A stretch of 60,475 bases of DNA, from assembly GCA_017302455.1 (NCBI GenBank), contig JAFLDO010000031.1:1-60475 (forward strand), written 5' to 3'. The stretch is from Accumulibacter sp. (lineage in GTDB: Bacteria > Pseudomonadota > Gammaproteobacteria > Burkholderiales > Rhodocyclaceae). Both the position numbers and the translations under genes were made by a program. Under the pieces are notes generated by a model that saw only the letters and a program-made list of their open reading frames with translations, had not been told where the DNA came from and ran no database searches. Positions 1-60,475 of the stretch are shown here, piece by piece; the first letter of the stretch is position 1, and each line of letters begins with the position of its first letter.

Positions 1-2126
1 GCGGCGATCCACAGGGCCGTCTGCTTCCTGTCCTGCGCGTGCGCACCGTCCGCGCCGCCGAGCGCCCAACGTACTGCCGGCGCCCAGTCGCCGCGCAGCT
101 CACCGGCCAGCGCCAGCGCTTCACCACGGCCATCGGGCGCCAGGCGCAGCAGGGCCTGCAGGAGGTCGCTGGCGAGCGGTCGCCGGCCTGCCAGTTCGTA
201 GCCGGTCAGGCGCTCGACCAGAACACACGGCGCGATCCAGCCGTGCGCATGCGTCGGCGTCGCCAGCGGTTGCAGCGCGCCGTGCCGGTCGAGGTGCCGG
301 GTAAGCTCCCGCAGTCGCCGGTCGACGAAGCGCATCGGCCCGCGCACCTGCCGCCAGAAGGGATAGTGGGTATGCTGCAGGCGGCCTTCGAGCCAGGTCA
401 GCACCAGATCGCGCAGGCCGTTCGGAGCGCCGGGCAGGACGAGGCCGCGCGCGTCGGCGAGCGCACCGGTGTACATCCGCTTGACCAGCGCCTGCGTGCG
501 CGCGGCGAAGTCGGCGGGCCGGTCGTCGAAGAGGCGCGCGATGCCGTCGACGAGGCGCTCGACTTCGTCGACCGAATCGATCGCCTCGATGGCGTGCGCG
601 ACGCCGTCGATCAGTTCGTCGACGCTGGTGATGGGGAGCAGTGGCGGCAGCTTCGTCAGGACCGGCAGGTCGCTCAGCGCGAAGGCCAGGGGCGGTGGTG
701 GCCGGGAGAAGTCGACTTCGCCGGCCGATCCGCCCAATCCACACATGCCGCCCAAAGTGCGCAGGCGAGGCGGCAGCGCCTGCAGGCGCGTGCGCCATTG
801 TTGCTCTGCCGAGTTCGCCGCCGCCTCGGCAGCGGCATCGGCCGCCAGCCGCAGCGCCGGGTGGACGGCTGCCACCTCGGCACCGAGCCCGGCAAGTTGC
901 GCGCGCGCCAGCGGCGCCAGTTCGTCCGCAAAGCGGCGCACGCGTTCGAGCTGGTCGTCGCTCCAGGCGCCGACGTACGCGCAGAGGAACTGCGCTGCCA
1001 CCTGCTGAACTTCGCTCGCCGGATGTCGCAGTGCTTCGCACAGCACGGCGTGCGCGGCCTCAGCCAGATCGCCCGCCAGCTCTTCCTGCTTCAGGAGCCG
1101 GCCGACGAGCTTCAGCGCCGCCAACGGCTGCGCCTTGGCCGGCAGCGCGAACAGTGGCGGCATCGCGGCCAGCGTCGGCTCGCCGGGCAGCGGCCGCCGA
1201 CGCACGATCAACCCGAGTTGCCTGAGCGCGAAACCAACGACATGGCCAGTGCGGTGGCCGAGCAACTCCCGGTACGCCGTCTCTCGCGCGTCGAGTTCGT
1301 CGGCGCTCGGCGCCAGCCGGGAGTGCAGCTTGTGGTAACCGGCGAGGACGCTGTTGTTGCTGCTCGTCCACACGCCGGCAAGACTCGCGTCGAGCAGCCG
1401 CCGCCGGTCGACACGCCCTTCACTGGCGAGCCCGATCAACGCGTCGCTCCAGCTCTCGTAGTCGGCGGGGCATTGCGGATGCCCGCGCGTCCAGGCGTCG
1501 TCGAAGACGTTGGTGTCGAGTTCGAAGAGCCGCCAGATCTCGTCGTCGAGCAGGCTGGGGTCGGCGAGCAGTTGCGCACGCAGGGGAATGTACTGGACGC
1601 CGGGCCGCGACCAGCCCGGATTGAGGTTGCTGACCATCAGCCGCAGATAGCCGCGTAGTGAGTCGCCCTCCTCCGGTCGGCGACACAGTCCGTCGCGCAC
1701 CAGACCACGCACGAAGCTCCAGGGGACTCCCGGGAACTCGTCCCGCAAGCGATGGCGCAGCCAGGCGTCGCGCCAGGCCGGGTCGCGTGCCGCGAAGACA
1801 CGGCGCAGCAGTACCTCAGCATCGCGCTGACCCAGCCAGTGCACGCGCTTGGCCTTGTCGATGTGGCACAGCGCCAGGACACTCAGCGAGAGTTTCGCGT
1901 GCTGCTCGCGCCACTTTCGCCCGAGGCTTCCGCTGCGCGTCGTCGACGCCCCGGGAAGCAGGACCAACCACTCGTTGAGCAAGCGCCCGCCGTCGACCGC
2001 TTTCCACAGATCGGCGGCGATTGGTGCCAGCGCGCGGCGGGTTTCAGCCGGCAAAGCCAGCAAGGCATCGACGATCTCCGCCGGTGACTGGCGGACGACG
2101 AGAGCGGCGAAGTCCTTCTCGGTCAT
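1..2126 (-). CDS. Large helical-repeat protein, DUF6493-like, C-terminus beyond window
   Basis: The minus strand is open from an ATG at 2126 to the window edge, giving 708 codons with no stop, so the C-terminus is missing. The translation begins MTEKDFAALVVRQSPAEI and is rich in Leu, Ala, Arg and paired helices, as in HEAT-like repeat proteins. A late segment reads PLATPTHAHGWIAPCVLVER, which I recall as typical of DUF6493 proteins often found beside SWIM zinc-finger genes; this is recollection, not a search. No enzymatic motif or signal peptide is visible, so it is probably cytoplasmic. It starts 4 nt after the stop of the SWIM gene and is the fourth gene of an operon. Plus-strand open frames across the region are GC-driven shadows. 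Confidence 0.7.
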   Translation of the reverse strand, partial: MTEKDFAALVVRQSPAEIVDALLALPAETRRALAPIAADLWKAVDGGRLLNEWLVLLPGASTTRSGSLGRKWREQHAKLSLSVLALCHIDKAKRVHWLGQRDAEVLLRRVFAARDPAWRDAWLRHRLRDEFPGVPWSFVRGLVRDGLCRRPEEGDSLRGYLRLMVSNLNPGWSRPGVQYIPLRAQLLADPSLLDDEIWRLFELDTNVFDDAWTRGHPQCPADYESWSDALIGLASEGRVDRRRLLDASLAGVWTSSNNSVLAGYHKLHSRLAPSADELDARETAYRELLGHRTGHVVGFALRQLGLIVRRRPLPGEPTLAAMPPLFALPAKAQPLAALKLVGRLLKQEELAGDLAEAAHAVLCEALRHPASEVQQVAAQFLCAYVGAWSDDQLERVRRFADELAPLARAQLAGLGAEVAAVHPALRLAADAAAEAAANSAEQQWRTRLQALPPRLRTLGGMCGLGGSAGEVDFSRPPPPLAFALSDLPVLTKLPPLLPITSVDELIDGVAHAIEAIDSVDEVERLVDGIARLFDDRPADFAARTQALVKRMYTGALADARGLVLPGAPNGLRDLVLTWLEGRLQHTHYPFWRQVRGPMRFVDRRLRELTRHLDRHGALQPLATPTHAHGWIAPCVLVERLTGYELAGRRPLASDLLQALLRLAPDGRGEALALAGELRGDWAPAVRWALGGADGAHAQDRKQTALWIA

Positions 2127-2130
2127 GCGC

Positions 2131-3525
2131 TCACTCGCTCATTCGGCCGGTCGTTCCTGCAGGCGCTGGCGCATCCGCATCGCCGTCACGCAACAGGCGC
2201 GCGGCGAGGATGTGCTTGCACGGTCCGCGTTCGCCGTGCAGCTTGCTGAACCACGGACACGAGCAGCGGTCGGTGTCGGCGCGCAAACGAACGTGGTGGA
2301 CGACGTCGCTGCCGTCGACGGCAAAGTCATGGCCGTCAGCGTCGACGACGGCCAGCCGCCGTACCCTGTTCTCGGCCAGCAGTTGGCGGGCGCCGAGCAG
2401 GCGCGGCTGCATCGCCTCGACGCGCTCGAGATCGAAGGGGAGTTCGCGGTGGAAGTAGCGACCGGTGCCGCAATCGTAGCCGGCAAGACCGCGCGCGCCG
2501 AGCGCCGCGAGTGCGGCCTCCACCTCGCCGGCAGTCAGGGCGGTCGCCCGCGCCACCTCGCCAACGTCGATCTCGTTCTGCCAGCGCAGTTGCGCGCGCA
2601 CCTTCGGCAGGGCTTTCTGCCAGGCGGCGGAGGCCAGCGACGACAACACCTGGCCTTCGCCCGAGAAGCCGCGCTGCGTCTCCGGGCTGACCAGCAGCGT
2701 CACCCGGCCGACCGCGAAGACGACTTCCCACGCCGAAGCGCCGGAAGCCGCGTCACTCCAGATCCGCAAACGTTCGGCGCGCTGCGCCAGCCCGGGCAGC
2801 GTGCGGAGACGCTGCAAGCCGCTGACCGCGACCGCGCCGTCGGCTGGCCGCTGGCTCAGGCGCAGCGCAGCGCCCGACTGGACGATGAACGAGGGCTGCC
2901 GGGGAATGCTGCCGAGTGGCAGGCCGTGCGCGAAGCGGCGCGCTTCGGCGCCGGCAACGTCGATCATCAGCACCAGCCGCGGCAGGTAAGCCTGCACCTC
3001 GCTGAACCCCTTGATCCAGCGCAGCGGCAGGCGCACCTTCTTTTCGACGACACGGGCCTCGCCCCGACTCAGCGTGAAGGCTTCGCGACCAACGGAAAAC
3101 TCGACCCGCTCCCGGTCCTGCAGGCGCATCAGCGCGGCGCGCATCGGCATGTTGAAGTCGACGTTGGTCGTTCCGCGACCGAGCCGCTCGGCGGCCAGAC
3201 CGGCGGTGTCGAGATCGACGCGCACATAGACGCCACAACAGCCGCTGAAGCCCTCGAAGCGCAACATCGCGTCGTTGCTGGTCACTACCGGGTCCATCTG
3301 CGGCGGCCGCGGCAGAAAGTAATGCGTGCGCACGACGTCGAGCAGCGCCAGCAGCATGTCGGCAACGCTGCGCGGCTGCTCGATGCGGCCGTGGAAGAAG
3401 TGCGGATGTTCGTCGCCGCTCGACGAGGTGGCGAGTTGCAGCGTCTGCGCCTGCGCCTGCGGCCACGCGACGACGCCCGATGCCCAGGGGTAGCGGTAGG
3501 TGAAGTTGAGGGCGCTTGCCGACAT
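2131..3525 (-). CDS. SWIM zinc-finger family protein
   Basis: A 464-residue protein starting MSASALNFTYRYPWASG. The C-terminus carries a SWIM-type zinc site: C421 and C423 in CSCPWF, then C436 and H438 in GPCKHILAA, giving CxCx12CxH. The SWIM domain is a zinc-binding fold thought to contact nucleic acid or protein. The other 400 residues match no enzyme I recognise. The frame is open further upstream, but the extra stretch lies inside the neighbouring protease gene, so the ATG at 3525 in the 20-nt gap is the sensible start. It sits between the trypsin-TPR gene and the DUF6493-like gene. Bacterial SWIM proteins are often encoded near MoxR/VWA or SNF2 genes; here the immediate partners are secreted proteases instead. 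Confidence 0.8.
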   Translation of the reverse strand: MSASALNFTYRYPWASGVVAWPQAQAQTLQLATSSSGDEHPHFFHGRIEQPRSVADMLLALLDVVRTHYFLPRPPQMDPVVTSNDAMLRFEGFSGCCGVYVRVDLDTAGLAAERLGRGTTNVDFNMPMRAALMRLQDRERVEFSVGREAFTLSRGEARVVEKKVRLPLRWIKGFSEVQAYLPRLVLMIDVAGAEARRFAHGLPLGSIPRQPSFIVQSGAALRLSQRPADGAVAVSGLQRLRTLPGLAQRAERLRIWSDAASGASAWEVVFAVGRVTLLVSPETQRGFSGEGQVLSSLASAAWQKALPKVRAQLRWQNEIDVGEVARATALTAGEVEAALAALGARGLAGYDCGTGRYFHRELPFDLERVEAMQPRLLGARQLLAENRVRRLAVVDADGHDFAVDGSDVVHHVRLRADTDRCSCPWFSKLHGERGPCKHILAARLLRDGDADAPAPAGTTGRMSE

Positions 3526-3545
3526 GCGATCCTTGTTCGCCTGGA

Positions 3546-5900
3546 CTATTCGGGAAGTGGCATGGCCTTGCTGCCGGGCAGCGCCGCCAGGCGTGCGCGC
3601 AGCTCGCTGGCGGCAGCCGGATTGAGCGACTTGAGGCGCGCATGCGCGGCGATGGCGGCTTCCCGGTCGCCGAGCCCGGCATTGGCCACCGCCATCAGAT
3701 ACCAGACCTGCGGCACTTGCGGGACCTTCTCGGCGAGCAATGTCGCTTGCTCCCGGGCAAGCGCGAACTGACCGGCGCCGATGTAGGCCGAGGTGAGATA
3801 GAGCCGCGCGTCGCTGGCGCCGGGCGAGAGTTCGAGCGCCTTGCGCAGTGCGGCGATCGCCTCGCCCATCTGGCGCTGCGCAATCTTCGCCTCGCCGAGG
3901 TTGATCCAGGCGTTGGCGAAGTCGGGCTTCAGCCGCAGGGCCGTCTCGAAGGCCGGCACGGCTTCGCCCGGGCGTTGCAGCTTGAGCAGGCTGTAGCCCT
4001 TGTTGCTCCACGCCTGGTAATCGGTCGGCTCGAGCTGCGTTGCGCGTTCGCCGTATTCGAGCGCTTTCGTATAGTCGCCGCGCCGCCCGTGCAGCGCCGA
4101 CAGCGCCTGGTAGGCCGTTCCCTGGCTCGGGTTGATGGCGAGAGCCCGTTGCAGGGCTTCCGCCGCCTCCGCCGCCTTGCCGCGCTGCACGCGCGCCTGA
4201 CCGAGCGCCACCCAGTCATCGGCGAGCTTGCCGTCGAGCTGCGTGGCGCGCGCGTAGGCGTTTTCGGCACGCTCCCACTCGCGTCGCTCGCTGGCGATCG
4301 AGCCGAGCAGACGGCAGGCGGCCACCTGGGCGTCCGCTGCCTCACACGCGCGCGCCGCCAGTTCGGCAGCTTCGGCAGTGCGCCCGGCGCGTTGTCGCAA
4401 CTCGGCGAGCATGATCGTCGCACCGGTCGCGCGCGGATTCAGCTCGATGGCCGTTTCGAAGGCCTTGGCGGCCTCGTCGTCACGCCCCGAGCGGCGCAGC
4501 ACGAGGCCCAGGTTGTGCCAGGCCTCGGGCAGCCGGGGGTCGATCGCCAGCGCCTTGCGATAGGCCTGTTCGGCCTCACGGTAGCGACCCGCCTTCTCCT
4601 CGCCGGTGCCGACGTTGTTCCACGCCTTGGCGTCATCGGCCTTGCCGCTGTCCTTGACGGCCGCCAGTTCGCGACCGGCGGCGGCGCCCTCGCCGCGCAG
4701 TACCAGCGCCTGTGCCAGTTTGCGGCGCAGTCCGTCGGCGTTGGGCGCCAGGCGGACGGCGACGCGATAGCGCTCGGCAGCTTCATCGCCTTGGCCGGCA
4801 GCGGCGGCGAGATCTGCCCAGCCCTCCCAGACCGACGCCTGTCCGGGAGAAAAGCGCAGCGCGGTGGCGTAGGCGCTCGCCGCCTCGTCCGGGCGCGCCA
4901 GCCCACGCAGCGCGTCACCGAGGAGACCCCAGTAGTAGCCGCCGGACGGCTGCAGGCGGGTCGCCCGGCGTGCCTCTGCTTCTGCCGCGGCGTAATCGCC
5001 GAGGGCCAGATACGTGCGTGCCAGATAGCCACTCGTCAAGGCGTGCCAGGGTGCGGCGGCGGCGCCGCGCACCAGCCGCTCACGCGCCGCCGCCAGGCGA
5101 CCGAGATTGCCCTCGGCCAAGCCGGCCGAGGCGAGCGCGTCCGCCGAAGTCGGGTAAACCTGCTGCCAGCGCTCGGCGTGTGCCAGCAGGCCGCTCCAGT
5201 CGGCGCGCAGCCGCAGTTCTTCGGCCACGGCCAGCCAGTCCGGCTCGGGCGTGACCGGCAGCGGCATGACCGGCGGGTGGCCGTCGCGCTCGAGGCGGGC
5301 GATCGCGTCGGCAGGAATCGCGACGCTGACGTTCTGCCCGAGTTCGAGGACGCTGCTGGTGATCCCGAGCAGCCGGCCGGCGCCGTCGAACAAGCCGCCG
5401 CCGCTCGACCCGGGCGACACCGCGGCGCTGGTGATGATGCGCGGCTCGGCACCGCGCCGGTCGATCGCCGAAACGACGCCGGCGCTCACCGCCAGACCGA
5501 GGCCAAGCGGATTGCCGACTGCAAAGACCGCCTCGCCCTGGCCGACGTCAGCCAGGGCACGCCGAGCCACTCCTGCCACCGTCAGTTCCCGCACCTCCAG
5601 CAGGCACAGATCGCGTACCGGGTCTTCACGCAGCCGCGTCGCCACCAGTTGGCGGCCGTCGGCAAGCGTCAGCCGAAGCGAATGCGCCTCGGCGACGACA
5701 TGGCAGTTGGTCACCACCCGACCTGCGTGGACGACGACGCCGCTGCCCTCGCTGTCGACCTGGGCGCGGGAATTGAGTGCGGCAACGGTGACCACCTGCG
5801 CGCGCACGCGCGCCAGGAGGTCCTGTGCCTGGTCGGCGTGCGCGCTGGTCGCCGCCAGCAGCAGCCAGGCGAGGCTGACGAAGCGGCCGATCGCTCTCAT
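3546..5900 (-). CDS. Secreted trypsin-like serine protease with C-terminal TPR array
   Basis: 784 residues. A signal peptide covers about 1-22 (likely cut after AHA). Residues 30-210 form a trypsin/HtrA-like domain with a complete triad: H67 in TNCHVV, D97 in RDLCLL and S166 in PGSSGGGLFD. From about residue 225 to the end there are many tetratricopeptide repeats with recurring AWNNLG- and AEAxYRKAL-type motifs (at least eight by eye). No PDZ domain is visible, so this is not a standard DegP. It is probably a periplasmic or secreted protease whose TPRs recruit substrate or partner. Its ATG overlaps the stop of the upstream paralogue by 4 nt, implying translational coupling. The SWIM gene follows 20 nt later. 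Substrate is unknown. Confidence 0.85.
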   Translation of the reverse strand: MRAIGRFVSLAWLLLAATSAHADQAQDLLARVRAQVVTVAALNSRAQVDSEGSGVVVHAGRVVTNCHVVAEAHSLRLTLADGRQLVATRLREDPVRDLCLLEVRELTVAGVARRALADVGQGEAVFAVGNPLGLGLAVSAGVVSAIDRRGAEPRIITSAAVSPGSSGGGLFDGAGRLLGITSSVLELGQNVSVAIPADAIARLERDGHPPVMPLPVTPEPDWLAVAEELRLRADWSGLLAHAERWQQVYPTSADALASAGLAEGNLGRLAAARERLVRGAAAAPWHALTSGYLARTYLALGDYAAAEAEARRATRLQPSGGYYWGLLGDALRGLARPDEAASAYATALRFSPGQASVWEGWADLAAAAGQGDEAAERYRVAVRLAPNADGLRRKLAQALVLRGEGAAAGRELAAVKDSGKADDAKAWNNVGTGEEKAGRYREAEQAYRKALAIDPRLPEAWHNLGLVLRRSGRDDEAAKAFETAIELNPRATGATIMLAELRQRAGRTAEAAELAARACEAADAQVAACRLLGSIASERREWERAENAYARATQLDGKLADDWVALGQARVQRGKAAEAAEALQRALAINPSQGTAYQALSALHGRRGDYTKALEYGERATQLEPTDYQAWSNKGYSLLKLQRPGEAVPAFETALRLKPDFANAWINLGEAKIAQRQMGEAIAALRKALELSPGASDARLYLTSAYIGAGQFALAREQATLLAEKVPQVPQVWYLMAVANAGLGDREAAIAAHARLKSLNPAAASELRARLAALPGSKAMPLPE

Positions 5901-7714
5901 CGGGCGGACTCGTAGGGCAACAGGTAGTCCCGATAGGCCTGCTCGGCATGCACGCGGTCGAGTTCGAGCAGGCGTGCATGGACGCGGCGCACGTCGTCCG
6001 GACGACCGGCGGCGTGATAGGACTCGAGCAGCGCGTGCCAGACCTTGGCCTGCTTGGCATCGAGCTTGAGCGATTGTTCAAGCGCCGCGATCGCCAGTTC
6101 GCTGCGGCCCAGCGCCGCATTGACGAAACCGATCTGGCGCCAGACGAAAGGATCCTCCGGTCGCTTCGCTTTCGCGGCTTCGAACAACTGCAGCGCCGCG
6201 TCGAACTGGCCAGCGTCCTTGAGCGCGATGCCGAGGCTGTCCTGCGCCGCTTCGCGATGCGACGCGAACTTCTCCGCCTGGCGATAGGCCGCGATCGCCT
6301 CAGGAAACAGGCGCAGTGCGTAGTAGGTATTGGCGAGCGCCAGCCAGGCCAACACGGGGCTCGCCGGAGCGCCGGCCAGCGCCGCCCTGAGCGCCTCGAT
6401 GGCTTCCTGGCGACGGCCGAGTGCCGACAGCGCGGCACCCTTCCAGAGCAAGCCGTCGGCGTGTTCCGGCGACAGCGCCAGCAACTGCTCGGCGGCGGCC
6501 AGCGCCCGCTCGTAGTCCTGCGCGCCATACTGCGCCTCGGCGAGCTGGATCCACAACAAGGCGTTCGCCGGTTCGGCGCGCGTCAGTTGGCGGAACAACC
6601 GTACGCCCGTCGGCCAATCGCGCCGATTCACCGCCAGCGTCGCGGCGAGGTGCTGCGCACCCGTGTTCCACGGCGCCAGCCGCATCGCTTCGGCGAGCGC
6701 GTCGGCGGCGGCCGGCGCTTGCCCACGACGGATCTCGATCCAGCCGATCATCGTCCAGACGCGCGTGTCCTCGCGTTGGCTCGCCAGCAGTTCGCGCGCG
6801 CCGGCGAGCGCCTCGTCGAAGCGCTCCTGGTTGATGCGTGCACGTGCCAGGCCGAGACCCGAGGTCACGTCGCCGGGAGCGCGCACCAGCGCCTGGCGAT
6901 ACGCTCGCTCGGCCGCCGGCCAGTCGCCCTGCGCTTCGCTGGCGACGGCGAGCCAGAACCAGGCTTCCGGATCGTCGGCGACGCGCTCGCTGCGGCGCGC
7001 GGCAAGCGCCGCGAGTTCTGCCCAGCGCGCCTCGCCTTCGAGCGCGACCGCCTGCCTGCGCCATTCGCGCAGTTCGCCCTGCGCCGCCGCGCGCTCGGCG
7101 ATTTCGGCGATCCACGCGGCCGGTGCGGCGAAGTTCACGTTCTGGCCGGCAAGCTTGCGATAGCGAATCACCCCGACCAAGCGACCGCCATCGTCGAACA
7201 GGCCGCCGCCTTGCGAGCCCGGCGCCACCGGCGCGGTGTGCTGGATCAGGCGCTCGCCGCCGATTTCGCGGATCGCCGCGACGACGCCGTCGGAGACGCC
7301 GACGCCAAGGCCGAGCGCATTGCCGACGGCAAGCACGCGCGCGCCGGCGGCCGGCAGACCCGTCGCGAGGACGGCTGGTGGCCCCGGCAGACCGGGAACG
7401 TCGAGCAGGCACAAATTGCGCCTGACGTCCGCATGCGCCACCCGGGCGACCCGTGGCGAAGCCTCCGCACGCAGCCGCAAGCCCGCCGCGCCGTCCACGA
7501 GGTCGCATTGGGTAACGACCTGCGCCTCACCGATCGTCACCGCCGATAGCGCGGCCAGCACCTGGCCGGCGGCATCCAGAACTTCGAGTTCGCGCACTTG
7601 CCCCGCGACCTGTTCGAATACCGTTTGCGGCGAGGCGGCAAAGGCCGGTGGGCCGGCAGACAGCAGGACGGCGACGGCGGAAAGCAGGGCGAGCGAGCGA
7701 AGCGGCAGGGACAC
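5897..7714 (-). CDS. Secreted TPR protein with catalytically dead trypsin-like domain (pseudoprotease)
   Basis: 605 residues from a GTG at 7714, preceded by an AGGA-rich leader. Signal peptide about 1-26 (ends AFA). The following domain aligns with the protease encoded just downstream, but each catalytic position is changed: His is D71 (TQCDLV), Asp is N100 (RNLCLL) and Ser is Q168 (PGSQGGGLFD). The surrounding fold motifs such as VGNALGLG and GQNVNFAAP are kept, which argues for selection on structure rather than decay. The rest is a TPR array. It is the first gene of the four-gene operon and overlaps the active paralogue by ATGA. It is probably a regulatory or substrate-binding partner of that protease. 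The promoter should lie in 7715-7939, shared with a divergent transporter gene. Confidence 0.82.
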   Translation of the reverse strand: MSLPLRSLALLSAVAVLLSAGPPAFAASPQTVFEQVAGQVRELEVLDAAGQVLAALSAVTIGEAQVVTQCDLVDGAAGLRLRAEASPRVARVAHADVRRNLCLLDVPGLPGPPAVLATGLPAAGARVLAVGNALGLGVGVSDGVVAAIREIGGERLIQHTAPVAPGSQGGGLFDDGGRLVGVIRYRKLAGQNVNFAAPAAWIAEIAERAAAQGELREWRRQAVALEGEARWAELAALAARRSERVADDPEAWFWLAVASEAQGDWPAAERAYRQALVRAPGDVTSGLGLARARINQERFDEALAGARELLASQREDTRVWTMIGWIEIRRGQAPAAADALAEAMRLAPWNTGAQHLAATLAVNRRDWPTGVRLFRQLTRAEPANALLWIQLAEAQYGAQDYERALAAAEQLLALSPEHADGLLWKGAALSALGRRQEAIEALRAALAGAPASPVLAWLALANTYYALRLFPEAIAAYRQAEKFASHREAAQDSLGIALKDAGQFDAALQLFEAAKAKRPEDPFVWRQIGFVNAALGRSELAIAALEQSLKLDAKQAKVWHALLESYHAAGRPDDVRRVHARLLELDRVHAEQAYRDYLLPYESAR

Positions 7715-7939
7715 CGGTCCTGCTCCTGAAGATGGGCGAAAGCCGCAAGATAGCGGCTCACCGGCCTGCCGACAAGCGATAACGTTCGCCGAGGGGAACC
7801 CATCGCGGCGTGTCGGCGCCTACCGGTCGGGCGCGCCCGCCTTGCTGCTGCCTTCGCCGAGCGCTTATCATCGCGCCCTCGGAAACGGTGGCGCAGTCGG
7901 CCCGGCGGTCCGAGCCTCGCTTCCTGAAGGAGCACTGCC

Positions 7940-9565
7940 GTGCTGGCCACCATTCGTCACTGGTTTGTTGACAATTTCGTCGAACTCGGCCGTGAGATGC
8001 GGCTCTCCTACCTGCCGCCGCTGATGGTCTATGTGGCGGCAGGAGTTTCCGGGCTGACCGGCATCGTCGGCACCTTCTTCGTCAAGGAATACCTCGGCCT
8101 CTCCGCCGCCTTCCTCGCAGCGCTCGGTTTCTGGGCCGGAATCCCGTGGGCGCTGAAGATGCCGCTCGGACATCTGGTCGATCTGATCTGGCGACACAAG
8201 GCAGGGCTGGTGTGGCTCGGTGCCGGCCTGATCGCCACCAGCCTGTTGATCATGCTCGGGCTGGTGACCGAGCCGCTGCGCATGCGCGCGGTGATGTCGA
8301 TCGAAGCCTGGTTCGTCCTCTCCGCCCTGCTCTCGCCCGTCGGCTATGTTCTCCAGGATGTGGTCGCCGACGCCATGACCGTCGAGGCCGTGCCGCGGGT
8401 GGACGAACACGGTCAGCCTCTGCCGGCGGCGACGCGACGGTTGATGAACACCACGCTGCAGACGCTTGGCCGAGTTGCCATCATCGGCGGCGGTGTCCTC
8501 GTCTCGCTGGTGAACGTGCTCATGTTCGCTGGCGTCGAGTCTCTGCCGCCAAACGCCAAGGCGGCCATCTACAGTGAGGTCTACGCCCTTGCGCTGCTGA
8601 TCCCGGTGATCTCGGTCGCCGGCGTGCTGCTGGCCGCCCTGCTCCAGCGCCGGGAGCGGCAGCGGCTACGCGCTCGCGGTTTCGCCGAAGCGCGGCTGCG
8701 CGAGCTCCTCGAACCACCGTTGGAGCCGGTGCAGCCCAACTGGTGGATCCTCGGGGGCAGCCTGGTGTTTGTGGTCATCAGCCTCTCGGTCGGGCTGTCA
8801 CAACTTCCGTTCGGCGAGGAGATCGTGTTCCTCGCTTCCTTCGTGGTGATCGTCTTTCTGATGGGCAGACTGCTCCGCGAACTGGACGGCGACTCGCGCC
8901 GCACGCTGCTCGGCACGGCCATCGTCATCTTCGTCTTCCGCGCCGTCCCTGGCCCCGGCGCCGGCTCGACCTGGTGGATGATCGACGCGCTGGGTTTCGA
9001 CCAGTCCTTCCTGGCGAAGCTGTCGCTGATCGCCAGCGTGCTGACGCTGCTCGGCCTGTTCACCTTCCGCCGCTTCATGGCCGAACGCTCGATCGCCTAC
9101 ATCGCGGGTTTCCTGACACTCGCCGGCACGCTGCTCAGCCTGCCGACGCTGGGCATGTACTACGGCCTGCACGAATGGACCGCCGCGCACACCGGCGGGA
9201 TCGTAGACGCGCGTTTCATCGCCCTTATCGACACGGCGCTGGAGTCCCCGCTGGGACAGATCGCGATGGTACCGATGCTGGCGTGGATCGCCAATTCGGC
9301 GCCGGCAAACCTCAAGGCCACCTACTTCGCGGTCATGGCCTCGTTTACCAACCTGGCGTTGTCCGCCTCGCAACTGGGCACCCGCTATCTCAACCAGATC
9401 TTCGAGGTCAACCGCGAGGTCCGCGACCCGCTGACGAGTGCGCTCACGACGCCGGCCGACTACAGCCAGCTGGGCAGCTTGTTCATGGTGTCGATCGTGC
9501 TTGGGCTGGTCCTTCCCTTTGCCGCGATCTGGCTGACGCGTACCTTGAAGCTGCGCAGCGCCTGA
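7940..9565 (+). CDS. Multi-pass membrane transporter, BT1/folate-biopterin MFS-like
   Basis: 541 residues from a GTG at 7940, with AAGGAG about 7 nt upstream fixing the start. About 12 hydrophobic segments are visible. The early motif GFWAGIPWALKMPLGHLVD and later VLQDVVADAMTVEAVP resemble the PWxxKP and D-x-D signatures of the BT1 (folate/biopterin transporter) branch of the major facilitator superfamily. A charged cytoplasmic stretch lies near residues 230-260. The substrate cannot be read from sequence. It is divergent from the TPR-protease operon and convergent with nirC, so it seems to be a single-gene unit. It could instead belong to another MFS branch. Confidence 0.6.
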   Translation: MLATIRHWFVDNFVELGREMRLSYLPPLMVYVAAGVSGLTGIVGTFFVKEYLGLSAAFLAALGFWAGIPWALKMPLGHLVDLIWRHKAGLVWLGAGLIATSLLIMLGLVTEPLRMRAVMSIEAWFVLSALLSPVGYVLQDVVADAMTVEAVPRVDEHGQPLPAATRRLMNTTLQTLGRVAIIGGGVLVSLVNVLMFAGVESLPPNAKAAIYSEVYALALLIPVISVAGVLLAALLQRRERQRLRARGFAEARLRELLEPPLEPVQPNWWILGGSLVFVVISLSVGLSQLPFGEEIVFLASFVVIVFLMGRLLRELDGDSRRTLLGTAIVIFVFRAVPGPGAGSTWWMIDALGFDQSFLAKLSLIASVLTLLGLFTFRRFMAERSIAYIAGFLTLAGTLLSLPTLGMYYGLHEWTAAHTGGIVDARFIALIDTALESPLGQIAMVPMLAWIANSAPANLKATYFAVMASFTNLALSASQLGTRYLNQIFEVNREVRDPLTSALTTPADYSQLGSLFMVSIVLGLVLPFAAIWLTRTLKLRSA

Positions 9566-9584
9566 ACAGCTGTTCCGAGTCGCG

Positions 9585-9974
9585 TTACTGCCCGGGCGCC
9601 GCATCGCGCTGCGTCGCGCTCGCCGACTCGGGAAAGCCCGCCAGCAACTGCTCGACGATCCAGCGAGCCTCGTCCTCGCTCAGAAAGCGATGCCAGGGCG
9701 GCATTGGCGTCCCCGGCCGGCCGCCATGGATGGTCGCGACCAGCGAGTCCACTGGCTTGTCGCGCAAGGCATCGGGTTTCAGCGAGGGGCCGAGGCCGCC
9801 CTGCAGCGTCATGCCGTGGCACGATCCGCAATCCTGACGAACCAGATGAACGAGTTGCTTGCGACGCTCTGGCGACGGCGCAGCCGGCTCTACGACGGCC
9901 TGCGCCCGGGCAGCGGCCGGGAGCAGAAGCAGCGCCAGGAAACACGCGCGGGCAAGGGCGATGGCGTACGGCAT
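9585..9974 (-). CDS. nirC: Cytochrome c of the nir cluster (NirC / c55X type)
   Basis: 129 residues from the ATG at 9974. It opens with a signal peptide (MPYAIALARACFLALLLLP, cleavage near ARA) and has one heme c site, CGSCH, followed by GMTLQGGLGP. The distal Met ligand is probably in GTPMPPW, and the C-terminal SEDEARWIVEQLL helix is typical of NirC. NirC is a periplasmic electron donor or maturation partner of cytochrome cd1 nitrite reductase. A longer frame exists upstream, but its N-terminal extension is arginine-rich and lacks a signal sequence. It is the third gene behind nirS; 176 nt separate it from the preceding cytochrome gene. Confidence 0.82.
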   Translation of the reverse strand: MPYAIALARACFLALLLLPAAARAQAVVEPAAPSPERRKQLVHLVRQDCGSCHGMTLQGGLGPSLKPDALRDKPVDSLVATIHGGRPGTPMPPWHRFLSEDEARWIVEQLLAGFPESASATQRDAAPGQ

Positions 9975-10150
9975 GGGGCGAGAGTTGGCAAAGAGGTTGC
10001 GGCGACAGCTTGCTGCCGTGTTCGAATCTGGGTCAGCGAGTTCTACGAGCTGAAACCGATCGACACCAGTCGCACATTCTACGTCGTCGCCCCGGCTGCG
10101 CCCGACCCGATGGGGTCGGCGTTCGGGCCGCTGGCCAGTCCCCGTTTGCA

Positions 10151-10477
10151 TCACGGCAGCGAGAGAATCCAGCGCACGAGAATGCGGATGTTGTCGATCC
10201 CGGCGCGTTTGTTGGCCGACATGTAGTCGTTACCCCAGACCCCGCCACCGCCTTCATAGACCTTGGCGACCAGTACCTCCTCGACTTCCGGCTTGCCCCG
10301 ATAGCGCTTCGCGACGTCCCGCCAGGCCGGCCCGCGGACGGTTTCGTCGACGTCGTGGCAGGTCAGGCAACGGCTCTTGTCGGCGAGTTCGAGCATCGCC
10401 GGATCGACCGGCGGTGGCGCGGCAAGCGCCAGCGGCGAGGCGACGGTACAGGCCAGCAGCAGGAATTGCAGTTTCAT
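10151..10477 (-). CDS. Small periplasmic class I cytochrome c (c551/c552-like)
   Basis: 108 residues with a signal peptide (MKLQFLLLACTVASPLALA), one heme site CLTCH near residue 40, and a C-terminal GIDNIRILVRWILSL helix typical of small monoheme cytochromes. The sixth ligand is probably the Met in WGNDYMSANKRAG, where other c551 proteins have WGPxPMPPN. A strong GGAAGGAGG leader precedes the ATG at 10477. It lies downstream of nirS, so it probably delivers electrons to NirS; nirM is the likely symbol, but the altered Met region makes me leave it blank. Confidence 0.75.
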   Translation of the reverse strand: MKLQFLLLACTVASPLALAAPPPVDPAMLELADKSRCLTCHDVDETVRGPAWRDVAKRYRGKPEVEEVLVAKVYEGGGGVWGNDYMSANKRAGIDNIRILVRWILSLP

Positions 10478-10532
10478 CGGTCCCTCCTTCCGGTAGATCG
10501 CTTGCCGGTGAAGGTGTCAGCGAAGCCCGGCC

Positions 10533-10557
10533 AAAAAGCGGGGGGCCGCAGCCCCCC
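10533..10557 (-). terminator. Rho-independent terminator/attenuator after nirS
   Basis: Read on the minus strand, a 7-bp stem of six G:C pairs plus one more closes a 4-nt loop and is followed closely by five T residues. It sits between nirS and the small cytochrome gene, so it may end most nirS transcripts and lower expression of the two downstream cytochromes. Confidence 0.7.
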
Positions 10558-10583
10558 AACTTGCCTCAGACGATGGCAGACGA

Positions 10584-12311
<1,728 letters not shown>

Positions 12312-12364
12312 TCAGATCCATGTCAGACTCCGCACAGGATGGCATGCCTGCACCCCCGGATTCC

Positions 12365-12378
12365 TTGACTTCAATCAA
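12365..12378. promoter_or_regulatory. FNR/DNR-type anaerobox between nirS and nirE
   Basis: The 14-mer TTGACTTCAATCAA fits the dyad TTGAT-N4-ATCAA with one mismatch. Its centre is about 105 nt from the nirS ATG (12266) and 104 nt from the ATG at 12476 on the other side. With the usual -41.5 placement, each gene would have a leader of about 60 nt. One site could therefore activate both divergent genes. Confidence 0.7.
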
Positions 12379-12475
12379 ATCGTCCATGCCGATCAATCGG
12401 CAGTCGTGAATTCGGGTTGAAAAGACCCGCGCTCGACGCTTATGCTTGCAACTCAGCCCAGGATGGAACAACAAC

Positions 12476-13261
12476 ATGAGTCAAGCGCCCTCGTCGCAGT
12501 CAGTCGGAAGCGTGTATATCGTCGGCAGCGGCCCGGGCGAACTCGAGTTGCTGACCCTGCGCGCGGCAAGGCTGATCGGCGAGGCGGATGCGATCGTCTA
12601 CGATCACCTGATTGCCGAGGGGGTGCTTGATCTGGCGCGCCCTGACGCCGAGAAGATCTATGCGGGCAAGGAAAGCTCGAATCATTCGGTGCCGCAGGCC
12701 GAACTCAATCGCCTCCTGGTGCGCCTGGCGCGTGCGGGCAAGAAAGTGGTCCGCCTGAAAGGGGGCGACCCCTTCGTTTTCGGGCGCGGCGGCGAAGAGA
12801 TCGAGACTCTCGTCGACTCTGGCGTTCCCTTCGAGGTGGTTCCGGGAGTCACCGCCGCCGCCGGTTGTGCGGCCTATGCCGGCATACCGCTGACGCACCG
12901 CGACCACGCGCAGGCGGTGGCTTTCGCCACCGGCCACCTCAAGGATGGGACGATCAACCTCGACTGGCCCTCGCTCGCTCGCCCGCGCCTGACCGTCGTC
13001 TTCTACATGGGCGTCGGTGGTCTCCCCGAGATCTGCCGCCAGATGATCGCGCACGGCCTGCCCGCCGACCATCCGGCCGCCGTCGTGCAGAACGGCACGA
13101 CCAGTCGCCAGCGGGTCCTCACGGCCGATCTGGGAACCCTTCCGGAGAAGGTCGCGGCAGCCGGAATCAGGTCGCCGGCGCTGATCATCGTCGGCACGGT
13201 CGTCCGCCTGCAGCAGAAACTCGCGTGGTTCCGCCCGCGGCCGTCCGGCGAGCGGGACTGA
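12476..13261 (+). CDS. nirE: Uroporphyrinogen-III C-methyltransferase (SUMT), NirE/CobA type
   Basis: 261 residues from the ATG at 12476 (MSQAPSSQ). It transfers two methyl groups from SAM to uroporphyrinogen III, giving precorrin-2, the first committed step to heme d1 and siroheme. Visible SUMT motifs are [18 protein letters not shown] (N-terminal SAM loop), [39 protein letters not shown] and VFYMGVGGL. There is no siroheme-synthase (CysG N-terminal) extension. Its position opposite nirS with a shared anaerobox argues for the NirE role; cobA is the alternative name. A TTG 30 nt upstream is in frame, but AGGA about 11 nt before the ATG supports the chosen start. Confidence 0.88.
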
Positions 13262-13267
13262 GAACCG

Positions 13268-14209
13268 TCAGACCACTATCGCCAGCGTCAGCAGGACACC
13301 GAAGAACAACTGCAGTCTTGCCGTAGCCGCCAGCAGTGCATTGAAGACCGGTCCGTCTGCCGCGCGCCGGAAGCGGCCGATGTGGCGCAGTGCGAGCGGA
13401 AGCAACAACAGCGGCACGGCGAGTTGCAAGCCGCCTCCGGCGAGTACGGCAAGCCCGGGTAGCAGGACAAAAGGCAGCAACATCTCGGCCGTATAGACCC
13501 AGGCCGCCGACCGCCGGCCGAGAACGACGGCCAGGGTACGTCTGCCAACCCGCGCGTCGATGGCAAGGTCGCGCGTGTTGTTGACCGTGATCACGGCAGC
13601 GCCGAACAATCCGACCATGGCGCCGGCGAGCAAGGCTGGTGAGCGGATCGACAGCGTCTGCAGGTAGTAGCTGCCGCCGACCGCCACCAACCCGAAGAAG
13701 AGCAGCACGAACAGTTCGCCGAGCGGCGTATAGGCTACTGGCCGCGGTCCGCCGGTGTAGGCCCAGCCGGCGAGCAGCGAAGCCAGACCGATGACGACGA
13801 TCGGCCAGCCGCCATGCCAGGCGAGGTAGATCCCGAAATTGAACGCCAGCGCAAAGGCGATCCACGCCGCACGCCGTACAACAGCCCCCGGAAGCCAGCC
13901 CATGGCCGTGGCACGCGGCGGCCCGAGCCTCTCCGGGGTATCGCTGCCGCGCTCGAAGTCGGAGACATCATTGTGCAGGTTGGTGCCGATCTGGATCAGC
14001 AAGGCCGCCAGCAGCGCGACAAGCGCCGGCCACCCGGACAGGTGGCCCTGCTGCGACCAGGCCAGCGCGTGCCCGACGAGCACCGGGACGAGGGAAACGG
14101 TCAACGTCTTCGGCCGGATGGCCAGCCACCAGCAGCCGAGTCGGCTTGGTTGCCCGCTTGCGCTCACCAGGAGAGCACGGCGCACGCGGCGCCCGGGAAG
14201 CGGCCGCAT
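13268..14209 (-). CDS. menA: UbiA-family prenyltransferase, probable MenA (DHNA polyprenyltransferase)
   Basis: About 313 residues with eight or nine membrane helices. The first Asp-rich motif is NLHNDVSDFERGSD and the second is NNTRDLAIDARVGRRTLAV, both diagnostic of UbiA-type enzymes; the N-DxxxD form and following GPPRA fit MenA best. MenA attaches the polyprenyl tail to 1,4-dihydroxy-2-naphthoate for menaquinone. The start is uncertain: ATG 14209 is used, but GTG 14167 nearer the first helix is plausible. Open frame further upstream runs antisense to the tRNA and is not coding. It is convergent with nirE. No other men gene is nearby, so the substrate could be a different aromatic. Confidence 0.72.
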   Translation of the reverse strand: MRPLPGRRVRRALLVSASGQPSRLGCWWLAIRPKTLTVSLVPVLVGHALAWSQQGHLSGWPALVALLAALLIQIGTNLHNDVSDFERGSDTPERLGPPRATAMGWLPGAVVRRAAWIAFALAFNFGIYLAWHGGWPIVVIGLASLLAGWAYTGGPRPVAYTPLGELFVLLFFGLVAVGGSYYLQTLSIRSPALLAGAMVGLFGAAVITVNNTRDLAIDARVGRRTLAVVLGRRSAAWVYTAEMLLPFVLLPGLAVLAGGGLQLAVPLLLLPLALRHIGRFRRAADGPVFNALLAATARLQLFFGVLLTLAIVV

Positions 14210-14281
14210 CGCCCGCACCGACCATGGGTCTGCGAAGGTGTGATGAACCGCGACTTTGCTGGCACGGGCTAGTGGTCTTGA

Positions 14282-14368
14282 TGGTGCCGAGAGGGGGAAT
14301 CGAACCCCCACGATGTTTCCATCGGCGGATTTTGAGTCCGCTGCGTCTACCGATTCCGCCATCTCGGC
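14282..14368 (-). tRNA. tRNA-Leu (CAA anticodon)
   Basis: An 87-nt type II tRNA on the minus strand. The acceptor stem GCCGAGA pairs with TCTCGGC, followed by an encoded A-CCA end. The anticodon arm GCGGA-CTCAAAA-TCCGC gives anticodon CAA, which reads UUG. A long variable arm follows, and the T-arm contains GGTTCGATTCC. Confidence 0.95.
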
Positions 14369-14404
14369 TGCTGGCGCGCGCGGTGCGCGCCGGAAGAGGC
14401 GACG

Positions 14405-14433
14405 ATTATCGCCGATTCTCGGGCGGCCGACAA
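14405..14433 (-). promoter_or_regulatory. Sigma-70 promoter for tRNA-Leu
   Basis: On the minus strand, TTGTCG (14433-14428) and GATAAT (14410-14405) are separated by exactly 17 nt. The predicted start near 14398 is about 30 nt before the mature tRNA 5' end. Confidence 0.65.
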
Positions 14434-14763
14434 GCACAAGTCTTACCCGGCAAGACCCTTACCCGGCTATACTCGGTCCTGCACCGGCGCACCCCGCAGG
14501 CACTACCGGTGGGGAACGGCATGGCCCGATTCGATCAGGCGCACGCCGAAACACGCCGACCTGGACGCACTTTCGCGACTTGCCGTCTTGTTCTGATCGT
14601 CAGCGTCAGGGCGCTCAAGCCGGACGACTGAACCTTGTTCATCGTCGGGGCATTGGTTGGCTTGACAGGCGGCGCTGCCTGGACGATTCTCGTTCCCCGC
14701 ATCTATCGGTGGTCGACCCGTAGTTGGTCGTCGTCCCGCCCATTCTCTGGAGACTCGTAGCAA
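14434..14763. other. Intergenic stretch, no gene seen
   Basis: About 330 nt between the tRNA promoter and the Old Yellow Enzyme gene. Short open frames here are arginine-rich shadows with no recognisable domain. It should hold the promoter of the flavoenzyme gene, but I see no convincing -35/-10 pair. Confidence 0.5.
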
Positions 14764-15834
14764 ATGAACACGCTTTTCAGCCCGCTTACAGTTGGCGCCC
14801 TGACGGCGCCAAACCGGATTTTCATGGCCCCGCTGACCCGTTGCCGGGCTGATGCCGAGCACGTCCCCACCGCCTTGATGAGTGAGTACTACGCCCAGCG
14901 GGCGAGCGCCGGACTGATCATCGCCGAAGCGACGATGGCCATGCCGGGCAACTCATCATTCTGGATGGAGCCCGGAATTCACTCGGCGGCCCAGGTCGCC
15001 GGCTGGCGGAGGACCACCGCGGCGGTGCACGCTGCCGGCGGGCGCATCTTCCTCCAGATCTGGCACGGCGGGCGGGCGTGTCATCCGCTGCTCAACAACG
15101 GCGCGCAGCCGGTCGCCCCCAGCGCCATACCGATCACCGGCGACGAGGTACACACGCCGGAAGGCAAGAAGCCCTACGTCACCCCTCGGGAACTCCGCGA
15201 CGACGAACTGCCCGGCATCGTCGCCGGCTTCGCGAAAGCGGCCGAGAATGCCCGGGCGGCGGGCTTCGACGGGGTTGAAGTGCATGGTGCCAATGGCTAC
15301 CTGCTCGACGAGTTCCTGCGCGACGGCGCCAACAAGCGCACCGGCCCCTACGGCGGCCCGGTCGAGAACCGCGCGCGCCTGCTCTTCGAAGTCATCGCCG
15401 CGGTCATCGGCGTTTGGGGCAGCGAGCGGGTCGGCCTGCGCCTTTCGCCGCTCAACAGCTACAACAGCATGATCGACAGCGACCCGATCGGGCTTGCCAC
15501 CTGGCTCGCCCGGCGGCTCAACGATTTTCAGCTCGCTTACCTGCACCTGATGCGCGGCGACTTCTTCCAGCAGCAAAGCGGCGACGTGCTGACGCCTGTC
15601 CGAGCCAACTACAAGGGAACGCTGATCGGCAACATGGGCTACACTGCCATGGAAGCGGACCAGACCATTGCGGAAGGGAAAGTGGACGCCGTCGCCTTTG
15701 GCACCAGCTTCCTCGCCAATCCTGATCTGCCAGCACGCATCAAGGCGGGCGCACCGCTCAATCGGCCTAATGCCGCCACCTTCTACACACCGGGACCCGA
15801 AGGCTATACCGACTACCCAACCATGGAGTCGTAA
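14764..15834 (+). CDS. Old Yellow Enzyme family ene-reductase (NemA-like)
   Basis: 356 residues, a TIM-barrel FMN enzyme that reduces activated C=C bonds or nitro groups with NAD(P)H. The N-terminus LFSPLTVGALTAPNRIFMAPLTR is typical, QIWHGGRA covers a substrate/FMN-contact segment, and VEVHGANGYLLDEFLRDGAN contains the H-x-x-N pair that binds substrate. The C-terminal GNMGYTAMEAD and FGTSFLANPDLPAR segments bind the FMN phosphate. Length matches N-ethylmaleimide reductases. A GGAGAC leader lies near the ATG. It seems monocistronic; physiological substrate unknown. Confidence 0.88.
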   Translation: MNTLFSPLTVGALTAPNRIFMAPLTRCRADAEHVPTALMSEYYAQRASAGLIIAEATMAMPGNSSFWMEPGIHSAAQVAGWRRTTAAVHAAGGRIFLQIWHGGRACHPLLNNGAQPVAPSAIPITGDEVHTPEGKKPYVTPRELRDDELPGIVAGFAKAAENARAAGFDGVEVHGANGYLLDEFLRDGANKRTGPYGGPVENRARLLFEVIAAVIGVWGSERVGLRLSPLNSYNSMIDSDPIGLATWLARRLNDFQLAYLHLMRGDFFQQQSGDVLTPVRANYKGTLIGNMGYTAMEADQTIAEGKVDAVAFGTSFLANPDLPARIKAGAPLNRPNAATFYTPGPEGYTDYPTMES

Positions 15835-16104
15835 TACGACAGGAACGCGAGTTCGGCGCTCCGCTTCGCTTGCACCTGGAACGTCCCGAGCGATGTGCCA
15901 CGCGAGCATGCCCGCATGACACATCCCCTGCCCGTGCAGGGACCCCGGATTGACAGGGCTCGATCGCGCCTCCTACACTCGGCACGCGTCCGCTGGCCTT
16001 CTCATGCGCCGCCCCGGAAAACGACATCTCGCCACCCGGTCGCCGACCTTCTTTGTGAGGACTGGTCTATGGCGAGTGCGCGGGGTCACTGCCAACAGCT
16101 AGTC

Positions 16105-16443
16105 CACACGGTGCTTCCTGGCTATGACCGGTTCTTCCTTCCCCCGTTTTCGGAGAACTTTGGGCACGCCATCAATGAAGCCCTGTCGGTTGGGGTGCCG
16201 GTACTGATTTCCGACAAGACGCCATGGCGAAACCTGCAGGAGAAAGGGATGGGCTGGGACCTGCCGCTGGATAACCGGCGAGCTTTCATCGAAGTCATCG
16301 AAGTCATCGAAGCAATGGCAAGTGCCAAGGCCAGCGGCAAGGCGCTGTTTCGACCCATGCACATCTTCAACTCGTATCTCGGCGAGATTGAGTATCATCG
16401 CATGCTCGCCGATGTCGCACGGCTGTTTGCCGCCAAGAGCTGA
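16105..16443 (+). pseudogene. C-terminal remnant of a GT4-type glycosyltransferase
   Basis: From about residue YDRFFLPPFSENFGHAI onward the reading matches the nucleotide-sugar-binding end of GT4 glycosyltransferases (FGHAINEALSVGVPVLISD, then TPWRNLQEKGMGWDLPL). The N-terminal domain and most of the C-terminal Rossmann domain are absent, and sequence before 16105 in this frame has no glycosyltransferase character. The open frame ends at a normal stop. A 9-bp unit repeats three times inside it. I read it as a decayed fragment; a small expressed protein is possible but unlikely. Confidence 0.7.
16286..16312 (+). repeat. Three perfect tandem copies of a 9-bp unit
   Basis: TCATCGAAG occurs three times head to tail inside the glycosyltransferase remnant, adding in-frame V-I-E units. 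It looks like slippage expansion and may vary between strains. Confidence 0.85.
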
Positions 16444-16640
16444 TTGCCGAGCGTTTGCGGGCCACTGCCGATTCGCCGGAAGATGAACCCAAGCAACGAA
16501 TTGATTGGCTCGAAGACCTTGTGCAACGACCTCGGCAAAGGCTGCCGGCGGCGAGTTTGCGAGGACCACTGGCCCGCAGGCACCGGCCGCCTCGACGGCC
16601 TGATCGATTCCCCAGCGTGCTTCACCCGACAGAACCCCAC

Positions 16641-17672
16641 ATGCTCACCATCGACGATTTCGATTTCGACCTCCCCACTGAGCTGATCGCCCAGCAGCCG
16701 ACGCCCGAACGTACGGCGAGCCGCCTGTTGGAACTCGCCGATGGCGGCTTGCACGACCGCCGCTTCAGTGAGCTTCCGCAACTGGTCGACGCCGGCGATC
16801 TGCTGGTGTTCAACGATACGCGCGTAATCCGGGCACGCCTCTTCGGCCACAAGGAGAGCGGGGGCCAGATCGAGGTCCTCATTGAGCGCATCATCGACGC
16901 TCGCCACGCACTGGCGCAGATCCGCGCCAGCAAGTCGCCAAAGCCGGGCAGCCGGATCGTTCTCGAAGACGCGATCGCCCTCAACGTGTGCGGACGCAGC
17001 GGCAAACACGGCGAGTTCTTCGCGCTGGAACTCGCCGGCCCAGGCGATCTGTGGACGCTGATCGAACGACATGGGCGGCTGCCGCTGCCACCCTACATCA
17101 CCCACGCCGCGGGCAGCGACGACGAAGCGCGCTACCAGACGGTTTTTGCCCGCCAGCCCGGCGCCGTGGCGGCGCCCACCGCCGGCCTGCATTTCGACGA
17201 TGCGCTGCTCGGGCAACTCGCCGCATGTTCCGTCGAAGTCGCCTGGCTGACGCTGCACGTGGGTGCCGGGACCTTCCAGCCGGTGCGCGTGCACGCCGTT
17301 GCCGAACACCGCATGCACGCCGAGCGCTTCGAGATTCCGCCGGCGACGATTGCCGCCATAGCCCGCACGCGCGCCCGCGCCGGCAAGGTGATCGCGGTCG
17401 GGACGACCAGTCTGCGCGCGCTCGAAGCAGCGGCGCAGGACGGCGAGTTGCGCGCCGGTGCCGCCGAGACCGACATCTTCATCACCCCCGGCTATCGGTT
17501 CCAGGTCGTCGACCGCCTGATCACCAACTTCCACCTCCCGAAGTCCACCTTGCTGATGCTGGTCTCCGCGTTTGCCGGTCTCGACGCGATCCGCACCGCC
17601 TATGCGCACGCGATCAGGCACGGCTACCGCTTCTTCAGCTATGGCGACGCGATGTTGCTGAGTCGCGAGTGA
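16641..17672 (+). CDS. queA: S-adenosylmethionine:tRNA ribosyltransferase-isomerase
   Basis: 343 residues. It transfers and isomerises the ribosyl part of SAM onto preQ1 in tRNA, giving epoxyqueuosine. Conserved stretches include [77 protein letters not shown] and [19 protein letters not shown]. The ATG at 16641 gives the usual N-terminus [12 protein letters not shown]; upstream in-frame sequence is not conserved. queA is usually followed by tgt; here tgt lies at 49040 and an SNF2 helicase gene follows 33 nt later. Confidence 0.97.
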
Positions 17673-17705
17673 TTCCTTTTCCTGCGGCCCCACAGACACC
17701 CATCG

Positions 17706-20700
17706 ATGAACAAGACGACACTCGACCTTTCCGCCCTCGCACAGCTCGACCGCCACGGACTCAGCCCGGACACGTACAAGGTGGCTCTGGGCAGTGCGCT
17801 CCTCTGGACCTACCGGAATCAGAGCGAATTGCATCAGCTGATGCGGCTGTGCGGCCTGCCGACGCAGACCGGGCGAACGTTCGCGGCCAGTGACGTGAAG
17901 GCTGCCCTCACTGAACTCCGTCGCCGTGAGCTGCTGGTCGACGATCCGCGGCGCCCGGCCGCCTTTCAACTGGTGGACTCGCTACGCGCACCACTCTACC
18001 GCCAGTTGCTCGAAACCCATCCGGGTGACCGACTGGCGCGCCTGGTCGCCGAAACCGAGTCCTTCGACCCGGCTCGTGCCCGCTCGAGCTATTACTGGCC
18101 CATCGGCAGCATCCCGACAACCATCGCCTACGTTCGCGCCAAGTTCCTCTCGGGTGCGCCAAGCGAGGAACTGACGCACATCAGGAACTCCATCGCCCGG
18201 TCCATGGAGTGGGGAACCGTCCTGATGCGGGCCGTCCTGTCGGGTTTCGATGGCGAGAGTTTCGCGCGCATCGAACCCCACTGGCGCTGGCAGATCGCCT
18301 ACCAGGCGGTGGCCACCCTGTGTGTACATTGGTCGAGCGAGTTCGAGCCGGTCGCCGACTGGGCCTTCGAGCAACTGCGCCAGCACCCCGAGGAGTTGAT
18401 CCGCGAACTGCGCGCCGCACTTGGCGATCTGGCGCTGCTACGCGGCGATCGCGAGTCGCTCGAACTGGCCCTCGACGGATTCGACAATGGCCTGGCCAGC
18501 GCCATGCGCGCGGCGCAATTGGTCATCGACGGCCAGTGGGCAGCCGGGCAGACGGCTTTTGAAGCCGCACTCAAGCAACGCAAGGGCGAAATCGGCGGCA
18601 ACAAGCATCTGCTGCCGAAGAGCTACGCCTGGCTCTATCCGCTGGCACTGCTGGCCCAGCAAACACCCAAACACCTGGAACTGGCACGCAAGTTCTGCCT
18701 CGGCGAATCCGGCAGGCGCGAACCCAACCCCTACGAGCCGTGGGGAAACTGGGCGCACGCCATCGATGTGCGTCTCGGCAAGGCGGCCATCGTCGGCTCC
18801 GCTTTCCGGCCAGGGCCGAATGCCACTGCCGACCTGCGCCTCGATGCGCTGTGGCCGATTCTGCTGGCCGCCTGGCTCGGCGGCGAAGCGATCCTGCCAG
18901 GCGACCCCGGGCTGCCGGCCAGCGAGTGGCGCGAAGTGATCCAGGCCCTGCGCGAACAACTGACCCGCTGCCGTCTGAACGCACTGCTGCGGATACTCGA
19001 CGGTGCCCAGGCGGTACTCGAGGGACAGGATCCACCCAGCGGGTTCTTTGTCGCCGGTATCGGCGAACAGTGGCGAGAGGTCCTCACGGCCCTGCAAGCA
19101 CTTGGCGACGCGCAAGTGAGCGACGCCGGCGGTGAAGCGACCCGACTGCTGTGGGCCCTCGAGATCGATGCGCAGGGAAGCCTGCTGGCGATCAAGCCGC
19201 TCGAACAAAAGCGCGGCCCGCGCGGCTGGAGCCGACCGAAGGTGATCAGCCTCGCCCGCATCGCCGGCAACGAGGACTTGCCCTCCTGGGATGCCAAGGT
19301 TGCGCGGGCGCTGCGCCCCGAGCCTGGCTACACCAGTCGCTATCACGTCGACCTCGCCGCCGCCATAGTCGCCCTCGTCGGTCACCCCTGCGTCGCTCTG
19401 GCGGAATCGCCCGGACAACTCGTCGACCTGACCGAATCGGCACCGGAACTCGAACTGGTCCGCCAGGGCGACCGCTTCGTGATGCGCATCGAGCCGCCGC
19501 TCCGGCCGGCAAGTACCAGCCACGCGTATTATCCGCTGAGTGCCGAGGAGCGGCGCGAAACGGAAGCCTTGAGCCTGATCACGCTGGTTGCGGACGGGCC
19601 GCAACGCTTGCGACTGGTGCGCTTCACAGCGACTCAGCGACAGGCCGCCCGTCTCGTTTCCGGGCGCTTCGCGATACCCACCGATACCCCGGAGGCACAG
19701 CCCGAGCTCGAAAAGACGCTGCGCGCACTGGCCGCGCATTTCCAGGTGCATGCCGACTCGGCGCAGGCGACCCGGCAGGTAGACAGCGACTCGCGCCTGC
19801 ACGCCGAGCTGTCGCCAGTCGGCGACGACCTGTCGCTGCGTCTGGTCGTCGCGCCGCTCGGGCCGGAAGGGCCACGGCTTCCCGCGGCGGCCGGCAGGGT
19901 CCGCCTGATGGCCGTGCATGGAAGCGAGACGGTGGGCACCGAACGCGACTTGACGAGCGAGCGCCGCAACCTCGAATCGGTTCTCGACGCCCTGCCCTTC
20001 CTCGACAGCAGCGACGGCGTCAACGAGTGGTTGATCGAAGACCCCGAGCAGGCACTCGGCCTCGTCGAAACATTGCCGACGCTACCGGCCATCGCCGCGG
20101 TCGAGTGGCCCAAGGGCAAGAGTGTTCGCGTCATCAGCGTAGACAGCCGGCAGCTCGGCCTGCGCATCAACCGCGAACGCGACTGGTTCCGCCTGTCCGG
20201 GCAGGCAACGCTCGACGAAGGACTGGTGCTGCAGCTGGAAACTCTGATTACCGCGGCGCGCGAGAAGACCCGTTTCGTGCCGATGGGCAATGGCGTCTAC
20301 GCCGCGCTGACGCGTTCGCTGAAGCAGAAGCTGGGCGATCTGGCCGCCGTCCTCGAAACCGACAAGGATGGCAGCAAGGCGCCGATGATCGCCGCCGCCT
20401 GGCTCGACGAGGTCCTCGAGGGTACCGAAACCGAGGCCGGCAAGGATTTTCGCCAGGCCATCGATCGCCTGCGCGGCGCCCAGGCAATCGAACCGAAACT
20501 GCCGAGCCTGTTGCAGGCGACACTGCGACCGTATCAGGAAGACGGTTACCAGTGGGCCATTCGCCTGGCGACGGCCGGCATGGGCGGCTGCCTGGCCGAC
20601 GATATGGGCCTCGGCAAGACCCTGCAGGCGCTCGGCGTCCTTCTCGAGCGCGCCGCCGGCGGGCCGGCGCTGGTGATCGCGCCGACGTCGGTCTGCGGCA

Positions 20701-21908
20701 ACTGGCTGGCCGAGGCACAGCGCTTCGCCCCCACCCTGAACGCTCGCATCTACAGCGAAGCCGGCGACAGCGAACGTGACGAGCTGGTCAGTCAGGCCGG
20801 ACCACAGGACGTCCTGATCGTCTCCTACACCCTGCTCCTGCTGGCGCAGGAGCGTTTCGCCGGGCGCACCTGGCACACGCTCGTCGCCGATGAAGCCCAG
20901 GCGATCAAGAACGCGGCAGCGAAGCGTTCGCAGGCGGTCTTCGAGCTCACGGCCGATTTTCGCCTGGCGATGACCGGAACGCCGGTCGAAAACCGCCTCG
21001 CCGACCTCTGGTCGATCATGCGCTTTGCCAACCCCGGGCTGCTCGGCAGCGTCCACCGCTTCAACGAACGCTTCGCCGGCCCGATCGAGCGCAACCGCGA
21101 TCGCGAGGCGCAGCACGTCCTGAAGCGTCTGGTCGGCCCGTTCATCCTGCGGCGCACCAAGTCGGAAGTGCTGCAGGACCTGCCGCCGCGTACAGAGCTG
21201 ATCCTGACCGTCACGCCGGAAGCCGCCGAAGCGGCGCACTACGAAGCCCTGCGCCGCGAGGCGGCGAGCGACATCGACGCAACGCTCGACGCCGCCCCCG
21301 AGGCGCAGGCACGTTTCAATATCCTCGCGCAACTCACCCGTCTGCGTCGCGCGGCCTGCGACCCGCGACTGTGCAACCCGGAATTCGGCATCACGGGTGC
21401 CAAGGTCCAGGCCTTTGCCGAGCTCGCCAGCGAACTGATCGCCAACGGCCACAAGGCCCTCGTCTTCAGCCAGTTCGTCGACTTCCTGCAGGTCTTGCGC
21501 GAACCGCTCGACGAGTCGGGAGTTCACTATCAGTACCTGGATGGTGCCACTCCTGCCGCCGAGCGCAGCCGGCGTGTCGCCGCCTTCCAGGCGGGTGAAG
21601 GCGACCTCTTCCTGATCAGCCTGAAAGCCGGTGGCTTCGGTCTCAACCTCACCGCCGCCGACTACGTCGTGATCACCGACCCGTGGTGGAACCCGGCCGC
21701 CGAAGATCAGGCCATGGGTCGTGCGCACCGCATCGGGCAGCTACGCCCCGTCACCGTCTACCGTCTGGTCACCCGCGGCACCGTCGAGGAACGGATCGTC
21801 GACCTGCACCACGAGAAACGCGCCCTCGCCGACAGCATCCTCGCCGAAGGCGAAGCCAGCGCCCTACCCTCGACCGAGGACCTGGTGGCGCTGATTCGCG
21901 GGGAATGA
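17706..21908 (+). CDS. Large SNF2-family DNA translocase/helicase
   Basis: 1400 residues. The C-terminal 470 residues form a complete SNF2 ATPase: Walker A in DDMGLGKT at 965-972, motif II as DEAQ at 1062-1065 (instead of the usual DEAH), TGTPVENRLADLWS as motif III, LISLKAGGFGLNLTAADYV as motif V and GRAHRIGQ at 1338-1345. The N-terminal 900 residues show no known catalytic motif and look helical, as in bacterial SNF2 proteins with large accessory regions. It probably remodels protein-DNA complexes. It lies 33 nt after queA and may be co-transcribed. A functional link with the SWIM gene 14 kb away is possible, because SWIM and SNF2 domains often occur together. Confidence 0.88.
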   Translation: MNKTTLDLSALAQLDRHGLSPDTYKVALGSALLWTYRNQSELHQLMRLCGLPTQTGRTFAASDVKAALTELRRRELLVDDPRRPAAFQLVDSLRAPLYRQLLETHPGDRLARLVAETESFDPARARSSYYWPIGSIPTTIAYVRAKFLSGAPSEELTHIRNSIARSMEWGTVLMRAVLSGFDGESFARIEPHWRWQIAYQAVATLCVHWSSEFEPVADWAFEQLRQHPEELIRELRAALGDLALLRGDRESLELALDGFDNGLASAMRAAQLVIDGQWAAGQTAFEAALKQRKGEIGGNKHLLPKSYAWLYPLALLAQQTPKHLELARKFCLGESGRREPNPYEPWGNWAHAIDVRLGKAAIVGSAFRPGPNATADLRLDALWPILLAAWLGGEAILPGDPGLPASEWREVIQALREQLTRCRLNALLRILDGAQAVLEGQDPPSGFFVAGIGEQWREVLTALQALGDAQVSDAGGEATRLLWALEIDAQGSLLAIKPLEQKRGPRGWSRPKVISLARIAGNEDLPSWDAKVARALRPEPGYTSRYHVDLAAAIVALVGHPCVALAESPGQLVDLTESAPELELVRQGDRFVMRIEPPLRPASTSHAYYPLSAEERRETEALSLITLVADGPQRLRLVRFTATQRQAARLVSGRFAIPTDTPEAQPELEKTLRALAAHFQVHADSAQATRQVDSDSRLHAELSPVGDDLSLRLVVAPLGPEGPRLPAAAGRVRLMAVHGSETVGTERDLTSERRNLESVLDALPFLDSSDGVNEWLIEDPEQALGLVETLPTLPAIAAVEWPKGKSVRVISVDSRQLGLRINRERDWFRLSGQATLDEGLVLQLETLITAAREKTRFVPMGNGVYAALTRSLKQKLGDLAAVLETDKDGSKAPMIAAAWLDEVLEGTETEAGKDFRQAIDRLRGAQAIEPKLPSLLQATLRPYQEDGYQWAIRLATAGMGGCLADDMGLGKTLQALGVLLERAAGGPALVIAPTSVCGNWLAEAQRFAPTLNARIYSEAGDSERDELVSQAGPQDVLIVSYTLLLLAQERFAGRTWHTLVADEAQAIKNAAAKRSQAVFELTADFRLAMTGTPVENRLADLWSIMRFANPGLLGSVHRFNERFAGPIERNRDREAQHVLKRLVGPFILRRTKSEVLQDLPPRTELILTVTPEAAEAAHYEALRREAASDIDATLDAAPEAQARFNILAQLTRLRRAACDPRLCNPEFGITGAKVQAFAELASELIANGHKALVFSQFVDFLQVLREPLDESGVHYQYLDGATPAAERSRRVAAFQAGEGDLFLISLKAGGFGLNLTAADYVVITDPWWNPAAEDQAMGRAHRIGQLRPVTVYRLVTRGTVEERIVDLHHEKRALADSILAEGEASALPSTEDLVALIRGE

Positions 21909-22910
21909 GGGGCAGTAGGCCGGCGGCAAGGCAATGTGAATCTGGGGAACACCGGGTGCTGGACTGGATCAGACGAAAGCCGTGGCCATCCACGCTGGCC
22001 ACGAGTGCTTCGCACCCCAGGTGCGTTCGACTTCGCCGGCCCGTGGTCGCCCTGGCAGGGTACCGCTGCCAGGGCGATCACAGCGCCTGAACGTTTCTCG
22101 GAATCACGCTCTTCACCCCAGCCGCGTGGGTGCCGGCAGATTGCAACAATGTCCACAATCATCTTGCGGAGAAACAGCAGGAAGGGCTAGAATTTATATA
22201 CTCGATCCCGGTTTCCAGGCATCCGTACTGAGCGCTGTCATGAGGAAAAAAGACTGATGAGGCACGAAAGAAGGCGGCAATTCCTCAGCCCGGGGTGCCC
22301 GCCGACGACCAGCCGGAATCCGTGGTACCGCGACAGCGTCAGGCCGCAGGTGGAACCGGCCCGACTCAACAGCCCCCCGGGAGCGTCCTGTAGTGCTATG
22401 GCGCGCATCGATTGACCGCGAGGAATCGGACGCCGTGCTCCCGCAACAGCACCCTCCGGTCGGGCTTTTCCGTGCCGCCTTTGCCCCACAGCCAACGCTG
22501 GCGCTGCTTGATGCATTCGATCTGCGCACTCGCCGAGTCGCCGACCTTACCAATCCCATCCTGTTGTTTCGTAGAGGCGCCCGACCGGGCGCGCTGATCG
22601 GCCAGTCTGCGCTGCGCACGCCGGCTTGCCGAATCAGCAGCGTCGGCATTCGGGCCGCCCTCCGCGTTGATCGTCTCGACCGGAGGATCCTTCTTTCCCC
22701 TTCAGTACCCGCCGTCAAGCGAGCCGTACGCAACGGTCTTGCTTCGACCGGAGGAACGTCTTCGGGTGCTGGCTCGTATTATCCCCCATTGCCCGGAGCG
22801 CGCGTTTCGGTGCATCGAGACCGTCGGCGTAAGCCGCGCGCGTTCCGGGAGCGGTGTTTTCGGACCCCCTGATGTAGGTGTATTCCCAGCAACGATTACG
22901 GAGGCAACAT
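21909..22910. other. One-kilobase non-coding stretch upstream of the ethylmalonyl-CoA operon
   Basis: No convincing gene. Minus-strand 22402-22720 is open for about 105 codons with plausible composition (segments IECIKQRQRWLWGKGG, LREHGVRFLAVN) but has no start codon after the upstream stop. A different minus frame near 22300 contains GFRLV, so a degraded gene is possible. A weak sigma-70-like pair, TTGCGG and TAGAAT with about 18 nt between, lies near 22165-22195 on the plus strand. The promoter of the downstream operon should be in this region. Confidence 0.45.
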
Positions 22911-24353
22911 ATGAAGCTCACGCTGACCCCTGATGAACTGCATGGCTATTACAACGAGTTGCACGATTCGAATGCCGATTTCAAGTCTCACTATCCAGCG
23001 GATTCCTTTGAGAGACAGCCGGTTCACACCGTTTACGGGGGGGCCAACCTCTTCAAGGCAGGGTTTGCCGGCAAGTTGGGTGAAGTTGCGCTCAAGACGC
23101 TCGACACCTATGCGCCCAATTACCACGTATTTGCCCGTGTGCTGGGTCTGCCGGGCGCCGATGCGCTGCCGACGAACCCCATCTATATCGAAAGTCTGAC
23201 GCGTGCGCTGGAAGCGAATCCCGACTACGTGCGCGAGATCAAGCCGGCCGCCTGGCTGGCCTTCACGGTATACAACCGGGTACTGAAGAAGCTGCAAAGC
23301 GAGCCCATCGAAGACAACCGCATCGACTTCGAGGATGGCTACGGCAACCGCCCGGACGAGGAGGAAGACGGCCATGCCGTCGCGGCTGCCGACGAGGTGG
23401 CCAAAGGCATGAGCGAAAATCTGCTCTCACCGTTTATCGGTATTCGGGTAAAAACCTTTTCGGACGAGTGCAAGGTTCGCTCGATTCGTACCCTGGACAT
23501 CTTCCTGACCCGTTTGTCCGAAAAAACCGGCGGCAAACTGCCGCAGAACTTTATCGTAACGCTCCCCAAGGTCACCACGCCGACTCAGGTTTCCACCTGC
23601 GCGAAGGTACTGGAGAATCTGGAAGCCAGGCTTGGCTTCCCAAAGGATTCGCTGAGAATGGAAATCATGATCGAAACCACGCAGTCGATCATCAACCACA
23701 AGGGCGAAAACACGGTGCCGCTGCTCGTGGCAGCCGCCGGTCACCGCTGCCGTTCAGCGATTTTCGGGACTTATGATTACACGGCGTCGTGCAACATCAC
23801 GGCGGCGCACCAGAGCCACACCCATCCGACCTGCGATTTTGCCCGCCATGTGCTGCAGGTCAGCCTCGCGGGAACCGGCATCACGATCAGCGACGGCGCG
23901 ACCACGAGCATGCCGATCGGACCGCACAAGGCCACCAGGGACGCGCCGCTGTCGCCCCAGCAGATGGATGAGAACCGCGCGGTGGTGCATGGTGCCTGGA
24001 AGCTGCATTATGACAATATCATGCATTCGATGCGCCATGCCTACTATCAGGGCTGGGATCTGAATCCGGGGCAATTGCCGGTGCGTTATGCGGCCGTCGA
24101 CACCTTCTTCCTCAGCGGCCTGCAGGATGCCTCGGCGCGCTTGAACGCTTTCCTCAACAAGGCCGCCCAGGCAACGCTGGTGGGCAACACCTTCGACGAT
24201 GCGGCGACTGGTCAGGGGCTCCTGAACTTCTTCCTGCGTGGGATGGCGTGCGGAGCGATCACCGAGCAGGAAGTGCTGGCGACCGGAATCACACTGGACG
24301 AACTGCGCTCGCGTTCGTTTGTTCGCATCGTCAACAATCGGACCAAAAAGTAG
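22911..24353 (+). CDS. DUF6986-type aldolase/lyase-fold protein (HpcH/HpaI/CitE-like)
   Basis: 480 residues from the ATG at 22911, with GGAGG a few bases upstream. The core DFEDGYGNRPDEEEDGHA, the later MEIMIETTQSI and GTYDYTASCNI resemble the acid-residue and metal-binding loops of HpcH/HpaI/CitE lyases, and the whole fits what I recall of DUF6986 (sometimes labelled phosphoenolpyruvate kinase without good support). Such folds cleave or form C-C bonds of CoA or oxo-acids. Its position as first gene of the ethylmalonyl-CoA operon suggests a malyl-CoA or methylmalyl-CoA related reaction, but that is inference; a true Mcl is encoded at 39066. Confidence 0.72.
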   Translation: MKLTLTPDELHGYYNELHDSNADFKSHYPADSFERQPVHTVYGGANLFKAGFAGKLGEVALKTLDTYAPNYHVFARVLGLPGADALPTNPIYIESLTRALEANPDYVREIKPAAWLAFTVYNRVLKKLQSEPIEDNRIDFEDGYGNRPDEEEDGHAVAAADEVAKGMSENLLSPFIGIRVKTFSDECKVRSIRTLDIFLTRLSEKTGGKLPQNFIVTLPKVTTPTQVSTCAKVLENLEARLGFPKDSLRMEIMIETTQSIINHKGENTVPLLVAAAGHRCRSAIFGTYDYTASCNITAAHQSHTHPTCDFARHVLQVSLAGTGITISDGATTSMPIGPHKATRDAPLSPQQMDENRAVVHGAWKLHYDNIMHSMRHAYYQGWDLNPGQLPVRYAAVDTFFLSGLQDASARLNAFLNKAAQATLVGNTFDDAATGQGLLNFFLRGMACGAITEQEVLATGITLDELRSRSFVRIVNNRTKK

Positions 24354-24385
24354 CAGCCGAGAGGCCAAGAAGAAAGGGATGAGCC

Positions 24386-26062
24386 ATGACTGAGGTAAAG
24401 AACGGGATGCAGGTGGCACTGCAGCATCTCGAATCAGCCGACGCAGTGATCAGGAAATCGCTGATCTGGATAAAGCAGCAATGCGCGACCACCAAGGGAG
24501 TCTCGAACGAGAAACTGGACGGGCATCAGATGGCCAGCTTCGATCTGGCGTGGTGTGCGGCTGAGTCGACGGCCGCGCGCTTTGCGGTGGACTATGCCGG
24601 CAAGGTGGTCGCCGCCGGTGCGGCGGGCGCCGGTGCCTGCCTTGAGGAACGAATGGCCCTGGTCTTTTGTGCCGAAGCCTTGCAGAACATTCACCATCGC
24701 CTGTGGGCGCGGCCGCAGAGCTTCGGTCTGAAGGAGGCCGACGTGGCCGCCCTGGCCTCGTCCAGCCTCAGCTACTATTGCCAGACACAACTGGATGCCG
24801 GCAATCTGGAAGCCTTGGGCAGGCAGGTCATCGCGCTGAATGGCGCCAGCGGTGCGTACATGCTGGGTGACGACGCGACGATGATGCAGGACTCGTTCCG
24901 CAAACTGGCAACCAACGTAGTCATGCCGCTGGCCGAGGAGATCCATCGGCACGATCGCATCATTCCCCAGGAAATCCTCGAGCCGCTGACCGAAATGGGC
25001 TGCTTCGGTCTGTCGATTCCCGAACGTTACGGCGGCATCCAGAGCGACGATCATGAAGACAACATGGGGATGATCGTGGTCACCGAGGAGCTTTCGCGCG
25101 GCTCGCTCGGGGGAGCGGGCAGCCTGATTACCCGCCCGGAAATCCTCAGCCGCTCCCTGCTCAAGGGAGGAACGGAAGCACAGCGAGAGAAGTGGTTGCC
25201 GAAGGTAGCCGTCGGTGAACCCTTGTGTGCCATTGCCGTCACCGAACCGGATACCGGCTCCGATGTCGCCGCCATGCGTCTGAAGGCGACGAAGTGCGAG
25301 GGCGGCTGGATACTCGACGGCGTCAAGACCTGGTGCACGATGGCCGGCAAGGCGGGCGTCCTGCTGGTCCTGGCACGCTCCAATCCCGACCGTTCGCTCG
25401 GTCACAAGGGGCTGAGCATGTTCCTGGTCGAAAAGGACTCGTATGACGGACACGATTTCGAGTACCGTCAGCGACAGGGTGGCGTGCTGAGCGGGCGCGC
25501 GATTTCGACCATCGGTTACCGCGGCATGCATTCCTACGAGGTTTTCTTCGACCACGTCTTCGTTCCGGACGAGAACCTGGTGGGCGGGCCGGAAGGCGAA
25601 GGGAAAGGCTTCTATTTCACGATGGCCGGATTTGCCGGCGGGCGCATTCAGACGGCGGCACGCGCCATTGGCGTCATGCAGGCGGCTTTCGAGCGCGCGG
25701 TGTCTTATTCCCAGGAACGACACGCCTTCGGCAAACCGATAGGTGAGTTCCAGCTGACGCTCGTCAAGCTGGCGCGCATGGCGACGCTGCTGACCGTTTC
25801 CCGCCAGTTTACCTACGCGGTCGGGGCCTTGATGGATCAGGGTCAGGGGCAGATGGAAGCCAGCATGGTGAAACTGTTCACCTGCCGCACGGCCGAGTGG
25901 CTCACCCGCGAAGCGATGCAGATTCACGGTGGCATGGGTTATGCCGAGGAGTCGCCCGTCAGTCGGTATTTCCTTGATGCACGCGTGCTGTCGATTTTCG
26001 AGGGAGCCGAAGAAACGCTGGCCCTGAAGGTCATCGCACGCTCTCTTATTGACTCCGTATAG
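24386..26062 (+). CDS. mcd: (2S)-Methylsuccinyl-CoA dehydrogenase
   Basis: 558 residues, longer than ordinary acyl-CoA dehydrogenases (about 380) because of an extra N-terminal helical domain of about 150 residues, as expected of Mcd. The flavin-dependent core has AIAVTEPDTGSDVAAMRLKA, CTMAGKAGVLLVLARS and, near the end, REAMQIHGGMGYAEESPVSRYFLDARVLSIFEG. It oxidises methylsuccinyl-CoA to mesaconyl-C1-CoA and passes electrons to ETF. Its neighbours (mch, ecm, ccr) are the flanking steps of the same pathway, which supports this substrate over a generic acyl-CoA. Start ATG 24386. Confidence 0.93.
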   Translation: MTEVKNGMQVALQHLESADAVIRKSLIWIKQQCATTKGVSNEKLDGHQMASFDLAWCAAESTAARFAVDYAGKVVAAGAAGAGACLEERMALVFCAEALQNIHHRLWARPQSFGLKEADVAALASSSLSYYCQTQLDAGNLEALGRQVIALNGASGAYMLGDDATMMQDSFRKLATNVVMPLAEEIHRHDRIIPQEILEPLTEMGCFGLSIPERYGGIQSDDHEDNMGMIVVTEELSRGSLGGAGSLITRPEILSRSLLKGGTEAQREKWLPKVAVGEPLCAIAVTEPDTGSDVAAMRLKATKCEGGWILDGVKTWCTMAGKAGVLLVLARSNPDRSLGHKGLSMFLVEKDSYDGHDFEYRQRQGGVLSGRAISTIGYRGMHSYEVFFDHVFVPDENLVGGPEGEGKGFYFTMAGFAGGRIQTAARAIGVMQAAFERAVSYSQERHAFGKPIGEFQLTLVKLARMATLLTVSRQFTYAVGALMDQGQGQMEASMVKLFTCRTAEWLTREAMQIHGGMGYAEESPVSRYFLDARVLSIFEGAEETLALKVIARSLIDSV

Positions 26063-26106
26063 GCCCCGTCCACACGGGCAGATGGATACGCCACGAGGAA
26101 CATTCA

Positions 26107-27294
26107 ATGTCGCAGGCAATTCGTTTCCGACCACAGGTCGAACTGGCCGAAAAGGTGGGCGTGGACCTGAAAAAGGTACGCCATCCCCACTACGGCCGCT
26201 ATCTGGAGGAGTTCGTACCGGGGCAGGTGTTCGTTCACCCGCGCGGTTTCACGTTCCTGCGCGCCCAGATGGAGACTTTCTCCCGGACCTACATGCAGTG
26301 CAATCCGCTTTACCTCAATGACCAGTATGCGCGGGCCAGCGGCTTCTCCGGCCTGCTCGCTTCGCCGCAGATGGTCTTCAACGTCGTCCTTTCGCTGGGC
26401 GTGCAGAACGATTCGGAAAAGGCGATGGCCAACCTGGGTTACTACGATGCCCAGTTCCTGCGGCCGGTCCAGGCCATGGATACCATTCGCTCGCTGACCA
26501 AGGTCATCGACCGCAAGGAGCGCGGCGCGGGCAAGCCCGGCATCGTGACCATACGTACATTGGGCGTCAACCAGAACGGCGAAGTGGTACTGCAGTACGA
26601 GAGGAAGATCATGGTTGCCGGTCAGGGCGACCGTCCGCCAACCACCCCGTTGCCCACGTCGGCCGACGGCCTGATGCCGAGTTTCCCCTGGGTGGACGAT
26701 GCCGATGTGATCCTGCCCGACTTTCCGGAGCGACTCCCCGGCGGCCTCACCGGTCCCAACTCGTGGTTCGAGGATTTCGCCGTCGGCGAGGTCATCGTGC
26801 ACGCCAACGGCAGAACGATAACCGACGAGCATCTGCCGCTGACCTATGCGGTGGGTAATACTCATCCCCTGCATTTCGACCGGGTCTTCAGTTCCGGCTT
26901 GTCGGGCAAGATGAGCGGCGATCCCATCGTCTATGGCGGACTGGTGTTCGCGTGGCTGGAAGGACTGGCCAGCCGCGATGTCAGCGAGAACAGCATCTGG
27001 GAACTTGGTTTTACCGAGGGTTACCACACCCAGCCCTCGATTGCCGGCGATACGGTTGCCGCCCTGTCGCGCGTGTTGGCGGCCGAAGATGCTCCTGGCG
27101 CGTTGGCCCGGCAGTTCGGCGTCGTCAGTCTTCAGCTGATCGGTGTCAAGAACATCAGTGCGGCGAACGCTTTGGCCAAATATGGCGAGGACCTGTTCAT
27201 CAAGGAGAACGACAAGAAAGAGATGGGCAAGGAGAAGATTGATGAGAAGATTTTTGAGATCGAGAGACGTCTCTTGATCAGAAAGAGGAGTTAG
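26107..27294 (+). CDS. mch: Mesaconyl-CoA hydratase, ethylmalonyl-CoA pathway type
   Basis: 395 residues with two MaoC-like hot-dog halves. The first has MQCNPLYLNDQYARASGFSG and the second YAVGNTHPLHFDRVFSS, each in the place of the hydratase Asp/His loop. It hydrates mesaconyl-C1-CoA to 2-methylmalyl-CoA. The C-terminus ends in a Lys/Glu-rich tail (KKEMGKEKIDEKIFEIE). A GAGGAAC leader precedes the ATG. The next gene, ecm, begins 2 nt after its stop, so the two are tightly coupled. A second, only distantly similar mch is encoded at 40157 with Chloroflexus-like sequence. Confidence 0.9.
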   Translation: MSQAIRFRPQVELAEKVGVDLKKVRHPHYGRYLEEFVPGQVFVHPRGFTFLRAQMETFSRTYMQCNPLYLNDQYARASGFSGLLASPQMVFNVVLSLGVQNDSEKAMANLGYYDAQFLRPVQAMDTIRSLTKVIDRKERGAGKPGIVTIRTLGVNQNGEVVLQYERKIMVAGQGDRPPTTPLPTSADGLMPSFPWVDDADVILPDFPERLPGGLTGPNSWFEDFAVGEVIVHANGRTITDEHLPLTYAVGNTHPLHFDRVFSSGLSGKMSGDPIVYGGLVFAWLEGLASRDVSENSIWELGFTEGYHTQPSIAGDTVAALSRVLAAEDAPGALARQFGVVSLQLIGVKNISAANALAKYGEDLFIKENDKKEMGKEKIDEKIFEIERRLLIRKRS

Positions 27295-27296
27295 TC

Positions 27297-29315
27297 ATGG
27301 TTGCCGCCCGGAAGAATCGGGATCAGCCCTGGTTGATGCGGACCTATAGCGGTCACAGCTCGGCCAAGGCATCCAACACCCTCTATCGGACCAATCTCGC
27401 CAAAGGCCAGACAGGTCTCTCGGTAGCCTTCGACCTGCCGACGCAGACCGGTTACGACGCCGACAGCCCTCTGGCCAAGGGCGAGGTCGGCAAGGTCGGC
27501 GTGCCCATATCACACATCGAGGACATGGATCAGTTGTTCGATCAGATCCCTCTCGATCAGATGAACACTTCGATGACCATCAATGCGACGGCCGCATGGC
27601 TGCTGTCGCTGTACATCGGCCTGGCGCAACGACGCGGGATCGACCCGACCCGGCTGAGCGGCACCACCCAGAACGATATCATCAAGGAGTATCTCTCACG
27701 CGGTACCTACATCTATCCGCCAGGTGCGTCGATGCGCCTGATCGCCGATACGATCAACTACACCGTCAAGCATGTTCCGAAGTGGAATCCCACCAATATC
27801 TGTAGCTACCATTTGCAGGAGGCGGGAGCAACGCCCGTTCAGGAACTGGCCTACGCCCTGTGCACCGCGATGGCGGTTCTCGACCGCGTCAAGGCTTCCG
27901 GCGAGATCAAGCCGGAGGCTTTCCCGCAAGTCGTCGAGCGCATCTCGTTCTTTGTCAATGCCGGCATGCGCTTCGTCGAGGAATGCTGCAAGCTCAGGGC
28001 ATTCGGTGAAATGTGGGACGAACTGACTTTGACCCGCTACAAGGTCGAGGACCCACGACTTCGCCGGTTCCGTTATGGCGTACAGGTCAACTCCCTGGGG
28101 CTGACCGAGGCGCAACCGGAAAACAATGTCCAGAGAATCGTTCTGGAGATGTTGGCGGTGACGCTTTCCAAGCGCGCACGGGCCCGCGCCATCCAGCTCC
28201 CGGCGTGGAACGAGGCAATGGGTTTGCCGCGCCCGTGGGACCAGCAGTGGGCGCTGCGCATGCAGCAGGTGATGGCCTTCGAAACGGATCTGCTGGAATA
28301 CGAGGACATCTTCGATGGTTCGCCGGTCATTGCCGCCAAGGTCAAGGCACTGATCGAGGGCGCCAAGAGGGAAATCGAGAATGTCGAAGCCCAGGGTGGC
28401 ATCATTGCCGCGATCGAGTCCGGCTATGTCAAGCGCGAACTGGTCGGTAGCCACATGAACCGCTTGCGCGCCATCGAGTCGGGTGATCTCAAGATCATCG
28501 GCGTCAACTGCTTCCAGGAAACGGCCGAATCGCCGCTGACTGTCGGCAGTGATGGCGGCATCATGAAGACCGATCCGGCCGCTGAGCGTGAGCAGATCGA
28601 AAGGCTGCAGGCGCATCGCAGAAGCCGAAACGACAGCGAGGTCCGAGCCGCCCTGCAAGGACTCACCGATGCCGCCAAGAGCGGCGAGAACATCATGCCA
28701 AGTTCGATTCGCTGTGCTCTGGCGGGAGTCAGCACCGGCGAATGGGGAGACTCGCTGCGCGGGGTCTTCGGTGAGTTCAGACCACCGACGGGAATCGATA
28801 TCGCCATCGACAGCCGCGAGGTACTCGGCAAGAAGGATCAGGTCACCGATCTCAGGGAGCGCGTCGCCAACACCGGCAACGCCTTGGGTCGTCCACTCAA
28901 ACTACTGGTCGGCAAACCCGGACTCGACGGACATTCCAATGGCGCAGAGCAGATCTCCGTGAAGGCCAGAGACGTCGGCTTCGAGGTCGTCTACGACGGC
29001 ATCCGGTTGACGCCGCAACAGATTGCCCAGGCCGCTCAGGAGGAAGGCGTGCATGTGGTGGGCCTGTCGATACTGTCAGGCAGCCATATGGAACTGGTGG
29101 AGTCTGTCCTGCAGGAACTGCGCCTGCGCGATCTGGCAAGCGTGCCGGTAATTGCCGGCGGCATCATCCCGCGCGAGGATGCCGAACGGCTGATGGCGCT
29201 CGGTGTGCGCGCCGTCTATACACCGAAGGACTTCAGTCTCAACGCCATCATGGGGGATATCGTGGATGTGATCCGCGAGTGCAACGGGCTCGACCGGATT
29301 GGCTTGCTGCATTGA
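27297..29315 (+). CDS. ecm: Coenzyme B12-dependent ethylmalonyl-CoA mutase
   Basis: 672 residues. The N-terminal TIM barrel contains RTYSGHSSAKASN and GLSVAFDLPTQTGYD (the acyl-CoA entry region of mutases) and SGTTQNDIIKEYLSRGTYIYPP. The C-terminal B12 domain has DGHSNGAEQ with the cobalt-binding H546 (D544-x-H546-x-x-G). It converts ethylmalonyl-CoA to methylsuccinyl-CoA. Unlike methylmalonyl-CoA mutases of the two-subunit type, it is a single chain with its own B12 domain. Operon context with mcd, mch and ccr favours ethylmalonyl-CoA as substrate. A GTPase chaperone gene follows 7 nt later. Confidence 0.94.
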   Translation: MVAARKNRDQPWLMRTYSGHSSAKASNTLYRTNLAKGQTGLSVAFDLPTQTGYDADSPLAKGEVGKVGVPISHIEDMDQLFDQIPLDQMNTSMTINATAAWLLSLYIGLAQRRGIDPTRLSGTTQNDIIKEYLSRGTYIYPPGASMRLIADTINYTVKHVPKWNPTNICSYHLQEAGATPVQELAYALCTAMAVLDRVKASGEIKPEAFPQVVERISFFVNAGMRFVEECCKLRAFGEMWDELTLTRYKVEDPRLRRFRYGVQVNSLGLTEAQPENNVQRIVLEMLAVTLSKRARARAIQLPAWNEAMGLPRPWDQQWALRMQQVMAFETDLLEYEDIFDGSPVIAAKVKALIEGAKREIENVEAQGGIIAAIESGYVKRELVGSHMNRLRAIESGDLKIIGVNCFQETAESPLTVGSDGGIMKTDPAAEREQIERLQAHRRSRNDSEVRAALQGLTDAAKSGENIMPSSIRCALAGVSTGEWGDSLRGVFGEFRPPTGIDIAIDSREVLGKKDQVTDLRERVANTGNALGRPLKLLVGKPGLDGHSNGAEQISVKARDVGFEVVYDGIRLTPQQIAQAAQEEGVHVVGLSILSGSHMELVESVLQELRLRDLASVPVIAGGIIPREDAERLMALGVRAVYTPKDFSLNAIMGDIVDVIRECNGLDRIGLLH

Positions 29316-29322
29316 CAGGTCG

Positions 29323-30372
29323 ATGACTTCACCCACTCTTCCCGATCCTGAGCAGCTAGCCGCACGGATACTGCGCGGGGAAAGGGCTGCGGTCGCCAGC
29401 GGCCTGAACCTGCTGGACAACAAGCTGGCTGAGGCGCGCAACCGTTCGGCTCGCTTGCTGGCGGCTCTTTCCGGCGAGCGCTGGCTCAGTCGCGGTCACC
29501 TGATCGGGGTCACGGGTCCTCCCGGAGCCGGCAAGTCCTCGCTCGTCTCCGCCATGATTCGGGAGTGGCGCCTCTCCGGCAAGACCGTCGGAGTGCTGGC
29601 AGTCGATCCCTCCAGTCGCCCCGAACTGGGCGGTGGCGCCTTGTTGGGCGATCGCATTCGTATCAAGAATTCGTCTCACGACGAAGGTCTCTTCATCCGC
29701 TCGCTGGCCAGTCGGAATCAGTTGGGCGGCGTCGCCACCGAGGTTTGGCCGATGAGTTGGCTGATGTTGGCCTGTTTCGATATTGTCATCATCGAGACGG
29801 TGGGCGTCGGCCAAACCGAGATCGATATTGCCGAGATTGGCGATACGGTCTGTTATGTCGCCCAGCCGGCCTCCGGTGACACAATCCAGTATCTGAAGTC
29901 GGGTATCATCGAGATTCCGGATATTTTCGCGGTCAACAAGTGTGACCTTGGTGCCCCGGCGCGCAAAACGGCGAGCGAAATTGGCCGGAGCGCGCCCAGG
30001 CACGATCGCCGGGAGAATTGGGATTACCCGGTGTGTCTGGTGAGCGCGACGATGAATACAGGAATCAGGCAATTGCAGGAGCATTGCGAGAGACACCGGG
30101 AGTTTCTCGCCAATGCCGGCTTGCTCGGCAAACTGCGCACGCGCCATCAGAGCGCCTGGGTAGTACGCTTGCTGAAAGAGGAATTCGGAACTTTTGGCCT
30201 CGAACTTGCCGGCGGCCGTGCTGTTGTCGGCGAGCGGCTGAGGGAAAATCCATCCAGCCAGTTTGCAGAGTACGAGCGCCTGCGGCAACATATTCTTTCC
30301 AGATTCATGTCGGTAAATCAACCGAGCAGTCTAACCAAGAAGGAGCATCTTGATGAGCAAACAATTGTATGA
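29323..30372 (+). CDS. meaB: MeaB/ArgK-family G3E GTPase, mutase chaperone
   Basis: 349 residues. P-loop [13 protein letters not shown], then [25 protein letters not shown], the switch region [18 protein letters not shown] and the base-specificity motif NKCD. MeaB loads and protects the adenosylcobalamin of acyl-CoA mutases. It follows ecm directly, so Ecm is the likely client. The SSRPELGGG segment differs slightly from the usual SSxxxGGA pattern. An in-frame start 24 nt upstream overlaps ecm; ATG 29323 is preferred. Its last 20 nt overlap the start of ccr. Confidence 0.92.
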
Positions 30373-32107
30373 ACTAGGTGATAGGCCTCCCCTGGGCGAA
30401 GTTCCGGAGAAAATGCACGCCTGGTTGATCCGCGCGGACCGTTTCGGCAAGCCGACGGAGGCGTTTCAGAAGGAAGTGGTGAATACCCCTGCCATCGCCG
30501 ACGACGAAGTGCTGGTGCACGTGATGGCGGCGGGAATCAACTACAACAACGTCTGGGCGGGCCTCGGCTTTCCGGTCAATGTCATCGCTGCCCGTAACAA
30601 GGGCGGCGAGCCTGAAGACTTCCACATCGGCGGCAGCGACGCGTCCGGCATCGTCTACGCGATCGGCAAGGACGTGACCAACGTCAAAGTGGGCGACGAA
30701 GTGGTAATGCACTGCGGCCAATGGAACCGTAATTGCGAGTGGGTCCAGAACGGCGGCGATCCGATGTACTCGCCCTCTTTCAAGATTTGGGGTTACGAAA
30801 CCAATTACGGTAGTTTCGCCCAGTTCACCAAGGTCCAGGGCCACCAGTGCATGCCGAAGCCAAAGCACATGAACTGGGAAGAAGCGGCGGCCTATACGCT
30901 GGTCGCCGCTACGGCCTGGCGGATGCTCCATGGCTGGGGCGCCAACTCCATCAAGAAGGGGGACGTCGCTCTGATCTGGGGCGGCGCGGGCGGCCTCGGT
31001 TCGATGGCGATCCAGATCGCCAAGGCGGTCGGCGCGACCTCCGTGGCCATGGTGTCAGGCGAGGACAAGTTCGACTACTGCATGAAATTGGGCGCCAAAG
31101 GCTGCATCAATCGCAACGACTTCGATCACTGGGGCATGTTGCCGCACTGGAAGGACAACGCGGGCTATGCAAAGTGGCTGAAGGGCGTGCGGGGCTTCGG
31201 TGCCAAGATCTGGGAAGTTCTCGGCGAGAAGCGCGCGCCGAACATCGTCTTCGAACATCCTGGCGAGACCACCATCCCTTCTTCGATTTTCGTTTGCGAA
31301 ACCGGCGGTATGGTCGTCGTTTGCGCCGGTACCTCGGGCTATAACGCTACCGTCGATTTGCGCTATCTGTGGATGCGGCAGAAGCGCCTGCAAGGCTCAC
31401 ATTTCGCCAATGCCGTGCAGTGCAACGAAATGAACGAACTGGCGCTGCGTGGCCTGATCGATCCCTGCATGTCGCGGGCTTTCACCTACGAAGAGTTGCC
31501 GCTTGCCCACCAACTGATGCATGACAACAAACATCCACACGGCAACATGTCGGTGCTGATTGGTGCCACCGAGTTCGGCCTGGGCACCAGCGGCAAGCCG
31601 CCCGTGGCGATCGTTCATCCGACGCTGCCCAAGGGCGACGTGCATACCACGCCGCATCCCTATCCGATGTCCACCCCGCTGCCGGATATCGCCGAGGGCG
31701 AAGCGATCACTATTGCCGACGACGGCAGCAAGGTCAGCGACCTGATGCATCGCGGCATCATTTCCTGTACGCCGGACGATGTCCTCGGGACGGTGGCCAA
31801 GATCATGGTGGACAAGGAGATCCACGCGGTAGTGGTGATGGATGGACAAGGCAAGGCGATCGGCGTCGTATCGCAGACCGATATGGTTCTGGCGCGGCAG
31901 GGCCGGAGCCCGCAGGAAGCGCGCTCGATGCGCGCCGGGGACATCATGACCCCTGGCTGTGCAACATGCGATGCCGAGATGTTGTTGAGCGACGCGGTCA
32001 GCCTGATGACGGGCCGGCGCATGCATCGCCTGGTGGTAACGGAAAACGATCGGCCTGTGGGCGTCATCTCCATGACCGACGTGGTGCGCAAGATCATCGG
32101 CGAGTAA
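30353..32107 (+). CDS. ccr: Crotonyl-CoA carboxylase/reductase fused to a C-terminal CBS-domain pair
   Basis: 584 residues, about 150 longer than usual Ccr (about 430). Residues 1-411 are the medium-chain reductase: [10 protein letters not shown] at 63-72, WGYETN at 146-151, the NADPH Rossmann loop [10 protein letters not shown], and QGSHFA with H350. E149 and H350 lie in the segments I recall as CO2-binding in studied Ccr enzymes. After a Pro-rich linker (about 412-455) come two CBS repeats, about 461-513 and 530-584, each with the ribose-binding type motif (GVVSQTD, GVISMTD). CBS pairs bind AMP, ATP or similar ligands. The enzyme reductively carboxylates crotonyl-CoA to ethylmalonyl-CoA, the entry to the pathway. 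AGGAG sits 7 nt before the ATG. Confidence 0.95.
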
Positions 32108-32145
32108 ACAGCGCTCGCCCGCACCAAAGCGACACGTCGCGCCCA

Positions 32146-32169
32146 CCCCCTTCCTGCTTGGGAAGGGGG
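32146..32169. repeat. Perfect 9-bp hairpin after ccr
   Basis: Inverted repeat CCCCCTTCC / GGAAGGGGG with a 6-nt loop, just downstream of ccr. No T-run follows directly. It could protect the 3' end of the operon transcript or act with the terminator 14 nt further on. Confidence 0.75.
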
Positions 32170-32182
32170 ATTTCTCAAGACG

Positions 32183-32219
32183 CCCTTCTTGTCCGTCAGG
32201 ATGGAGAAGGGTTTTTTTT
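32183..32219 (+). terminator. Rho-independent terminator of the ethylmalonyl-CoA operon
   Basis: CCCTTCT pairs with AGAAGGG around a 15-nt loop that can form an inner TCC/GGA stem; eight T residues follow. It ends only 22 nt before the next ATG, so it could also attenuate the downstream reductase gene. Confidence 0.75.
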
Positions 32220-32241
32220 ACAACCCCGAGAGGTTCCTGCC

Positions 32242-33219
32242 ATGCAAGCCATTGTCTGCCACGAACTTGGCGGTCCCGCGGCGTTACGCCTGGATGACGT
32301 TCCGGAACCGCGCCCCGGACCCGGGCAGGTACGGATCCGGGTCCGCGCCTGTGGAGTCAATTTTGCCGACAGCCTGATCACCCGCGGCCAGTATCAGAAG
32401 CAACCACAACCACCATTCAGTCCCGGCTTCGAGGTTTCCGGAGAGGTGCTGGAACTTGGCAGCGGCGTACAAGGGATCGCCATTGGCGATCGCCTGATCG
32501 CCATGACAGCGCACGGTGGCTATGCCCAACAAGTCATTGCCGACACGAAGCGCTGCGTGCCGATGCCGGCGGCGATGTCATGGGAACACGGCGCGGCCTT
32601 TCCCGTGGTGTTCGGCACCTCGCATGTCGCCTTGTCGCATCGGGCGCGGTTACGGCCAGGAGAGACGCTCGTGGTGCATGGTGCCTCGGGCGGGGTCGGT
32701 CTGACCGCCGTCGCCATCGGCAAGCAGTTGGGAGCGACGGTTATCGCCACAGCGAACGGCCCCGAGAAACTCGAAGTAGCGCGCGCACACGGCGCCGACC
32801 ATCTGATTGATTCGAGTCGTGAGGACGTGCGCACGCGAATCAAGGAGTTAACCGCTGGTCGCGGTGCGGATGTCGTCTACGATCCTGTAGGTGGCGACTT
32901 GTTCGCGGCTTCGCTGCGCAGCATCGCGTTTGAAGGGCGCCTACTGGTCATTGGCTTTGCAGGCGGTAGCGTGCCGCAAATTCCCGCCAATCATCTTCTG
33001 GTCAAGAATGTGGACGTGATTGGTCTCAACTGGCCGGCTTATGCGGAATTGAATCCGCAGGTGATGACCGAGAGTTTCCGGACACTGATCCAGTGGTATC
33101 TGGAGGGTGCGATCAAACCGCATGTCTCCGCCACTTATCCGCTGAAACAGGCTGTCGATGCGCTCAATCACCTGATTAGTCGCAAGTCCACGGGTAAAGT
33201 CGTTATTACTCCGGATTAG
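32242..33219 (+). CDS. NADPH:quinone oxidoreductase-like (zinc-free medium-chain reductase)
   Basis: 325 residues. N-terminal GroES-like fold MQAIVCHELGGPAALRLDDVP, then VNFADSLITRGQYQ, and a nucleotide-binding loop HGASGGVGLTAVAIGKQLGA. No catalytic-zinc cysteines are seen. The family reduces quinones, enones or enoyl-CoA. Near ccr and a PhaJ-type hydratase, an acyl-CoA related role (for example acrylyl-CoA or another enoyl-CoA) is possible but unproven. The start at 32242 matches the usual MQAI beginning; in-frame sequence further upstream overlaps ccr and is not homologous. Confidence 0.85.
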   Translation: MQAIVCHELGGPAALRLDDVPEPRPGPGQVRIRVRACGVNFADSLITRGQYQKQPQPPFSPGFEVSGEVLELGSGVQGIAIGDRLIAMTAHGGYAQQVIADTKRCVPMPAAMSWEHGAAFPVVFGTSHVALSHRARLRPGETLVVHGASGGVGLTAVAIGKQLGATVIATANGPEKLEVARAHGADHLIDSSREDVRTRIKELTAGRGADVVYDPVGGDLFAASLRSIAFEGRLLVIGFAGGSVPQIPANHLLVKNVDVIGLNWPAYAELNPQVMTESFRTLIQWYLEGAIKPHVSATYPLKQAVDALNHLISRKSTGKVVITPD

Positions 33220-33513
33220 ACCGGTCTAATGCTTTGTGCATCCGGCGCGTGGCGTATTCGCCACTTGTCGAAACCCATTGTGGCGGCCAGAAGACGCAAA
33301 ACATTTCTCGGTGATTCGACAATGAAGACTGGCCATGCACGGAGATCCCCATATATACTTCTGATGGTCCGGATGACCTTCCTGTCGTGGCGGCAGACCA
33401 GGCGCGGGGCACCCGGAAACTTCAAGACACTCAAACTGGCGCTGGCAGCAAACCAACGCCGTATTCCCCTGGCGCGGCGATACCTGCGCTGATGATTACC
33501 TGAAAGGACTTGC

Positions 33514-33963
33514 ATGAATCCCCAAAACGGTTACGACATCGAAGACTTGTCGGTCGGCATGAGCGCAGAGATCGCCAAGACCATTACGGATGCGGACATC
33601 GTCCTCTTTGCCGGCGTGTCCACGGACGTCAATGCGGTGCATATGGATGAAGATTTTGCGAAGACGACGATGTTTGGCGGCCGCATCGCGCACGGCATGT
33701 TGTCGGCGAGCCTGATTTCAGCGGTACTCGGCAATCGTCTGCCCGGTCCTGGCACGATCTACATGAGCCAGTCCTTGCGCTTCCGTGCGCCGGTGCGGCC
33801 GGGTGACACGGTTCATGCCAAGGTGACAGTCAAGGAAGTCGTTGCCGAAAAGTGCCGTGTCGTAGTCGATACCGTGTGCACCGTCGGCGACAAGGTGGTC
33901 ATCGACGGCGAAGCGACGCTGATGACCACCTCGCGGCAAAAACGCGAAGCAGCCGGCAAGTAG
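33514..33963 (+). CDS. phaJ: (R)-specific enoyl-CoA hydratase, MaoC/PhaJ type
   Basis: 149 residues, single hot-dog domain. The catalytic dyad is probably D38 and H43 in STDVNAVHMDEDFA, followed by GRIAHGML and the FRAPVRPGDTV segment. It would interconvert crotonyl-CoA and (R)-3-hydroxybutyryl-CoA, tying the ethylmalonyl-CoA pathway to polyhydroxybutyrate. GAAAGGA precedes the ATG. About 294 nt separate it from the upstream reductase; this gap contains no gene. Confidence 0.85.
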   Translation: MNPQNGYDIEDLSVGMSAEIAKTITDADIVLFAGVSTDVNAVHMDEDFAKTTMFGGRIAHGMLSASLISAVLGNRLPGPGTIYMSQSLRFRAPVRPGDTVHAKVTVKEVVAEKCRVVVDTVCTVGDKVVIDGEATLMTTSRQKREAAGK

Positions 33964-33977
33964 CCTGCCAGCGAGCG

Positions 33978-34007
33978 GACGGGCCGGGCAGCCGAGCCCG
34001 TCGGTTT
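33978..34007 (+). terminator. Candidate terminator between convergent phaJ and meh
   Basis: GACGGGC pairs with GCCCGTC around an 11-nt loop; the T-rich tail is weak and interrupted. Confidence 0.4.
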
Positions 34008-34058
34008 GGTCTCTGTTTGTTGCCGTCCCCCGCTCGCTTCGCTTGTGCAGTACCCGTG

Positions 34059-34913
34059 CTACGCCGGCGCCAGCTCGGCGCTGGCTCTCATTGCCGCAGC
34101 GCCATCTGGGCCCTGCGCCTCGAGCGACACCCGGCCATCGACCAGCGTGCCGACGAGGCGAAACGGCGCCAGATCAAACAGCGGCGCCAGGCCCCGGAAG
34201 CTGTAGTCGAGCACCGCCTGAGCTGTTTCCCGGCGCAGCAGTTCCATCAGCAGGACCGCGGTCAACGGCCCATGCACGACCAGACCGGGATAGCCCTCCT
34301 CGTTGATCGCATAGGGACGATCGTAGTGGATCCGGTGCGCGTTGAAGGTCAACGCCGAGAAGCGGAACAGGAGTCGCGGCTCAGGCTCCACAATGCGCGA
34401 CCAGACGCAAGACGGCAGCGGCGGCCAATCGATTACGCGCGGACAGGCAACGGCTGGCCCCGGCTCGCGATAGACGATGTCCTGCTCTTCCTCGATACAC
34501 AGCGCTCCATCCTGGTAGAAGCGGCAGAGGACCGAGACAAAGGCGAGTGAGCCGGAACGTCCCGATTTCTCCTTGATGTCGCGAATCACCGCCTCGCGGC
34601 GGGCGGGCTGGCCGATGATCAACGGGCGGTGGAAGCGCAAGCGCGCGCCGGCGAACATGCGCCGCGGATACGGAATCGGCGGCATGAATCCTCCGCGCTG
34701 TGGGTGCCCGTCGACCCCGAGAAGCGCCTGCGGCGTCTTCGGCAGAAAGTAGAACCAGTGCCACAGTGGTGGCAACGCGCTGCCGTTGCCAAGAGGCGTC
34801 ACCGTATCGTCGAATGTCGCCGCCGCTGCCAGCGCCGGGGCCAGACCGAGGTCATCGTCGGTGATCTCATGGCGGCCAATCCACTGCGTGTAGGGTATCC
34901 TCGATTCGGTCAT
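34059..34913 (-). CDS. meh: Mesaconyl-C4-CoA hydratase-like (HTD2/MaoC family)
   Basis: 284 residues from the ATG at 34913. An N-terminal FAS1-like dehydratase half (TPLGNGSALPPLWHWFYFLP, RRMFAGARLRFHRP) is followed by a MaoC-like half with ALTFNAHRIHYDRPYA and YPGLVVHGPLTAVLLMELL. In Chloroflexus the related Meh hydrates mesaconyl-C4-CoA to (S)-citramalyl-CoA. Its position, divergent from smtA-smtB-mct-mcl-mch, supports the same job. It might instead act on itaconyl-CoA, because HTD2-type hydratases are known in that route too. Confidence 0.82.
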   Translation of the reverse strand: MTESRIPYTQWIGRHEITDDDLGLAPALAAAATFDDTVTPLGNGSALPPLWHWFYFLPKTPQALLGVDGHPQRGGFMPPIPYPRRMFAGARLRFHRPLIIGQPARREAVIRDIKEKSGRSGSLAFVSVLCRFYQDGALCIEEEQDIVYREPGPAVACPRVIDWPPLPSCVWSRIVEPEPRLLFRFSALTFNAHRIHYDRPYAINEEGYPGLVVHGPLTAVLLMELLRRETAQAVLDYSFRGLAPLFDLAPFRLVGTLVDGRVSLEAQGPDGAAAMRASAELAPA

Positions 34914-35027
34914 TGTTGGGGTTCTTTCGGTAGAGTTTCCGGCGGCGGACGCACAAGTACAGCACAGCACGCTGGCAAACTCAAGTCGCCAGCAGTCGAT
35001 GCGTCCATTGGCCGACGCCCTGAGATC

Positions 35028-35058
35028 TTGCGCCCATGACCGTGTTTGCCCATATACT
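35028..35058 (+). promoter_or_regulatory. Possible promoter of the smtA-mch operon
   Basis: TTGCGC (35028-35033) and CATATA (35051-35056) are 17 nt apart; the overlapping TATACT is the better -10 but gives 19 nt. It lies in the divergent region with meh. Confidence 0.3.
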
Positions 35059-35140
35059 GTGGGGGTTATGCCGGTGCCGGGCCTGGCGCAGGGTAAGGGA
35101 GTTGGGAGGTTTTCCGGCTCGACAGTCGGGAGGATGGGCC

Positions 35141-36502
35141 ATGAAAGAGGAAGCTGCTTCAACGAAGTCCGCCGCGTCGCGGCCAGCCCCCACGGGCACT
35201 GGGGCGCCAACACCAACCGGGCCTGCAGCAGTTAACCCCGCAGCGAACGCCCAGTTGTCGCAGAATCCTCTGGAGCAGGATCAGGAGCAGTCAGCGGACA
35301 ACGACCAACTACCGATGAGCGGCTTGCGCGTCATCGATGTCGGGACTTTTCTGGCCGGGCCCTATGCGGCATCCATCCTGGGTGAGTTCGGCGCCGAGAT
35401 TCTGAAAGTCGAGCATCCGATCGCCGGTGATCCGATGCGGCACTTCGGAACGGCCTCCAAACGCCACGATGCGACCCTGGCCTGGCTCAGCGAAGGCCGC
35501 AACAAGAAATCGGTCACCCTCGACCTCCGCCAGCAGGAGGGTGTCGAGCTGTTCCTCAAGCTGGTGGCCAAGTCGGACGTGCTGATCGAGAATTTCCGGC
35601 CGGGAACGATGGAGGAATGGGGACTCGGCTGGGACGAGTTGAGCAAGGCCAACCCCGCACTCGTGATGCTACGGGTCTCCGGCTACGGGCAGACCGGACC
35701 GTATCGTCGACGCTCGGGTTTCGCGCATATCGCCCATGGCTTTGCCGGTCTGTCCTACCTCGCCGGCTTTCCGGGCGAGACGCCAGTACTGCCGGGAACG
35801 GCGCCGCTTGGCGACTACCTGTCCAGCCTTTATGGCGCTATCGGCATCCTGCTGGCATTAAGGCACCGCGAGGCGACCGGCGAAGGGCAAATCGTCGATA
35901 TCGGAATTTACGAGGCGGTTTTCCGCCAGATGGACGAGATCGCCGCCGCTTACGGACTGTTCGGCAAGGTCCGGCAACGCGAAGGTGCCGGCAGTTTCGT
36001 CGCCGTTCCGCACGGACACTTCCGGACTGTTGATGACAAATGGGTCGCCATCGCGTGCACCACGGACAAGATGTTCGAACGTTTCGCCGCGGCGATGGAG
36101 AAGCCCGAGCTCGCTGCGGCCGACCGTTACGGCGACCAACGCAAGCGTCTGGCAGCGCGTGACGAGGTCAACCGGATCGTCATCGAATGGGTGGGTTCGC
36201 TGACCCGCAACGAGGTGATGCAGCGCTGTATTGATGGTGAGGTACCGATCGGCAAGCTCAACAGCATCGCCGACATGTTCGAGGATGAGCATTTCAAAGC
36301 CCGCGGCAATCTCGCCCGCCTCACCGAGGAGGGCCTGGGGGAAGTGGTGATTCCGGGCGTCGTGCCGACGCTTTCCGAGACCCCGGGGCGGATTTCGAAT
36401 CTCGGGCCACCGCTGGGCAACGCCACCTATGAAGTCCTGCGCGAACTACTCGGTATTTCGGCGCAGGAGATCAAGCGACTGCGCCAGCGCAAGATCATCT
36501 GA
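35141..36502 (+). CDS. smtA: Succinyl-CoA:L-malate CoA-transferase, SmtA-like subunit (class III)
   Basis: 453 residues from the ATG at 35141. A low-complexity Ala/Pro/Gln-rich N-terminus of about 55 residues precedes the CaiB/BaiF fold: [68 protein letters not shown]. The N-terminal extension and wording match my memory of Chloroflexus SmtA. The presumed catalytic Asp is in the DIGIYEAVF region. With SmtB it would make malyl-CoA from malate and succinyl-CoA. An in-frame start 105 nt upstream encodes unrelated sequence. Confidence 0.85.
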
Positions 36503-36525
36503 CCGGCCTTTTCACGAGAACTCCC

Positions 36526-37752
36526 ATGACCACTGATCAGACCGAGACCCGGTTGCCGCTCGAAGGCATTCGCGTCATCGATGCCGCCACGGTCATCGCC
36601 GCACCTTACAGTGCCAGCATCCTCGGCGAGTTCGGCGCCGATGTCCTGAAGGTCGAGAACCCGAAAGGCGGCGATCCCCTGCGCTACTTCGGTACGCCGA
36701 CCAACCGCAAGGACACGCTGGCCTGGCTCAGCGAAGCCCGCAACAAGCGATCGGTGACGCTCGACCTGCACTTGCCGGAAGGCGTCGAGTTGTTCAAGGG
36801 GCTGATCGAGAAATCGGATGTGCTGTGCGAGAACTTCCGGCCGGGCACCCTCGAGAAGTGGGGACTCGGCTGGGAGGTGCTGCGCGAGATCAACCCTGGC
36901 CTGATCATGTTGCGCGTTACCGGTTATGGGCAGACCGGCCCCTACAAGGACCGTCCCGGCTTTGCCCGCGTCGCACACGCCGTTGGCGGCATCGCCTTTC
37001 TCTCGGGAATGCCGAGAGGAACGCCGGTGACCCCGGGCTCGACCACCCTCGGCGATTACCTGACCGGCCTCTATGGCTGTATCGGCATCCTGATGGCCCT
37101 GCGCCACCGCGAGCGCACCGGCAAGGGACAGTACATCGACGCTGCGCTGTACGAGTCGGTGTTTCGCTGCACCGAAGAACTGGCGCCGGCCTATGGCATG
37201 TTCGGTCGCGTGCGCGAGAGGCACGGGCCAACGCACAACGATTTCGCTTGCCCACACGGCCACTTCCCGACCAAGGAAGATGGCAAATGGGTAGCCATTT
37301 CGTGCGTCACCGACAAGCTCTTCGAGCGCCTGGCAATTGCCATGGGCCGCCCGGAACTGGCAGCGCCGCATGTCTACGGCGACCAGAAGACACGGCTTGA
37401 CAACCGGCATGACGTGAACGAAATCGTCAGGGACTGGTGCGGTTCGCTGCACCGGGAGGAAATCCTTGCCCGCTGCTTCGCCGCCGGTGCCCCGGCCGGA
37501 CCATTGAACAGCATCGCCGACATTTTCGGCGACCGGCAATTTCATTCGCGGCGCAACCTGGTCGCGATCGATGAGCCGGACATCGGCGAGACGGTGATCG
37601 TTCCATCGGTGTTGCCACGCCTGTCGGCGACACCGGGAAGGATCAAGCACCTCGGGCCGCGACTCGGGCAGCATACCGACGAAGTACTGTCCGGCTTGCT
37701 CGGCCTGGACGAGCACGAGATCGACGCGCTGCGCAAGAAGCGTGTAATCTGA
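36526..37752 (+). CDS. smtB: Succinyl-CoA:L-malate CoA-transferase, SmtB-like subunit (class III)
   Basis: 408 residues starting [19 protein letters not shown], very close to the Chloroflexus SmtB beginning as I remember it. Family III motifs: [77 protein letters not shown] and the probable catalytic Asp in [11 protein letters not shown]. It is a paralogue of the preceding gene, 23 nt away, and the pair probably forms one heteromeric enzyme. Its product, malyl-CoA, is the substrate of Mcl encoded two genes later. Confidence 0.88.
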
Positions 37753-37776
37753 CCACAAGCGGGGTGATTGGAGACA

Positions 37777-38997
37777 ATGGACGGAATTCTCAAGGGCCTG
37801 CGCGTCGTCGAGGGCTCGGCCTTCGTTGCCGCGCCACTCGGCGGCATGACTCTCGCCCAACTCGGCGCGGACGTCATCCGCTTCGACCCCATCGGCGGCG
37901 GCCTCGACTACCGTCGCTGGCCACTCACCCTCGACGGTCGGCACAGCCTGTTTTGGGCCGGACTGAACAAGGGCAAGCGTTCGATAGCCGTCGACCTTCG
38001 CCTGCCCCGCGGGCAGGAGTTGCTGACCCAGCTGATCTGCGCGCCCGGGGACCATGCAGGCCTCTTCAGCACCAATTTTCCGGCCAAAGGCTGGCTTGCC
38101 TATGAAGCGCTGCAAGCGCACCGGCAGGACTTGATCATGGTGAACCTGACGGGGCGGCGGGACGGTGGGTCCGAAGTAGACTACACGCTGAACCCGCAGC
38201 TCGGCCTGCCCCTGATGACCGGACCAACGAGTTCCCCGGAAGTCGTCAACCACGTCTTTCCCGCCTGGGACTTCATCAGCGGTCAAATGATCGCCTTGGG
38301 CCTCCTTGCTGCCGAACGGCACCGGCGGCTGACCGGCGAAGGACAACTGGTGCGTCTGGCCTTGAAGGATGTGGCGCTGGCCATGCTCGGGAATTTCGGC
38401 ATGCTCGCCGAAGCCATGGTCAATGGGGCCGATCGGCCGCGCCAGGGCAACTACCTCTACGGCGCCTTTGGCCGCGACTTCGGCACGCTCGACGGCCGGC
38501 GTCTGATGGTCGTCGGCCTGACCGGCATGCAATGGCGCCGCCTCGTCAAGGCCACCGGTCTCCGGGAGCCAATCAGCGAACTGGCTGCGCGACTCGGCCT
38601 CGACTTCGACGACGAGGGCAATCGCTATCGCGCACGGCAGGAAATTGCCCGATTGTTCGAACCCTGGTTCCATGCCCGCACGCTGGCGGAAGCCGCGCTG
38701 ACCCTCGATGCCCACGGCGTCACCTGGGGCCCCTACCGCAGCGTGCGGGAGGAAGTGGCCGCCGACCCGGATTGCTCCACCGACAATCCGATGTTCACAC
38801 TCACCGAGCAGCCAGGCATCGGGCGCTACCTGATGCCGTCGACGCCGCTCGACTTTGCCGGCGTACCCCGTCTGCCGGCGATGCCGGCGCCCAGACTCGG
38901 CGAACACACGGATCAGATTCTGCTCGACATCCTCGGCTTGAGCGAGGCCGAAGTCGGCCGTCTGCACGACGCGCGCGTCGTCGCCGGACCTACCTGA
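37777..38997 (+). CDS. mct: Mesaconyl-CoA C1-C4 CoA transferase
   Basis: 406 residues. It moves CoA within mesaconate from C1 to C4, an unusual intramolecular class III transfer. The N-terminus [20 protein letters not shown], then [40 protein letters not shown] and [16 protein letters not shown] are nearly the same as the Chloroflexus enzyme as I recall it. The ATG at 37777 with GGAG just before matches that start; a TTG 9 nt earlier is rejected. It sits between smtB and mcl. Strong identity to a protein from another phylum suggests transfer. Confidence 0.92.
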
Positions 38998-39065
38998 GCC
39001 GGTCGCCGGCAAACCTGCCCGCGACCGCAGAAACAACCAGCCTTCTTTCTACCAGGGAAACTGCC

Positions 39066-40121
39066 ATGAAGCTACCAGTGCACTTCTACAAACCGCTCGC
39101 CATTGGCGCCCCACAACCCCTGCGTGAGCTTCCGGTCAGGCCGGAGAGAATGATCCACTTCTTTCCGCCACACATCGACAAGATCCGCGCCAAGGCACCG
39201 GAGACGGCCCGGCAGTGCGATGTGATGTGCGGCAATCTCGAGGATGCGATTCCGATCGAAGCCAAGGACGCGGCACGCGCCGGCTTCATCGACCTGCTGG
39301 CCGCGCACGACTTCGGCGACACCGCCATGTGGGTGCGGGTCAATGCGCTGAACAGCCCTTGGGTACTCGACGACCTCAACGAGATCATCAAGCACGTCGG
39401 CAACAAGGTCGACGTGATCATGATTCCCAAGGTCGAGGGACCCTGGGACATCCACTTCGTCGATCAGTACGTCTCGCTACTGGAAGCGAAGTACGCCATC
39501 AGGAAGCCGATCCTCCTGCATGCGCTGCTCGAGACCGCGCAGGGAGTCACCAATGTCGAGGCGATCTGCGGCGCCAGTCCGCGCATGCATGGTCTGAGCC
39601 TCGGCCCGGCCGACCTTGCCGCCTCGCGTGGCATGAAGACGACGCGCGTCGGCGGCGGACATCCCGGCTACGGCGTCCTCGCCGACCCTGAAGCCGGCCA
39701 GGATGGAGGCGAGAAGCAGCGCGCCTTCTTCCAGCAGGATCTCTGGCACTACACCGTCGCGCGCATGGTCGATGCGGCCGTGGCGCACGGTCTGCGCTCG
39801 TTCTACGGCCCGTTTGGCGACCTCAAGGATGAAGCCGCCTGCGAGGCACAGTTCCGCAATGCCTTCCTGATGGGCTGTTCGGGCGCCTGGTCGCTGGCGC
39901 CCAACCAGATCGCGATTGCCAAGCGTGTCTTCAGCCCCGACGTCAAGGAGGTACTGTTTGCCAAACGCATCCTCGAAGCGATGCCAGACGGCAGCGGCGT
40001 GGCAACAATCGACGGCAAGATGCAGGACGACGCGACCTGGAAGCAGGCGAAGGTCATCGTCGATCTGGCGCGTCTGGTGGCCAGGCGCGACCCGGAACTC
40101 GCGGCGGCTTACGGTTGGTAG
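39066..40121 (+). CDS. mcl: L-Malyl-CoA / beta-methylmalyl-CoA / (S)-citramalyl-CoA lyase
   Basis: 351 residues from the ATG at 39066. HpcH/HpaI/CitE fold with [20 protein letters not shown] (Glu/Asp of the metal site), [36 protein letters not shown] and [15 protein letters not shown]. In Chloroflexus a single Mcl cleaves malyl-CoA to acetyl-CoA and glyoxylate, condenses glyoxylate with propionyl-CoA and splits citramalyl-CoA to acetyl-CoA and pyruvate. It can serve both the ethylmalonyl-CoA block and the SmtAB-Mct-Meh block. The in-frame region upstream of 39066 overlaps mct and is not coding. Confidence 0.93.
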
Positions 40122-40156
40122 GAAAGAGCTTGGTCGGCACAACGAGGAGGCACCTG

Positions 40157-41215
40157 ATGAGCGAGAAGACCAGACTGGGGAATTTCTTTGAGGACTTCCA
40201 GATCGGGCAGACGATAGCCCATGCGACACCGAGAACGATCAGCGAGGGCGACGTGGCTTTGTACACCGCGTTGACCGGCTCGCGCTTTGCCATCACATCG
40301 TCGGACACCTTCGCGTATAGCCTGGGATTCCCGCGTGCGCCGGTGGACAACCTGCTCGCGTTCAACGTGGTCTTCGGCAAAACGGTTCCCGACATCTCGC
40401 TCAATGCGGTTGCCAACCTCGGCTATGCCGCTGGCCGCTTCGGCCACCGGGTCTTCGTCGGTGACACGCTGACGGCCGACTCGACGGTGATCGGTCTCAA
40501 GGAAAACCGGGACGGCCAGACCGGGATCGTCTATGTGCGCTCGTGCGGGATCAATCAGCACCAGCAGATCGCCCTTGACTACTGTCGCTGGGTGATGGTG
40601 CGCAAGCGCGAGCCAAAGTCGCCAGCGCCGCCAGCCTGCGTACCCGACCTCCCCGAGGCGGTCGCTGCGGGAGACCTGATCGTTCCAGCAGGAATCCGCG
40701 TCGATCAGTACGACTGCACGCTGTCCGGCAGCCCTGACCTGTGGGACGATTATGAGGTCGGTGAGCGGATCGACCACGTGGACGGGATGACGATCGAAGA
40801 GAGCGAGCACATGATGGCGACGCGTCTTTACCAGAACACCGCCAGGGTGCACTTCAATCAGCAGGCGGAAAGCGCCGGGCGTTTTGGCCGCCGGATCATC
40901 TACGGGGGCTGCATCATCAGTCTGGCACGTTCGCTCTCCTTCAACGGCCTGGCGAATGCCTTCCTCGTCGCGGCGATCAACGGCGGTCGGCATGTCACGC
41001 CGACCTTTGCCGGTGATACGATCTACGCTTGGTCAGAGGTCGTCGACAAAATGGTCCTGCCGGGCCGCAACGACCTCGGCGCACTGCGCCTGCGTACCGT
41101 CGCGACCAAGGATCGACCGTGCGCCGACTTCCCCTGCAAGACGGCCGATGGCAGCTACGATCCGAGCGTGGTCCTCGACTTCGACTACACTACGCTGATC
41201 CCCCGAAGAGCGTAA
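40157..41215 (+). CDS. mch: Mesaconyl-C1-CoA hydratase (beta-methylmalyl-CoA dehydratase), Chloroflexus type
   Basis: 352 residues from the ATG at 40157, with GAGGAGG six bases upstream. It begins MSEKTRLGNFFEDFQIGQTI and contains HATPRTISEGDVALYTALTG, FGKTVPDISLNAVANLGYA, TRLYQNTARVHFNQQ and RRIIYGGCIISLARSLSFNG, matching Chloroflexus Mch closely by memory. Double hot-dog fold. It interconverts beta-methylmalyl-CoA and mesaconyl-C1-CoA. This is the second Mch-type gene in the window; the other (26107) is of the ethylmalonyl-CoA pathway type and has different sequence, so the two modules came with their own copy. Confidence 0.92.
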   Translation: MSEKTRLGNFFEDFQIGQTIAHATPRTISEGDVALYTALTGSRFAITSSDTFAYSLGFPRAPVDNLLAFNVVFGKTVPDISLNAVANLGYAAGRFGHRVFVGDTLTADSTVIGLKENRDGQTGIVYVRSCGINQHQQIALDYCRWVMVRKREPKSPAPPACVPDLPEAVAAGDLIVPAGIRVDQYDCTLSGSPDLWDDYEVGERIDHVDGMTIEESEHMMATRLYQNTARVHFNQQAESAGRFGRRIIYGGCIISLARSLSFNGLANAFLVAAINGGRHVTPTFAGDTIYAWSEVVDKMVLPGRNDLGALRLRTVATKDRPCADFPCKTADGSYDPSVVLDFDYTTLIPRRA

Positions 41216-41401
41216 CGTCCAGCGCGGGCGGCTACCGCGCCGCCCGCATGAACCCGGCCAGCCAATGGCAGGCCCGGCCACCGGCCCGGAGCGACGGCCC
41301 GCGACTGCCGCCCATACGCAAAGGTATCGTTGTTTTCAATCGATTCGAACTAAGCTATGCTGCGCGGGCGTCAAAAAACGATGGAAAACAATGGAGGAAA
41401 C

Positions 41402-41998
41402 ATGTTCCAAGTCCGCATACACGGTCGCGGCGGCCAAGGCGTGGTTACGGCTGCCGAGATGTTGTCTATTGCTGCGTTTGAGGAAGGCCGCCATGCCCAA
41501 GCCTTCCCGAGTTTCGGTTCGGAACGAACCGGTGCCCCGGTGGTCGCTTTTTGCCGTATCGCGGATGAGGAGATCCGCCTGCGCGAACCGATCATGGAAC
41601 CCGATGCGCTGATCATCCAGGATCCTACTCTGCTGCTCCAGGTCGACGTCTTCTCTGGCCTCAAGAAGGGCGGATACATCCTGATCAACACCAGCCGCAC
41701 GTTTGCCGAACTGGGCCTCGGTGACTACGTCCGAGACTGGCCAGCAGACAGGCTGTGCACGGTTCCCGCCACCGACCTCAGCCGCAAGCACGTCGGCCGA
41801 CCAATGCCCAACGTTCCACTCCTGGCCGGCTTTGCCGCCGCATCCGGCATCATTCGGCTGGAGTCAGTGATCAAAGCCATCAATGCCAAGTTCTCGGACA
41901 GAGTGGCGAGCAACAACAGCGCTGCGGCAACCGAGGCTTATCAGTTCGTTGCCGACGAGATCAAGGCGGCGCGTCATGAGGAGGCCGCACATGCTTAA
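41402..41998 (+). CDS. 2-Oxoacid:acceptor oxidoreductase, gamma subunit
   Basis: 198 residues. Starts MFQVRIHGRGGQGVVTAAEML, the standard gamma-domain opening, followed by AFPSFGSERTGAPVVAF and VPATDLSRKHVGRPMPNVPLLAG. TGGAGGAAAC before the ATG at 41402 decides the start against an in-frame ATG 21 nt earlier. It is the first of four overlapping genes for a pyruvate:ferredoxin oxidoreductase-type complex. The order gamma, alpha, beta, flavoprotein resembles phenylglyoxylate and other NAD(P)-linked members of the family. Confidence 0.88.
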   Translation: MFQVRIHGRGGQGVVTAAEMLSIAAFEEGRHAQAFPSFGSERTGAPVVAFCRIADEEIRLREPIMEPDALIIQDPTLLLQVDVFSGLKKGGYILINTSRTFAELGLGDYVRDWPADRLCTVPATDLSRKHVGRPMPNVPLLAGFAAASGIIRLESVIKAINAKFSDRVASNNSAAATEAYQFVADEIKAARHEEAAHA

Positions 41999-43244
41999 AC
42001 AGACTGAAGGTTCACACGCTGTTGCCGAAGCCGTCGGCCTTTGCCGGCCAGAAGTGATCTGCGCCTATCCGATCTCTCCGCAGACGCACATCGTCGAAGG
42101 CCTCGGTGAAATGGTCAAGGCCGGCGAAATCCAGGACTGCGAGTTCATCAACGTCGAATCCGAGTTCGCGGCGATGAGTGTCGCCATCGGATCGTCGGCA
42201 ACAGGCGCCCGTACCTACACGGCCACGGCCTCGCAGGGCCTGCTGTTCATGGCCGAGGCGGTATACAACGCGTCCGGCCTTGGCCTGCCCATCGTCATGA
42301 CGGTCGCCAACCGGGCCATCGGCGCACCGATCAACATCTGGAACGACCACACCGATGCGCTCTCGCAACGCGACAGCGGCTGGATCCAGCTTTTCGCCGA
42401 AACCAATCAGGAAGCGCTGGATTTGCACATCCAGGCCTTCAAGCTGGCGGAGGAAGTCAGCCTGCCGGTCATGGTCTGCATGGACGGATTCATTCTGACG
42501 CACGCCTACGAGCGCGTGGACGTACCGACCCAGGAACAGGTCGATGCCTTCCTGCCGCCTTACGAGCCACGTCAGGTTCTCGACCCGACCGACCCGGTAT
42601 CGATCGGCGCAATGGTCGGTCCGGAAGCGTTCTCGGAGGTGCGCTACCTGGCGCACGCCAAGCAGATGCAGGCTCTCGAACTGATCCCGCGATTGGCCGA
42701 GCAGTTCAAGGCGGTCTTCGGTCGCGATTCAGGCGGGCTGACCCATTCGTACCTCCTCGACGATGCAGAAACGGTGGTTGTGGCGATGGGGTCGGTGCTC
42801 GGAACGATCAAGGATACGGTTGACGAGATGCGTGCTGCCGGCGAGAAGATCGGCGTGCTCGGGATCACTTCCTATCGTCCGTTCCCGCTCGACAACGTCC
42901 GCGCCGCGCTGCAGAACGCGCAGCGCGTGGTCGTGTTGGAAAAGAGTCTGGCGGTCGGCATCGGTGGCGTTCTCTCCACCGACGTACGCATGGCAATGTC
43001 GGGTCTGCAACTGCATGGACACACGGTGGTCGCCGGCCTTGGTGGCCGGGCAATCACCCGGAAATCGTTGCGTGCTCTGTTTGCCAAGGCAGTTCGCGGC
43101 GAACTGGGCCACCTCACCTTCCTCGACCTCGACTGGAACGTCGTCAACAAGCAACTCGAACGCGAGCGCACGACGCGCCGTTCGGGTCCGGCAGCGGAAA
43201 GCATGCTGCGCGACATCGGTGTCATTGCCACCGGTATTGTCTGA
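41991..43244 (+). CDS. 2-Oxoacid:acceptor oxidoreductase, alpha subunit
   Basis: 417 residues; the ATG at 41991 overlaps the end of the gamma gene by 8 nt. EGSHAVAEAVGLCRPEVICAYPISPQTHIVE is the pyrimidine-binding side of the thiamine site, and NVESEFAAMSVAIGSSATGARTYTATASQGL is the conserved core. The C-terminal half has ETVVVAMGSVLGTIKDTVDEMR and VVVLEKSLAVGIGG. Pyruvate is the likely substrate from context, since mcl makes pyruvate and ppdK uses it, but the sequence alone does not exclude another 2-oxoacid. Confidence 0.9.
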   Translation: MLKQTEGSHAVAEAVGLCRPEVICAYPISPQTHIVEGLGEMVKAGEIQDCEFINVESEFAAMSVAIGSSATGARTYTATASQGLLFMAEAVYNASGLGLPIVMTVANRAIGAPINIWNDHTDALSQRDSGWIQLFAETNQEALDLHIQAFKLAEEVSLPVMVCMDGFILTHAYERVDVPTQEQVDAFLPPYEPRQVLDPTDPVSIGAMVGPEAFSEVRYLAHAKQMQALELIPRLAEQFKAVFGRDSGGLTHSYLLDDAETVVVAMGSVLGTIKDTVDEMRAAGEKIGVLGITSYRPFPLDNVRAALQNAQRVVVLEKSLAVGIGGVLSTDVRMAMSGLQLHGHTVVAGLGGRAITRKSLRALFAKAVRGELGHLTFLDLDWNVVNKQLERERTTRRSGPAAESMLRDIGVIATGIV

Positions 43245-43255
43245 GGAGACCCACG

Positions 43256-44269
43256 ATGAGCTTCCAACCCGTTCATTTCTATCAGACCGGCACCTTCACG
43301 GTCGGTAATCGCCTGCTGGCTCAGGAAGAACGCAGTGTCCAGGCCAACATGGAACGTACCAATTCACTCAACTCCGGACACCGTGCCTGTCAGGGCTGCG
43401 GTGAAGCGCTTGGCGCTCGCTATGCCATTGACGCCGCGATGAAAGCCGCCAGCGGTCGCCTGATTGCCGCCAATGCTACCGGTTGCCTCGAGGTCTTCTC
43501 GACGCCCTACCCGGAAACTTCGTGGCAGATCCCCTGGATCCACTCGCTGTTCGGCAACACGGCGGCGGTGGCCACCGGCATCGCCGCAGCCATCAAGGTC
43601 AAGCGCCACAAAGGCCAGATGGGCGATGTTCGCGTCGTCGCCCAGGGTGGTGACGGGGGGACCACGGACATCGGTTTCGGCTGCCTGTCGGGAATGTTCG
43701 AACGTAACGACGACGTTCTCTACATCTGCTACGACAACGGCGGTTACATGAACACCGGCGTCCAGCGCAGTTCCGCCACCCCACCAGCAGCCCGCACAGC
43801 GACCACCATGCCGGTCGGCCCCGAGCCGGGCAATGCCTTCGGGCAGGGCAAGTTCGTGCCGGCGATCGCCATGGCCCACGAGATCCCCTATGTCGCGACC
43901 GCCACCGTCGCCGACCTCCGCGATCTCGAATACAAGGTCACCAAAGCGATGGGAATGCGCGGTGCGCGCTACATCCACATCCTGGTCCCCTGCCCGCTCG
44001 GTTGGGGAGCGGCCTCCGAAGACACCATCAAGTTGGCGCGTCTGGCCAAGGAAACCGGTATTTTCCCGGTCTTCGAAGCGGAGGGCGGCGAACTCACGAG
44101 TTCGCTCAAGATCCGCCGCCAGCAGCCTGTTGAAGAGTATCTGAAACTCCAGAAGCGCTACGCGCACCTGTTCGGCAAGACGCCGGCGGTAGCAACGATC
44201 GCTCGCCTGCAGGCGGCGGCAGACAAGAACATTCGCAAATACGGACTGCTCGACCAGGAGGCGAACTGA
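43256..44269 (+). CDS. 2-Oxoacid:acceptor oxidoreductase, beta (thiamine diphosphate) subunit
   Basis: 337 residues. CQGCGEALGARYA near residue 45 supplies cysteines for an iron-sulfur site, GDGGTTDIGFGCLSGMFERNDDVLYICYDNGGYMNTG is the thiamine diphosphate/Mg site (GDG...N-x-x-Y), and C-terminal EEYLKLQKRYAHLF is typical of PorB. The stop overlaps the start of the next gene (TGATG), so the four subunits should be made in fixed ratio. Confidence 0.92.
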   Translation: MSFQPVHFYQTGTFTVGNRLLAQEERSVQANMERTNSLNSGHRACQGCGEALGARYAIDAAMKAASGRLIAANATGCLEVFSTPYPETSWQIPWIHSLFGNTAAVATGIAAAIKVKRHKGQMGDVRVVAQGGDGGTTDIGFGCLSGMFERNDDVLYICYDNGGYMNTGVQRSSATPPAARTATTMPVGPEPGNAFGQGKFVPAIAMAHEIPYVATATVADLRDLEYKVTKAMGMRGARYIHILVPCPLGWGAASEDTIKLARLAKETGIFPVFEAEGGELTSSLKIRRQQPVEEYLKLQKRYAHLFGKTPAVATIARLQAAADKNIRKYGLLDQEAN

Positions 44270-45891
44270 TGGAAAAACCCTTTGCCATTACCCTAGACCC
44301 CGGCTCGTCGCTGGCCAATCACACCGGTTCGTGGCGGACTTCCCGCCCGGTTTATCTTGACCGGCTACCGCCCTGCAACAAGCAGTGCCCAGCCGGCGAA
44401 GACATCCAGGGTTGGCTGTTCCACGCCGAGTCCGGCGACTACGAAAGCGCCTGGCGGCATCTGACGAAAGACAATCCCTTCCCGGCCATCATGGGGCGCG
44501 TCTGCTATCACACCTGCGAGGGTGCCTGCAATCGCGGGCAACTCGACGCGCCGGTCGGCATCAATTCGGTCGAACATTTTCTCGGCGACGAAGCGCTCAA
44601 GCAAGGCTGGAAGCTCACGCCGCCGGCCAGCGAATCAGGCAAGCACGTCCTGGTGGTCGGCGCAGGCCCGTCGGGAATGTCGGCGGCCTACCACCTGCGC
44701 CGATTCGGGCACAGCGTCACACTCTACGAGGCTGGGCCCCTGCTCGGCGGTATGATGCGCTTCGGCATTCCCAAGTACCGCCTGCCGCGCGATATCCTGG
44801 AAGCGGAGATGCAACGGGTCGTCGACCTCGGCGTCACGGTGAAGCTGAACAGCAAGGTCGACAACATCCTGAAGACCATGGAGGAAGGCAAGTTCGATGC
44901 CGCCTTCCTGGCGGTCGGGGCGCACATCGGCAAGCGAGCGATGATCCCGGCCGGCGACGCAGCGAAAATCATCGACGCCATCTCGCTGCTGCGCAGCATG
45001 GAAGGTGAAGACAAGCCGCTGCTCGGTCGTCGCGTCGTCGTCTATGGCGGTGGCAATACGGCCATAGACGTGGCCCGAACGGCCAAGCGCATGGGTGCCG
45101 AACCGTTGATCGTCTATCGCCGCACGCGCGACAAAATGCCTGCACACGACTTCGAACTCGAGGAGGCGCTGCAGGAAGGCATCATGGTCAAGTGGCTGTC
45201 GACCATCAAACAGGCGCATGAGTCCTCGCTGACCATCGAAAAGATGGCTCTCGACAGCAAGGGTTTCCCGCAACCCACCGGCGAGTTCGAAACCATCGAG
45301 GCCGATTCTCTGGTGCTCGCGCTCGGCCAGGACGTCGACCTCGGGCTGCTCGAGGGGGTTCCGGGGCTGAAGGTGACCGATGGTGTCGTCGAAGTCGGCC
45401 CCAACATGATGACCGGTTATGCGGGGATTTTCGCGGGCGGCGACATGGTTCCGGCCGAGCGCAACGTCACCGTCGGAATCGGCCACGGCAAACAGGCGGC
45501 GCGCCACATCGATGGCTGGTTGCGCGGCGAGCAGTACCTCCCGCCGGTCCAGCGCGAAGTGGCGACCTTCGACAAGCTCAACACCTGGTACTACGCCGAT
45601 GCACCCAAGACGGTTCGCCCCATGCTCGACATCATTCGTCGGCAATCGACCTTCGATGAAGTCCAGGGCGCACTCGACGAGAGCAATGCCCTCTTCGAGG
45701 CCCGGCGTTGTCTGTCCTGCGGCAACTGTTTCGAATGCGACAACTGTTACGGTGTCTGCCCCGACAACGCCGTAATCAAGCTCGGACCAGGCAATCGCTT
45801 CCAGTTCAACTACGACTACTGCAAGGGTTGCGGCATGTGCGTCGCCGAATGTCCCTGCGGTGCGATCAAGATGGAGGCCGAAGAAATCTGA
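44269..45891 (+). CDS. GltD-like FAD/NAD(P)H subunit fused to a two-cluster ferredoxin domain
   Basis: 540 residues. N-terminal cysteines (PPCNKQCPAGEDIQGWL, CYHTCEGACNRG) bind Fe-S clusters as in glutamate synthase small subunits. FAD site VLVVGAGPSGMSAAYHLRR (about 124) and NAD(P) site VVVYGGGNTAIDVARTAKR (about 257) follow. The last 60 residues are a ferredoxin: C481, C484, C487, C490, C493 and C497, then C518, C521, C524, C528 and C530. It probably lets the oxidoreductase use NAD(P)H instead of free ferredoxin. No stand-alone delta subunit gene is present, consistent with the fusion. Confidence 0.88.
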   Translation: MEKPFAITLDPGSSLANHTGSWRTSRPVYLDRLPPCNKQCPAGEDIQGWLFHAESGDYESAWRHLTKDNPFPAIMGRVCYHTCEGACNRGQLDAPVGINSVEHFLGDEALKQGWKLTPPASESGKHVLVVGAGPSGMSAAYHLRRFGHSVTLYEAGPLLGGMMRFGIPKYRLPRDILEAEMQRVVDLGVTVKLNSKVDNILKTMEEGKFDAAFLAVGAHIGKRAMIPAGDAAKIIDAISLLRSMEGEDKPLLGRRVVVYGGGNTAIDVARTAKRMGAEPLIVYRRTRDKMPAHDFELEEALQEGIMVKWLSTIKQAHESSLTIEKMALDSKGFPQPTGEFETIEADSLVLALGQDVDLGLLEGVPGLKVTDGVVEVGPNMMTGYAGIFAGGDMVPAERNVTVGIGHGKQAARHIDGWLRGEQYLPPVQREVATFDKLNTWYYADAPKTVRPMLDIIRRQSTFDEVQGALDESNALFEARRCLSCGNCFECDNCYGVCPDNAVIKLGPGNRFQFNYDYCKGCGMCVAECPCGAIKMEAEEI

Positions 45892-45995
45892 GCGCGGCGT
45901 GGTTATGAGGCCGCGGAGCTTGTCACCCGGCGCAACGACAGAAGCGCAACAATCAATCCCGACCCGGTGCCGTTGTCTGGGTCACCCACTCTGGG

Positions 45996-46033
45996 GACAC
46001 TTCGGGCATAACGCTCGAAGTGTCTTTTCCTTC
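45996..46033 (+). terminator. Hairpin/terminator between the oxidoreductase operon and ppdK
   Basis: GACACTTCG pairs with CGAAGTGTC (9 bp, 11-nt loop) and is followed by TTTTCCTTCTT. The ppdK ribosome site starts only about 15 nt later, so it may end the upstream transcript or sit in a ppdK leader. Confidence 0.6.
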
Positions 46034-46055
46034 TTCCCCAACCCGCGAGGTATGT

Positions 46056-48785
46056 ATGCCAACTGAAACAAAGAACGTCTACGTGTTTGGTGCCGCCCGA
46101 ACCGACGGCGACGCCAAGATGAAGAATATACTCGGAGGCAAAGGCGCCAACCTTGCCGAAATGTGCCGACTGGGAATCGCAGTACCTCCCGGTTTCACGG
46201 TCAGTACCGAAGCCTGCACCGTCTATACCGAGCAGGGCAAGGACGCCGTGTTCAAGCTGATCGAGGCTGAAGTCTTGCAGGGCGTGGCTTTCGTTGAACA
46301 GGAAATGGGGAAGAATTTCGGCGACTCGTCGGATCCGCTGCTACTGTCGGTGCGTTCGGGTTCGCGCGCGTCGATGCCAGGCATGATGGACACCATCCTC
46401 AACCTCGGCCTCAATGACGAGGCGGTGGTCGGACTGGCTCGCAAGGCCAACAACGAGCGTTTTGCCTGGGACTCCTATCGCCGCTTCGTGCAGATGTACG
46501 GTGACGTCGTGATGGGCCTCAAGCCGGTATCGAAGGAAGATCACGATCCCTTCGAAGTCGTCATCGACATGCTCAAGGAGAAGAAGGGTGTTGAACTCGA
46601 TACCGATCTCGACACCGACGACCTGAAGGAGTTGGTGCTGCGTTTCAAGGGCTTGATTCGTGCCCGCGTCGGCCGTGAGTTCCCGACCGATCCCTGGGAA
46701 CAGCTCTGGGGGGCAGTGAATGCGGTCTTTCAGAGCTGGAATAACGACCGCGCCAAGGTATACCGCGAGCTGAACGATATCCCGGATTCGTGGGGCACCG
46801 CCGTCAACGTCCAGGCCATGGTCTTCGGCAATCTGGGCGACAACAGCGGCACCGGCGTCGCCTTCACGCGTGACGCAGGGACTGGTGAGGACCTGTTCAA
46901 CGGCGAGTTCCTGGTCAATGCCCAGGGTGAAGACGTCGTCGCCGGTACCCGCACGCCGCAACAGGTCACTCTCGAGGGTTCGCGCCGCTGGGCCAAACTG
47001 GCGATGGTCAGCGAAGACGAGCGACGGACCAGGTTCCCGTCGCTCGAGGAACTGATGCCCGACATCTACCAGCAGCTCCTGCAGGCCGAAACCAAGCTCG
47101 AAAAGCACTACTCCGACATGCAGGATGTCGAGTTCACGATCCAGGAAGGCCGCCTGTGGATGCTGCAAACCCGCAACGGCAAGCGCACTGGTTCAGCGAT
47201 GGTGCGCATCGCCATGGAAATGCTGCGCCAGGGCATCATCGATGAGAAGGAAGCCTTGCGCCGCGTCGACCCGGAGCGCCTCAACGAACTCCTGCACCCG
47301 GTTTTTGACCCGATCGAGATCAAGAAGGCACGTTCCATCGCGCACGGCCTGCCGGCTTCGCCCGGCGCCGCGACCGGTCAGATCGTCTTCTTCGCCGACG
47401 AAGCCGAGGAATGGGTCAGAAAGGGCAAGGACGTGATCCTGGTACGCCAGGAAACCTCTCCTGAGGACCTGCGCGGAATGAGTGTCGCCAAGGGAATTCT
47501 GACCGCCCGCGGCGGGATGACCTCGCACGCAGCCGTTGTGGCACGTGGCATGGGTAAGTGCTGCATCTCTGGCGCTGGCGCGGTGCGCGTCGATTACCAT
47601 GCACGCACGATGTCGGTCGGCAACGAGACTTGGGCGGAAGGAGACTGGCTTTCGCTCGACGGTTCGACCGGCGAAGTCTACCTGGGCCAGGTAGCCACGA
47701 AGGAAGCGGAACTGACCGGCGACTTCGGAACGCTGATGGATCTGGCCGATCATCACAAGAAACTGGCCGTGCGCGCCAACGCCGATACGCCCGACGATGC
47801 CAGGGCGGCACGCACCTTCGGTGCCAAGGGTATCGGCCTGTGCCGTACCGAGCACATGTTCTTCGAGGGGGAACGTATCAAGGCGGTTCGGGAAATGATC
47901 CTTGCTGACGACGAAGCCGGACGGCGCCGCGCGCTGGCCAAGCTGCTGCCGATGCAGCGTGGCGACTTCGAAGGACTGTTCCGCGAGATGAGCGGCCTGG
48001 CGGTCACCATTCGCCTGCTCGACCCGCCGCTCCACGAGTTCGTTCCTCACGATGAAGCCAACCAGAAGATCATGGCTCACGAGATGAACGTTCCACTGGG
48101 CGTGATCAAGATGCGCGTCGACGACCTGCACGAATTCAACCCGATGATGGGTCATCGCGGCTGCCGCCTCGGTATCAGCTACCCGGAGATCACCGAAATG
48201 CAGACGCGGGCGATCCTCGAAGCCGGTCTGAACATGAAGGCGAAGGGTTTCGATGTCAAGGCCGAAATCATGATTCCGCTGGTCGGCACCGTTCGCGAAT
48301 TCAACGCTCAGGCGCGTGTCATCCGTCAGACCGCAGCGGCCGTTTTCCATGAGCGCGGCGAGGCACTCGACTACCTGCTCGGGACGATGATCGAAACCCC
48401 TCGTGCCGCCCTGATCGCCGACAGTATCGGCCAGCAGGCGCAGTTCTTCTCCTTCGGCACCAACGACCTGACGCAAATGACCATGGGTTTTTCGCGCGAC
48501 GACGCCGGCAAGTTTCTGCCGAGCTATCTGAAAGATGGCATGTACGAGCGCGACCCCTTCCAGTCGATCGACCAGAAGGGCGTCGGCCTGCTGGTGAAGA
48601 TGGCCGTCGAGAAAGGTCGTTCGGTCCGCCCGAGCATCAAGCTGGGCGTCTGCGGGGAGCACGGAGGCGACCCGGCATCGATCGAGTTCTTCCACCGCAG
48701 CGGTCTCGACTACGTGAGCTGCTCGCCGTTCCGGGTGCCGATCGCCCGGCTGGCGGCTGCCCAGGCAGCCATCAACAACGAGTAG
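46056..48785 (+). CDS. ppdK: Pyruvate, phosphate dikinase
   Basis: 909 residues from the ATG at 46056 (MPTETKNVYVFG) with GAGG before it. Motifs: LGGKGANLAEMCRLGIAVPPGFT in the ATP-grasp domain, SVRSGSRASMPGMMDTILNLG, the phosphohistidine loop GGMTSHAAVVARGMGK (His near 491), and the PEP/pyruvate barrel with FFSFGTNDLTQMTMGFSRDD and CGEHGGDPAS. It interconverts pyruvate + ATP + Pi and PEP + AMP + PPi. Directly downstream of the 2-oxoacid oxidoreductase it offers a route from pyruvate to gluconeogenesis, or the reverse under PPi supply. Confidence 0.97.
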   Translation: MPTETKNVYVFGAARTDGDAKMKNILGGKGANLAEMCRLGIAVPPGFTVSTEACTVYTEQGKDAVFKLIEAEVLQGVAFVEQEMGKNFGDSSDPLLLSVRSGSRASMPGMMDTILNLGLNDEAVVGLARKANNERFAWDSYRRFVQMYGDVVMGLKPVSKEDHDPFEVVIDMLKEKKGVELDTDLDTDDLKELVLRFKGLIRARVGREFPTDPWEQLWGAVNAVFQSWNNDRAKVYRELNDIPDSWGTAVNVQAMVFGNLGDNSGTGVAFTRDAGTGEDLFNGEFLVNAQGEDVVAGTRTPQQVTLEGSRRWAKLAMVSEDERRTRFPSLEELMPDIYQQLLQAETKLEKHYSDMQDVEFTIQEGRLWMLQTRNGKRTGSAMVRIAMEMLRQGIIDEKEALRRVDPERLNELLHPVFDPIEIKKARSIAHGLPASPGAATGQIVFFADEAEEWVRKGKDVILVRQETSPEDLRGMSVAKGILTARGGMTSHAAVVARGMGKCCISGAGAVRVDYHARTMSVGNETWAEGDWLSLDGSTGEVYLGQVATKEAELTGDFGTLMDLADHHKKLAVRANADTPDDARAARTFGAKGIGLCRTEHMFFEGERIKAVREMILADDEAGRRRALAKLLPMQRGDFEGLFREMSGLAVTIRLLDPPLHEFVPHDEANQKIMAHEMNVPLGVIKMRVDDLHEFNPMMGHRGCRLGISYPEITEMQTRAILEAGLNMKAKGFDVKAEIMIPLVGTVREFNAQARVIRQTAAAVFHERGEALDYLLGTMIETPRAALIADSIGQQAQFFSFGTNDLTQMTMGFSRDDAGKFLPSYLKDGMYERDPFQSIDQKGVGLLVKMAVEKGRSVRPSIKLGVCGEHGGDPASIEFFHRSGLDYVSCSPFRVPIARLAAAQAAINNE

Positions 48786-48809
48786 ACTCCCGGGTCGGCT
48801 GGCAGGCCA

Positions 48810-48846
48810 CTTCCCCACCTGTACGCTGCTGTGCAGGACGGGGAAG
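48810..48846. repeat. Imperfect two-part hairpin after ppdK
   Basis: CTTCCCC/GGGGAAG encloses CCTGTAC/GTGCAGG with a GCTGCT loop. It lies 24 nt after the ppdK stop and upstream of the clear terminator. Confidence 0.55.
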
Positions 48847-48882
48847 CGAGTCGGGGCTGGCGCTTCGACCTTTCAAGACGAC

Positions 48883-48915
48883 GAGCACCCCTGGCCCCCA
48901 GGGGTGCTCTTTTTT
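48883..48915 (+). terminator. Strong Rho-independent terminator of ppdK
   Basis: A perfect 12-bp stem (GAGCACCCCTGG with its complement) closes a 3-nt loop and is followed by six T residues. Confidence 0.92.
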
Positions 48916-49024
48916 GCTTCGCCGGCAAGCCCGATGAAGGGCTGGGGTTGCCGCTGACTGAGCTTGTGCAACGCCGAACGTCCGCGCTGTCCGCTTTCTG
49001 CGGCCGGCGGCTGGAGCTCGCTGA

Positions 49025-50155
<1,131 letters not shown>

Positions 50156-50164
50156 TGGTATAAT
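50156..50164 (+). promoter_or_regulatory. Extended -10 promoter for yajC-secDF
   Basis: TGGTATAAT (TGn plus perfect TATAAT) overlaps the end of tgt, about 40 nt before the yajC start. No good -35 is seen, as expected for an extended -10 type. Confidence 0.55.
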
Positions 50165-50203
50165 TGTTGGTTTCGTTGAAATTATTCATCTTAGGAGACT
50201 GAT

Positions 50204-50530
50204 GTGCTAATCAGCACTGCCCACGCCCAGACTGCTGCAGCGACCGACCCAACCGGTGGTTTCATGCAACTCCTGCCGATCATTCTGATGTTCGTCGTCC
50301 TCTACTTCCTGATGATTCGGCCGCAGATGAAGCGAGCTAAGGAGCACAAGGCCCTGATCGAAGGCCTCGCCAAGGGTGATGAAGTGGTCACTGGCGGCGG
50401 CATCGCCGGCCGAGTCACTCGCGTCAGCGACAGCTTCATCGCTCTCCAGATCGCCGAAGCCGTCGAAATACACGTTCAGAAACAGGCTGTTACGCTTGTC
50501 TTGCCAAAAGGCACTCTGAAAGAGCTTTAA
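50204..50530 (+). CDS. yajC: Preprotein translocase accessory protein YajC
   Basis: 108 residues from a GTG at 50204; the overlapping ATG at 50202 meets a stop after two codons, and AGGAG lies about 6 nt before the GTG, so the start is clear. One membrane helix (LLPIILMFVVLYFLMIRPQMKR) is followed by the cytoplasmic domain with KGDEVVTGGGIAGRVTRV. YajC associates with SecDF. The secD gene starts 58 nt after its stop. Confidence 0.95.
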   Translation: MLISTAHAQTAAATDPTGGFMQLLPIILMFVVLYFLMIRPQMKRAKEHKALIEGLAKGDEVVTGGGIAGRVTRVSDSFIALQIAEAVEIHVQKQAVTLVLPKGTLKEL

Positions 50531-50588
50531 CCAACCGCCGGGCGCCGCCCCCTCGTGGTCGCCCGCGCCATTCTGACTGCATGCATCC

Positions 50589-52466
50589 ATGAACCGCTAC
50601 CCGCTCTGGAAATACGTTCTCGTCGCCATCGCACTGGTGCTCGGTCTGGTTTACACCTTGCCGAACTTCTTCGGCGAGTCGCCGGCTGTCCAGGTTTCCA
50701 GCGCCAAAGCCACTCTCAAGGTTGATGAGAAGACGCGAGAACGGGTCGCCAGCACGCTACGGAGCGCCAGCATCGAGAACAGCGGCATCTTCCTCGACAG
50801 CAACGGCGTCAAGGTTCGCTTGCTCAACGCCGACAGTCAGTTGCAAGCAAAGGACCTGCTTGAAAAGCAGTTCAACCCGGACCCCACCGACCCCCAGTAT
50901 GTCGTCGCCCTGAATCTGCTGTCGAGTTCGCCTCAATGGCTGACCAACCTGCATGCGCTGCCGATGTACCTCGGCCTCGACCTGCGCGGCGGCGTACATT
51001 TTCTGCTTCAGGTGGACATGAAGGGCGCGCTGACCAAGCGTCTCGACTCGATCAGCGGCGATTTGCGTAGTCTGCTACGCGACAAGAATGTCCGGCATGC
51101 CGGCATCACCCGCGAGGGCGAACGCCTGACCATTCGCTTCCGCGACGGCGATACCCGCGCCAAAGCACGAATCGTCCTCGAGGACAATCAGTCCGATCTG
51201 CTGCTGGCTGATCAGGGAGAAGGCGACGATCTCAAACTGGTCGCCACCCTGAAGCCGGAAGCGATCAAGCGCATCCAGGAATTCGCCGTCAAGCAGAACA
51301 TGACGACGCTGAGCAACCGCATCAATGAACTTGGGGTCGCCGAACCGGTGATCGCCCAGCAGGGTGCCGATCGTATCGTTGTGCAGTTGCCTGGGGTTCA
51401 GGACACCGCCAAGGCCAAGGACATCCTCGGGCGCACGGCGACGCTCGAAATCCGCATGGTCGAGGAGACCGCCGGAGCCCTCGAGGCGGCCCAGGCCGGC
51501 CAGGTCCCCTTCGGCACCGAACTCTATGTCGAACGCGGCGGCCTGCCCCTTCTCGTCAGGAAGCAGGTGGTACTCACCGGCGACCGGTTGACCGATGCGC
51601 AGCCCGGCTTTGACAACCAGACGCACGAACCGGCCGTCCACCTGACGCTCGACTCGGCCGGCGCACGTATCTTCAAGGATGTCACGCGCGACAACGTCGG
51701 CAAGCGAATGGCGATCGTGCTGATCGAGAAGGGCAAGGGCGAGGTGGTTACCGCACCAGTGATCAGGGCGGAAATCGGCGGCGGGCGCGTACAGATTTCT
51801 GGCCGCATGAGCACGATGGAAGCCAACGACACGGCGCTGTTGCTGCGCGCAGGCTCCCTGGCCGCACCGATGGAGATCATCGAGGAGCGGGCGATCGGTC
51901 CGAGCCTCGGCGCCGAGAACATCAAGAAGGGCTTCCACTCGACGATGTGGGGCTTTGCCGCGATTGCCGTCTTCATGATCGCCTACTACGTCCTGTTCGG
52001 CCTGGTGTCGGTGATTGCCCTGGCCGCCAACCTGCTCTTCCTGGTTGCCCTGCTCTCGCTCCTGCAGGCGACGCTGACCTTGCCGGGAATCGCCGCCATC
52101 GCCTTGGCACTCGGCATGGCCATCGACGCCAACGTCCTGATCAACGAGCGGATTCGCGAGGAACTGCGCAACGGATCGACGCCCCAGCTGGCGATCCACA
52201 CTGGCTACGAGCGGGCGTTCGGTACTATTCTCGACTCCAATATCACGACGCTGATTGCCGGCATCGCCCTGCTGATTTTCGGCTCCGGTCCGGTGCGCGG
52301 TTTCGCTGTCGTACACTGTCTCGGGATTCTCACCTCCCTGTTCTCTGCGGTCGTCGTCTCGCGCGCGCTCATCAACCTGATCTATGGCAACCGTCGCAAG
52401 ATCGAGTCGCTGGCCATCGGCCAGATCTGGAAACCCGGCAACACCGCCAATGTGGCAGCCAAATAG
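50589..52466 (+). CDS. secD: Protein translocase subunit SecD
   Basis: 625 residues. First helix YVLVAIALVLGLVYTLPNFF, then the large periplasmic domain with LGLDLRGGVHFLLQVDM, and five C-terminal helices including ALGMAIDANVLINERIREEL (the conserved D and R of RND-type proteins). It uses the proton gradient to help the late stage of Sec export. secF follows 12 nt later. Confidence 0.97.
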   Translation: MNRYPLWKYVLVAIALVLGLVYTLPNFFGESPAVQVSSAKATLKVDEKTRERVASTLRSASIENSGIFLDSNGVKVRLLNADSQLQAKDLLEKQFNPDPTDPQYVVALNLLSSSPQWLTNLHALPMYLGLDLRGGVHFLLQVDMKGALTKRLDSISGDLRSLLRDKNVRHAGITREGERLTIRFRDGDTRAKARIVLEDNQSDLLLADQGEGDDLKLVATLKPEAIKRIQEFAVKQNMTTLSNRINELGVAEPVIAQQGADRIVVQLPGVQDTAKAKDILGRTATLEIRMVEETAGALEAAQAGQVPFGTELYVERGGLPLLVRKQVVLTGDRLTDAQPGFDNQTHEPAVHLTLDSAGARIFKDVTRDNVGKRMAIVLIEKGKGEVVTAPVIRAEIGGGRVQISGRMSTMEANDTALLLRAGSLAAPMEIIEERAIGPSLGAENIKKGFHSTMWGFAAIAVFMIAYYVLFGLVSVIALAANLLFLVALLSLLQATLTLPGIAAIALALGMAIDANVLINERIREELRNGSTPQLAIHTGYERAFGTILDSNITTLIAGIALLIFGSGPVRGFAVVHCLGILTSLFSAVVVSRALINLIYGNRRKIESLAIGQIWKPGNTANVAAK

Positions 52467-52478
52467 GGAAACGCCAAG

Positions 52479-53423
52479 ATGGAATTTTTCCGGATCAGAA
52501 AAGACATCCCGTTCATGCGCCACGCGCTGGTGTTCAACGTCATCTCGCTGCTCACTTTCCTGCTTGCCGTATTCTTCCTGTTCAGCCGCGGGCTGCATCT
52601 CTCGGTCGAGTTCACGGGAGGAACGCTGATCGAACTCAACTACAGCCAGGCCGCCAACCTCGAGAAGTTGCGCGAGGGGCTTGGTAAGGCCGGCTACAGT
52701 GACTTCTCGGTACAGAACTTTGGGTCCAGCCAGGACGTCCTGATCCGGTTGCCCCTCCGGGCCGATCAGAACACGACGCGAATCGGCGAGTCTGTCCTGC
52801 AGGCTCTCAACGCCGAGACCCCGGGAGCCTCGCTGCGCCGGGTCGAGTTCGTCGGACCACAGGTCGGCAAGGAACTGGCCGAAAACGGTGCCCTGGCGCT
52901 CTTGCTGGTGGTCATCGGCATAGTCGTCTACCTGGCCTTCCGTTTCGAGTGGCGTTTCTCCGTCTCCGCGATCATTGCCAACCTGCATGATGTAATCATC
53001 ATTCTCGGCTTCTTCGCCTTCTTCCAGTGGGAGTTCTCGTTGTCGGTGCTGGCGGCGGTGCTTGCCGTCCTCGGCTACTCGGTCAACGAGTCTGTCGTCG
53101 TCTTCGACCGCGTGCGCGAAACCTTCAGGAAAGTACGCGGACTGACGACGCCGCAGGTCCTCGACCACGCGATCACCAGCACCATCTCACGCACCATCAT
53201 CACGCACGGCTCGACCCAGATGATGGTTCTGTCCATGCTGCTCTTCGGCGGCGAGACGCTTTACTACTTCGCCCTGGCGCTGACCATCGGTATCTGTTTC
53301 GGAATCTACTCTTCCGTGTTGGTGGCTAGTCCGCTGGTCATGTGGCTCGGTGTCTCGCGCGAGCAGTTCGTCCGACCCAAGAAACAGATCGAGGGCGCCA
53401 ACGAGGATGGCGCCGTCGTCTAG
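52479..53423 (+). CDS. secF: Protein translocase subunit SecF
   Basis: 314 residues with six membrane helices. GLHLSVEFTGGTLIELNY, VEFVGPQVGKELAENGALAL, GYSVNESVVVFDRVRE (conserved D and R) and RTIITHGSTQMMVLSMLLFGGETLYYFALAL are typical. It forms a complex with SecD and YajC. Confidence 0.97.
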   Translation: MEFFRIRKDIPFMRHALVFNVISLLTFLLAVFFLFSRGLHLSVEFTGGTLIELNYSQAANLEKLREGLGKAGYSDFSVQNFGSSQDVLIRLPLRADQNTTRIGESVLQALNAETPGASLRRVEFVGPQVGKELAENGALALLLVVIGIVVYLAFRFEWRFSVSAIIANLHDVIIILGFFAFFQWEFSLSVLAAVLAVLGYSVNESVVVFDRVRETFRKVRGLTTPQVLDHAITSTISRTIITHGSTQMMVLSMLLFGGETLYYFALALTIGICFGIYSSVLVASPLVMWLGVSREQFVRPKKQIEGANEDGAVV

Positions 53424-53539
53424 CAGGCTTTGCCGACGCCAACGGCCAGAAGCTTGCCGGCCGTAAGAGAGTACCTTGGGGGTTCGGGCCGGCAGAAGTG
53501 GCAACGTGTCACCGCCTGTCTCATCAGATGGAGATGCTC

Positions 53540-54241
53540 ATGAGCAAACAGCGAATCCGGCTTTGGGACCTGCCGACCCGCCTCTTCCACTGGTTGCTGG
53601 CAGGCTTGGTGGTCGCCTCCTTCGTCAGCGGCAAGATCGGCGGCAACGCCATGGACTGGCACGGCAAGTTCGGCCTGGCCATCCTCGGATTGCTGGCCTT
53701 CCGTCTCGTCTGGGGCTTCGCCGGCTCTACCTACGCTCGCTTTGTCAGCTTCCTCCCGACGCCGGCAAAGGTTCTCGCCTATCTAAGGGGTCAATGGCGC
53801 GGCGTTGGCCACAACCCGCTCGGAGCGTTCTCGGTCTTCGGACTCCTGCTTCTGCTCGCCTTCCAGGTTGGAACCGGCCTGTTTGGCAACGACGACATCG
53901 CTTTCCGGGGTCCGCTGTACGAGTTGATCAGCAAGGACTTGAGCGACCGACTGACGGGTCTCCACAAGTTATCGGTGAACGTTCTGATCGCCCTGGTGAC
54001 GCTGCACATCGTCGCCATCGCGTTCTACGTGCGGGTCAAGAAGGACGACCTGATCAGACCGATGCTCACCGGTTGGAAGGATGTCGCTCCAGGCGAAGGC
54101 GCATCGGCCTCGGGCGGCGGCGCGCTACCCCTGGCGGTCGCACTGCTTGTCGCTGTCGCCACGGTCTATGGCGGCTCCGGCGCCTGGCTCCCGACACCGC
54201 CACCACCACCTGTTTCGGCGCCAGCAACGCCGTCCTGGTAA
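53540..54241 (+). CDS. Cytochrome b561 family membrane protein
   Basis: 233 residues. Start ATG 53540, chosen because GGAG lies 6 nt upstream; in-frame ATGs at 53528 and 53534 are alternatives. The DLPTRLFHWLLAGLV segment and later LHKLSVNVLIALVTLHIVAIAFYVR give paired histidines for two b hemes. Four main membrane helices are followed by a linker and a fifth near the C-terminus, ending in a Pro-rich tail. Its convergent neighbour is a cytochrome c' gene; in many bacteria b561 genes pair with such periplasmic cytochromes, so it may exchange electrons between quinone and periplasm. Confidence 0.85.
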   Translation: MSKQRIRLWDLPTRLFHWLLAGLVVASFVSGKIGGNAMDWHGKFGLAILGLLAFRLVWGFAGSTYARFVSFLPTPAKVLAYLRGQWRGVGHNPLGAFSVFGLLLLLAFQVGTGLFGNDDIAFRGPLYELISKDLSDRLTGLHKLSVNVLIALVTLHIVAIAFYVRVKKDDLIRPMLTGWKDVAPGEGASASGGGALPLAVALLVAVATVYGGSGAWLPTPPPPPVSAPATPSW

Positions 54242-54298
54242 GAAAAGACTGTCCAGGGGCAACCCCTGGCAAAAGCCCGCCAGCGGTTGCGCTCGAAC

Positions 54299-54754
54299 TC
54301 AGTCGTTGCGGTACTTGTCGTGGCAGGCCTTGCAGCTTTCGCCCGTCTTCCCGAACTGCACCTTCACGGCGGCGGCGTCGCCGCCGGCGGCGACCTTTTG
54401 CAATTCATTGGCTTCCTTGATGTAGGCCATCGCCAACTCCTTGACCTTGTCCTGCTCCTTGAAGAACTCGGGCTTGACCCGCGTCTTCTGGCCGCCGACT
54501 TCCTTGTCGGTCCCCGGCCCGAACAGCGCACCCATCCCCGAATTGGCCGTCGCCGCGACGACGTTGGCGGCAGCGATGACCTGTTCCTTGTTGTACGTTC
54601 CTTCCAGGTTGGCCTTGATCTTGCCCATGTTCCACGCCATGAAACCGTAACCAGCCTTGCGGGTCTTGATCATTTCTTCCGGCTTCAGGGCCTGCTGCGC
54701 GAGAACGGCACCGGCAAAGCTGGTCAGCACCAGGGCAACCACGACTTTCTTCAT
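54299..54754 (-). CDS. Periplasmic cytochrome c'
   Basis: 151 residues with a signal peptide (MKKVVVALVLTSFAGAVLA), a four-helix-bundle pattern and C-terminal heme site CKACHDKYR at about 141-149. The first helix contains KTRKAGYGFMAWNMGKIK. Cytochromes c' bind NO with a five-coordinate heme, so in a nitrite-reducing organism it may limit NO toxicity. Convergent with the b561 gene, 57 nt apart. Confidence 0.92.
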   Translation of the reverse strand: MKKVVVALVLTSFAGAVLAQQALKPEEMIKTRKAGYGFMAWNMGKIKANLEGTYNKEQVIAAANVVAATANSGMGALFGPGTDKEVGGQKTRVKPEFFKEQDKVKELAMAYIKEANELQKVAAGGDAAAVKVQFGKTGESCKACHDKYRND

Positions 54755-54913
54755 CTTTTCTCTCCGTTAGGTTGACAACACGCTTGCGAGACGTTCGGTG
54801 AGCAAGGACACGAGGCAATCTGCTCCCTCACAGTTTGATTGTAGCGGACGTCCGCGCCACCGTCAGTAACTGCGGTCACGAAGAACCGCTACGGCCGGCC
54901 GGGCGTCTCCCCT

Positions 54914-55249
54914 TCAGACGGCAAACACATGTTTGGTGCGCAGGGTCTTTCCTTCATCAAGAAGTGCCAGCAGGCGATCGACATTGGGATGCTTTCCCGG
55001 ATTGGCGCGCGCGTCCTCGGCGTGCTCGGCAAAGATCTCAAGCCCTTTCTTTGCTGCCTCCGGGGTAATCGCCCCGTAGGTCTGCGCGAGATGGTTGTAG
55101 ACGGCCAGCGATCCCTGACTGCCGGACTTGTTTTCGATGCTGGCCACAACTTCCCCGCCGGCATCGAGCAAACCGATCGCCGCGAGGTGCGATATACCTG
55201 GTAACTTCTTCAAGTTGTCGGAGAACCGGTTCATTTCTCCCACCATCAT
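54914..55249 (-). CDS. Small conserved protein, DUF2322-like
   Basis: About 111 residues. It reads NRFSDNLKKLPGISHLAAIG, then GSQGSLAVYNHLAQTYGAIT and a helical C-terminus with FAEHAEDARANPGKHPNVDRL. I recall similar wording in DUF2322, whose function is unknown. The start is uncertain: ATG 55249 overlaps the stop of the zinc-ribbon gene (ATGA), and ATG 55234 (MNRFSDN) is the alternative. It is the third gene behind purB. No signal peptide or membrane helix. Confidence 0.7.
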   Translation of the reverse strand: MMVGEMNRFSDNLKKLPGISHLAAIGLLDAGGEVVASIENKSGSQGSLAVYNHLAQTYGAITPEAAKKGLEIFAEHAEDARANPGKHPNVDRLLALLDEGKTLRTKHVFAV

Positions 55250-55577
55250 CCCTTCCGATTGCTGATCGCCCCGACGACCATGCCGGCCAAGGCGGCGGCA
55301 AGAGTGATCGACAGGACCGGTCCCCAACTCGCCTGTTCGGGTCCGACAGCGGAAGACCAGACCGCGGTCAGCAAGCCTCCGGCCAGCAAGCCGAAAACCC
55401 CGCCGACGAAAGCACCGCGCTTGACCGCACCGCGTCGTCCGTCCTCACCGCAACAAAAAGGGCAATACAGCGACCCCTTGGGGACTTCCTGCTCGCAGCT
55501 CGGGCAGACCATCATCTCGGCCCCATCCCCGGCCTGCCGCTGCTCCGGCGCATCAAGGGGCGCTTCCTCGGTACGCA

Positions 55578-55578
<1 letters not shown>
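55246..55578 (-). CDS. Zinc-ribbon membrane protein, function unknown
   Basis: 110 residues. An N-terminal zinc ribbon (CPSCEQEVPKGSLYCPFC, about residues 25-42) is followed by two hydrophobic helices with many Gly/Ala (GGVFGLLAGGLLTAVW and ITLAAALAGMVVGAIS). Its ATG (55578) overlaps the purB stop (TGATG) and its own stop overlaps the next gene, so the three are translationally coupled. I do not recognise a family. Confidence 0.72.
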
Positions 55579-56984
<1,406 letters not shown>

Positions 56985-57035
56985 TTACCCGTTAGCGGTC
57001 GGCGCGACAGGCCCACAAACCGCATGTCGCCGCGA

Positions 57036-57044
57036 TGCTATAAT
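57036..57044 (+). promoter_or_regulatory. Extended -10 promoter of the GST-like gene
   Basis: TGCTATAAT (TGn plus perfect TATAAT) lies about 30 nt before the ATG at 57075; no clear -35. Confidence 0.55.
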
Positions 57045-57074
57045 TGCTTAGGATTTTTTACATTCAGGAAGCAC

Positions 57075-57683
57075 ATGAAGCTTATCGGATCATTGACCAG
57101 TCCTTACGTCCGCAAGGCGCGCGTCGTTCTGGCCGAGAAGAAGATCGACTACGACTTTGAGCTCGATTCGCCGTGGACGCCGGAGACGCAGGTGGCCAAC
57201 GTCAATCCGCTGGGCAAAATCCCGGTGCTCGTCCTCGACGACAACACTGTCCTCTTCGATTCACGCGTCATTGTCGAGTACCTCGACAACGTTGCCCCCA
57301 ACAACAAGTTGATGCCCGGCCCCAATCGCGAGCGTAGCGAAATCAAGCGTTGGGAGGCCCTGGCCGATGGCGTGTGCGATGCCGCCGCATTGGTCTTTCT
57401 CGAGAAGAAGCGGCCGGCTGCGCAACAGGGTACTGACTGGATCGCTCGCCAGGAAGACAAGATCATCCGCAGCCTGGAATTCATGTCTGGAGAGCTTGGC
57501 GAAAATTCCTGGTGCATGGGCACTCACTTCTCGCTCGCCGATATCACTGTCGGATGCGCACTCGGTTACCTGCTGTTCCGCTTTCCCGCCATCGACTGGC
57601 GGGAAAAGCACCCTAATCTCGCTCGCCTTTACGACAAGCTGATGCGGCGCGCGGCTTTTGTGGAAACGATTCCGCAGGGTTGA
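57075..57683 (+). CDS. Glutathione S-transferase family protein (SspA/GstN-like)
   Basis: 202 residues. N-terminal thioredoxin-like domain MKLIGSLTSPYVRKARVVLAEK with a Ser/Tyr near the thiol site, PLGKIPVLVLDDNTVLFDSRVIVEYLD (cis-Pro and the E/S pair for glutathione), then a helical domain with FSLADITVGCALGYL. It may be a true transferase or an SspA-like regulator; sequence alone does not decide. AGGA precedes the ATG. Confidence 0.88.
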   Translation: MKLIGSLTSPYVRKARVVLAEKKIDYDFELDSPWTPETQVANVNPLGKIPVLVLDDNTVLFDSRVIVEYLDNVAPNNKLMPGPNRERSEIKRWEALADGVCDAAALVFLEKKRPAAQQGTDWIARQEDKIIRSLEFMSGELGENSWCMGTHFSLADITVGCALGYLLFRFPAIDWREKHPNLARLYDKLMRRAAFVETIPQG

Positions 57684-57729
57684 GGGGCTGGACGCCGATC
57701 CGGCGCGACCTGTGGTGATCTGACGCGCT

Positions 57730-58689
57730 TCAGCCCTTGCCGGCTGAGATTGTGGGCGAATTGATCGATTTGGTGTCGAGCCCTTCGCCGCCGACTTCCA
57801 CCGCATCGAACTTGCCGTCTTCCTGTAGCAGCGATTCCTCCGCGCGCTTGTTGAGGACGACGATGCTGATTCGGCGATTGATCGAACTCAGCGGATCGTT
57901 CTTGTCGAACAGCACCGTGGACGCCAAGCCGACGACGCGCAATACCTTGTGCTCATCCATGCCCCCAGCAATCAGCTCGCGCCGGGAAGCGTTCGCACGA
58001 TTCGCTGAAAGTTCCCAGTTCGAGAACCCCTTGTCTCCCCCGCCATACTGTGCGGCATCGGTGTGGCCGGAAAGACTCAACTTGTTGTGCACCGCGTTCA
58101 GGGCCTTGCCGATCTCGCGCAGGATCACTCGCGTATGCGGCTTCAGTTCCGCACTGCTCGTATCGAACATCGGGCGGTTCTGCTCGTCGACGATCTGAAT
58201 ACGCAGCCCTTCGCTGGTAATGTCGATCAGCAACTGGCTCTTGAATTGCTTGAGCGCCGGGTTGCTTTCGATGAGCTTCTCGATGCTCTCCTTGAGTTCA
58301 CCAAGCAACGCCTTCTCGCGCTCCTCGAACTCCTTGCGCGCCTGCTCGGCGTTGGTTTCCTTGAGGTTTACGGTCTTGCTCTTGCTGTCGATATCGCCAC
58401 TCTTGACCTGACCGGAGCGGCGCGTCAAGTCCTTGCCACCCCCCTTGAGAACGCTTGAACTGTCGCCGGTTCCGGAACCACCCGTCGAGGCAATCTTCAG
58501 CGGATTCTGAAAAAAGTCGGCGATACCCTTGAGGTCCCCACTGGCAGTCGATCCGAGCAGCCACATCAGCAGGAAGAAAGCCATCATCGCCGTTACGAAG
58601 TCGGCATAGGCAATCTTCCACGCGCCGCCATGGTGACCGCCGGCGACCTTCTTGATCCGCTTGATGACTATCGGTCGTACGTCTTCCAT
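57730..58689 (-). CDS. motB: Flagellar motor stator protein MotB
   Basis: 319 residues. Cytoplasmic basic N-terminus, one membrane helix with the proton-carrying D30 (YADFVTAMMAFFLLMW), a plug/linker rich in Lys/Glu, and an OmpA-like peptidoglycan-binding domain (LSLSGHTDAAQYGGGDKGFSNWELSANRANASRR). Pairs with MotA from the gene 34 nt upstream. Confidence 0.96.
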   Translation of the reverse strand: MEDVRPIVIKRIKKVAGGHHGGAWKIAYADFVTAMMAFFLLMWLLGSTASGDLKGIADFFQNPLKIASTGGSGTGDSSSVLKGGGKDLTRRSGQVKSGDIDSKSKTVNLKETNAEQARKEFEEREKALLGELKESIEKLIESNPALKQFKSQLLIDITSEGLRIQIVDEQNRPMFDTSSAELKPHTRVILREIGKALNAVHNKLSLSGHTDAAQYGGGDKGFSNWELSANRANASRRELIAGGMDEHKVLRVVGLASTVLFDKNDPLSSINRRISIVVLNKRAEESLLQEDGKFDAVEVGGEGLDTKSINSPTISAGKG

Positions 58690-58723
58690 CCCTAGCCCCT
58701 CCGATCAGCGGCGACAGCGTGAC

Positions 58724-59581
58724 CTACTTGCCCTTGCGCGCCTTGAGTTCCTCTTCAAGCTCGCGGAACGTCGGGCGTAGCCCGGAGACGAGCGTCTTAC
58801 GTCCGAATTCGACCGCTACCTGCGGTGCATAGCCGGACATCGACGCCAGCAAGACGACCTTGATCACCTGATAGATCTTTGTGCCGTCCTGTGCCTTCTG
58901 TTCCAGCAGGCTGGCCACCGGGGACACGAAGCCGTACGCAATCAGGATGCCGAGGAAGGTACCGACCAGCGCCCCCCCGATCATCTTGCCGAGCACGGCG
59001 GGGGGCTCGCCAACCGAGCCCATGACGTTGACCACACCCATCACCGCGACGACGATGCCGAACGCCGGCACGGCATCAGCGACCTTGGATACGACGTGAC
59101 CTGGCGTCTCGACCTCGTGATGGTGAGTTTCAATCTCGATGTCCATCAGGTTCTCGATCTCGATGGCATTGAGGTTGCCCCCGACCATCATCCGCAAATA
59201 ATCGGTAATGAACTCCATCACGTGATGGTCGCCCGCGAGCGACGGATACTTGCTGAATATCGGGCTGTCCTGGGGATTCTCGACGTCGTTCTCGATCGAC
59301 ATCAGCCCTTCCTTGCGTACCTTGGCGAGCACTTCGAAAAGCATCGCCAACAGGTCGACATAAAGGACTTTCGTAAACTTCGAGCCCTTGAAGATCCCGG
59401 GCAACGCGCCGACAGTCGTCTTGATGATCTTGAGATCGTTGGATGCGACAAAGCCACCAATGGTCAGGCCGACGATCGCGACGTACTCGAGGGGCACCCA
59501 CAGCGCGGCCAAGCTGCCGTGCACCGAGTAGGTCCCGAGTGCTGCCGCCAGGATGATAACGTAGCCAACGATCAGAAACAT
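58724..59581 (-). CDS. motA: Flagellar motor stator protein MotA
   Basis: 285 residues, four membrane helices. The cytoplasmic loop LYVDLLAMLFEVLAKVRKEGLM and ENDVENPQDSPIF contains the Arg/Glu pair that contacts FliG, and ADAVPAFGIVVAVMGVVNVMGS has the conserved Pro near the channel. First gene of motA-motB. A possible -10 TACAAT lies about 65 nt upstream. No other motility gene is in the window. Confidence 0.96.
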   Translation of the reverse strand: MFLIVGYVIILAAALGTYSVHGSLAALWVPLEYVAIVGLTIGGFVASNDLKIIKTTVGALPGIFKGSKFTKVLYVDLLAMLFEVLAKVRKEGLMSIENDVENPQDSPIFSKYPSLAGDHHVMEFITDYLRMMVGGNLNAIEIENLMDIEIETHHHEVETPGHVVSKVADAVPAFGIVVAVMGVVNVMGSVGEPPAVLGKMIGGALVGTFLGILIAYGFVSPVASLLEQKAQDGTKIYQVIKVVLLASMSGYAPQVAVEFGRKTLVSGLRPTFRELEEELKARKGK

Positions 59582-59781
59582 CCGGTTCCCCTTGTCATTG
59601 CGCGCCGTCAGTGCCGCCTAGCGCAGATCAGCATTGTCGCGCATTGTAGCGAGATTCCCCACCTCAGGCAGCGCACCAGGCGCCTTGCCGACGATCGGAC
59701 AACCGACAGCCGCTTCCCTGCCGACCCGAATCATATATAAACTAGCCGGATGATCAAGCCAGGCAAGAGGGAGTCTCTCCA

Positions 59782-60321
59782 ATGAAGTTCTGCAGCGAAT
59801 GTGGCGAAGCGCTGAGCCTCCTGATTCCCGACGGTGACAACTTGGCCCGCCACGTGTGCCAGAGTTGCGGCATGATTCATTACCTGAACCCCAAACTCGT
59901 CGTCGGCTGCATTGCCGAGTGGCGTGACCAGATCCTGCTCTGCCGGCGGTCTATCGCCCCCCGCTACGGCTTGTGGACCCTTCCCGCCGGCTTCATGGAG
60001 AACGGTGAGACGACTGCCGATGCGGCAAGGCGTGAAACGCTCGAAGAGGCCTGCGCCCAGGTCGAGATCAGCCAGCCCTTCGCGATGATCAGTGTGCCGC
60101 ACATCAATCAGGTGCACCTCTTCTACCGGGCTCGCCTACTCGACGGGAGCTTCGCCGCCGGCCTGGAAACCCTCGAGGCAGCGCTCTGCAGCGAAGAGAC
60201 GATTCCCTGGCAGCAACTCGCGTTCCAGACCGTCACGCGCTGCCTGCGAGCGTATTTTGCGGACCGCAAGACCGGTCGGTTCGTCTTCCACGAAGACGAA
60301 ATCAGGCCGCCAATCGGCTAG
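59782..60321 (+). CDS. Zinc-ribbon Nudix hydrolase (NudC-like)
   Basis: 179 residues. An N-terminal zinc ribbon (CSECG, then CQSCG) is followed by the Nudix box GFMENGETTADAARRETLEE, where the usual final Gly is replaced (EEACAQV). Family members hydrolyse NADH, ADP-ribose or similar dinucleotides. Shorter than E. coli NudC (257), lacking the long N-terminal domain. It starts divergently from motA. The right-edge insertion sequence begins just after its stop. Confidence 0.88.
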   Translation: MKFCSECGEALSLLIPDGDNLARHVCQSCGMIHYLNPKLVVGCIAEWRDQILLCRRSIAPRYGLWTLPAGFMENGETTADAARRETLEEACAQVEISQPFAMISVPHINQVHLFYRARLLDGSFAAGLETLEAALCSEETIPWQQLAFQTVTRCLRAYFADRKTGRFVFHEDEIRPPIG

Positions 60322-60349
60322 TAGTGCGTTCCGTTAAAACCTATACAGA

Positions 60350-60475
60350 TTAGGCTATGGCGAGATCGAACTTCTTCCAACGAAAGACGACTGGGGCCGC
60401 GTTCATCTCGTCGACCCCTTGGCGGATGCGTGTCTTGAGTTCGTCTAGAGAACTGACGCGGATATGTCGCAAGAA
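60350..60475 (-). mobile_element. IS630-family transposase, C-terminal end only
   Basis: The minus strand reads 41 codons ending in TAA at 60350: HIRVSSLDELKTRIRQGVDE then MNAAPVVFRWKKFD, the usual tail of IS630-type transposases. The rest lies outside the window. The interval 60322-60349, with TAGTGCGTTCCGTTAAAAC near its start, probably holds the terminal inverted repeat; TA target duplication is typical of this family. Insertion lies immediately downstream of the Nudix stop codon and leaves that gene intact. Confidence 0.75.

Follow-up and report, generated by a model that had tools for sequence, protein, structure and literature searches.

The CBS part of CBS-PPase and of the Trypanosoma GMP reductase is not C-terminal. 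In both proteins, CBS domains share a chain with an enzyme and are read out by nucleotides (PMC11172384, PMC7160140; statements on these and the other papers cited draw on parts of their text), and CBS-PPase is inhibited by AMP and ADP and activated by ATP (PMC11172384). AcuB of Bacilli, an energy-charge sensor built on a CBS pair, uses an Asp in each site to hold the ribose, a His to bridge the α-phosphates and an Arg to bridge the β-phosphates; it is a stand-alone protein that has an ACT domain and inhibits a deacetylase (PMC13121692).

Here we describe ccr-CBS, a gene of Accumulibacter sp. (GCA_017302455.1) in which a crotonyl-CoA carboxylase/reductase (Ccr) continues into a C-terminal CBS pair. 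It lies in the window, by which we mean the whole stretch of 60,475 nucleotides that was analysed. The protein resembles known Ccr (TIGR01751; PDB 4gi2, 3hzz and AntE 4y0k) in its full-length family match, its pocket positions and its ethylmalonyl-CoA (EMC) operon, but the ten PDB sequences that match at E ≤ 1e-50 are 410–467 aa long, and ccr-CBS adds a linker and CBS pair of 171 residues. With AcuB it shares a CBS pair of the same fold, the ribose Asp in both sites and a tie to acetate assimilation (PMC13121692); in contrast, its pair belongs to the same chain as the metabolic enzyme, and Pfam (E ≤ 0.001) finds no ACT domain after it. The enzymes of CBS-PPase and GMP reductase differ from Ccr. 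The preliminary description knew of no described allosteric Ccr of this type, and within the open-licence full-text literature, which leaves out most subscription journals, we likewise found no Ccr with CBS domains described among the papers listed, nor any paper on a CBS domain and Accumulibacter together. Ccr and the CBS pair are each known; their combination was not seen among those papers.

The fused gene and its protein

The gene occupies 30353..32107 of the forward strand, and its 584 codons run from ATG to TAA with no internal stop, preceded by AAGGAG. The open reading frame as called (30350–32107) yields a 585-aa reading that begins three bases before this ATG. The preliminary description had claimed a complete reductase continuing in frame into two CBS repeats, and the domain searches bear this out: in a single protein, a linker connects a complete Ccr to two CBS repeats (PF00571), and at E ≤ 0.001 Pfam returned ADH_N, ADH_zinc_N and CBS only. 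Searches for the architecture recovered 65 distinct fused proteins of 582–602 aa, and a Candidatus Accumulibacter aalborgensis record matches the fused protein at 93% over residues 1–585.

The reductase part (residues 1–413; 30353..31591, forward strand) matches the AntE and Ccr structures of the PDB and scored 553.4 bits with TIGR01751 over residues 18–413 of the 585-aa reading, against a curated cut-off of 378.55 (hmmscan). It is the only one of 11 TIGR01751 matches in the genome above that cut-off, which gives the genome a single such Ccr. The CO2-pocket residues, which we take to be Asn, Phe/Tyr, Glu and His, with identity and roles from the K. setae Ccr work, were placed by alignment to structure 3hzz. 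All four positions (N63, Y148, E149 and H350) are kept in 65/65 fused proteins, as expected from the earlier claim of intact segments for CO2 handling; at Y148, 3hzz has Phe and 4gi2 has Tyr like ccr-CBS. Among the 47 unfused proteins aligned, the E149 position holds Gln in 10 and Asp in one, and the N151 position holds Pro in 17. Unfused relatives with Gln at E149 or Pro at N151 may be non-carboxylating or use another substrate. A working Ccr of the EMC pathway is the best explanation of ccr-CBS.

The Pro-rich linker (residues 414–458; 31592..31726, forward strand) is mostly of low model confidence and is partly conserved, reading LPxxDVHxTPxPYPxSxPLP at 80% of the 65 fused proteins. It leads into CBS repeat 1 (residues 459–514; 31727..31894) and CBS repeat 2 (residues 528–584; 31934..32104), both on the forward strand, which form two PF00571 stretches at 87.3 bits against a cut-off of 24 (hmmscan). 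Each repeat contains the G-h-h-S/T-x-x-D ribose-phosphate motif of CBS domains (PMC11172384), as GVVSQTD (residues 504–510) and GVISMTD (residues 570–576). These are the ‘TD’ motifs that had been called intact, and their putative ribose-binding Asp residues, D510 and D576, are invariant in 65/65 fused proteins. Invariance extends to seven of the eight G/S/T/D motif positions, the remaining one having Thr in 64 proteins and Ser in one; in the rest of the CBS region it covers 9/120 positions (Fisher p 9e-7, a guide only, as the rows are related). At the second x of the motif, T509 is found in 65/65 and T575 in 64/65, with Ser in one; M574 is a first x. Ahead of the second motif, H558-R559 is invariant in 65/65. 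Position 491 holds His in 63 of the fused proteins, ccr-CBS included, and Arg in the other two. These His and Arg residues would fit phosphate binding as in AcuB, in a match of pattern rather than of superposed structures.

Modelled alone, the CBS pair reached a mean pLDDT of 92.5 and matched 445 PDB chains at E ≤ 0.001, with TMq of 0.72–0.88 over the 50 matches listed. Those listed include AcuB with AMP, ADP and ATP, CBSX2 with AMP, IMPDH with ATP and ppGpp, and the KdsD CBS pair; a sequence search also finds AMPK gamma (E 8e-5 to 5e-4). A paralogous gene as the source of the CBS part was rejected, the next-best CBS match in the genome being only 33% identical. In the full-length model (mean pLDDT 70.1), whose linker and parts of the reductase are of low confidence, the sensor is not seen to touch the active site. 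Purifying selection acts on the CBS part: median dN/dS values were 0.077 for Ccr, 0.131 for CBS and 0.196 for the linker (253 pairs, from 23 of the 65 fused genes).

Operon and genomic context

The gene belongs to a tight operon on the forward strand. This opens with a DUF6986 protein gene (22878..24353; PF22484, 578 bits, with weak HpcH/HpaI and malate-synthase-like matches) and continues with mcd, encoding a 558-aa (2S)-methylsuccinyl-CoA dehydrogenase (24386..26062; assigned from acyl-CoA dehydrogenase domains, context, length and operon conservation), mch for mesaconyl-CoA hydratase (26107..27294; PF19315), ecm for ethylmalonyl-CoA mutase (27297..29315; PF01642 and PF02310, with context and length) and a meaB-like GTPase gene (29299..30372; PF03308). 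After ccr-CBS follow a PIG3-type quinone/enoyl reductase-like gene (32242..33219; TIGR02824 262 bits, below the cut-off of 296.8; start codon inferred) and a PhaJ-like MaoC-type hydratase gene (33514..33963; PF01575). The ecm and meaB frames overlap, and the end of the meaB frame overlaps the start of ccr by 20 bases. The EMC setting proposed for the enzyme holds, as ccr shares its operon with ecm, mcd, mch and meaB; no gene was assigned as mcl or epi. The DUF6986 protein is a candidate C–C lyase or thioesterase of the pathway, and its gene stays near ccr-CBS in SAR324, Propionivibrio and an Anaerolineae MAG. Upstream of the operon, 17706–21908 encodes a 1400-aa SNF2-family helicase.

EMC partners also lie near ccr-CBS in many Competibacteraceae loci, two Chromatiales/Gammaproteobacteria MAGs, SAR324 and elsewhere, and the PIG3-like gene adjoins it in many Competibacteraceae loci too. 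They are absent from the fetched flanks of five fused copies (L068, L069, L071, L081 and L130), two of which, L068 and L069, are extra copies in Contendobacter and Competibacter MAGs.

Just after the operon, 35036–48785 carries a partial set of 3-hydroxypropionate bicycle genes, pyruvate synthase and pyruvate phosphate dikinase (PPDK; 46020..48785, forward strand; TIGR01828, 1323 bits). The bicycle genes are mct, a 2-methylfumaryl-CoA isomerase gene outside the fusion (37768..38997, forward strand; TIGR04253 898 bits, cut-off 725), two other CoA-transferases III, an HpcH/HpaI lyase and a second mesaconyl-CoA hydratase (MC_hydratase)-like gene; pyruvate synthase is encoded as alpha, beta and gamma subunits with a PorD-fused NAD(P)-binding protein. 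A partial bicycle has already been reported in Accumulibacter and Competibacter (PMC6593406). This gene set could convert acetyl-CoA and CO2 to pyruvate by way of mesaconyl-CoA: mesaconyl-C1-CoA from the EMC pathway could pass through Mct to citramalyl-CoA and on to acetyl-CoA and pyruvate, which PPDK could direct to glycogen.

We searched 18 genomes with TIGR04253. Of the 13 with the fusion, five scored above the cut-off (G000, G001, G004, G010 and G586), four reached 609–697 bits (G765, G435, G438 and G1419), the SAR324 genomes G430 and G432 reached 517–531 bits, and the Defluviicoccus and Anaerolineae genomes gave weak matches. The link between EMC and Mct is therefore not general.

Isocitrate lyase matched in the window's genome at both profile ends within one 489-codon frame, so the EMC and glyoxylate routes can coexist; the two have been reported together for type I Accumulibacter (PMC12604563). 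Across 12 genomes, both profile ends matched in G000, L045 (its last piece in another frame), L057, L060 and the unfused L089 genome; L077, L079, L081 and L083 each gave one short weak match, and L071, L087 and L103 none. That the fusion always replaces the glyoxylate route is ruled out by these matches for Accumulibacter and Competibacteraceae. The preliminary description had cast the switch as a choice between C5 assimilation and polyhydroxybutyrate. Given isocitrate lyase, the bicycle genes and a possible path from mesaconyl-CoA to pyruvate, that choice may be wider.

Distribution of the fusion

Within the genus, the fusion was found end to end in 23 of 28 genomes, and the other five had no match; among 33 relatives outside the genus none matched at E ≤ 1e-60. 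The five Ccr-less genomes are G006, G007, G009, G018 and G024, one of them rated 100% complete, and in four of the five Mct exceeds its cut-off.

Five group samples with 1353 genomes contained 286 with a Ccr-like match, of which 11 were fused among the matches listed, a count that falls to 6/281 without the five search centres, all fused and chosen for carrying the fusion or part of it. By sample, fused genomes made up 3/4 of those with a match in the window's own class (369 genomes), 4/121 in the class of Defluviicoccus (385), 1/12 in the phylum of the Anaerolineae MAG (251), 2/6 in SAR324 (52) and, at a looser threshold of 1e-40, 1/143 among the matches listed in the class of a Kineosporiaceae MAG (296). 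The one fused genome of this last sample is the Kineosporiaceae MAG itself, and its three copies, at 77–84% identity, look like contamination. In every sample but SAR324, scoring took in the 3 to 5 best candidates of each genome, and the census scored CBS fusions, so that a Ccr with another C-terminal domain would escape it. A separate search of genome contigs kept the best 80 of 126 relatives, at 79 distinct loci, of which 57 match to residue 579 or beyond, 21 match in the reductase only and one (L103) is cut by a contig end; this list favours the fusion because the query was the fused protein. The fusion is a minority form, rare among Ccr and scattered over several phyla. The architecture thus recurs without being universal.

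Hosts include Accumulibacter, Competibacter/Contendobacter, Propionivibrio aalborgensis, Defluviicoccus and other Rhodospirillales, Chromatiales, SAR324 and an Anaerolineae MAG. The feast-and-famine setting first proposed for the fusion fits Accumulibacter, Competibacter, Defluviicoccus and P. aalborgensis, which share it, but does not extend to all hosts: the MAGs of SAR324, Chromatiales and Rhodospirillales that carry it are, judging habitats from names, probably not sludge storage bacteria, and a trait of sludge only is unsupported.

Competibacter-like ccr-CBS also occurs in MAGs labelled Kineosporiaceae and Synechococcaceae (L148 in G437, L103 and L080), as probable binning errors. G765 carries a tandem pair of fused genes (L129, 4903–6705 and 6851–8656) with the motif Asp kept in both, and L049 has two fused copies (8001–9752 and 13995–15746).

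Origin of the fusion and movement between operons

A quick tree was built from the reductase parts of 112 proteins, of which 65 are fused and 47 unfused (L002, L084 and L103 dropped, L080 outside the set); on it the fused rows need two changes, which the starred branches force. The unfused rows inside the fused group are Hahella L089 and L134, which could represent one loss of the CBS part; tblastn with the window's CBS region (E ≤ 1e-8) found no separate CBS gene beside L089 (17 kb) or L134 (5.5 kb). In a careful tree of 46 of the 112 rows, the best topology also needs two changes, 8% of 200 bootstrap trees need one, and the topology test does not reject uniting all fused proteins in one clade (AU p 0.461). 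The data are thus explained by a single fusion, whether or not one loss followed.

The operon partners give a different history. In the reductase tree of 24 taxa, Accumulibacter and Competibacter form one clade (100/100) and a grouping of Accumulibacter with SAR324 is rejected (AU p 0.0015), whereas in the Ecm tree of the same taxa Accumulibacter joins SAR324 (100/100) and the grouping with Competibacter is rejected (AU p 6e-8, in a set with a long L089 branch). Mcd (19 taxa) points weakly in the same direction as Ecm (p 0.036). Identities to the window's proteins follow suit: four Competibacteraceae loci (L051, L057, L065 and L067) show 85–88% for Ccr, 47–50% for MeaB, 71–72% for Ecm and 65–67% for Mcd (L057 has no Mcd), a fifth (L072) shows 82, 48, 68 and 64%, and SAR324 (L083, L085) shows 73–74% for Ccr, 56–57% for MeaB, 77% for Ecm and 69–70% for Mcd. 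From this conflict and these identities, ccr-CBS, perhaps with its PIG3-like neighbour, was probably swapped into an EMC operon that was already in place, a move between distantly related bacteria. In the reductase tree of 24 taxa, the Accumulibacter rows fall inside those of Competibacter (forks 85/87 and 87/94), which hints at transfer from Competibacter to Accumulibacter, a direction that the 112-row tree leaves undecided. The swap is supported for the reductase part only, because the CBS part is too short to resolve a tree of its own: there Accumulibacter and Competibacter need two changes each, and Accumulibacter with SAR324 is not rejected (p 0.197).

Proposed function and alternatives

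We lean modestly towards Ccr-CBS being an adenylate-responsive Ccr, of either sign. The narrower expectation that AMP and ADP lower, and ATP restores, reductive carboxylation is tentative. The enzyme would have acquired its C-terminal Bateman module (the CBS pair) as an adenine-nucleotide sensor. Ccr is a tetramer. In this tetramer, CBS pairs on linkers of about 45 residues could pair into CBS discs, and ligand at the two putative ribose sites would set the freedom of the catalytic dimers to open and close. As the linker is mostly of low confidence in the full-length model, the pair is likely tethered and would act by joining subunits. When energy charge is low, storage and redox balance would keep the crotonyl-CoA and NADPH; when it is high, C4 units released from polymer would be carboxylated to ethylmalonyl-CoA and then feed malate, succinyl-CoA or pyruvate. 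We infer the ligand, sign, catalytic effect and physiology of the CBS part, and the sign is the weakest step.

An adenylate ligand, with AMP and ADP damping and ATP permitting, is proposed because of the precedent of CBS-PPase and AcuB. PPDK, whose reaction makes AMP, is also encoded in the window, which we count in favour of adenylate control, together with the conserved motifs, the purifying selection and the increased expression of EMC genes at low phosphate in type I Accumulibacter (PMC12604563). Against it, CBS pairs of the same fold bind other ligands (the KdsD pair, and IMPDH with ATP and ppGpp), the close unfused pair L089 and L134 indicates that such a Ccr can do without CBS, and the five fused copies mentioned above have no EMC partners in their fetched flanks.

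The versatility of CBS pairs, reflected in the KdsD and IMPDH fold matches, also leaves an appreciable though minor chance that the pair senses SAM, NAD(P)H, ppGpp or a CoA ester. Hydrophobic Ile and Met at the second x of the motif have been noted in SAM-binding CBS domains (PMC11172384), but Thr stands there in both repeats of ccr-CBS, and the His/Arg pattern, as pattern only, suits phosphate binding as in AcuB (PMC13121692).

Adenylate sensing could also work with the opposite sign, low energy charge switching Ccr on for NADPH use and propionyl-CoA supply in the anaerobic phase (PHV, redox balance), which we regard as rather unlikely. Studies of transcripts and metagenomes assign EMC to redox balance and to the supply of propionyl-CoA (PMC8956781, PMC12604563), the pathway has been proposed as a PHV feed in Contendobacter (PMC8956781), and in type I Accumulibacter its transcripts rise when phosphate is limiting (PMC12604563). 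Transcript changes are silent on allostery, however, and both precedents run the other way: AMP inhibits CBS-PPase (PMC11172384), and AcuB with AMP bound leads to low synthesis of acetyl-CoA (PMC13121692).

A purely structural or tethering role, in oligomer stability or in docking to MeaB, Ecm or the neighbouring reductase with no ligand control, seems improbable. CBS pairs dimerise and the linker is partly conserved, but the invariance of the CBS region is concentrated in the ligand motifs. An artefact joining two genes, a concern raised at the outset, can be set aside, as can a frameshift or decaying fusion, despite shorter open frames in two MAG copies (L080 and L084, both among the 57 loci matched through the CBS part), because the same junction recurs in 65 distinct intact proteins, some on closed or very long contigs, with dN/dS well below 1.

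Discussion

Ccr-CBS may be an energy-charge-gated, CO2-fixing enoyl-CoA reductase that moved by single-gene exchange between EMC operons of polyphosphate- and glycogen-accumulating bacteria and steers stored C4 units between polymer and C5 assimilation and onward, in Accumulibacter through Mct, citramalyl-CoA cleavage and PPDK, to pyruvate and glycogen. This joint reading is possible, though short of probable. In P. denitrificans, transcriptional, post-translational or allosteric control of the division of flux between two acetyl-CoA routes was named as future work (PMC6747724), and this question becomes directly testable with a Ccr that naturally carries its own sensor. Ccr-CBS could also offer a switchable carboxylase for carbon-fixation design. 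For wastewater treatment, it provides a molecular lead on how PAO and GAO divide carbon among PHA, glycogen and growth.
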